Origin: Deltaproteobacteria bacterium
GTDB taxonomy: Bacteria > Desulfobacterota_C > Deferrisomatia > Deferrisomatales > JACRMM01
Direction: 5' to 3'
Assembly: GCA_016218905.1 (NCBI GenBank)
Contig: JACRCS010000430.1
Coordinates: 1 to 33,918, forward strand
Length of the DNA stretch: 33,918 bases
The notes under the pieces were generated by a model that was not told the DNA's origin, searched no databases, and saw only the letters and a program-made list of their open reading frames with translations. The position numbers and the translations under genes were made by a program. Positions 1 to 33,918 of the stretch are shown here, in pieces (position 1 is the first letter of the stretch; each line of letters starts with the position of its first letter).

Positions 1-1469
1 ATGGCGTTGACGGTGATGCCTGCGCGGTCGAGGCTCCGCTCGGCGTCGAGCCCGGTCACCCCCTTCGAGCTGAGGTCGACGAGGAAGAGGTGGTTGTCCG
101 TTCCGCCGGAGACCGCGGGATAGCCCCGCTCGGCGAGGAGATCGGCGAGCGCGCGTGCGTTCGACACGATGCGCTCGGCGTAGCGGCGAAACTCCGGCGC
201 CATGGCCTCGCGAAAGGCCACGGCCTTGGCCGCGATGGCGTGGACGAGGGGGCCGCCCTGGAGCCCGGGGAAGACCGCCTTGTCGATGGCCTCGGCGTGC
301 TCCTTCCTGCACAGGACGAGCCCTCCCCGGGGGCCCCGCAACGTCTTGTGGGTCGTGCTCGTCACGATGTCGGCGTACGGCACGGGGGTCGGATGGACGC
401 CCCCCGCGACGAGCCCCGCGATGTGCGCCATGTCGACGATGAGGTACGCGCCCACCTCGTCGGCGATCCCGCGAAACGCCGCGAAGTCGAGGGTGCGCGA
501 GTAGGAGCTCGCCCCGGCCATGATCGCCCGGGGGCGCTCCCGGAGCGCGAGCTGGCGGACCTCGTCGTAGTCGATGACCCCCGTCGCACGGCCGACGCCG
601 TAGGAGACGATCCGGTACTGCCGCCCCGAGAAACTGGCGGGAGCGCCGTGGGTGAGGTGCCCGCCGTGGGCGAGCGCCATTCCCAGAAGCGTGTCGCCCG
701 GCTTCAGGAGCGCGAAGTAGGCCGCCATGTTGGCCGCGGAGCCGGAGAGCGGCTGGACGTTCGCGTGCTCGGCGCCGAAGAGCTCCTTTGCTCGGCTCCG
801 GGCGAGCTCCTCGATCCGATCCACGAACTCGCAGCCGCCGTAGTACCGGTGACCCGGGTAGCCTTCCGCGTACTTATTCGTGAGGACGGAGCCCTGGGCC
901 TCGAGCACCGCGCGGGAGGCGTAGTTCTCCGAGGCGATGAGGACGAGGGACTCCTCTTCCCGCCGCATCTCCTGCTGGATGGCGAGCCACGTATCGGGAT
1001 CTGCCTGGGCGAGGGCCGAGCCCCGGGCGGCGTTACGCTCCTCGAACCCGCGGATCTTCGCCAGCCGCCGCTCGTGCCGCCCTCCCTCGAACGGGGTCGC
1101 GAGCCAGGTGCCGACGATCTCCCGCGCCTCTTCCGGTGCGGTCGTCCTGCCGCCGATGACGAGGATGTTCGCGTCGTTGTGCTCCCGGGCCATCCGGGCG
1201 GAGTAGACGTCGTGCGCCAGCGCCGCGCGCACCCCCGCGACCTTGTTGGCGGCGATGCTCATGCCGATCCCCGTCCCGCAGACGAGAATCGCCCGGTCGG
1301 CCTCCCCCCGCCCGACCCGTTCGGCGGCGCTCAGGCCGAAGTCCGGGTAGTCGACCGGCTCGGCCCCGTCCGTGCCCAGGTCCTCCACCTCTTCCCCTCG
1401 GTCCCTGAGGTAGGCCTCCAGGGCCTCTTTGAGTTCGTAGCCGCCGTGGTCGCTGGCAATGAGGATCAT
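1..1469 (-). CDS. rpiB/glyA: RpiB-GlyA fusion: ribose-5-phosphate isomerase B joined to serine hydroxymethyltransferase (C-terminus cut by window edge)
   Basis: Reading down from ATG 1469 one frame stays open for 489 codons and leaves the window. Residues 1-150 are a complete RpiB: DHGG at 7-10, catalytic Cys64 in [13 protein letters not shown], His97 in REHNDAN. Residues ~155-489 are SHMT from its usual N-terminal helix onward: LIASENY (~177-183), [27 protein letters not shown] (345-352), PLP lysine Lys375 in [12 protein letters not shown], and the [12 protein letters not shown] region. By family length about 70-80 SHMT residues lie off the left edge. RpiB converts ribose-5-P and ribulose-5-P; SHMT makes glycine and 5,10-methylene-THF from serine. 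No ATG, GTG or TTG lies in the linker (residues ~141-165), so separate translation of a full GlyA is unlikely. The gene follows fabF by 26 nt. rpiB and glyA are often neighbours in bacteria; a single frame is unusual. Confidence 0.9.
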
Positions 1470-1495
1470 ACCGAAGCCTTTTTCCGGGGCCCGGC

Positions 1496-2740
1496 TCACC
1501 CTTCGAAGCGCCGGAAGATGAGTGTGGCGTTCGTGCCGCCGAAGCCGAAGGAGTTGGAGAGGACGATTCGTAGTTTACCGCGCCGGGCCACGTTCGGCAC
1601 ATAATCGAGGTCGCACTCGGGATCGGGCGTGTCGTAGTTGATGGTGGGCGGCGCCACCTGGTCTCGCAGAGCCAGGATCGAGAACGCCGCCTCGACGCTG
1701 CCCGCCGCGCCGAGGAGGTGGCCCGTCATGCTCTTCGTGGACGAGATCCAGACCTTCCGGGCGTGCTCGCCGAAGACCTTCTTGATGGCGAGCGTCTCAT
1801 AGTAGTCGTTGAAGGGCGTGCTCGTCCCGTGCGCGTTGATGTAGTCGATCTCTTCGGGGTTGAGCTTCGCCGACCGGAGGGCGGCGGCCATGCAGCGCGC
1901 GGCGCCGTCGCCGTCGGGGTCCGGCGCCGTGATGTGGTAGGCGTCGGCGGTGGCGCCGTAGCCGATGAGCTCTCCGTAGACCTGGGCGCCCCTGGCCCGG
2001 GCGTGCTCGAGGTCTTCGAGGATGAGGACTCCCCCTCCCTCCCCGATGACGAACCCGTCGCGGTCCTTCTCAAAGGGGCGGCTCGCCTTCTCCGGCTCTT
2101 CGTTGCGCGTCGAGAGGGCCCGCATGGAGTTGAAGCCGCCCACTGCGAGCGGGGTGATGGTGGACTCGACTCCGCCCGCGATCATCACCTCGGCGTCGCC
2201 CCGCCGGATCACGTGCCACGCCTCGCCGATGGAGTGCGCCCCGGTGGCGCAGGCGGTCACGATGGCGATGTTCGGGCCCTTGGCGCCGGTCAGGATGGAG
2301 ACGTAGCCCGGGGCCAGATTGGCGATGGCCATGGGGATGAAGAAGGGGCTGACCCGCCGGGCGCCCGATTCGAGGAGGTTCTTGTGCTGCGCCTCGATCT
2401 CCGGCAGGCCGCCGAGGCCCGCACCTATGGAGACGCCGGTGCGCTCGGCCTCTGCGCCTTCGATCTGGAGGCCCGAGTCATCCACCGCCATCTTGCCCGA
2501 GGCCACGGCGTACTGGATGAAGCGGTCCATCTTCTTCAGTTCTTTCTTGTCCGCGTAGAGCGAGCCGTCGAAGTCCTTTACCTCGCCGGCGATCTGGGTC
2601 TTGGTGACCGCGGCGTCGAACCGCGTGATCGGCGCCACGCCGGAAGTTCCCGCCACGCAAGCCTTCCAGCTCTCGGCGGCGTTGTTTCCCAGCGGCGTCA
2701 CGCACCCCAGCCCCGTAACGACCACTCTCCTTCCCACCAC
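1496..2740 (-). CDS. fabF: Beta-ketoacyl-ACP synthase II (FabF)
   Basis: This 414-residue protein condenses malonyl-ACP with acyl-ACP in the elongation step of type II fatty acid synthesis in the cytosol. It has the normal KAS II length and the complete Cys-His-His triad: Cys164 in [10 protein letters not shown], His304 in [11 protein letters not shown] and His341 in [14 protein letters not shown]. The gatekeeper-side FGFGGTNA motif is near the C-terminus. The start is GTG 2740, preceded by a strong AGGAGG seven bases upstream. It is the last fab gene of the operon, after acpP, but separated from it by a 185-bp gap holding an inverted-repeat element. The rpiB/glyA fusion follows. Confidence 0.97.
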
Positions 2741-2773
2741 GATGCTCCTCCTGAACCCGCCGAAACGGGTTCA

Positions 2774-2899
2774 TTTAGGGAAGAGAGCCAACCTACTAGA
2801 TACTGGAGGCTAGAGACTTGGGACTAGGAACAAAGATCGATCCAGTGTTCTAGTATCTAGTCTCCAGTTTCTAGTCTCTGGCTGGTTCTCTTCCCTAAA
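2774..2899. repeat. 126-bp imperfect inverted repeat built from degenerate heptamers, inside the fab operon
   Basis: The ends are near-perfect inverted copies: TTTAGGGAAGAGAGCCAACC at 2774 and the reverse complement TTTAGGGAAGAGAACCAGCC ending at 2899. Each arm contains about five 7-bp units in tandem: CTAGATA, CTGGAGG, CTAGAGA, CTTGGGA, CTAGGAA at 2796-2830, and TCTAGTA, TCTAGTC, TCCAGTT, TCTAGTC, TCTGGCT at 2849-2883. The inner pair ACTAGGAACA / TGTTCTAGT closes around a short loop. It lies wholly between acpP and fabF, so the transcript could fold into a long cruciform-like hairpin. It resembles a small non-autonomous intergenic repeat (MITE- or STRR-like). No coding potential was seen. 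Confidence 0.75.
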
Positions 2900-2925
2900 A
2901 AGTGATGTCGCTGATTTTGGTGAAG

Positions 2926-3168
2926 TCAGGCTGCCAAGCGAGACTTGATGTAGTCGACCGCGTCCTGCACGGTCCGGATCTTCTCCGCGTCCTCATCGGG
3001 AATTTCCTGGTCGAACTCTTCTTCGAGCGCCATCACCAGCTCGACGGTGTCCAGGCTGTCGGCCCCGAGATCCTCGATGAAGCTCGCCTCGGCTACGACT
3101 TTCTCGATCTCCACACCGAGCTGCTCAGCGACGATCTTCCGGACGGTCTCTTCGATGTTAGCACTCAT
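2926..3168 (-). CDS. acpP: Acyl carrier protein
   Basis: This 80-residue acidic protein carries growing acyl chains on a 4'-phosphopantetheine arm. The attachment serine is Ser38 in the canonical [18 protein letters not shown] motif. Length, charge and the four-helix pattern match AcpP. The start is ATG 3168 with a purine-rich GAGAGGAAG just upstream. It lies between fabG and fabF in the usual fab order. A 116-bp spacer separates it from fabG; I see no clear terminator there, only a small imperfect hairpin around 3222-3240. Confidence 0.97.
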
Positions 3169-3284
3169 TCTCTTCCTCTCTTCTCAGGTGATTTGCGGTT
3201 GCTCACGGTCCGTCTTCCGATTCCCCGTGCGGCACCGGGGATGCGCCGCCGTTCGAGGGCCACGGCGCTCCGGGAGACGATCCG

Positions 3285-4022
3285 CTAGGCCATGTACATC
3301 CCGCCGTTGACGTGAAGCACCTGGCCGGTTACGTAGGTGGCCCCCTCCGAGGCCAGAAAACCGACGACGCGGGCGACGTCTTCCGGCGTTCCCAGACGGC
3401 CCAACGGGATCTGGCTCAGCAGGGCGTCCTTGGCGTCCTCTCCGAGGGCGTCGGTCATGTCCGTCGCGATGAAGCCCGGGGCCACCGCGTTGACCCGGAT
3501 GTTGCGGTTGGCGTACTCCCGGGCGAGACTGCGGGTCAGGCCCTCGAGGCCCGACTTGGAAGCGCAGTAGTTCGCCTGTCCAGGGTTCCCCATTTCACCG
3601 ACGACGCTGGAGATGTTGATGATCACGCCGGCCCGCGCGCGGATCATGTGCCGCAGGCACTCCTTGCAGCAGAGGAACGCCCCGGTAAGGTTGGCGTCGA
3701 GCACCGCGCGCCAGTCTTCGAGCTTCATGCGCAGGATGAGGTTGTCCCGGGTGATGCCGGCGTTGTTCACCAGGACGTCGATCCCGCCCCAGGCCCGCAC
3801 CACCTGATCGACCGCGGCGGAGACGCTCGCCGGATCGCTGACCTCCAGGGCCAGCGCAAGGGTCTCGCCGCTCAGGGCGGCGGCGACCGAGGCCGCGGCC
3901 TCCTGGCTCCGGCCGGTCAACGCGACCCGCGCCCCCCCGGCGGCGAAGTGCGCGGCGACGGCGCGGCCGATGCCCCGGGTCGAACCGGTGACGAGGACTC
4001 TCTGGCCCGCGAAGGCGCTCAC
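3285..4022 (-). CDS. fabG: 3-oxoacyl-ACP reductase (FabG)
   Basis: This NADPH-dependent short-chain dehydrogenase reduces beta-ketoacyl-ACP. I start it at GTG 4022, which overlaps the fabD stop as GTGA and gives 245 residues, the standard FabG length. A frame open further upstream to 4244 would add a non-homologous arginine-rich stretch lying inside fabD. Motifs: TGSTRGIG cofactor loop at residues 12-19, NNAG at 86-89, and the catalytic Ser139-Tyr152-Lys156 with YCASK. The C-terminal VTGQVLHVNGGMYM is typical. It is translationally coupled to fabD. Confidence 0.96.
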   Translation of the reverse strand: MSAFAGQRVLVTGSTRGIGRAVAAHFAAGGARVALTGRSQEAAASVAAALSGETLALALEVSDPASVSAAVDQVVRAWGGIDVLVNNAGITRDNLILRMKLEDWRAVLDANLTGAFLCCKECLRHMIRARAGVIINISSVVGEMGNPGQANYCASKSGLEGLTRSLAREYANRNIRVNAVAPGFIATDMTDALGEDAKDALLSQIPLGRLGTPEDVARVVGFLASEGATYVTGQVLHVNGGMYMA

Positions 4023-4963
4023 GCGGCCGCTCGCAGCTGGGCCCCGAGGGCCTCGAGCGAGGAGGGGTCTTCGACGTTGAGGACCCGCGCTTCGGGGACG
4101 ATGCGCCGCACCAGCCCGGAGAGGACCTTGCCGGGCCCGACCTCGACGAAGGTGTCGACGCCCATGGCCGCGAGCCGGCGCACGCTCTCCTGCCACCGGA
4201 CGGGCGAGCTCACCTGCCGGACCAGGAGATCCCGGATCCGACAAGCCTCCCGGTTCGGCTGAGCGTCGACGTTCGCGACCACGGCGTTGTCCGGCTCGCA
4301 GAGCTCCACCTCCTCGAGCACCGCCGCGAGCCGCTCGCCCGCGGGGAGCATCAGCGAACAGTGGAAGGGAGCGCTCACCGGCAGCGGCAGCGCGCGCTTG
4401 GCGCCAGCCTCCCGCGCCCGCCTTCCGGCCTCCTCGGCCGCCTCCTTGTGTCCGGAGATGACGACCTGACCGGGGCAGTTGTCGTTGGCGACCTCCACGA
4501 CGCCGCCGGGCCGGCTCACGTCGGCGCAGATCAGCTCCAGAGGCCCGGCGTCGAGCCCGAGGACGGCGGCCATCGTGCCCGTGCCGAGCGGGACCGCCTC
4601 CTGCATGAATCGCCCCCGCTTCTCCACGATCCGAAGGGCGTCGCCGTACTCCAAGGCGCCGGCCGCCACCAGCGCGCTGTACTCGCCGAGGGAGTGACCG
4701 GCGAGCGCCGCGGGGCGGAGCTCGACGGCCTCACGCAGGGCGCGCAGACAGGCGACGCTCACCGCCAGGATGGCGGGCTGGGTGTTCCACGTGATCCGCA
4801 GCTCCTCTTCCGGTCCTTCGAAGAGGAGCCGGGTCAGGGGTCTGCCGAGGGCGTAATCCGCCTGCTCCAGCGCTTCTCGGGCGGCGGGAGAGGCTTCTGC
4901 CAAGGCTCTGCCCATACCGACATACTGGGAGCCCTGTCCCGGGAAGACGAAAGCGATGCTCAT
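4019..4963 (-). CDS. fabD: Malonyl-CoA:ACP transacylase (FabD)
   Basis: It transfers malonyl from CoA to ACP, supplying the elongation unit. The 314-residue protein begins with the FPGQGSQYVGMG signature, carries the nucleophile Ser91 in GHSLGEYSAL, a substrate-carboxylate arginine in the KRGRFMQEA segment (~115-122) and His201 in VSAPFHCSLM. Near the C-terminus FVEVGPGKVLSGL is intact. The start ATG 4963 has GGAG seven bases upstream. It is separated from fabH by 90 bp containing a possible internal promoter, and overlaps fabG by 4 nt. Confidence 0.97.
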   Translation of the reverse strand: MSIAFVFPGQGSQYVGMGRALAEASPAAREALEQADYALGRPLTRLLFEGPEEELRITWNTQPAILAVSVACLRALREAVELRPAALAGHSLGEYSALVAAGALEYGDALRIVEKRGRFMQEAVPLGTGTMAAVLGLDAGPLELICADVSRPGGVVEVANDNCPGQVVISGHKEAAEEAGRRAREAGAKRALPLPVSAPFHCSLMLPAGERLAAVLEEVELCEPDNAVVANVDAQPNREACRIRDLLVRQVSSPVRWQESVRRLAAMGVDTFVEVGPGKVLSGLVRRIVPEARVLNVEDPSSLEALGAQLRAAA

Positions 4964-5016
4964 GGGGTGGCTCCAACGGGCGGGGTATCGGGAACGGCGC
5001 GGGAAAGGTTCGGCAG

Positions 5017-5046
5017 AATATACAGAGGGGGGCTGTCCAGGCGCAA
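5017..5046 (-). promoter_or_regulatory. Possible internal promoter upstream of fabD
   Basis: On the minus strand TTGCGC and TATATT are separated by 18 bases in the 90-bp fabH-fabD gap. A better TTGACC sits just upstream but at 24 bases, too far to pair with this -10. This could raise fabD-fabG-acpP-fabF expression relative to plsX-fabH. The evidence is only the match to sigma70 boxes. Confidence 0.3.
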
Positions 5047-5053
5047 GGTCAAA

Positions 5054-6052
5054 CTACCAGCGCAGGAGCACGGCCCCGGACGTCACCCCCCCGCCGAAGG
5101 CAGCCATGAGGACCGTATCCCCGGTCCCGAGGCGACCCGAGCGGACGACCTCGTCGAGGGCGATGGGGATGGACGCGGCCGACGTGTTCCCGTACCGGTC
5201 TAGGTTCACGTACACGCGCTCGGACGGGACGCCCAGGCGCTTCGAGACGGCGTCGATGATCCGGCGGTTGGCCTGGTGGGGGATGAAGAGCGAGAGGTCT
5301 CGCCCGTTGACGCCCCCCGCCTCCAGGGCCGACACGGCCCTCTCCTGGAGGGCGCGCACGGCGATCTTGAAGACCTCGTTTCCGTGCATCTTGATGTAGT
5401 GGAGCCGCGCCTCGACGCTCTCGTGGCTCGCGGGGTTTCGGCTGCCGCCGCCGGGCATGTTCAGGATGGACCAGTGGTTGCCCTCCGCCGCCATCCGCCA
5501 GGCGAGGATGCCCCGGTCGGGATCGTCGGAGGGGCCCACGACGGCGGCGCCCGCCCCGTCTCCGAAGAGGACGCAGGTGGCGCGGTCCTCCCAGTCGACA
5601 ATCCGGCTCAGGAGATCGGCGCCGACCACGAGAGCGCGCCGGGCGGTCCCCGCCCGCACGAACTGGTCGGCGACGGCAAGCCCGTAGACGAAGCCCGTGC
5701 AGGCGGCGGTCAGGTCGAAGGCCATCTGCCCCCGGATCCCGAGCCGGTTCTGGAGGAAGCACGCGGTGGAGGGGAAGGGCATGTCCGGCGTGGCGGTGGC
5801 GACGATGAGCAGGTCGAGCTCCGGCGCCTTGACGCCGGCCGCCTCCAGAGCGCGTCGGGCGGCGACCTCGCAGAGCTCGCTCGTGCAGACGCCCGGCGGA
5901 GCGATCCGGCGCTCCCGAATGCCCGGCCGCTCGACGATCCACTGGTCGCTCGTCTGGACCATCACCTCGAGGTCGGCGTTGGTGAGCACGTTGTCGGGCA
6001 CGCACGCGCCGATGCCCAGGATACGGGCCCTCGCTGGGAGCTCAGTCTGCAC
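5054..6052 (-). CDS. fabH: Beta-ketoacyl-ACP synthase III (FabH)
   Basis: It starts fatty acid synthesis by condensing an acyl-CoA primer with malonyl-ACP. The 332-residue protein has the KAS III Cys-His-Asn triad: Cys118 in LTAACTGFVYGL, His259 in FIPHQANRRI and Asn289 in DRYGNTSAAS, plus the C-terminal FGGGVTSGAVLLRW. The start is GTG 6052, immediately abutting the plsX stop (TGAGTG), so translation is probably coupled. Order plsX-fabH-fabD is the standard bacterial arrangement. Confidence 0.97.
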   Translation of the reverse strand: MQTELPARARILGIGACVPDNVLTNADLEVMVQTSDQWIVERPGIRERRIAPPGVCTSELCEVAARRALEAAGVKAPELDLLIVATATPDMPFPSTACFLQNRLGIRGQMAFDLTAACTGFVYGLAVADQFVRAGTARRALVVGADLLSRIVDWEDRATCVLFGDGAGAAVVGPSDDPDRGILAWRMAAEGNHWSILNMPGGGSRNPASHESVEARLHYIKMHGNEVFKIAVRALQERAVSALEAGGVNGRDLSLFIPHQANRRIIDAVSKRLGVPSERVYVNLDRYGNTSAASIPIALDEVVRSGRLGTGDTVLMAAFGGGVTSGAVLLRW

Positions 6053-7144
6053 TCAGCCTTCCCCTTCCTCTTCCCGCCGGTGGATGATCTTGTCCTTCAA
6101 CTGGTTCCAGAGCCGCAGCGCCTTGCGGGAGCCCCAGGCCTCGAGATCCTCGTTCTTCTCGAGGCTCTGCATCATGTGCAGGTTGACTCGCTCCTCGGCG
6201 AAGGAGCGGGCGGCGCGAATGGCGTTCTTGATCGCCCGGGCGTCAGAGGAGCCGTGGCTGATGATGCCGACGCCGTTGACCCCGAGCAGCGGCGCGCCGC
6301 CCACCTCGGCGTAGTCGAGCCGGCCCTTGAGCCGTTTGAAGGAGCCCCTGGCCAGCACGTACCCGAGCCGGGACAAGAGGCCGACGCGGAGCTCGGTCTT
6401 GAGCATCGTGCCGAACGCATGGGCCAGCCCCTCGGAAGCCTTCAGGACGACGTTGCCGGTGAAGCCGTCGCAGACCACGACCTCGGTCTTGCCGGCGAAG
6501 ATGTCCCGGCCCTCCACGTAGCCGACGTAGTTGAGGCTCGACTTCCGGAGCGCCTCGTCGGCCGCGCGGGTGAGGTCCGTGCCCTTCGTCTCCTCCTCGC
6601 CGTTCGAGAGGATGCCGACGCGGGGGCTGGGGATCCGCAGTGCGTGACGGGCGAAGACGTCGCCCATGATCCCGAACTGGATCAGGTGGATCGGCTTGCA
6701 GTCGACGTTCGCGCCCACGTCCAGGAGCACGGTCGGGCCGTTGAGCGTCGGCAAAATCGCCGCGATGGCGGGCCGTTCGACGCCCGGCAAGAGCCGCAGC
6801 GAGAGCATGGCGACGGCCATGGCGGCCCCGGAGTTCCCTGCGCTCACCGCCGCCACCGCCTCACCCGTCCGGACCAGCTCGAAGGTGACCCGGATCGAGG
6901 AGTCCCGCTTGCGCCGCACCGCGACCGAAGGGCTATCGTGCATCTCCACCACTTCCGAAGCGTGCTTGATGGAGACCGGAAGGTCTTTGGCCTTCTGTCG
7001 CTTCAGGAGGTGGAAGAGGATCTCGCGGTCGCCGACCAGGATGACGTGGATGCCGTACTCGGAGGCGGCCAGGACGGCGCCCTCCACCACGGCCTCAGGG
7101 GCGTGGTCGCCCCCCATCGCGTCGACGGCCACTCGCATGGGCAT
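6053..7144 (-). CDS. plsX: Phosphate acyltransferase PlsX
   Basis: It converts acyl-ACP to acyl-phosphate, the donor for PlsY in phosphatidic acid synthesis, at the inner face of the membrane. The protein (~363 residues) begins with the family hallmark MRVAVDAMGGDHAP and contains SAGNSGA, DVGANVDCKP and VCDGFTGNVVLK. The start is uncertain between ATG 7144, ATG 7138 and a TTG at 7147; the family N-terminus fits 7138 or 7144. The C-terminus carries an extra basic/acidic tail (KDKIIHRREEEGEG) of about 50 residues after the usual end. It follows rpmF by 10 nt. Confidence 0.95.
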   Translation of the reverse strand: MPMRVAVDAMGGDHAPEAVVEGAVLAASEYGIHVILVGDREILFHLLKRQKAKDLPVSIKHASEVVEMHDSPSVAVRRKRDSSIRVTFELVRTGEAVAAVSAGNSGAAMAVAMLSLRLLPGVERPAIAAILPTLNGPTVLLDVGANVDCKPIHLIQFGIMGDVFARHALRIPSPRVGILSNGEEETKGTDLTRAADEALRKSSLNYVGYVEGRDIFAGKTEVVVCDGFTGNVVLKASEGLAHAFGTMLKTELRVGLLSRLGYVLARGSFKRLKGRLDYAEVGGAPLLGVNGVGIISHGSSDARAIKNAIRAARSFAEERVNLHMMQSLEKNEDLEAWGSRKALRLWNQLKDKIIHRREEEGEG

Positions 7145-7154
7145 CAAGGGCCAA

Positions 7155-7343
7155 TCAGCCCTCGGCCTCCTTCACCGTCAGCACGGTCCTGCCCTTGTAG
7201 GTGCCGCAGACCCGGCACGCGCGGTGGGGTTCCTTCGGCTCCAGGCACTGCGGGCACTTGTCGACGTTGGGAGCCGCGAGGCTCAGGTGGGACCGGCGCT
7301 TACGCTTCCGCGCCAGTGAGGTTCTCCTCTTGGGGACGGCCAT
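7155..7343 (-). CDS. rpmF: 50S ribosomal protein L32
   Basis: This 62-residue basic protein has the L32 start MAVPKRRTSLARKRKRRSH and two zinc-knuckle pairs, CPQC and CRVC, so it is the zinc-binding (C+) form. Linkage yceD-rpmF-plsX-fab is widely conserved and couples ribosome assembly to lipid synthesis. The start ATG 7343 is the family start. It lies 37 nt after yceD. Confidence 0.97.
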   Translation of the reverse strand: MAVPKRRTSLARKRKRRSHLSLAAPNVDKCPQCLEPKEPHRACRVCGTYKGRTVLTVKEAEG

Positions 7344-7380
7344 GGACTTCTCCTCTCAGGGTCGGTTCAACCGCGAAGGG

Positions 7381-7926
7381 CTACTTCTTCTTTGGGGCGA
7401 CGGTGCCGAGCACCGCGAAGCGGGGATCGACCGGCGCCGGGGGGCAGCGGCACTGCTCCGCGTTGAGGTTGGCGCCGCACGTGGGGCAGAGGCCCCGGCA
7501 CGCCTCCCGGCAGACGGGATGGGCCCGCAACGCCAGCGAGATCTCCTCGGCCGCAACCCGCGCGAGGTCGATCGAGTCGCCCTCGATGGGCTCCACGTCG
7601 AGGTCTTCCTTGCGCAACTCCACCTCGCCGGCGCCGTACTCCTCCTCGGCGGAGAAGACGCGGTGGAAGTCGGTCTTGAGGTCCTCCTCGAAGGGCTCCA
7701 GGCACCGCACGCACTGGTAGGCGATCCGGACGCGCACGGTTCCGAGCACGAAGACGTCCCTCCCGGACCGGTACGCCTTGGCCTCCCCGACGGCGTCGCC
7801 GACCGCCTCGGCCTCCGAGACGCCTTCCGAGGCGAGGAAGCCGTTGATCTCCTGGGCGGGAATCTCCAGCGGGAACGTCTTCCCCTCTGCGGGAAGCGTA
7901 TCCACGACGACGACGATCGGGCGCAC
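7381..7926 (-). CDS. yceD: DUF177 / YceD-family protein (large ribosomal RNA accumulation protein)
   Basis: This 181-residue acidic protein matches the DUF177/YceD family, linked in E. coli to 23S rRNA accumulation and usually encoded before rpmF. Two cysteines in YQCVRCLEPF form the central CxxC, and a Cys-rich C-terminal stretch (CREACRGLCPTCG) may bind metal. I choose GTG 7926: it has GGAGGT nine bases upstream, while the upstream in-frame ATG 7962 overlaps the -10 box of the operon promoter and so cannot be on the main transcript. It is the first gene of the yceD-rpmF-plsX-fab operon. Confidence 0.9.
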   Translation of the reverse strand: MRPIVVVVDTLPAEGKTFPLEIPAQEINGFLASEGVSEAEAVGDAVGEAKAYRSGRDVFVLGTVRVRIAYQCVRCLEPFEEDLKTDFHRVFSAEEEYGAGEVELRKEDLDVEPIEGDSIDLARVAAEEISLALRAHPVCREACRGLCPTCGANLNAEQCRCPPAPVDPRFAVLGTVAPKKK

Positions 7927-7960
7927 GAAACCAAGACCTCCGCGTGAAGAGGAGCACGTC

Positions 7961-7988
7961 ATTATAGAAATGGGCCCTACCCAGTCAA
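7961..7988 (-). promoter_or_regulatory. Sigma70-type promoter of the yceD-rpmF-plsX-fab operon
   Basis: Minus-strand -35 TTGACT (7988-7983), a 16-base spacer and a perfect -10 TATAAT (7966-7961). Transcription would start near 7954, giving a leader of roughly 28 bases that contains the GGAGGT ribosome site of yceD. This is the strongest promoter match in the window and fits a housekeeping operon. Confidence 0.8.
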
Positions 7989-8106
7989 GCTCTTTCACCC
8001 GCGAGAGGTCCGACCGGCTTGCCCCACGGGCGGGCCCGGACCTAAGTTTGCGTTGACCTTTGATTCTGGGCCCCGGGCTTGGGGCTCTCCGCTTGAGGAG
8101 GTGACC

Positions 8107-8442
8107 ATGGCCAAGTCCAACCGAGCACAGGCCCTCCAGCGGGGCGCGAGCGCACGCGTGATTCTCGGGATCGGTGTCTCGGCGCTGCTCCTCGTCGCGG
8201 GGGCGGCCATCTCCATGACCGGCGTCGCGGCCTTCTTCGGCTTCCCTCTCATGGCCGTCGGCCTCTTCGCGCTGGTGACGACGCCCTTCCTGGCGCGGAG
8301 GAATCCCGACGCGACTCCGTGCCCGTGGTGCAGCGCGAAGGTGGGCACCCGGAAGCGGAGCGGCCCCATCATCTGCCCGGAGTGCAAGAAGACGATCGTG
8401 GTCGGGCCGCCCGAGGACAAGTGCTGCGCCTGTCCTCCGTGA
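8107..8442 (+). CDS. Small membrane protein with C-terminal zinc ribbon, function unknown
   Basis: The gene is divergent from yceD. ATG 8107 follows GAGGAGGTGACC, a near-ideal ribosome site, and yields 111 residues; an upstream in-frame ATG at 8053 has no such site. The product has a short basic N-terminus, two hydrophobic segments (about residues 15-37 and 39-58) forming a membrane hairpin, then two CxxC pairs (CPWC and CPEC) that look like a treble-clef or zinc-ribbon knuckle, and a Cys-rich tail CCACPP. I do not recognise a specific family. It is one of only two plus-strand genes in the window. Confidence 0.75.
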   Translation: MAKSNRAQALQRGASARVILGIGVSALLLVAGAAISMTGVAAFFGFPLMAVGLFALVTTPFLARRNPDATPCPWCSAKVGTRKRSGPIICPECKKTIVVGPPEDKCCACPP

Positions 8443-8523
8443 GGAGTTCCGTCGCGGAGCGAGCGAAGGCAGGGTGGGGCCGGCCGCCACACCCGCCTGG
8501 CCTGGGACGATGACGGGCGGCAG

Positions 8524-9036
8524 TCAGGAGCTGGGTGGCGGCACGACGAGCACGGGGATTCCTGCGCGGTGCAGGACGCTCTTCGTCTTGCCGCCGACGG
8601 CCGCAGGCCGGAAGAGCCCCTTGTGGGACCCCATGACGATGAGGTCGCAGCCGAATTCCGAGGCGGCCTTCAAGATCTCGTCGTCGATCTCGCCTTCGCG
8701 GATCACGATCTCGAAGGTATCGAAGGCGGCCTCGGGCCGGGTCGCTCCTCCGTAGAACTCGGCCAGCGCCGTCCGGATCCGATGGTCATCCTTCTTCTTG
8801 CCCATCAGGATCTCCCTCGCGGCCTCGCGATGGCCCTCGCGGAGCCGCTCGGTCGTCCCTTCGCCGGCGAGAAGATCGAGCTGACTGCGCGCGCCCGTGG
8901 GCACCGCCGTCATGGTGTGGAAGAGAACGATGCGCGCGTCGTAACGCGCAGCCAGGCTCGACGCGTACTCAAAGGCGTGCCTGGAGTTGTTCGTAAGATC
9001 CGTCGCGAAGAGGATCTTTTGGATTTGTACGCCCAT
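8524..9036 (-). CDS. Universal stress protein (UspA family)
   Basis: This 170-residue single-domain protein begins QKILFATDLTNNSRHAFEYA, the Usp beta1-helix1 signature with the ATP-contacting Asp. Near the end, CDLIVMGSHKGLFRPAAVG, then GGKTKSVLHRAGIPVLVVP, matches the nucleotide-binding loop and last strand of UspA proteins; the loop is a variant of GxxGx9G(S/T). A ~45-residue insertion follows strand 2. ATG 9036 is chosen because AGGAGGG lies eight bases upstream; the TTG at 9042 is too close to it. It follows the dctPQM genes by 114 bp, and Usp proteins near TRAP transporters are known (TeaD with TeaABC), so a role with the transporter is plausible but not shown. Confidence 0.9.
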   Translation of the reverse strand: MGVQIQKILFATDLTNNSRHAFEYASSLAARYDARIVLFHTMTAVPTGARSQLDLLAGEGTTERLREGHREAAREILMGKKKDDHRIRTALAEFYGGATRPEAAFDTFEIVIREGEIDDEILKAASEFGCDLIVMGSHKGLFRPAAVGGKTKSVLHRAGIPVLVVPPPSS

Positions 9037-9150
9037 CGCCAATACCCTCCTGCTGCTGTCGCGTTTCGCTCTGCTCCGGAGTTCCGGGAACTACGAGCAC
9101 GGTGGCCCGGACACTGGTGGAGCACGTGCGCCAATGCTCCTTCGACGCCC

Positions 9151-10506
9151 TCACATGCCGCCGCCCGCCGCGCCCTCCAGGAGGTAGCCCGCCTCCACCG
9201 CGGCCGGGTAGAAGATCTTCGGCAGGAAGAGGCTCAGGTCCGGCCAGTATACCAGGATCGCGAGCACCGCGATCTGGAGGAGGAGGAACGGCAGGATGGA
9301 CCGGACCACGTAGATCAGGTCCTTCTTCGCGAGCGTCATCGCGATGTAGAGGCTCACGCCCACGGGCGGAGTGATGTACCCGATGCCCAGGTTCACGGTC
9401 ATGAGGAGCCCGAAGTGTAGGGTGTTGATCCCGAACTTCGCCAGCATGGGGAGCAGGATCGGCGTGATGATGATCGTCGCCGAGATGATGTCCATGAACA
9501 TCCCGACGACGAGGAGGAACAGGTTCACGATCCCCAGGAAGACCCACTTGTTCGTGATGTTCGCCGTCACCGCATCGGTGATCATGTCGGGGAGCCGCTC
9601 GACCGTCAGGTACTTCCCGAAGACCGTGGCGCCGGAGACGATGATGAGGAGCGTCGCGGACTGGACGGCCGAGGTGACCATGACCTTCTTCGCGATCGCG
9701 AGGGTCATGTTCTTGTGGACCCAGAGCTCGATCACGAAGGCGTAGACGCTCGCGATGACGGCGGCCTCGCTGGCCGTGAAGATGCCGGTGTAGATCCCGA
9801 CGAAGATGATCACGGGCAGGAGGATCGCCCAGATGCTGTCCCGGAGTGTCGAGACGAACTCTTTGAAGCTCGGCAGGCTCCGGGTGGCCATCCCGCGGCG
9901 CTTGCAGACCACGTACGAGTACACGCACAAGGACCCGATGAGGAGGGCGCCGGGCGCGTAGCCGGTCATGAAGAGGGCCGCGAGAGAGTCGTTCGTCACC
10001 GCAGCGTAGAGCATCATCGAGATGCTCGGCGGGATGATGATCCCTAGAATCGGCGACGAGGTCATGAGGCCCACGGAGAAGTGCTCGTCGTAGCCGTCGG
10101 CGACGAGGGCCGGAATCATGAAGCCGCCGATCGCGACGACGGTCGCGACCGTGGAGCCGGAGATCGCGCCGAAGAGCCCGCACGCCACGACCCCCGCCAT
10201 GGCGAGCCCGCCCGGGAAGAACCCGACGAGGGCCTTCGCGAAGTTGATCAGCTTCTTCACGATGGAGCCCGCGGTCATGATGTTCCCGCAGAGGACGAAG
10301 AAGAGCACGACCACCAGGGAGAAGTTGTCCATGGCCTTGTAGAAGCCTTCGAGGAGCAGCATCGACTGCGTCTCGAAGGACATCTGGGCTTGGGCGAAGA
10401 AGGCGAGACCCACGATCCCGGCGGCAAAGAGGCTCAAGGCGACCGGGATCGTCAGGCCCAAGGCAACGAAAAAGAAGAGGATCACGTAGAGGATCGTGTT
10501 GTCCAT
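9151..10506 (-). CDS. dctM: TRAP transporter large permease subunit (DctM)
   Basis: This 451-residue, very hydrophobic protein of ~12 membrane helices is the large ion-coupled permease of a tripartite (TRAP) transporter. Family segments: LFGAISGSTVATVVAIGGFM (about a third of the way in), SSPILGIIIPPSISMMLYA, and TPPVGVSLYIAMTLAKKD near the C-terminus. ATG 10506 lies 30 nt after dctQ. A Gly-rich tail (EGAAGGGM) ends it. With dctP and dctQ it would import an organic acid driven by Na+ or H+; the substrate cannot be read from sequence. Confidence 0.95.
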   Translation of the reverse strand: MDNTILYVILFFFVALGLTIPVALSLFAAGIVGLAFFAQAQMSFETQSMLLLEGFYKAMDNFSLVVVLFFVLCGNIMTAGSIVKKLINFAKALVGFFPGGLAMAGVVACGLFGAISGSTVATVVAIGGFMIPALVADGYDEHFSVGLMTSSPILGIIIPPSISMMLYAAVTNDSLAALFMTGYAPGALLIGSLCVYSYVVCKRRGMATRSLPSFKEFVSTLRDSIWAILLPVIIFVGIYTGIFTASEAAVIASVYAFVIELWVHKNMTLAIAKKVMVTSAVQSATLLIIVSGATVFGKYLTVERLPDMITDAVTANITNKWVFLGIVNLFLLVVGMFMDIISATIIITPILLPMLAKFGINTLHFGLLMTVNLGIGYITPPVGVSLYIAMTLAKKDLIYVVRSILPFLLLQIAVLAILVYWPDLSLFLPKIFYPAAVEAGYLLEGAAGGGM

Positions 10507-10536
10507 GGTCGGTCCTCGCAGACGCTGGTGGCGAAG

Positions 10537-11031
10537 CTACTTGGCGCTGATCGGCTTGCCCGTGAGGTCCTCGTACAGCACCTGGAGCTGGCGGAGGACC
10601 ATGAGGATCCCCATCAGCGGCAGGACGCAGTAGAGGTACCGCTGCGGGATCTTCATGACGGTGGTGACCTGGCCCGTCATCATCTGGAGCTGGACGAGCT
10701 TGATCCCGTAGTAGGTGGCGAAGCCTGCGAAGACGAGCACGGCGACGTGGTTGACGAAGTCGAGGGGTTTGGCCAAACTCTTGATCAGGTTCGGGATGGC
10801 GTCGATCCGGATCATGGCGCGGTTCCGGATCGCGACGGAGCAGCCGATGAAGGTCGTGTACATGATCACCTGCCGGACGAACTCCTCCGGCCACGTCATC
10901 GTGTAGGTGATCGTGTACCGGGTGACGACCGTGATGAACAGCCCGACGAGGGCCGCGAAGACCATCAGGAAGAGCGTCCACTCCTCGAAGAAGGAGAGGA
11001 CCTTGTCGAGATAGTAGAATGCTTTGCGCAT
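10537..11031 (-). CDS. dctQ: TRAP transporter small permease subunit (DctQ)
   Basis: The 164-residue protein has four membrane helices (about residues 15-40, 52-70, 93-113, 133-150). The TMTWPEEFVRQVIMYTTFIG and RNRAMIRIDAI segments are DctQ hallmarks. ATG 11031 is preceded by GGAGG with a 4-base spacer, a strong site. It lies 65 nt after dctP, and that gap holds a terminator-like hairpin, then dctM follows by 30 nt. Confidence 0.93.
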   Translation of the reverse strand: MRKAFYYLDKVLSFFEEWTLFLMVFAALVGLFITVVTRYTITYTMTWPEEFVRQVIMYTTFIGCSVAIRNRAMIRIDAIPNLIKSLAKPLDFVNHVAVLVFAGFATYYGIKLVQLQMMTGQVTTVMKIPQRYLYCVLPLMGILMVLRQLQVLYEDLTGKPISAK

Positions 11032-11062
11032 CGTTCCTCCCTATTACTCCCTGGAAATGAAA

Positions 11063-11088
11063 AGGGCCGGGGTTTGCTCCCCGGCCCT
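11063..11088 (-). terminator. Terminator-like attenuating hairpin between dctP and dctQ
   Basis: A perfect 10-bp stem (AGGGCCGGGG / CCCCGGCCCT) closes a 6-base loop, and on the minus strand it is followed by TTTTCATTT. It lies just after the dctP stop. The likely role is to end most transcripts after dctP or protect its 3' end, so that the periplasmic receptor is made in excess over the membrane subunits, as is common in solute-receptor operons. Confidence 0.7.
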
Positions 11089-11096
11089 GAGCTGCG

Positions 11097-12152
11097 TTAG
11101 GGCTTATAGCCCAAGAGGGCCTCCACTTTCTTCAGGTAGTCCACCCCGATCTTGTCGTCCCACTCGCGGAAGACCGCCTGGCTCTGCTTGCGGAGCGTCG
11201 CGATCTCGGACTCGGGAAGCTTGATGAACTCGATGCCGGCCGCCTTGGCCTTGGCGATCTCCGCGTCCTCCTGCTTCCGGCCGGCTTCCCGGGCCTTGGC
11301 GCACTCCTCGCGGGTGACGTCCAGCAGGGTCTTTTGGATGTCCTTCGGCAGGGAGTCGACGAACTTCTTGTTGTACATGTGGATCAGGAGACCCTGGGCA
11401 TAGTCGATCTGGGTGAAGTACTTGGCGACCTCGAACTTCTTCGTCAGGTTGCAGACGATGGCCGTATGGTCGAGGGCGTCGATGACGCCTTGCTTCAGCG
11501 CGATGTGCACGTCCGGCCAGGGCATCGGCACGATGTTGAAGCCCCAGGCCTTGTAGATGCTCTGGTTCACGTCCGCCTCGGCGATGCGGAACTTGAGGGG
11601 CTTCGCGTCGGCGATCTTGCGGATGGGCTTGTCGGAGGCCCAGCCGTAGTTCCCGTACGTGGTCACGTCCACGCCCATCACGCCCTTGTCGAGGGCGCCG
11701 GCGAGCATGTGGTCGAAGAGGGGCTTGTCCTTCACGAACTTGTCGAGCTTATCGAAGGAGTTGACGAGGAAGGGCAGGTTGATGATGCCCATGCGGGGGC
11801 CGATCTTCGGTGCGACCACGGACGAGCAGAGCATCCCCTGGACCGCGCCGATCGTGAGCTGGTTCAGGACCTCCACCTCGCCGCCGAGCTGGGAGAGCGG
11901 GTAGTAGTCGTAGTAGAGCTGCCCGTTCGTCTTCTCCCAGAGCGCGTCCCGGATCTTGTAGCCGACCGCGAACGCCTCGATGGCCGGCGTCGAGACCGCC
12001 GACACCTTCATGACGTACTTGGCGGTCTTGGGATCGAACTTCGGCTTCCACGCCTCCATGGGACTCGGCGCCGGGCCGGCGATGCCGACGCCGACCGCGG
12101 CTCCGACTCCCAACACCAGGCCCAGCGCGACGAGCGGCTTCCAGGTCTTCAT
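11097..12152 (-). CDS. dctP: TRAP transporter substrate-binding protein (DctP family)
   Basis: This 351-residue periplasmic receptor has a signal peptide (positively charged start, hydrophobic core to about residue 27). The mature part follows the DctP fold: the GGEVEVLNQLTIGAVQGML segment, the carboxylate-binding arginine region LKFRIAEADVN, and PWPDVHIALKQGVIDALDH, then the helical C-terminus. ATG 12152 has AAGGAGTGAGCC upstream. It is first in dctP-dctQ-dctM. The ligand is probably an organic acid; DctP proteins also bind amino acids and sugars acids, so specificity is unknown. Confidence 0.95.
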   Translation of the reverse strand: MKTWKPLVALGLVLGVGAAVGVGIAGPAPSPMEAWKPKFDPKTAKYVMKVSAVSTPAIEAFAVGYKIRDALWEKTNGQLYYDYYPLSQLGGEVEVLNQLTIGAVQGMLCSSVVAPKIGPRMGIINLPFLVNSFDKLDKFVKDKPLFDHMLAGALDKGVMGVDVTTYGNYGWASDKPIRKIADAKPLKFRIAEADVNQSIYKAWGFNIVPMPWPDVHIALKQGVIDALDHTAIVCNLTKKFEVAKYFTQIDYAQGLLIHMYNKKFVDSLPKDIQKTLLDVTREECAKAREAGRKQEDAEIAKAKAAGIEFIKLPESEIATLRKQSQAVFREWDDKIGVDYLKKVEALLGYKP

Positions 12153-12466
12153 GGCTCACTCCTTTGGCAGAGGTACGCGGACAGGCGGGGCTGCCCCAGA
12201 TCAAACGACGTTCAGCAACCTACCAGCCGTTTGGTGCGGGGTCTAGCGAAATTTTCGGTAGACGAAACTTCGGGCCTGAGAGGCCTTCGGGGAGGAAACG
12301 CGGGCACCAAACGGTGGTCTGAGCCCTCTCGAATTCCCGTTTTGCGATGCCACTTTAGGAGGACATACCCGGACGGCGACTCCCCCGCGGCGGCAGCACG
12401 GGAGGAAGGCGGGTTCAAGCCAGGGAGCCCGGCGAGGAGAGGGGGGGCGGGCGCTCCCCGGCGCCC
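12153..12466. promoter_or_regulatory. Intergenic region upstream of dctP with an 11-bp inverted repeat
   Basis: There is no convincing gene here. CCGTTTGGTGC (12227-12237) recurs exactly inverted as GCACCAAACGG (12304-12314), and the flanking ACCA is also shared apart from one inserted base. Centres are about 77 bp apart, a spacing seen for looping operator pairs, so this may control dctPQM. A short GC hairpin (12449-12466; GGGCGC/GCGCCC) directly follows the radical SAM stop but lacks a T-tract. I could not pick a convincing -35/-10 pair. Confidence 0.4.
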
Positions 12467-13588
12467 TCAGACGAAGCGCTCCATCAGCTCCCGGATGCCG
12501 TCCTCTACCCCACCCGGACCGTGGGCGGAGACGATCCGGTCGAGCACGGCCTCGGACCGGCAGCGGACGTTCGGGTCCCGAAGACCGTCGATCCCCTCGA
12601 GGAGTCCGGCGCGCCGCCCGGCCTGGTAGACCCGTTGCTCGGCGGGATCCAGGGAGAAGAAGGCGTCGCACTTCGCCAGGAGCGCGGCCTTGGCGTCCGG
12701 AAGGGTACCCTCCAGGTCGCCGAGGAGGTTCAGGATGTGGTCGCTCACGATCCGGGCGCGGATGCCCTGGAGCGCGTCGAGGAAGCGGCGGATCTCGAGC
12801 ACGATCTCGGCGTCGGTCTGGCGCGTGAGCGCGCCGGCGGCGAAGTCCTCCCAGAGGGGGAGCTTGGGTCCGAGGCAGAGGGTGCGCAGCCGCACGAAGT
12901 GGGGATTGATGGCGTTCACGACCCGCGCCGACTCCAGCGCGTGCTCCTCCGAGAGCTCCCGCCCGCCGAGGCCCGGCATGAGGTACTCCGAGAGCTCGAG
13001 CCCCGCCTCGATGACCTTCCGGCCCGCCCGCACGTGGATCTCCCCCGTGGCGCCCTTCTGGATCCTCGAGAGGAGCGCGTCCGAGCCGCTCTCCATCCCG
13101 ATGTGGACGCGGGTGAGCCCGAGCTCCCGGTATGAGGCGAGGTCCTCGGCAGAGAGCCTCGCGACCGTCCGGGACCGAGCATAGGTAGTGATCCGCTCGA
13201 CTTCGGGGAACCGGTGCTTGAAGTGGGCGAGCGCCCGGCGGAAGAGGTCGGGCTTCATGACGAGGGAGTCGGCGTCCTGGAGGAACGCGGTCCGGCCGCC
13301 TCCCGCGAGGGCGTTCAGGATCGCCCACTCGGCGTCCGTGGTGACGAGGCCGGCCCCGACGGCTTCCCGCCCGGACATCCCGCCCGCCCGCTCCAGGAGC
13401 CGGTCCCGGATGCGGGCCATGGCGTCGATGTCGGCCTCGATCTCTTCCGGCGTCCGCAAGCTGAACTTGTGCCGCTTGTAGGTGCGGCAGAAGCGGCACC
13501 GGTTCCAGGGGCAATTGCGCGTCAGCCGGACGAGGTAGCTCCGCGCTTCGCTGGGGGGGCGGATGGGTCCGGTCTCGAAGGTATCCAT
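12467..13588 (-). CDS. Radical SAM protein of unknown substrate
   Basis: The 373-residue protein carries the cluster motif NCPWNRCRFCRTYK (Cys26, Cys31, Cys34; spacing CX4CX2C, one longer than the usual CX3CX2C). It is followed by radical SAM barrel features: a TAFLQDADSLVM strand, a TTYARSRT strand and HIGMESGSDALLSRIQKG, as in the Elp3/HemN-like (COG1032-type) group. The C-terminal ~130 residues are helical and unassigned. It would bind [4Fe-4S] and S-adenosylmethionine. ATG 13588 directly abuts a heptamer repeat array, so no ordinary ribosome site is visible. Its relation to the dehydratase genes upstream is uncertain. Confidence 0.85.
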   Translation of the reverse strand: MDTFETGPIRPPSEARSYLVRLTRNCPWNRCRFCRTYKRHKFSLRTPEEIEADIDAMARIRDRLLERAGGMSGREAVGAGLVTTDAEWAILNALAGGGRTAFLQDADSLVMKPDLFRRALAHFKHRFPEVERITTYARSRTVARLSAEDLASYRELGLTRVHIGMESGSDALLSRIQKGATGEIHVRAGRKVIEAGLELSEYLMPGLGGRELSEEHALESARVVNAINPHFVRLRTLCLGPKLPLWEDFAAGALTRQTDAEIVLEIRRFLDALQGIRARIVSDHILNLLGDLEGTLPDAKAALLAKCDAFFSLDPAEQRVYQAGRRAGLLEGIDGLRDPNVRCRSEAVLDRIVSAHGPGGVEDGIRELMERFV

Positions 13589-13623
13589 TCAGTAATCAGT
13601 CGTCAGTGATCAGTGGTCAGTGA
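13589..13623. repeat. Five tandem TCAGTNN heptamers
   Basis: Units TCAGTAA, TCAGTCG, TCAGTGA, TCAGTGG, TCAGTGA run without interruption, immediately before the radical SAM start codon on its 5' side. Degenerate heptamers of this kind resemble the short tandemly repeated repetitive (STRR) sequences described in cyanobacteria; homology is not implied. Confidence 0.8.
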
Positions 13624-13636
13624 GGGTGGTGCGGTT

Positions 13637-13690
13637 GGTCCGGTGGGTCCCACAGGTCCTATAGGTCCCATAAAACCCATAAGTCCTATA
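13637..13690. repeat. Six tandem nonamers, consensus GGTCCYATA
   Basis: Units GGTCCGGTG, GGTCCCACA, GGTCCTATA, GGTCCCATA, AAACCCATA, AGTCCTATA follow each other exactly. The array lies between the activator stop (13722) and the heptamer array. The same nonamer family recurs at 20175-20210. Some frames translate to collagen-like Gly-Pro-X, which is a by-product of the 9-bp period. Confidence 0.8.
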
Positions 13691-13721
13691 GGTGCTCTCT
13701 CTCGGCTCCAGGATCTCGCCC

Positions 13722-14501
13722 TCAGCGCTCTTCCTCCATCGCAATCAGCGCCGCGCCGTAGGCGCCGACGAACTGCGGGAACGGAGGGATCTCCACCTTC
13801 GCTCCGGCTCGCGCCCCGAGGAGCTGGGCGACGATGGGGAAGGCGGCGACGACGCCGCCGGTGAGGACGATGGAGCCGCCCAACGGGCCCATCTCCACGA
13901 CCCTCGCCACGACCGCGTTGAAGATGCCCCGGCAGATGTTCTCGGGATCCTCGCCCTCGCGGATGAGCTTGATCACCTCGGTGGCCGAGAAGACGGTGCA
14001 GAAGGAGGCGAGCGTGATCTCCCGGGTGGCCGCCTCCGCGAAGGCCTCGAGCTTCTCCAGAGGGACGTCCAGGCGGTGGGCGATCTCCTCGATGAAGGCG
14101 CCGGTGCCGGCGGCACACTTGCGGTTCATCAGGAAGTTCGCCACCGCGCCGTCGGCCCGGACGTGGATGATCTTGTTGTCCTGCCCCCCGATGTCCACCA
14201 CGTCCATCTCCGAGGGGAAGTGGCGGTACGCTCCCCGGGCGTGGCAGGAGATCTCCGTGCGCCGCGCGTCGGCGAAGGGCACGTTCCTTCGGCCGTAGCC
14301 CGTGGAGACCGTGCGGACGAGCTCCGCCCCCCGGGCCGCGGCTGCCGCGAGCACGTCGTCCCGGAGCGCCTCGGCGGCGTCCTCGAAGCGAATGCCCGTG
14401 CGCCGGATCGCCCGGGTGGTCACCTGGCCGGTTTCGTCCACTGCTACGGCCTTGGCCCAGGCGGAACCGAGATCGAGGCCCAGAAAGAGCTTCGTCGCCA
14501 T
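13722..14501 (-). CDS. ATP-dependent activator of 2-hydroxyacyl-CoA dehydratase / benzoyl-CoA reductase (HgdC/BadG-BcrA-type ATPase)
   Basis: This 259-residue ASKHA-fold ATPase matches the archerase family that drives an electron at very low potential into its partner by ATP hydrolysis. It has the phosphate-binding LGLDLGSAWAKAVAVDE (residues 7-23), VVDIGGQDNK (101-110), and the two cysteines that bridge a [4Fe-4S] cluster between monomers: Cys129 in NRKCAAGTGAF and Cys168 in ASFCTVFSATEVI. LTGGV near residue 210 is the second phosphate loop. ATG 14501 follows the dehydratase subunit by 10 nt with AAAGGCGG as ribosome site. Length is typical of HgdC. Confidence 0.93.
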   Translation of the reverse strand: MATKLFLGLDLGSAWAKAVAVDETGQVTTRAIRRTGIRFEDAAEALRDDVLAAAAARGAELVRTVSTGYGRRNVPFADARRTEISCHARGAYRHFPSEMDVVDIGGQDNKIIHVRADGAVANFLMNRKCAAGTGAFIEEIAHRLDVPLEKLEAFAEAATREITLASFCTVFSATEVIKLIREGEDPENICRGIFNAVVARVVEMGPLGGSIVLTGGVVAAFPIVAQLLGARAGAKVEIPPFPQFVGAYGAALIAMEEER

Positions 14502-14511
14502 CGTCCGCCTT

Positions 14512-15729
14512 TCAGCCCAACTGCTCCACGAAGGCCTCGATATTGGTCTTCGCCTGCTCCTCCGAGAAGCACCGCAGGTCGTTCAGGTCTCCATAGAGGA
14601 CGACGTAAGGGACGCCGGTCTTCTCCTTGAGCCGCTGGGGCAGGCCGTAGCGGGTGTTGGAGTTGTTGGGGCAGGTCTTCGCGTCGTGGTAGACGACGCC
14701 GTCCACCGAAAAGTCGGAGAGGAGGCGGGCCATGACCGCTTCCTTCTCCGCGTCGGTCCGGACGATGAAGAGCTCCAGGTACGCGCGGGCCATGCTCTCG
14801 AAGGGCTCTGCGGGATCGAACGCCTCGAAGACCCAGGAGTTGCAGTAAGTCGAGACCACGATGGCCGAGCGGAGCTCCTGGAAGAAGGTCGCGAGCTCCT
14901 TGAGCTTGCCCCAGACCGGCATGCCTTCCCAGTAGAGGCGCCTCCGCTCGCCTTCCACCGCCGAGGTCCCGTTGGCGACCCGCTCCCGGAGCTCCTCCAG
15001 GACGAGCCGGTAGAAGTCGACGGCCTGCTGCGTGCCCCGCAGGACGACGGCGGGCCCCATGAGGATGCTGGCGTCGAAGAACGTGAGGGGGCTCGGGCGG
15101 GCCCGCGCGGTCCAGAGGACGGACTTCCAGAGCTCCGTCGCCTGGGCGGAGAGCCGGAGGATCTCCCGGAAGCGGTCGATATCGAACCTACGACCGGAGA
15201 CGGCCTCCAGCGTGGGGATGAGCGCCTTGTACTGCGCGACCATCCCGCCGAGGATCTCGCCGGTCAGCGCCTCCACCTTCACCGGCGAGTGCACGCCGGC
15301 CAGCGGCACGCCCCACCGCCTCGAGTAGAAGGCGAACCAGTCCTGGACGTCCCGGCATTGGTTCGTGTTGAAGACGAGCACGTCCGCCTTCGGGATCGCT
15401 TGCAGCCCGTACCCCTTCGTCAGCGGCGTCTCGCCCGCGAGGAAGGCGCCCACGTCCGACGTGAGGTAGCTGCAGATGTCGGGGCTGTAGCCGAGGGCGT
15501 TCGCCAGGGGAATGTAGTCGTTGGCGACGCGGGTCGCTCCCAGGAGCGCTCCGTGGTTCTCCGGGAAGTAGACCTTGAAGCCGAAGCTCAGGAGAAGTTC
15601 CGCCGGTCCCACGCTCGTGCACCAGGCGACCTTCTGCTCGGGGTCGCGCGCGGCCTCGTCCACTTCGCGGAAGTGGCCGGCCATGAGCTCCTTCATCTGC
15701 TTCTGGCAGCGGAACGGCTGGAACGCCAT
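14512..15729 (-). CDS. 2-hydroxyacyl-CoA dehydratase / benzoyl-CoA reductase-family subunit (HgdB/BcrC-like)
   Basis: The 405-residue protein has the family's three Fe-S ligand regions: Cys37 in VAWCTSVGPAELLLSFG, Cys86 in DICSYLTSD and Cys125 in FNTNQCRDVQD. Its C-terminus (GDLNDLRCFSEEQAKTNIEAF) is the usual family end. ATG 15729 lies 2 nt after the crotonase stop, so translation is coupled; the activator follows by 10 nt. Known enzymes of this family need two such subunits (HgdA+HgdB or BcrB+BcrC); only one is present here. It may act as a homodimer, use a partner elsewhere, or be a single-subunit branch. Substrate unknown: radical dehydration of a 2-hydroxyacyl-CoA or reduction of an aromatic acyl-CoA are both possible. 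Confidence 0.9.
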   Translation of the reverse strand: MAFQPFRCQKQMKELMAGHFREVDEAARDPEQKVAWCTSVGPAELLLSFGFKVYFPENHGALLGATRVANDYIPLANALGYSPDICSYLTSDVGAFLAGETPLTKGYGLQAIPKADVLVFNTNQCRDVQDWFAFYSRRWGVPLAGVHSPVKVEALTGEILGGMVAQYKALIPTLEAVSGRRFDIDRFREILRLSAQATELWKSVLWTARARPSPLTFFDASILMGPAVVLRGTQQAVDFYRLVLEELRERVANGTSAVEGERRRLYWEGMPVWGKLKELATFFQELRSAIVVSTYCNSWVFEAFDPAEPFESMARAYLELFIVRTDAEKEAVMARLLSDFSVDGVVYHDAKTCPNNSNTRYGLPQRLKEKTGVPYVVLYGDLNDLRCFSEEQAKTNIEAFVEQLG

Positions 15730-15731
15730 GG

Positions 15732-16679
15732 TCACTCTCCCTTGAACTCGGGCTTGTAGGCGCCGATGCTCTTCAGCCCGTGGAGGGCGTCCTTGGTCGC
15801 GAAGATCTCCATGAGGCCGGAGAGCTCGAGCTCCAGGCCCGACTCCAGGTCCTTGCGGAGGCCCTCGTCGACGACGCGGTTTGCGAAGCGGATGGCGAGC
15901 GGCGCCTTGCGCGGGATGACCTTCGCGGCCTGCTGGACGCGTGGGTCGTCGCCCGCGGCCTTGCCGGCGATCATGTCCGCCACGCGGGCGTCCGAGAAGG
16001 CCTCGGCGACGGGCTCCCAGCCCTGGGGGACCGGCCTCGGCGCGAACTTGTCGGCGATCTTCCCCGAAAGGACGAGCTCTTTCACGTAGGCGTCCACCTC
16101 TTCGGAGGGCGCGAAGTAGCGGGCGAGACCGAGCTCGTGGGCGGTCTTCCCGTCCACGAGCTGGCCCGAGAAGATGAGGTACTTCCCGAGCTCCTTGCCT
16201 ACCGCCCGCGGCGTCCGCTGGGTGCCGCCCAGGCCCGGGTAGATTCCGATCCCGGTCTCCGGCAGCCCGAAGCTCGCCTTCTCCGTGGCGACGATGGCGT
16301 GGCACGCCAGCGAGAGCTCGGTCCCGCCGCCCAGGGCGAGCCCGTTCACCTTGGCGATGACGGGCTTGAAGCAGGTCTCGAGCTTCCGGAGCAGGCGGTG
16401 CCCCCTCCGGGTGAACTCCAGGATCTTCGGGATGGTCCCGGCCTCCACGTGCTCGATGAAGAACTTGATGTCCGCGCCGGCGATGAACGCCTTGCCGCTG
16501 CCTTCGAGAACCACCGCGCGCACGTCCGGACGCTGGGAGGCCTGGTCGAAGGCGGCCTCCAGCTCGGAGACGACCTGCTCGTTGAGCGCGTTGAGCGCTT
16601 CCGGCCGGCGAATCGTGATCGTCGCGATGCCGCTGTCGACGCTCGCATGGATGAAGGCCGCCTGGGTGGACTCTGCCAT
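15732..16679 (-). CDS. Enoyl-CoA hydratase/isomerase (crotonase superfamily)
   Basis: ATG 16679 gives 315 residues; a frame open upstream to 17210 lies across the divergent HEAT gene and is not real. The crotonase core occupies residues ~8-200: oxyanion-hole IAGADIKFF (66-74) and NGLALGGGTELSLACH (112-127), with both hydratase glutamates, Glu121 and Glu141 (GLPETGIGIYPGLGG). The C-terminal ~110 residues are longer than in a standard 260-residue hydratase. It is the first gene of a tight three-gene unit with the dehydratase subunit and activator, suggesting it hydrates the enoyl-CoA product or feeds that pathway. A BamA-like ring hydrolase is an alternative, but those are usually longer (~375 residues). 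Confidence 0.9.
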   Translation of the reverse strand: MAESTQAAFIHASVDSGIATITIRRPEALNALNEQVVSELEAAFDQASQRPDVRAVVLEGSGKAFIAGADIKFFIEHVEAGTIPKILEFTRRGHRLLRKLETCFKPVIAKVNGLALGGGTELSLACHAIVATEKASFGLPETGIGIYPGLGGTQRTPRAVGKELGKYLIFSGQLVDGKTAHELGLARYFAPSEEVDAYVKELVLSGKIADKFAPRPVPQGWEPVAEAFSDARVADMIAGKAAGDDPRVQQAAKVIPRKAPLAIRFANRVVDEGLRKDLESGLELELSGLMEIFATKDALHGLKSIGAYKPEFKGE

Positions 16680-16764
16680 GGTTCTCCTCCTCCAGGATCT
16701 CGCTTCACTGGGAAGCCACAACGTGTGCTCCGGCCGAAGCGCCTGCCGGCCGGAGCGGAGCGCT

Positions 16765-16773
16765 AGTATAGCA
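16765..16773 (-). promoter_or_regulatory. Possible extended -10 promoter of the crotonase-dehydratase-activator unit
   Basis: On the minus strand TGCTATACT fits an extended -10 (TGnTATAnT), 86 bases before the crotonase start. No good -35 is visible, as allowed for extended -10 promoters. It lies in the 183-bp divergent gap shared with the HEAT-repeat gene. Confidence 0.4.
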
Positions 16774-16862
16774 GGAGTTCTCCACCGACCGGACGGTAAA
16801 AATCCCTCGTCGTCTCCGCGCCCCGCTGATACCCTGTCGCCGCTCCGGACAGAAAGAGGCCC

Positions 16863-17825
16863 ATGTTCCGACAGGCTCTGCTCGCTCTCTTCCTGGTTCT
16901 CCCGGCCGCTTTCGGTCAGTCCTTCACGCCGGCCGGCGCGGCGGAGGGGCCCTCGGCCGCGGACGGCGAGGCCGCGCGGGAGCAGGTCCTGGCCGCTCTC
17001 CGGAGCGGGGGCCAGGCGGAGCGCAACGCCGCCTTCCGCGAGCTCCTGCGGATGGGCCGCAGGGCGGGGCCCCTCCTGGCGGAGGCGCTCTCCATCGAGA
17101 ACGACGCCGTCCGGACCGTGGCCGCCCAGCTCGCCGGCGAGCTGGGCGCCCGGGAAGCGGTCCCGGGGCTCGTCCAGCTCCTCGGATCGAGGAGCGCCAA
17201 CGCTCAGCACGCCGCGGTCGACGCCCTCGGAAAGCTCAAGGATCCTCGGGCCCTCTCGCCGCTCCTGGAGCTCCTCGGCCGGGTGCGACAGGCCCCCTCC
17301 AAGTGCGCAGTCCTGAACGCGCTCGGCTCCCTGGGCGACCGGGAGAGTCAGCCCTACGTCGAGTCGCTCCTCTCGGCAGCGGACCCCTCGGTCCGCTGCT
17401 GCGCCGCCGGCGCCCTGGGACTCCTGGGGGACGGGAAGGGGCTGGGCGTCGCCCTCGAACAGAGCCGCAGCGAGGACCCCCGGGTGCAGCGGGCGGCCCT
17501 CGAGGCGCTAGGGCAGATCCGGGACGAGAAGGCGCTCGAGGCCCTCGAAGCCGTGCTCGCGCAGCCGAAGTCGAGGAACCGGGCCGCGGCGCGGATCGCA
17601 AAGGGGAAGATCGAGCTGAAGGGCCGGAGCCGGAAGGAGAGGCTCAGGCTCCTCTCGCAGGAGCTCGGCGATGAGGACGAGCTCGTTCAGGACTGGGCGG
17701 CTCGGGAGCTCGCGAACCTGGGAGACCCCGATGCCGTCTCGGCCCTCAAGGCCCACCTGCGCGCGCCCGACGGGAGAGCCCGCAGACCGATCCTCGTCCA
17801 GCTCTACCGCCTGGGAGTGAACTGA
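16863..17825 (+). CDS. Exported HEAT-repeat protein
   Basis: The 320-residue protein has a signal peptide (MFRQALLALFLVLPAAFG, cleavage probably near residues 18-27) and then alpha-helical HEAT/PBS-lyase-type repeats of ~30 residues from about residue 40 to 240, e.g. VRTVAAQLAGELGAREAVPG, AVDALGKLKDPRALSPLLEL and RAALEALGQIRDEKALEALE. A charged region (KGRSRKERLRLLSQELGDED) precedes one more repeat at the C-terminus. Such proteins are binding scaffolds; no catalytic motif is seen. It is divergent from the crotonase gene and convergent with the next, whose stop lies only 10 bp away. Confidence 0.85.
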   Translation: MFRQALLALFLVLPAAFGQSFTPAGAAEGPSAADGEAAREQVLAALRSGGQAERNAAFRELLRMGRRAGPLLAEALSIENDAVRTVAAQLAGELGAREAVPGLVQLLGSRSANAQHAAVDALGKLKDPRALSPLLELLGRVRQAPSKCAVLNALGSLGDRESQPYVESLLSAADPSVRCCAAGALGLLGDGKGLGVALEQSRSEDPRVQRAALEALGQIRDEKALEALEAVLAQPKSRNRAAARIAKGKIELKGRSRKERLRLLSQELGDEDELVQDWAARELANLGDPDAVSALKAHLRAPDGRARRPILVQLYRLGVN

Positions 17826-17835
17826 CAACTCCCCC

Positions 17836-20169
17836 CTACCCCTCGTACAGACTCCAGATCCCGCAAGGACAGACGCCCGCGCAGAACCCGCAGCCGATGC
17901 AGCGGTCCTCGTCGACCACGTACTCGTACTCCCCGCCCGAGAGCTCCCGGCGGCTGATGGCGCCCCAGTAGCAGGAGCTCTCGCAGAGGTGGCAATCGCG
18001 GCAGCTGGCGCAGGAGAGGCACTTCGCGCCTTCGCCCTCGCACGTCCGCGAGAGGTCGCTTCCCCGGGACCGCTCGTAGTATTGGAACTTGATCCGCTCG
18101 TAGGGGATGACCTTCTTCGCGTCGTCCTCGTACTCCGTCTTGGAGAGGAGCGAGTGGACGTACCCGGCGACCTTCACGCCCGCGCCGATAGCGTTGGTGA
18201 TGAGGCCCGGCGCGGTCACGTCGCCGATCGCGAAGACCTTCGGGTCGTTCGTCTGGCCCGTCGGGTCCACGCGGATGAAGCCCCGCTCGAGGTCGATGGA
18301 GGCGGGCAGGTACCAGAGCTCCGGCGACTCGCCGATGGAGATGAAGACCGCGTCGGCGGGCAGCGAGGTCCCGTCCTTGAAATGGATCGTCTTCGCCTCG
18401 TGGTCGTAGCGCTCGGTGATCTTCGGGTAGAGGATCTCGGTCCCGCGCGCCCGCGCCATCTTCTGCTCCTTCCCGAAGGAGAGGGGCTTCTGGATGTCGA
18501 CCGCGGTCACCGTGGCCGCGCCGTGGTTGAAGGCCTCGACGCAGATGTCCATGCCCACGTTCCCGGCGCCGATCACGACGACGTTGTGCCCGGTGAGGTC
18601 GCGGGGGTTGCGGGCGTTGATCTCTTTCAGGAAGACGATGCCGGGGATCACGTGTTCATAGCCGGGGAAGGGGATCGTCCGGGGCGAGTGGGAGCCGGTG
18701 GCGAGGATCACCGCGTCGTGGCTCCCGTGGAGTTCCTCGTACTTCGCCTTGTCCACGGCCGTTCCGGCGTGGACCTCGACGCCGAGGGAGGTCACCCGCT
18801 CGAGCTCCTTCTGGAGGATCTCCCGGGGCAGACGGTCCTCGGGGATGCAGTAGAAGATCTTCCCACCGAGCCGCTCCTCCCGCTCGTAGAGGCTCACGCG
18901 GTAACCCTTGAGGGCGAGCTGCCACGCCGCCGAGAGGCCGGCCGGCCCCGCTCCGACGACCGCCACCCGCTGCGGCCGCGCCTTCTCCGCCTTCGGCGCC
19001 GGCCGGTCGAGGCTCAGGCGGCCCAGGAAGGAGACGTCCACGGGATCCTTCAGGTGGACCTGGCGGGAGCAGGCGTCCATGCAGAGGTTCGGGCAGACGT
19101 AGCCGCAGACCGTGCCCGGGAAGGGCGAGTAGCGGAGCACCAGGTCCAGGGCCTCCTCGGGGCGCTCCTCGCGGATGAGGCGCGTGCGCTCGTGCGTCGG
19201 GATCCCGGTGGGGCAGAAGCCCGCGCACGGCGGCGCGAAGCGGTCATTCTCCCAGGCGGGCCGCTTGAGGCGGTTCTCGCCGTTCACGATGAAGGGCAGG
19301 ATGGTGCTCTCGCCGTCGATCAGGTCGCCGAAGATGCCGCCGCTCCCCACGCCCGGGTACCAGGCCTGGGTGCGGAAGGACTCCATCGAGACCTTGTTCT
19401 CCGCCAGGCCGGAACGCTCGGCCGGCGTGAGGGCCACGATCTTCCGCCAATCCTCGCGAGTGCGGGTGAGCGACTTGTAGAAGCTCATCCGCTCCACGGC
19501 CTTCAGGAAGGGCTTCATGTTCTCGGTGAGCCACGCCCAGTCCGCGTCCGTGAGCTCCGCGATCCGCACGTCCGCCGTGCTCACGCCCTGGATGGGTCCC
19601 CGGAAGTAGATGGTCCCGCCCACCATGCCGACGCAGGGGCGGTAGCCGAGGATGTTCTCGGGGTTGCGAGGGTTCACGCCGCAGACGGCGGCGATGCCGC
19701 CGGCCTTGAACTCGGCGAAGGAGTCGCCGACGTCCCGGAAGTACCAAGACTGGACGGGGGGGAAGCGCGGGTTGAACTTGGTCAGGGTGTCGCAGCGGGC
19801 GCCGCCGCCCCCCTGGACGTAGAGCTTCCCCTGGGCGCCGGCGTTGTGGGCGCCGTTCGCCACGTCGCCGAGCACGGTGATCGTGGCGCCGGTGTTGAGC
19901 CAACCCACGTCGTCGGAGGCCGACCCCTCGAGCACGATCTCGGTCCCCGGCATCGCCATGCCCCCGAGACGCTGCCCGGCCGCGCCCTCGACCTTGATCT
20001 TGACGGCCTCGCCGTCCGGCAGGGGCCAGATGCGCCCCCCGATCCCGTGCTGCCCGTCGGCCACGAGCCGAAGGCGCCGCTTCCCGTTCTTGACCGCGGC
20101 CTGGATCTGCTCGTCGATCTCCTTGGAGGAGACTCTGTCGCCGTTGGCTCTTCCCTTTATCTCAATCAT
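17836..20169 (-). CDS. Glutamate-synthase-like fusion: GXGXG domain + GltD-type FAD/NAD(P)H oxidoreductase + C-terminal ferredoxin
   Basis: The 777 residues fall into four parts. Residues ~1-200 are the GXGXG beta-helix normally at the C-terminus of GltB (GDVANGAHNAGAQGKLYVQG at 101-120). Residues ~310-370 are the GltD N-terminal Fe-S domain (Cys315, 319, 355, 359, 363, 367). Residues ~400-690 hold FAD (VVGAGPAGLSAAW, 404-416) and NAD(P)H (VVIGAGNVGMDIC, 531-543) sites. The end is Cys-rich, with a ferredoxin motif CIGCGFCAGVCP (757-768). ATG 20169 has AGGAG upstream. It would feed NAD(P)H electrons to the FMN protein encoded next to it. Separate GXGXG subunits occur in GlxC and MgsB; fusion to a GltD module is the unusual part. 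Confidence 0.9.
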   Translation of the reverse strand: MIEIKGRANGDRVSSKEIDEQIQAAVKNGKRRLRLVADGQHGIGGRIWPLPDGEAVKIKVEGAAGQRLGGMAMPGTEIVLEGSASDDVGWLNTGATITVLGDVANGAHNAGAQGKLYVQGGGGARCDTLTKFNPRFPPVQSWYFRDVGDSFAEFKAGGIAAVCGVNPRNPENILGYRPCVGMVGGTIYFRGPIQGVSTADVRIAELTDADWAWLTENMKPFLKAVERMSFYKSLTRTREDWRKIVALTPAERSGLAENKVSMESFRTQAWYPGVGSGGIFGDLIDGESTILPFIVNGENRLKRPAWENDRFAPPCAGFCPTGIPTHERTRLIREERPEEALDLVLRYSPFPGTVCGYVCPNLCMDACSRQVHLKDPVDVSFLGRLSLDRPAPKAEKARPQRVAVVGAGPAGLSAAWQLALKGYRVSLYEREERLGGKIFYCIPEDRLPREILQKELERVTSLGVEVHAGTAVDKAKYEELHGSHDAVILATGSHSPRTIPFPGYEHVIPGIVFLKEINARNPRDLTGHNVVVIGAGNVGMDICVEAFNHGAATVTAVDIQKPLSFGKEQKMARARGTEILYPKITERYDHEAKTIHFKDGTSLPADAVFISIGESPELWYLPASIDLERGFIRVDPTGQTNDPKVFAIGDVTAPGLITNAIGAGVKVAGYVHSLLSKTEYEDDAKKVIPYERIKFQYYERSRGSDLSRTCEGEGAKCLSCASCRDCHLCESSCYWGAISRRELSGGEYEYVVDEDRCIGCGFCAGVCPCGIWSLYEG

Positions 20170-20174
20170 TGCTT

Positions 20175-20210
20175 GCTCCTATAGGACTCATAGGTCCTAT
20201 GTGACCTATG
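20175..20210. repeat. Four tandem nonamers of the GGTCCTAT family
   Basis: Units GCTCCTATA, GGACTCATA, GGTCCTATG, TGACCTATG fill the gap between the FMN-subunit stop (20254) and the fusion gene start (20169). They share the 9-bp period and consensus of the array at 13637-13690. They sit inside a transcribed operon, right upstream of a ribosome binding site. Confidence 0.75.
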
Positions 20211-20253
20211 AGGCGCCGGTAGCCGAATGCCCAAACCTGTTCCTCCCGGCGAA

Positions 20254-21909
20254 TCAGCACGCATAGGTTATCTGCAGCCGCTCGGCGATCGCCGGATCGT
20301 CCACCGACAACGCGTCCGACATCCCGATGGGGAGCTCGGTGGAGCGGCCCATGGGGGCGAAGATCTTCCGGAGCTCCTTGTCCGCCGAGACGAAGATCTC
20401 GACGACCCGCTCGGCCACGCGGTCGGGATCGAGGCGCCGGTAGAGCTTCGGGTCCTGGGTGGTGATGCCCTTGGGGCACTTGCCGGTATTGCAGATATTG
20501 CAGCGGTTGCGCTCGTCGCCGACGCAGCCGGCGGCGGCCTGCATGACGTACTTGGCGCAGTCGGCCCCCGAGGCGCCGAGCATGATCAGCGCCGCGGCGT
20601 TGGCGGCCAGGTTCCCGTGCTTGCCCACGCCCCCGGCCGCGAAGAGCGGAAGCTCGTTCTGCTTGCCGATCCGCACCAGAGTCAGATAGCACTCCCGCAG
20701 GTTCGAGGCGATGGGGTGGCCCATCTTGTCCAGGGAGACGTTGTACGCCGCCCCGGTGCCGCCGTCCTCGCCGTCGATCGTGAGCGCCGCGGCGATCGGG
20801 TTGCGGGCGAGGTTGTTCAGGACCGCCAGGGCGGTTTTCGTCCCCGAGATCTTCGGGTAGACCGGCACCCGGAACCCGAAGACCATGGACATGGAGGTGA
20901 TCATCTTCGCGACCGCCTCCTCGATGGAGTACTTGGTCTGGTGGGTCGGCGGCGAGGAGAGGTCCACGAACTCGGGCACGCCGCGGATCCGGGCGATGAG
21001 CTTGAGGACCTTCGAGGCCATGAGGAGCCCGCCGTCGCCGGGCTTGGCGCCCTGACCGTACTTGATCTCGACGGCCGCGGGGTCGCACTGCATCTGCGGG
21101 ACCGCGTGGAGGATCTCGTCCCAGCCGAAGTAGCCCGAGGCGATCTGGAGGATGAAGTACTTCAGGAACGGGCTCTTGAGGAGCCGGGGCGGCATCCCGC
21201 CCTCGCCGGTGCACATGACCACCGGGATCTGCTTCACCTCGTTCAGGTACGCGACGCCCATGGCGAGCCCCTCCCACATGTGCGGAGAGAGGGCGCCGAC
21301 CGACATGCCGCCGATCCGGATCGGGAAGATCTCCCGGACGGGCGGGATGTAGGGCGTGCCGTCGGGGATCAGGTCGTCCCCTTCGAGGCGGAGGGGGAGC
21401 GCCTCGGGCGGGAGATTCCGGCCGAGCAGCGTCCGCACCCGGAACTCGTGGCGGCCGGCGTCGAGCGCCGGGTCCGTGAGCATCGAGATGCGGGTGAACT
21501 TCAGCCGGTCCAGGGTCGAGGTGGCCGGGTCGTTTCGCCGGCCGCCCCGCTTGTGGGGCTCACCGCCGCGGTTCACGTGCCACGCGAGCTTGTTTGCGGG
21601 GTTGAACTCCGGCGCGATCGCGCCGTTGGGGCAGACGACGCGGCAGGTGGCGCAGCCCACGCAGTAGCGGCTCACGTCGGTGGCCTGGCGGACGCCCGCG
21701 ACGACCTTCCGCACCGTGGTCGGCAGGGGGATCGGGCCGCTCGACTCCACGACGCGCCGCTCGACCACGCCCGGCTCGATCGCTTTCACCGGGCAGACGG
21801 CCGTGCACCGGCCGCAGCGGGTGCAGAGGGAGTCCTCCCAGCGGACGATGTAGGGGAGTTCGTTTACGCCAAGCTGATGGTTGTGGTCGAGCCGTCCAGC
21901 TGATTCCAT
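20254..21909 (-). CDS. Glutamate synthase-like FMN subunit with N-terminal 2x[4Fe-4S] ferredoxin (archaeal-type GltB domain)
   Basis: This 551-residue protein starts with a two-cluster ferredoxin (Cys29/32/35/39 and Cys83/86/89/93). The FMN barrel follows: IRIGGMSVGALSPH (198-210), GEGGMPPRLL, EIKYGQGAKPGDGG (281-294), SSPPTHQTKYSIEE and IDGEDGGTGAAYNVS (378-392). The [3Fe-4S] motif RCNICNTGKCPKGITTQ has Cys470, 473 and 478. It should transfer amide nitrogen from glutamine to a 2-oxo acid or a related acceptor. ATG 21909 has AGGAG eight bases upstream and overlaps the amidotransferase gene by 46 nt. Relatives include archaeal-type glutamate synthase, GlxD and N-methylglutamate synthase MgsC, so the product need not be glutamate. 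Confidence 0.92.
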   Translation of the reverse strand: MESAGRLDHNHQLGVNELPYIVRWEDSLCTRCGRCTAVCPVKAIEPGVVERRVVESSGPIPLPTTVRKVVAGVRQATDVSRYCVGCATCRVVCPNGAIAPEFNPANKLAWHVNRGGEPHKRGGRRNDPATSTLDRLKFTRISMLTDPALDAGRHEFRVRTLLGRNLPPEALPLRLEGDDLIPDGTPYIPPVREIFPIRIGGMSVGALSPHMWEGLAMGVAYLNEVKQIPVVMCTGEGGMPPRLLKSPFLKYFILQIASGYFGWDEILHAVPQMQCDPAAVEIKYGQGAKPGDGGLLMASKVLKLIARIRGVPEFVDLSSPPTHQTKYSIEEAVAKMITSMSMVFGFRVPVYPKISGTKTALAVLNNLARNPIAAALTIDGEDGGTGAAYNVSLDKMGHPIASNLRECYLTLVRIGKQNELPLFAAGGVGKHGNLAANAAALIMLGASGADCAKYVMQAAAGCVGDERNRCNICNTGKCPKGITTQDPKLYRRLDPDRVAERVVEIFVSADKELRKIFAPMGRSTELPIGMSDALSVDDPAIAERLQITYAC

Positions 21910-23003
21910 ACCTCGATCTCCTCTGCGCCCGGTCGGACGAACACGAATTCATACTTCATCGGGAAGACGTCCTTGCTCATGTCGCGGCCGGGAATCGCGG
22001 CCGTGACGCCGCACACCTCCGACATGAGCGCGATCTTCCCCTTGACCCCGCCCACGACGCCGGGGCGGAGCTTCTTCGTATCCTGCACCATGAAGACCGT
22101 GCCGTCCCGGTCGCAGCCGATGACGCAGTTGGGTCCGTCGATGGTCAGGAGCCGCAGGCTCTTCTTCATGAGCCGGATCGCCTCGCGGTCCTTCCGGCGC
22201 TCCATCTCCTGGTCTTTGAGGGGCGTGATCACGTCCTTGTAGTACTTGAGCGGGTAGCCGAGCTTCGTCCGCCCGTAGTGCAGGATGTGCGTGAAGACCT
22301 CGCTGTCGGAGTTGTACCCGATGTAGGCGGGGTTGCCCCGGCCCATCAGGTACTCCCGGATCGGGACGAAGGCGGTGTTCTCGCCGTTCGTCATCGTGAA
22401 GAAGCCCTGGATGAAGAAGGGGTGGCAGGCGTAGAGGTTGATGGCGTAGTTGGTATTCTGCCTGCCCTGCGCGAAGACGACCTTCGCCGTGATCGGCTTC
22501 GTGTCGAGCCCGAAGAACTCACCCACCTCCAGCGGATCGCCCACTTCCTTCAGGGTCACGACGTCCGGCCAGAAGCTGAAGGCCCACACCGACTCGTCCT
22601 TCTCGCCCATCTTCCGGAGCTCGAGGCGCGTCTTCGTGAGGAGCGCCGCCTTCTCCTCCCACGGCTTGTCCTTCGCCCAGTCCGGGTAGTCGAAGGCCTT
22701 GACCAGGTAGCGGTCCCGCTTCTGGATGTTTTTGGCGGCCTTCGGGTTGAGCGCGGGGTCCCACATGTACTTCGTGCGGAAGCCCTGGGCGACCATGTAG
22801 TCGTCGACCTCGTAGTAGCCCTTGTCGGTCGTGATGGCCGAGAGGATCGGGTACTGCTTGAGACCCTCGAACTCGCCGCCCAGGTCCTTGAGGACCAGGC
22901 CGAGGCCCGAGCCGTCGTGGCCTTCCTTCATCGTCTCCAGCGCGAGGATGTTCTCCATGGGGGAGAAGTACTCGGCGGAAACGAGCGTGCATAGTCGACA
23001 CAT
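21864..23003 (-). CDS. Class II glutamine amidotransferase subunit of the glutamate-synthase-like system
   Basis: Starting at ATG 23003 (GGAAGGAG upstream) the protein is 379 residues and begins MCRLCTLVS. Cys2 becomes the N-terminal nucleophile after Met removal, as in Ntn-type amidotransferases. GHDGSGLG (29-36) corresponds to the RGPDGAG loop, TMTNGENTAF to the NG oxyanion region, and GYNSDSEVFTHIL to the SDTEV segment. About 90 residues (55-160) are inserted relative to a minimal domain. It would release ammonia from glutamine for the FMN subunit, like GlxB or MgsA. An upstream in-frame start at 23078 would bury Cys2 and is rejected. Confidence 0.9.
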   Translation of the reverse strand: MCRLCTLVSAEYFSPMENILALETMKEGHDGSGLGLVLKDLGGEFEGLKQYPILSAITTDKGYYEVDDYMVAQGFRTKYMWDPALNPKAAKNIQKRDRYLVKAFDYPDWAKDKPWEEKAALLTKTRLELRKMGEKDESVWAFSFWPDVVTLKEVGDPLEVGEFFGLDTKPITAKVVFAQGRQNTNYAINLYACHPFFIQGFFTMTNGENTAFVPIREYLMGRGNPAYIGYNSDSEVFTHILHYGRTKLGYPLKYYKDVITPLKDQEMERRKDREAIRLMKKSLRLLTIDGPNCVIGCDRDGTVFMVQDTKKLRPGVVGGVKGKIALMSEVCGVTAAIPGRDMSKDVFPMKYEFVFVRPGAEEIEVWNQLDGSTTTISLA

Positions 23004-23054
23004 CGGGAACTCCTTCCGTGCACAGGGGACGACACCCGAAACGAAGGCGAGACA

Positions 23055-23072
23055 CGCGGACTGCAATCCGCG
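23055..23072. other. Small hairpin in the leader of the amidotransferase gene
   Basis: A 6-bp perfect stem (CGCGGA / TCCGCG) with a 6-base loop lies 52 bases before the start codon. I cannot tie it to any known riboswitch class. It may be a simple leader structure. Confidence 0.35.
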
Positions 23073-23159
23073 GGCCAAGGCGGAGCTTTCTGCCGTCTCT
23101 CTCGGAAGTGCCGGGAATTCGAGGGTTTCTCTGGAGGGCCGGCGGGCGGGCGAGAAAAG

Positions 23160-23184
23160 GGGCTGCTTAACGGCTAAGCAGCCC
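23160..23184 (-). terminator. Hairpin terminator ending the GntR-liv-ubiD-TRAP operon
   Basis: GGGCTGCTTA pairs perfectly with TAAGCAGCCC around a 5-base loop, and on the minus strand the stem is followed by CTTTTCTC. It lies ~100 bases after the TAXI gene stop and ~155 bases before the amidotransferase start. It separates the two transcription units. Confidence 0.65.
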
Positions 23185-23245
23185 TCTCAGACGGTCGCCT
23201 CATGATACGCGGGGAGTACACGCCGAGCAAGCGGGATTGTGGGCG

Positions 23246-23264
23246 CTGCTTAAATACTGAGCAG
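23246..23264 (-). other. Second, weaker CTGCTTA-type hairpin right after the TAXI gene
   Basis: CTGCTTA-AATAC-TGAGCAG forms a 7-bp stem with one G-U pair and the same 5-base loop length and stem sequence as the terminator at 23160-23184. It lies 18 bases after the TAXI stop. Its role may be a 3'-end stabiliser or a degenerate copy of the terminator. Confidence 0.5.
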
Positions 23265-23282
23265 ACCTGCCGTTTCTACGGC

Positions 23283-24239
23283 TTAGTCCTTCCACACCCC
23301 TTTCTCCTTGTAGAACTTGACGGCGGCGGGATGAAAGGGCAAGGGCCCCCGCACCGCGCCCCGCTTCACGTCCACGTACTCCCAGACCTTGTGGCTCTGC
23401 CGGAGCTCGGCCATGTTCTCGAACGTCAACTTGAGCAGGTTGTAGACGAAGCTCTCGTCCTCATCCGCTCGGACCGCCAACTGCACGGGCGTCTCGATCT
23501 GCAGCGAGTCCTCCGGAAAGCCCGGAGCCGCGTTGGCGGGGATGATGATGCCGGAATAGGAGTTGCGGGTTCGGGCCGACAACCTCTGGTGCCCCTCTTT
23601 ACTGACCGGAACCACGTAGACCTTCTTCGACATCGACATCGACTTGAGCGACGGGGAGAAGAAGCTTCCTCCCATGGCCGAAGCGTCGACCCTCTTGTCC
23701 AGGACCGCGTCCGATGCTTCGGAGGTGCCGAGGTAGACGGGCGTGAAATCCTTGTACGTCAACCCCTCCGCGTCCAGGATGTCCTTGAAGGCATTTTCGA
23801 GACCGCTCCCCGCCGCGCCGACGGAGACTCGCTTGCCCTTCAAGTCCTTCCAGCTCTTGATGTTGGAGTCGGCGAGCGTGACTAGCATGACGATGTTCGG
23901 GTAGAGCGTCATGATCGCGCGGTGGTCGATCTTCTTGCTGAAGGGCTTTTCACCTTCCATGGCCTTGTGGCTGAGGAAGCTCAAGGTGAAACCGATGTCG
24001 ACTTCCTTCTTGTCGAGAAGCCGAATGTTCTCGACCGCGCCCGCGGTGACGAGGGCCGTGGCTTCGAACCCGGGAAGCTTCTTGCTGATCAGGTTTGCCA
24101 TGCTTCCCCCCATCGGGTAGTACGTGCCGCCGACGTCGGCAGTCCCGATGGAAATCCGCCGGCTCTCGGAGTGGGCAGGGGCGCACAGAAGCGTGGTCGT
24201 CAGAACGAACGTCAGGCCGGCCAGAGCGGTCTTGTTCAT
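23283..24239 (-). CDS. TAXI-family TRAP transporter solute receptor
   Basis: ATG 24239, with GGAGG upstream, gives 318 residues. Signal peptide: MNKTALAGLTFVLTTTLLC, then APAHSES with likely cleavage after AHS; the cysteine at 19 lacks a good lipobox context. The mature protein starts RRISIGTADVGGTYYPMGGS, the TAXI hallmark, followed by TAGAVENIRLLDKKEVDIGF and LKGKRVSVGAAGSGLEN. TAXI receptors pair with fused TRAP permeases, and one such permease is the gene just upstream. The ligand is unknown; the neighbouring UbiD suggests a carboxylate. It is last in the operon. Confidence 0.93.
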   Translation of the reverse strand: MNKTALAGLTFVLTTTLLCAPAHSESRRISIGTADVGGTYYPMGGSMANLISKKLPGFEATALVTAGAVENIRLLDKKEVDIGFTLSFLSHKAMEGEKPFSKKIDHRAIMTLYPNIVMLVTLADSNIKSWKDLKGKRVSVGAAGSGLENAFKDILDAEGLTYKDFTPVYLGTSEASDAVLDKRVDASAMGGSFFSPSLKSMSMSKKVYVVPVSKEGHQRLSARTRNSYSGIIIPANAAPGFPEDSLQIETPVQLAVRADEDESFVYNLLKLTFENMAELRQSHKVWEYVDVKRGAVRGPLPFHPAAVKFYKEKGVWKD

Positions 24240-24294
24240 GAGAGGCCTCCATCGGTTGGGGCAGTGGGTGCGGGAGGGTGGGAAGACGAGGTGA

Positions 24295-26298
24295 TTACGC
24301 ATCTTTGCAGGGCGCCCGGGAGGGTTCGACCGAGACGAGTTCCCCCGAGCCGCCGCCGACCGCCGGAAGGACGGAAGGGGCTCGCGAGAGCCGCATGTGA
24401 ATGCCGCCGTGGCGGAAGAAGACCACCGCCAGCAGCCCCAGCCCGACGAGGCTCGAGAAGTAGCTCACCCAGACCAGGCTGAGGGCCCCCGCGGCCAGCA
24501 GGAGCCGGTCGAGCCACCCGAGCTCTCTCCGGTTGAAGTACCCGATGTTGGCTCCCGAGAGGCAGACGACGCCGATCAGGGCGGTCACGACGCTGACCGC
24601 GACCTCCCCGAAGCCCCCCATCAGGGCCAGAGAGGGACCGTAGACGAAGGCGAAGGGGAGCAGGATGCCCGAGAACGCGATCCGGCAGGACCAGACGCCG
24701 GTCATCATGATGTTCGCGTCGACGATCGTCGCCGCCGCGTACGAGGCGTACGCGACCGGCGGCGTGATCATGGCGAGCATGCCGAAGTAGAAGATGAAGA
24801 GGTGGGCGAGGAGCGGGACGACGCCGCTCTTGACGATCGCCGGCCCGACGAGGGTGGCGAGGAGGATATAGCAGACGGCGCTCGGAAGGCCCATCCCGAA
24901 GATCAGGCTCGCGATCGCCGTGAGGAGCAGGACCAGGGTCAGATGGCCCCCGGAGGCGGCGACGACGACTTCCGAGATCTTGAGGCCCAATCCGGACGAG
25001 AGGGTCACCGCGATCACCGCCCCGGCACACGCTCCGGCCGCGAGGACGCCGAGGGAGCTCTTCCCGCTCGTCTCGAGGGCGTGGAGGATCTTTCTCGGCG
25101 TGAGCCTCTGCTCCTTCCGGATCCAGGAGCAGGCGATGACGGCGAAGATGGAGATCACGGCGGAGTACGTCGGGCTGTAACCCTTGAGGATCATCCCGAG
25201 CAGCAGGAGGATCGGGATCAGCAGGTGCCCGCGCGACTTCAGGAGCGCGGCCAGGTTCCACACCACCTGCCTCGGGGTGGCTTTCGAGTAGGTGAGCTGG
25301 AGCTTCTGCGCCTGGAAGTGGACCGACGCGTAGAGGGCGATGTAGTAGAGAACGGCCGGGACGATGGCCGCCTTCATCACGGAGAAGTACGAGACGCCCA
25401 GGAACTCCGCCATGAGAAACGCGGCGGCTCCCATCACCGGGGGCATCAGCTGTCCTCCGGTGGAGGCGGCGGCCTCGACCGCCGCCGCGAACTCCATCGG
25501 CCGGAACCCGTTCTTGATCATCATCGGGATCGTCAGCCAGCCGTCGACCATCACGTTGGCGACCGCGCTCCCGGAGACGGTGCCGAAGAGGCCGCTCGAC
25601 ACGACCGAGATCTTTCCCGGTCCCCCCGTGCTCCAGCCCACCAGGGTGTTGGCCAGCTCGGAGAAGAAGTCGACGGTCCCCGCCTCCGACAGAAACGCAC
25701 CGAAGATGATGAAGGGAACGACGTACCAGATGATAACCTGAACCGGAACGGTCAGGAAGCCGTTGAGGGTCAAGGAGAGGTTCGTGATCATGGAGTCGAC
25801 GCTCATCCCGCGATGCCCCAGCGGGCCCGGGATCAGCGAGCCGGCGAAACCGTAGATCACGAAGACCACGGCCAGGATCACCATGGTCCATCCGATCGCG
25901 CGGCGCGCGGCCTCCAGCACGAGGAGCCCGAGGAGGATGCCCACGACCACGTCCCAACGGGTGGGGTCCCCCACGCGTTCCGCCAGCTCCCTGAAGTTCC
26001 AGACGAGGTACGCGCCCACGGCCAGGCTGGAAAGGACTAGGAGCCCGCTCACCGCCGTGCTCCAGCCGGTTTCGTGGCGCCCTTTCCGGAGAGGGAAGAG
26101 GACGAACACGAGCATCAGGCTCCCGGCGAGAAACGCGGAGCGCTGCTCGAAGGGGTCGATGAGGTAGACCGTCACGGTGAGGAGGACGAAACAGGTCAGG
26201 GCGATCGAAAGGGCGCTGCCCAGCCTGGCTCGAACCGTCCCCGCCTTTTCCTTCGGGAGGGGTTTTTCGCCGTCTTCGAGATCGCGCACTTCCCGCAT
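24295..26298 (-). CDS. TRAP transporter fused permease (DctQ-DctM type)
   Basis: This 667-residue integral membrane protein joins a ~4-helix DctQ-like N-terminus (residues ~30-165) to a ~12-helix DctM-like part. Hallmarks are SSGLFGTVSGSAVANVMVDG, ASTGGQLMPPVMGAAAFLMA, IFGMGLPSAVCYILLATLVG and FGMLAMITPPVAYASYAAA. The C-terminus ends in a soluble Pro/Ser-rich tail. ATG 26298 is 12 nt after ubiD and the gene precedes the TAXI receptor by 55 nt. It should co-transport the TAXI ligand with Na+ or H+. Confidence 0.95.
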   Translation of the reverse strand: MREVRDLEDGEKPLPKEKAGTVRARLGSALSIALTCFVLLTVTVYLIDPFEQRSAFLAGSLMLVFVLFPLRKGRHETGWSTAVSGLLVLSSLAVGAYLVWNFRELAERVGDPTRWDVVVGILLGLLVLEAARRAIGWTMVILAVVFVIYGFAGSLIPGPLGHRGMSVDSMITNLSLTLNGFLTVPVQVIIWYVVPFIIFGAFLSEAGTVDFFSELANTLVGWSTGGPGKISVVSSGLFGTVSGSAVANVMVDGWLTIPMMIKNGFRPMEFAAAVEAAASTGGQLMPPVMGAAAFLMAEFLGVSYFSVMKAAIVPAVLYYIALYASVHFQAQKLQLTYSKATPRQVVWNLAALLKSRGHLLIPILLLLGMILKGYSPTYSAVISIFAVIACSWIRKEQRLTPRKILHALETSGKSSLGVLAAGACAGAVIAVTLSSGLGLKISEVVVAASGGHLTLVLLLTAIASLIFGMGLPSAVCYILLATLVGPAIVKSGVVPLLAHLFIFYFGMLAMITPPVAYASYAAATIVDANIMMTGVWSCRIAFSGILLPFAFVYGPSLALMGGFGEVAVSVVTALIGVVCLSGANIGYFNRRELGWLDRLLLAAGALSLVWVSYFSSLVGLGLLAVVFFRHGGIHMRLSRAPSVLPAVGGGSGELVSVEPSRAPCKDA

Positions 26299-26310
26299 CG
26301 TGGGGGCTCC

Positions 26311-27711
26311 TCATCCCTTGCGGAGGTAGTCCTCGAGCCGCACTCTTTCCCAGAGCTCTCGGGGAGGGGAGATCCGGTTGGCGAACGGGAGGTTCACCGG
26401 TTTCGTCGCGTCGACGATCAGTTTGGAGGCCATCGGTCCTCGCTCGGTGCGGATCTCTCCGTAGGCCGAGGGGTCCAGGTGGCCTCCCATCGTCTGGGGG
26501 ATGATCGTCAGTCCCGCATCGGCCTGGCAGCGGGTGTTCACGGCCCACAGAACCTGCTCTTCGTCGCGGATGTCGATGTCCTCGTCGACCACGATGACCA
26601 TCTTCAAGCCTGGTTCCGCGCTGAGCGCCGCGAGGCCGGCCGCTTTCCCCTCGCCGGGAACCCGCTTCTTGATGCCGATGTACGCGGTGAAGACGCTGCA
26701 CCCGGACGGCGGCATGTAGACCCCCGTCACGGAGGGCACGAGCTTCTTCACGGAGTCGTAGACCGAGCTCTCGAACGCGAGCACCCCCGAGACGTTGTGC
26801 TCCCGGTGCGCGGGGTCGAGGTCGTGGAAGATGGCGTCCCGCCGCATGGTGATCGCGCTCACCTGCAGCAGGGGAATGGGCGACTTCGGGGGGCCGTAGT
26901 AGCCGGTGTACTCGGCGAAGGGGCCGTCGCTCGTCTCCCTCTCCGGGGACAGGACGCCTTCGATGGCGATCTCCGCAAACGCGGGGACCGGCAGGTCGAC
27001 CGTCTCCGCGGGAACGACCTCCAGGGGCTCGCCGAGCAGCGCGCCCATGATCTCGAGCTCGTTGACCGGGCCCCGCGCGAGGGAGCCCATGACGGCAGCC
27101 GGATGGTGCCCGACGAAGAGCACCACCTCCATGGGTCTTCCCAGTTCCTTGTACCTGCGGTAGAGGTAGGCCGCGTGGTGGGCGGGGTTGAACATGGAAC
27201 CGAGCAGGTTGGCGCCCTGCACCTCATGCCGATACATTCCGACGTTGGGAATGCCGGAGTCGGGATGCCGGGCGATCAGGCAACCGACCGTGATGTACTT
27301 GCCCGAGTCCATCTCGGCGTGGTGGACGATGGGAAGTCGGCCCAGATCGACCTCGGTCCCTCTCGCGACGAGCTCTTTGACCGGAGCGCTCGTTTTCGAG
27401 ACCTCCCGAACGGGGACAGGCCGCGAGATCTTCTCCTGATACTTCTTCAGGATGAACTCCTTCGGCTTCCCCGGCTCGATGCCTAGGGCAAGACCCAGGA
27501 GCTCGTAACTTCCGAAGAGGTTCGTGACCAGAGGGAGACTCGACCCCTTCATCCGTTCACAGAAGACGACGGGATACCTCCGCTCCGCCGCGAGCTTCTG
27601 TTGGATGACGCAGGGTTCGAACTTCGGTTCCAGCTCCTTCTCGACGGACACGAAGTAGTCCGGTCCCAGGCGTCTGATCTGATCCAGAAACGTTCGAAGA
27701 TCTTTGTTCAC
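26311..27711 (-). CDS. UbiD-family (prenylated-FMN) decarboxylase
   Basis: GTG 27711, with AGGAGG seven bases upstream, gives 466 residues; a longer upstream frame overlaps other genes. The UbiD fold is covered end to end: LFGSYELLGLALGIEP, LPIVHHAEMDSGKYITVG, PNVGMYRHEVQG with Arg161, and DGPFAEYTGYYG (262-273). Arg161 and Glu267 correspond to the Arg and catalytic acid of Fdc1; the other acidic position appears as Asp262. Such enzymes add or remove CO2 on aromatic or alpha,beta-unsaturated acids and need prFMN from UbiX, which is not in this window. The gene overlaps the Mo-hydroxylase remnant by 4 nt (GTGA). Exact substrate unknown; ubiquinone synthesis is unlikely given the transporter context. 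Confidence 0.93.
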   Translation of the reverse strand: MNKDLRTFLDQIRRLGPDYFVSVEKELEPKFEPCVIQQKLAAERRYPVVFCERMKGSSLPLVTNLFGSYELLGLALGIEPGKPKEFILKKYQEKISRPVPVREVSKTSAPVKELVARGTEVDLGRLPIVHHAEMDSGKYITVGCLIARHPDSGIPNVGMYRHEVQGANLLGSMFNPAHHAAYLYRRYKELGRPMEVVLFVGHHPAAVMGSLARGPVNELEIMGALLGEPLEVVPAETVDLPVPAFAEIAIEGVLSPERETSDGPFAEYTGYYGPPKSPIPLLQVSAITMRRDAIFHDLDPAHREHNVSGVLAFESSVYDSVKKLVPSVTGVYMPPSGCSVFTAYIGIKKRVPGEGKAAGLAALSAEPGLKMVIVVDEDIDIRDEEQVLWAVNTRCQADAGLTIIPQTMGGHLDPSAYGEIRTERGPMASKLIVDATKPVNLPFANRISPPRELWERVRLEDYLRKG

Positions 27712-28121
27712 GTGGCTGCCTCCTCTGAAGGAGCTCGACGGCGGAGCGCTTCGCAGACCTTGAGCGGATCGAGGGGGAGATCTACTTCGGACGAGACCGC
27801 CGCCACGGCGGCCACTTCGTCTCCGATGAAGCGGACCTTGTCTCTGGCGAGGGGGAGCTTTTGGGCGAGTTCTCGGACGGACGGGAACGGGATGCCGGGC
27901 GTGTCGGCCGCGGTGATGACTGCTCTGACCCCCGGGGCCCTCTTCGCCTGGGACGAGTCGAGGCGAAGGATCCGGGCGTGAGGATGAGGGCTCCTCAGAA
28001 TCTTCCCCTCCAGGAGGCCCGGAAACTCGAGATCCGGGAGGAAACGCGCCTGCCCCGTCACCTTCTCCCGGGCGTCGGGTCTGGGGAGGCGCTTGCCCAC
28101 GTAGGCGGGCTGGGGGTCCAT
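27708..28121 (-). CDS. Internally deleted remnant of a molybdenum-hydroxylase large subunit (HcrA/CoxL/xanthine dehydrogenase family)
   Basis: The 137-residue frame begins like the large subunit of 4-hydroxybenzoyl-CoA reductase or CO dehydrogenase: YVGKRLPRPDAREKVTGQAR (7-26), LEGKILRSPHPHARILRLD (37-55), GVRAVITAADTPG and PLARDKVRFIGDEVAAVAAV (90-109). At about residue 111 the match stops and EVDLPLDPLKVCEALRRR follows, which resembles the LPLTPEKVLRAL tail at the extreme C-terminus of these ~770-residue proteins. I infer an in-frame internal deletion of ~640 residues, removing all Mo-cofactor domains. ATG 28121 keeps an AGGAGG site and the stop overlaps ubiD as GTGA, so it is still translated and coupled. 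It cannot be catalytic by itself. Confidence 0.75.
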   Translation of the reverse strand: MDPQPAYVGKRLPRPDAREKVTGQARFLPDLEFPGLLEGKILRSPHPHARILRLDSSQAKRAPGVRAVITAADTPGIPFPSVRELAQKLPLARDKVRFIGDEVAAVAAVSSEVDLPLDPLKVCEALRRRAPSEEAAT

Positions 28122-28142
28122 GGAGGCGTCCTCCTGGAGGGC

Positions 28143-28847
28143 TCACATTCCCAGATAGGCCCGGCTGACCTCTGGGTTCTCCAGCAGCTCCTTCGCGGAG
28201 CCCGATACGACGATCCTCCCGGTCTCCAGGACGTGGGCCTTGTTGGCCACCTCCAGCGCCATGACGGCGTTCTGCTCGACGAGGAGGATGGAGGTGCCCG
28301 AGTCGTGGATGGCGCGGATGATCCGGAAGATCTCGTCCACGATCAGGGGGGCCAGGCCCATGGAGGGCTCGTCCAGCAGGAGCATCTTGGGCCGGCTCAT
28401 GAGGGCCCGGCCGATGGCCAGCATCTGCTGCTCTCCCCCGCTGAGCGTTCCTCCGAGCTGATCGGCGCGCTCCTTGAGGACCGGGAAGTATTCGTACACC
28501 CCCTCCATGTCCCGGACGACCTCCCGGGTATCCCGACGGGTGAAGGCGCCTACCCGCAGGTTTTCCCGCACCGTCAGCTCCGGGAAGATCTCGCGGCCCT
28601 CGGGAACGTGGGAGATGCCCATCCGGACGATTGCTTCCGGGGGGGTCCGGTCGATCCTACGGTCGAGGAACTCGATCCGGCCCCGGGCGGGGGGCGTGAG
28701 CCCGGAGATGGTCCTCATGATCGTGCTCTTTCCCGCGCCGTTTGCCCCGAGGATCGTGACGATGTCGCCGCCGTCCACCTCGAAGGAGACCCCCTTCACC
28801 GCGGCAATGGGGCCGTAACAGGTCTCTATGCCGTCAACCTTGAGCAC
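28143..28847 (-). CDS. livF: Branched-chain amino acid/amide-type ABC transporter ATPase (LivF)
   Basis: This 234-residue ATPase has Walker A GANGAGKST (~35-43), the Q-loop region, signature LSGGEQQMLAIGRAL and Walker B MLLLDEPSMGLAP, followed by the switch His region LLVEQN. The short length and LGM C-terminus are typical of LivF. GTG 28847 has AAGGAGTGG upstream. It is the last gene of the livHMKGF set, 44 nt after livG. Transporters of this HAAT class also carry aromatic acids and other carboxylates. Confidence 0.95.
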   Translation of the reverse strand: MLKVDGIETCYGPIAAVKGVSFEVDGGDIVTILGANGAGKSTIMRTISGLTPPARGRIEFLDRRIDRTPPEAIVRMGISHVPEGREIFPELTVRENLRVGAFTRRDTREVVRDMEGVYEYFPVLKERADQLGGTLSGGEQQMLAIGRALMSRPKMLLLDEPSMGLAPLIVDEIFRIIRAIHDSGTSILLVEQNAVMALEVANKAHVLETGRIVVSGSAKELLENPEVSRAYLGM

Positions 28848-28891
28848 CGGGCCACTCCTTCCCGGCGGGGCCTTCGGCGGAGGCCACCGCC

Positions 28892-29689
28892 CTACACTCC
28901 CACCACGCTCGACAGGAAGGCGCCGGACTTCTCTTTGCCGAGATAGGCTTCCACGACCACGGGGTTGCTCTTCACCTCGGCGGGCGAGCCCTCCGCGATC
29001 TTCTGACCGTAGTTGAGCACGCAGATCCGGTCCGAGATGCTCATCACGAGCCTCATGTTGTGCTCGACGAGGATGCTCGTGATCCCGAGCCGGCCCTGAA
29101 TGTCCTGGATGAGTCTCCCCATCGCCAGCGCCTCGGCCGTGTTCATCCCGGCGACGGGTTCGTCCAGCAGGAGGAGCTTCGGCTGCATGGCGAGCGCCCG
29201 CGCCAGCTCCACCCGCTTCTGGTACCCGTAGGGCAGGTCCGCGACCACCTGGTCCTGGACTCCCGCCAGCCCCACGAACCGAAGAACCTCCTGCACGGCC
29301 TCGCGCATCGCCCTCTCCTCGCGGCGGGAGGAGGCGAGCCCCAGCGCCCCTTGGACGAGGCCCGTCCTCATCCTGGCGTGCTTCGCGACGAGGACGTTCT
29401 CGAGCACGGACATCTTGGAGAAGAGGGCGATGTTCTGGAACGTGCGGGCGATGCCGAGCCGAGGGATGCAGTGGGGTCTCAGCTTGAGGAGGTCTTCGCC
29501 GCCGAACCGGATCTCTCCCCGGTCCGCGGGGTAGACCTTGCTGATGCAGTTGAAGACCGTCGTCTTACCCGCCCCGTTCGGGCCGATGACGGCGAAGATC
29601 TCGCCCTCTTCGACGTCGAAGCTGAGCGCGCTGAGCGCACTCAGGCCTCCGAAGCTCTTGCTCAGGTTCCGGACGGAGAAGTAGGCCAT
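28892..29689 (-). CDS. livG: Branched-chain amino acid/amide-type ABC transporter ATPase (LivG)
   Basis: The 265-residue ATPase has Walker A GPNGAGKTT (~37-45), the LivG-type insertion after the Q-loop (GIARTFQNIALFSKMSVLEN), a variant signature LPYGYQKRVELARAL and Walker B LLLLDEPVAGMN. The C-terminal NYGQKIAEGSPAEVKSN is the family end. ATG 29689 is 34 nt after livK. It pairs with LivF as the heterodimeric motor. Confidence 0.95.
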   Translation of the reverse strand: MAYFSVRNLSKSFGGLSALSALSFDVEEGEIFAVIGPNGAGKTTVFNCISKVYPADRGEIRFGGEDLLKLRPHCIPRLGIARTFQNIALFSKMSVLENVLVAKHARMRTGLVQGALGLASSRREERAMREAVQEVLRFVGLAGVQDQVVADLPYGYQKRVELARALAMQPKLLLLDEPVAGMNTAEALAMGRLIQDIQGRLGITSILVEHNMRLVMSISDRICVLNYGQKIAEGSPAEVKSNPVVVEAYLGKEKSGAFLSSVVGV

Positions 29690-29723
29690 GCTCTCACCCG
29701 TTCTTACGAAGTCGCGGAGCCCG

Positions 29724-30914
29724 TCACTCGGCCACCGCGTGCCACCCGACGATCGGCTCGAACTTCACGGTCTTCCACTCCGGGTCCGCGGGGCCTTTGA
29801 CCACCGAAATGGCGCCGTACTTCGAGCCGCTGTGGTCGTTGGGCGTGAAAGTGATCTTGATGCCCGTACCCGTATCGAAGTCCTTGAGCGTCTCTGCCGC
29901 GGCGATGAACTTCTCAGGGGTCAGATCCCTTCCGGCGCGCTTCAAGATCTCTGCGGTCACCTTGGCCCCGACGAAGCCGTCCAGCGTGTACTCGTTGATC
30001 TCCACCTTGGGCGCGTACTTCGCCATGATCTTCCTGAACTCCACGACGCCCGGGAGGTTGGAGTCGACCGTCGCCAGCCAGTGGTAGACCACGGCGCCCA
30101 CGGCCGCCTCCCGCGCCATCTTCGGGACCTGGTCGGTGAGGGGGCCGTAGAGGAACTTGACCGGATTCCAATTCTGCTTCTTCATCTCCTGGAGCATCAG
30201 CGACGCGGGCTTGGGCGTGGCCGTGACGATGACCGCGTCGGCGCCCGCGCTCCGGAACTTGTTGAACTGGGCGGTCACGTCGACGTCGTCGGGCGAGGCG
30301 TCGTCGTAGGATACCAGTTCGAGACCGTGCTTCTTGAGCCGCGCCGCCGCTCCCGCCCGGGTGATCTCCCCAATCTCTCCCTTGGCGCCGAACATCGCGA
30401 TCTTCTTCAGCTTCTTCTCTTTGACCAGGTAGTCCACCATCCCGTTCATCTGGTCGAAGAAGTTGATGTGGCAGAAGAAGACCAGCCGGTTGTCTTTGAG
30501 AAGCGTCGGTGAACCGGAGCCGGGATTCATGATGGGTACATTGAATTCCTTGGCCACGGGGAGCGCCGCCAGCGTCGTCGGCGTGCCCATTGGGTTGGCA
30601 AACAAGAACACCTCGTCCCTTTCCACGAGTTTTCTTGCCGCGGCGACCGACTTGGGCGGGCTGAAGTCGTCGTTGTAGGCGACGTACTCGATCTTGCGAC
30701 CGTGGATCCCGCCCTGGTCGTTGATGTAGTCGAAGTACGCCTTGTTCCCGTTCGAGATGCTGAGTCCCGGATACGCGAGCGGCCCGGACATGGCCACCCA
30801 CGCCCCGGTGACGATCTTGTCCTTCGTGACCCCCCGCACCTCGGCCGCCCCGACGCTTTGGGCTGCCGAAAGCAAGAGGGCGCAGGCTACGAGGGGCAGG
30901 ATCCTCTTACTCAT
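29724..30914 (-). CDS. livK: Periplasmic substrate-binding protein of the liv-type ABC transporter (LivK-like)
   Basis: ATG 30914 gives 396 residues with a signal peptide (MSKRILPLVACALLLSAAQS, cleavage probably after VGAAE or nearby). The mature type I periplasmic-binding fold shows VTKDKIVTGAWVAMSGPLA, YPGLSISNGNKAYFDYIN and RKIEYVAYNDDFSPPKSVAA. It belongs to the LivK-like group often found with aromatic or organic acid operons; the ligand is unknown. Its start overlaps the livM stop by 8 nt (ATGAGTAA). It sits between permease and ATPase genes. Confidence 0.94.
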   Translation of the reverse strand: MSKRILPLVACALLLSAAQSVGAAEVRGVTKDKIVTGAWVAMSGPLAYPGLSISNGNKAYFDYINDQGGIHGRKIEYVAYNDDFSPPKSVAAARKLVERDEVFLFANPMGTPTTLAALPVAKEFNVPIMNPGSGSPTLLKDNRLVFFCHINFFDQMNGMVDYLVKEKKLKKIAMFGAKGEIGEITRAGAAARLKKHGLELVSYDDASPDDVDVTAQFNKFRSAGADAVIVTATPKPASLMLQEMKKQNWNPVKFLYGPLTDQVPKMAREAAVGAVVYHWLATVDSNLPGVVEFRKIMAKYAPKVEINEYTLDGFVGAKVTAEILKRAGRDLTPEKFIAAAETLKDFDTGTGIKITFTPNDHSGSKYGAISVVKGPADPEWKTVKFEPIVGWHAVAE

Positions 30915-31917
30915 GGGCGATCTCCTCTCTTGGTTGTTGCTCTCCAAAGGTGAGCAGCGAGACGGCAAACTCCTTCTCTTTCGGTTTCCGCCTCGCCAGG
31001 ACCTTCTGGATCGCGTTGCCGACGCCTTGGGGCATGAAGATGAGCACGAGCATGAGCACGACGCCCTGGATCAGGATCAGGTAGAGCTGGTAGTCCTTCC
31101 CGACGGCCTCCGGGAGGAAGGTCAGGAAGAGCGGGCCGAGCACGGAACCGAGGATCGAGCCGGTACCGCCGACGATGACCATCTCGAGGAGCAGGGTGGA
31201 GGTCAGGAAGTTGAAGCTGGACGGGTCGATGTAGGAGACGACGGGCGCGTACAGGGCCCCCGCCACTCCGCCGAAGAAGGCGCTGATCGCGAAGGAGAGG
31301 GTCTTGTACCAGACGAGGTCGATGCCCATGGTCTCGGCCGCGATCTCGTGATCCCGGATCGCGACGAACGCGCGGCCCGTCTTGGTCTTCAGGATGTTCC
31401 TGGCGAGGACCACCATGACGGTTGCGCAGAAGAGGACCAGGAAGTACTTGCTCGTCGGCCCGCCGAAGACGAACCCCAGGACCTGGGCCTTCGGCACCTG
31501 GATCCCGAGGGCCCCCTGCGTCACCGACTTCCAGTGCAGGAAGACCTCATCCATCACGAAGGCGAAGCCCATCGTCACCATGGCCAGGTAATGGCCCGAG
31601 AGCCGCAGGGCGGGCACGCCGATCGCGAGGCCGAAGACCGCGGCGACCGAGCCGGACGCCAAGATGACCAGCGGGTACGGCACCGCCGTCACCCGGGTCA
31701 TCAGGAGCGCGGCGGTGTAGGCGCCGATCCCGAGGAAGCTCGCGTTGGCGATGGAGATGAGCCCGGTGAACCCGAAGAGGATGTTCAGCCCCACGGCGGC
31801 GATGATGTAGACGCCGGAGAGGGTGAAGAGGTAATTCAGATACTTGGACGAGCAGAAAGGGAGCGCCACGAGCACTGCTGCCAAGGCCAGGAACGCGAGC
31901 TGCCGTCTCGTCCCCAC
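30907..31917 (-). CDS. livM: Liv-type ABC transporter permease (LivM)
   Basis: The 336-residue protein has ~9-10 membrane helices and the LivM hallmarks NILFGFTGLISIANASFLGIG (first part of this stretch) and the cytoplasmic coupling loop GRAFVAIRDHEIAAETMGID. The N-terminus lacks the long LivM extension of E. coli. Start GTG 31917 lies one base after the livH stop, so the two are coupled. It forms the transmembrane channel with LivH. Confidence 0.94.
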   Translation of the reverse strand: MGTRRQLAFLALAAVLVALPFCSSKYLNYLFTLSGVYIIAAVGLNILFGFTGLISIANASFLGIGAYTAALLMTRVTAVPYPLVILASGSVAAVFGLAIGVPALRLSGHYLAMVTMGFAFVMDEVFLHWKSVTQGALGIQVPKAQVLGFVFGGPTSKYFLVLFCATVMVVLARNILKTKTGRAFVAIRDHEIAAETMGIDLVWYKTLSFAISAFFGGVAGALYAPVVSYIDPSSFNFLTSTLLLEMVIVGGTGSILGSVLGPLFLTFLPEAVGKDYQLYLILIQGVVLMLVLIFMPQGVGNAIQKVLARRKPKEKEFAVSLLTFGEQQPREEIAHE

Positions 31918-31918
31918 G

Positions 31919-32785
31919 TCACACCCTCCTCATCTTCGGGATGCCCAAGATGCCGGTCGGCTTCAGGCTGAGCACCCCGATCAGGACGAGGAAGGTGAAC
32001 GCCTGCTTGTACTCGGTCGGGAGGTAGTAGCCTGCGAACGACTCCATGACTCCGAGCAGGATTCCCCCCAAGATGCAGCCGGGGATCGACCCGAAGCCGC
32101 CCAGGATACAGGCGACGAACGCCTTGATGGCCACGATTCCCATGTTCGTATCGATGTACGTGATGGGGGCCAGCAGGATCGACGCGACCCCGCCGATCAT
32201 GCTCGAGATCATCCACGTGAGCGAGTTGACCCGCTTCACCTTGATGCCCATGAGCACGGCGGCCAGCCGGTTCTGCGCCGCGGCCCTCAGCCCCACCCCG
32301 AGGACCGTGAACTTGAAGAAGGAGAAGAGCAGGAGCATCAGAAGGATCGAGACGGCGATGTTCCCGAGCGTGAGAGGAGTGACGACCACTTTCGAGAGGC
32401 GGATCGGGTCGATCGAGAAGACGGGCTCGATCGTGTAGGTGTCGAAGCTCCAGGTCGCCCCGGCGATCCCCCGAAGCGTGAGCGCTAGCCCGAAGGTGAG
32501 CATGATCCCGGTGAAGACCGGCGCCTTCATCACGGGGCGGAAGACCAGCCGCTCCAGGAAAAGCCCGAGCAGGCCCGAGAAGAGGATGGTCAGGACAATG
32601 ACCTGGTAGTAGGGGAGCTTCAGGACATTCAACAGCGTGTAGGCCACGAAGGCACTGACCATCATCATCTCGCCAACGGCGAAGTTGATGGTGTCGGTGG
32701 CCTTGAAGACGAGCGTCGTCGCCAGGCCGATGAGCGCGTACACGAACCCGGCGGAGACTCCGCCGATCAGCTGTTGGATGAACAT
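31919..32785 (-). CDS. livH: Liv-type ABC transporter permease (LivH)
   Basis: The 288-residue protein has ~8 helices, starting IGGVSAGFVYALIGLATTLV, followed by INFAVGEMMMVSAFVAY, a LivH hallmark, and the coupling loop GVGLRAAAQNRLAAVLMGIK. Both features and length are typical of LivH. ATG 32785 lies 39 nt after the GntR gene stop, so it is probably on the same transcript. It is the first structural gene of the operon. Confidence 0.94.
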   Translation of the reverse strand: MFIQQLIGGVSAGFVYALIGLATTLVFKATDTINFAVGEMMMVSAFVAYTLLNVLKLPYYQVIVLTILFSGLLGLFLERLVFRPVMKAPVFTGIMLTFGLALTLRGIAGATWSFDTYTIEPVFSIDPIRLSKVVVTPLTLGNIAVSILLMLLLFSFFKFTVLGVGLRAAAQNRLAAVLMGIKVKRVNSLTWMISSMIGGVASILLAPITYIDTNMGIVAIKAFVACILGGFGSIPGCILGGILLGVMESFAGYYLPTEYKQAFTFLVLIGVLSLKPTGILGIPKMRRV

Positions 32786-32824
32786 GTCACGCCGCCTCGG
32801 AAAGAGGACCTTTCGACTCGCCGT

Positions 32825-33580
32825 TCAATTGACATTCTCGCTCCCGACCGCCCGAAACCCCTCGCCCGCCGTCTCGGGCTCTGCGTTTCGCGCCTTTCTC
32901 CGCCGTCTCTTCCTTTCCGGCGGAAGCCCGTCGGGTCCGGCGTCCCCCTCTTGCTGGATGTGGGCGGCGATCCGCTTCTTCGCGCCATCCAGATGCTCCC
33001 GCATGATGAATTCGCTCAGAGCCGCGTTTCGGGCTTTCAGCGCCTCCGTCAGCCGCCGGTGCTCTTGCAGCGATGCCTTCACCTGCGCCGGGATGCGGGG
33101 GGAGACTCGCCCGATTCGATCCACGAGCTCGCGGAAATTCGATCGGACCTCCACCAGATAGCTGTTGTGGGTCGCCTCCGTGATCAGCCAGTGGAACTGC
33201 CAGTTGATGCGGAAGGTCAACTCCTCGTTCTCCTCCTCCACGGCCTTCTCGAACAGGAAGTTGTACTCTTCCAGCTTCCGGATCTCTTCGTCCGTGATGT
33301 GCTTGCACGCCAGCCGGCACGCGGCCCCCTCCAAGATGCTCAGGAGCTCGTAGATATCCAGGATCTGCTCGGGGGAGAGGGCCACCACGCGCGCTCCGGC
33401 CGCCGGCACGATTTTGACGAACCCTTCCTTCTCGAGCTGGTTCAGGGCCTCTCGGATGGGGGTCCGGCTCACCTTGAAGCGTTCGCTGAGCGCTGCCTCG
33501 GTCAGGTGCGCGCCGGGTTGGTACTCGCCCCGGACGATTGCCTGCCTCAGCTCGCGGGCCACTCTCTCCTTCAGATTCAT
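32825..33580 (-). CDS. GntR-family (FadR/FCD subfamily) transcriptional regulator
   Basis: The 251-residue protein has a winged helix at residues ~5-68 (LSERFKVSRTPIREALNQLE is the recognition helix region) and an FCD ligand domain at ~72-212. Metal/ligand positions look intact: Asp75, His130, His174 and His196. A basic tail RKRRRRKARN (223-232) follows, longer than the usual FCD end. ATG 33580 has GAGGAG upstream. It heads the liv-ubiD-TRAP operon and a TGTATACA palindrome overlaps its own promoter, so it is likely an autoregulated repressor released by the transported acid or a product. Confidence 0.93.
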   Translation of the reverse strand: MNLKERVARELRQAIVRGEYQPGAHLTEAALSERFKVSRTPIREALNQLEKEGFVKIVPAAGARVVALSPEQILDIYELLSILEGAACRLACKHITDEEIRKLEEYNFLFEKAVEEENEELTFRINWQFHWLITEATHNSYLVEVRSNFRELVDRIGRVSPRIPAQVKASLQEHRRLTEALKARNAALSEFIMREHLDGAKKRIAAHIQQEGDAGPDGLPPERKRRRRKARNAEPETAGEGFRAVGSENVN

Positions 33581-33692
33581 CGAACTCGCTCCTCAATCGC
33601 AGACGCCGGATGAGCCGGAGAGGCCGACGGCCCCGGCCGCCGTCACGGGAAGAGGTGCGGCCCGGCGTAGCGCGTGCAAGATTGCTCGTAAT
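33581..33692 (-). other. Leader of the GntR operon
   Basis: No gene was seen here. The transcript leader has a ribosome site for GntR (GAGGAG, eight bases before ATG) and one 6-bp hairpin (33626-33644, GACGGC / GCCGTC, 7-base loop). No known riboswitch is recognised. Confidence 0.4.
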
Positions 33693-33720
33693 TGTATACA
33701 CCATCTCGTCGAGCCGACAA
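33693..33720 (-). promoter_or_regulatory. Promoter and probable GntR operator of the liv-ubiD-TRAP operon
   Basis: On the minus strand TTGTCG (33720-33715), a 16-base spacer and TATACA (33698-33693) form a fair sigma70 promoter. The perfect 8-bp palindrome TGTATACA (33693-33700) covers the -10 box; several FCD regulators bind TGTATACA-like palindromes. Binding there would block RNA polymerase. Confidence 0.55.
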
Positions 33721-33734
33721 GCACTTTCTTTGTG

Positions 33735-33772
33735 CCCAGCAGAATTGCGTCTCTGGCGCAAGAAAAGCTGGG
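33735..33772. promoter_or_regulatory. Nested inverted repeat upstream of the GntR promoter
   Basis: CCCAGC (33735-33740) pairs with GCTGGG (33767-33772), and inside it TTGCG (33745-33749) pairs with CGCAA (33757-33761) around 7 bases. It could be a second operator, an activator site upstream of the -35, or a transcript hairpin from a gene beyond the window. Confidence 0.4.
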
Positions 33773-33840
33773 TTCTAGCTCTAGTTGGCCGTTACCCCGC
33801 AGTGCTTGGGGCCAGCCCTTGCGCTTCGAAACAGCTTTTT

Positions 33841-33918
33841 ATCCCATCTGGGATCCTCATGTATACTCGTAAGGCCCGGCCCCCGAGCCGGGCCTCGGTC
33901 CGGAGGGCGCAGGCGGAG
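33841..33918 (+). other. Right-edge region with a possible plus-strand promoter and hairpin
   Basis: An inverted repeat ATCCC-N4-GGGAT (33841-33854) and a -10-like TATACT (33862-33867) precede a 9-bp GC stem (33872-33880 with 33887-33895). The -35 match is poor. A rightward transcript with a structured leader may start here, but the window ends before any gene. Confidence 0.3.

Follow-up and report, generated by a model that had tools for sequence, protein, structure and literature searches.

The window, that is, the whole stretch of 33,918 nucleotides that was analysed (contig JACRCS010000430.1 of assembly GCA_016218905.1), begins with a single stop-free frame on the minus strand, which the window translation follows from an ATG at 1469 down to position 3 over 489 codons. 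As a preliminary description had claimed, this frame reads from ribose-5-phosphate isomerase B (RpiB) into serine hydroxymethyltransferase (SHMT, GlyA) without a stop (Table 1). Both domains share the frame, and the linker between them offers none of the usual starts: inspection of codons 140-171 found ATG, GTG and TTG all absent from codons 140-153 (window 1011-1052), and the first ATG after the linker is residue 168, within the N-terminal part of SHMT. A free SHMT made from an internal start was rejected on these grounds, and the earlier statement that the linker gives a separate GlyA no such start codon is upheld. The frame lacks an N-terminal LMWPc domain, and the first frame start lies 10 codons ahead of RpiB residue 1. 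As the DNA is G+C-rich and leaves a plus-strand frame (3-1604) open as well, the open frame alone is weak evidence for a fused protein.

Table 1. Position of the fused gene, of its upstream neighbour, and of LMWP-SHMT fusions at other loci
Feature	Position	Strand	Basis
RpiB domain (ribose-5-phosphate isomerase B), residues 1-139	1053..1469	-	PF02502 and TIGR01120
Linker, about 13 residues (140-152), without in-frame ATG, GTG or TTG	1014..1052	-	codon check and domain borders
SHMT domain (GlyA), residues 153-489, C-terminus outside the window; PLP lysine Lys375	3..1013	-	PF00464 and NF000586
fabF, next gene upstream of the fusion	1496..2740	-	Pfam ketoacyl-synt N and C
LMWP-SHMT fusion without RpiB domain	L073:7386-9224		
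LMWP-SHMT fusion without RpiB domain	L183:2846-4579		
LMWP-SHMT fusion without RpiB domain	L185:2493-4313		
LMWP-SHMT fusion without RpiB domain	L199:2512-4329		

In the RpiB half, the Pfam family PF02502 (LacAB_rpiB) covers residues 2-139 with 193.8 bits and its full profile (1-138 of 138), and the NCBIfam model TIGR01120 scores 158.4 bits against a cut-off of 138.65. This half carries Asp7-His8, Cys64 and His97, and the full profile together with these positions confirms the initial reading of a complete RpiB with Cys64 and His97. We take the Asp-His pair near the N-terminus, the cysteine in CGTGxG and the histidine in HNDAN to be the catalytic residues of RpiB. The SHMT half is covered from residue 153 to 488 by PF00464 (487.9 bits, profile 1-359 of 399, the match ending at the window edge) and scores 526.7 bits with NF000586, for which the cut-off is 335. 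Its PLP lysine is Lys375 in the motif TTTHKT, exactly as it had been placed before; the SHMT itself had been regarded as complete, and this part did not stand, because its last 75-80 or so residues fall outside the window, past base 1, when judged by close relatives of 561-580 amino acids. Glu202, Asp346 and Arg378 are also present and, like Lys375, presumably have their usual roles in the SHMT active site. The 120 aligned proteins, the window protein included, show no variation at Asp7, His8, Cys64, His97, Glu202, Asp346, His374, Lys375 and Arg378. Judged by these residues, both halves are likely to be active, each with its own active site.

The search with the window protein scored 8000 candidates, and the best 120 of these, one of them the window protein itself, all contain both Pfam domains, with a query coverage of 99-100% in the 119 others. 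Within this best 120, the nearest homologue is 79% identical, and the 42 nearest relatives (66-79% identity, 561-580 amino acids, from several source collections) are all two-domain single proteins. Among them are P0002-P0035 (561-580 amino acids, both domains, 72-79% identity). The nearest species-named relative in the same set is that of Deferrisoma palaeochoriense (P0015, 76% identity; class Deferrisomatia, phylum Thermodesulfobacteriota), and the source names in the set include Deferrisomatales, Deltaproteobacteria, Nitrospiria, Manganitrophaceae, Verrucomicrobiota and Kiritimatiellae. Measured between fixed points, the junction has 65 residues in the window protein and 60-68 in most of the 120, with a maximum of 81, and the linker sequence varies from clade to clade in the alignment.

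It has to be considered in this context whether an error in assembly or sequencing removed the stop that separates two genes. In all but one of the six phylum samples described below, most genomes lack the fusion, and some carry both genes in-frame, separated by one to three stops, so that one substitution can mimic a fusion. Such an error would have to be reconciled with the 42 nearest listed relatives, all of them two-domain single proteins, and with a linker that lacks ATG, GTG and TTG for a separate GlyA. Since the homologues all carry both domains with junctions of similar length, we regard the fusion as genuine; the two-domain homologues and their invariant catalytic residues rule out the artefact as an explanation of the family and leave it very unlikely for the window copy, with a probability that we consider close to nil. 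The original judgement that no indel is involved is therefore sustained, and close relatives do not uniformly have separate rpiB and glyA genes, as P0002-P0035 show and as fused genes occur in four of the six phylum samples.

In the full-length monomer model of P0015, a high-confidence prediction (mean pLDDT 89.8, pTM 0.73), RpiB comes first; its C-terminal helix spans 131-144, SHMT follows after a break at 145-149, and residues of about 145-149 are the only non-helical stretch between the domains. As a monomer, the model is uninformative on whether RpiB and SHMT dimers share one assembly. The top Foldseek match is the SHMT of Bacillus stearothermophilus (1kkj, TM 0.97 to the target), and only SHMT entries appear among the 50 matches listed.

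The gene fabF lies on the same strand and ends 26 bases before the ATG of the fusion, and both are probably part of the same operon. Upstream, a run of fatty-acid genes (fabF-acpP-fabG-fabD-fabH-plsX, with a YceD gene beyond) leads into the fusion at 1496-8490. Elsewhere, the window contains genes for a BadF/BcrA-type ATPase, a 2-hydroxyglutaryl-CoA dehydratase D-like protein, an enoyl-CoA hydratase and a UbiD decarboxylase (13722-17210 and 26311-28146), which look like anaerobic aromatic or acyl-CoA metabolism, two sets of TRAP-type transporters (9151-12152 and 23283-26298; DctM/DctQ/DctP, and DctM with an NMT1-like binding protein), and a transporter of the branched-chain-amino-acid ABC type with two ATPases, a binding protein and two permeases (28143-32785).

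At other loci the order of genes is recurrent. Among 23 non-PVC fused loci, FabF is found upstream in 21, and dCMP deaminase and NrdR downstream in 19 and 17, respectively; in L085 both downstream genes were identified by Pfam. Loci with unfused neighbours (79) show NrdR in 49, dCMP deaminase in 34 and FabF in 30. At the remaining 37 fused loci (PVC and L006), FabF, dCMP deaminase and NrdR were not found within reach, and LMWP lies upstream in 20, in seven of these in-frame. dCMP deaminase, SHMT, RpiB and NrdR all serve the supply of nucleotides and deoxynucleotides.

The distribution of the fusion was followed in genomes sampled from six phyla, each phylum being named after the record title of its centre locus, and a gene was counted as fused when the window protein matched over both halves in one frame without a stop. 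Among the matches listed, this applies to 22 of 198 genomes in the phylum of Desulfatitalea (G018), where 193 have any match, each of the 22 has exactly one, and 15 further genomes contain both halves in-frame with one or two stops. The corresponding counts, again among the matches listed, are one of 148 in the phylum of a Thermodesulfovibrionia MAG (G012) and 111 of 145 in that of a Lentisphaerae MAG (G010, Verrucomicrobiota-type); in at least four of these 111 (G439, G445, G422, G410) the RpiB half is degenerate. The remaining three samples were searched at E <= 1e-100, a threshold at which very divergent fusions may be missed, and gave one of 80 in the phylum of an Acidobacteria-labelled MAG (G003) and no fusion in the 120 genomes from the phylum of a Rhodospirillales MAG (G024) or in the 78 from that of an Omnitrophica MAG (G022). 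The single G003 fusion is counted with caution, as it lies on a contig of 5,980 bases in a genome that also has a separate RpiB and may be a binning error. In-frame gene pairs separated by one to three stops were seen in all samples except the Verrucomicrobiota-type one. A contig scan with two SHMT patterns, which is not a census, gave at least 80 loci, of which 11 are fused.

In most fused genomes examined, the fusion appears to be the only source of the two activities. We examined 36 such genomes, namely 22 of the Desulfatitalea phylum, G341 of the phylum of the Thermodesulfovibrionia MAG, and 13 PVC genomes; 33 were drawn from the fused genomes of the phylum samples (22, 1, 111 and 1) and three more from the contig scan. 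The RpiA family was found in none of the 36, although the same search was positive in eight of 14 control genomes, and none has a second full-length SHMT. Additional partial SHMT matches occur in three genomes (22.7-27.6 bits, one of them just above the Pfam cut-off of 27), and a second RpiB in two (G341 and G415). Likewise, the fusion is the sole match in ten of the 11 fused genomes of the contig scan, G003 with its separate RpiB being the exception. Many fused genomes are MAGs, so that single absences are soft because of possible incompleteness, but the agreement across genomes is not. As RpiA, a second SHMT and mostly also a second RpiB were not found in these genomes, the cell seems to depend on both halves, and loss of either activity would probably be costly.

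The phylogeny points to more than one origin. A careful tree of 82 rows was built from the RpiB and SHMT columns with the linker left out; the trees exclude L077, which has a short RpiB, and seven duplicate loci, and the careful tree drops 72 of 154 rows, including the long branches L022, L028 and L190. The fewest changes between the fused and the separate state number 10 on this tree, in which bootstrap support had not completely converged (correlation 0.982), and 11 on both the SHMT-only and the RpiB-only tree, for loci that were partly chosen by similarity to the window protein. Label shuffles (500) give at least 20 changes, and seven changes are left when only branches with a bootstrap of at least 95 are considered. 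Individual cases are P0047, which groups with the separate-gene locus L111 (support 100/97), and L091/L095 with the separate-gene locus L158 (95/95); the fused rows L152 (with L056, 82/87) and L092 (with L164, 85/50) are weakly placed. One ancient fusion followed by splits is disfavoured, as it requires at least 15 later fissions against 10 changes and as a single fused clade is rejected with p-AU 2.2e-7, in a model that leaves horizontal transfer outside. The fusion thus probably arose repeatedly, and horizontal transfer of fused genes could raise or lower the number of origins. Loss of the stop between adjacent genes is probably the simplest route: the first tree set, which is enriched for such pairs, has 78 unfused neighbours, and in 37 of these the two open frames are in-frame and no more than 12 bases apart, mostly with a single stop between them. 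L152, L105 and L126 carry an ATG three codons ahead of where SHMT begins; L152 and L126 also have a Shine-Dalgarno-like stretch there, and from the genes of these two loci a free SHMT might be made in addition to the fusion.

Many related proteins contain a third domain. An extra LMW-phosphatase domain is present in 20 of the best 120 of 8000, and these have kept the RpiB residues. The picture changes in a second protein search, started from the three-domain protein L193, whose RpiB match is poor: all of the best 120 of 7997 are three-domain proteins, and the alignment shows Asp7, His8, Cys64 and His97 jointly kept in only seven of them, Cys64 replaced by Asp in 97, and His97 mostly by Gln. 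P0131-P0240 and L190, L191, L192 and L193 represent this Verrucomicrobiota-type LMWP-RpiB-SHMT form, in which the domain is retained and Cys64/His97 are lost in most cases. In P0121-P0123 from Methylacidiphilum, M. infernorum included, residue 64 is Ser and residue 97 is Glu. The SHMT lysine Lys375, in turn, is present in all 244 aligned rows. All four genomes with a degenerate RpiB domain that were examined have a separate full RpiB, and RpiA was found in none of the four. In the LMWP-SHMT proteins of Table 1 the RpiB domain is missing altogether; three of these four genomes have a separate RpiB, which was not found in the fourth (G786). The model of a degenerate protein, which is of modest quality overall (pLDDT 76.8, pTM 0.44), shows the degenerate domain as an alpha/beta domain at residues of about 163-281 (block pLDDT 79-91) without the C-terminal helix. 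Mean pairwise identity among the 97 degenerate proteins, which are close relatives of one another and represent few independent cases, is 0.80 for RpiB versus 0.89 for LMWP and 0.89 for SHMT, and the values for 26 intact three-domain proteins are 0.62 (RpiB), 0.56 (LMWP) and 0.75 (SHMT). The degenerate RpiB domain is less conserved than its neighbours, yet far from unconstrained.

From these observations we think it highly probable that the window encodes a bifunctional housekeeping enzyme with independent halves, which arose by repeated stop loss and offers a benefit in co-supply. In this bacterium related to the Deferrisomatales, RpiB and SHMT would both be active and tied together through a short linker, with separate active sites and no intermediate handed across. 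The stop codon would have been lost between co-directional neighbours in the order fabF-rpiB-glyA-dCMP deaminase-nrdR, and the same loss would have occurred independently in several bacterial lineages. Ribose-5-phosphate leads to PRPP, and methylene-THF to thymidylate and purines; the benefit would probably be that two enzymes feeding nucleotide synthesis are supplied together in translation, at a fixed one-to-one ratio. Co-supply is favoured because the neighbours of the fusion serve nucleotide supply, which holds for the non-PVC loci only. In short, the fusion is real and probably convergent, its enzymology ordinary, and the protein uncharacterised in the literature searched.

A near-neutral origin, in which the joined termini were free, the loss of the stop was tolerated and drift fixed the fusion with no benefit, is possible if somewhat doubtful. 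Single stops between in-frame neighbours are readily found, linkers vary between clades, and the RpiB domain has decayed or is absent within some fusions, whereas the frequency in the Verrucomicrobiota-type sample (111 of 145 among the matches listed, versus 0 of 120 and 0 of 78 in two others) looks like retention in some lineages. A different view is that one half is under the control of the other's product or ligand state, for example that a pentose phosphate regulates SHMT. Several fusions of one and the same pair, with its order unchanged, would fit, as would the degenerate RpiB still conserved before SHMT in 97 proteins (0.80), as a regulatory pseudoenzyme might be. We know of no metabolite or intermediate that RpiB and SHMT share, which led us to reject channelling and speaks against such coupling too; rpiB and glyA are adjacent anyway, so that repeated fusion is explicable without it. 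In addition, four LMWP-SHMT proteins manage without an RpiB domain, and RpiB is the less conserved part of the degenerate set (0.80 against 0.89 for both LMWP and SHMT), unlike in the intact set, where it exceeds LMWP (0.62 against 0.56). We therefore hold substrate coupling to be unlikely. Its most specific form, in which pentose-phosphate binding in the RpiB half tunes the activity or assembly of SHMT so that one-carbon supply tracks ribose-phosphate supply, appears more unlikely still; if true, the Verrucomicrobiota-type RpiB (Cys64 to Asp, His97 mostly to Gln) would have lost catalysis and kept sensing as a pseudoenzyme regulator of SHMT. An obligatory coupling is argued against by the decay or absence of the RpiB half while SHMT stays fused to another domain, and by the separate RpiB in the four degenerate-domain genomes examined. 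The metabolic link through one polypeptide that was initially envisaged finds no support here.

The bifunctional enzyme with independent halves is of wider interest, since two non-consecutive, widely conserved enzymes have apparently been fused repeatedly in the same order, the fusion seemingly being the sole source of both activities. Adjacent genes with one stop, fused genes, fusions with a dead domain and fusions from which the domain is absent form a natural series that asks what is gained by gene fusion.

The architecture as such is not a new design: at least 119 other database proteins share both domains, and a three-domain version has been in print since 2008, when Hou et al. (PMC2474590) noted a phosphatase–RpiB–SHMT protein, Minf_1669, in Methylacidiphilum infernorum and suggested a functional link between serine and pentose phosphate metabolism. 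In view of the decayed domains, a fused RpiB domain should not be taken as such a link. In the open-licence PMC literature, we found no paper beyond PMC2474590, among the matches listed, on Minf_1669 or on Methylacidiphilum with both enzymes, no characterised RpiB-SHMT fusion, and no description of the two-domain form or its repeated origin. Minf_1669, so far as described there, resembles the window protein in combining RpiB and SHMT in one polypeptide, probably in the same order to judge from its near relatives L190-L193, and differs by the extra low-molecular-weight phosphatase domain that the window protein lacks. Moreover, the M. infernorum protein P0122, which we take to be Minf_1669, has Cys64 replaced by Ser and His97 by Glu, so that its RpiB half is probably inactive, unlike that of the window protein. 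The closest solved relatives are single-domain proteins, namely the SHMT of B. stearothermophilus (PDB 1kkj) for the SHMT half, by sequence and fold, and the RpiB structures PDB 3he8 and 3ph3 for the RpiB half, by sequence. Most similar to the window protein are the RpiB-SHMT fusions of Deferrisomatales, Nitrospirota, Kiritimatiellae and others, known from sequence, which are likewise two-domain proteins, mostly of about 558-585 amino acids, with intact residues. The separate rpiB and glyA neighbours, which in many cases stand in the order fabF-rpiB-glyA-(dCMP deaminase)-nrdR, differ from them by a stop and a separate start.
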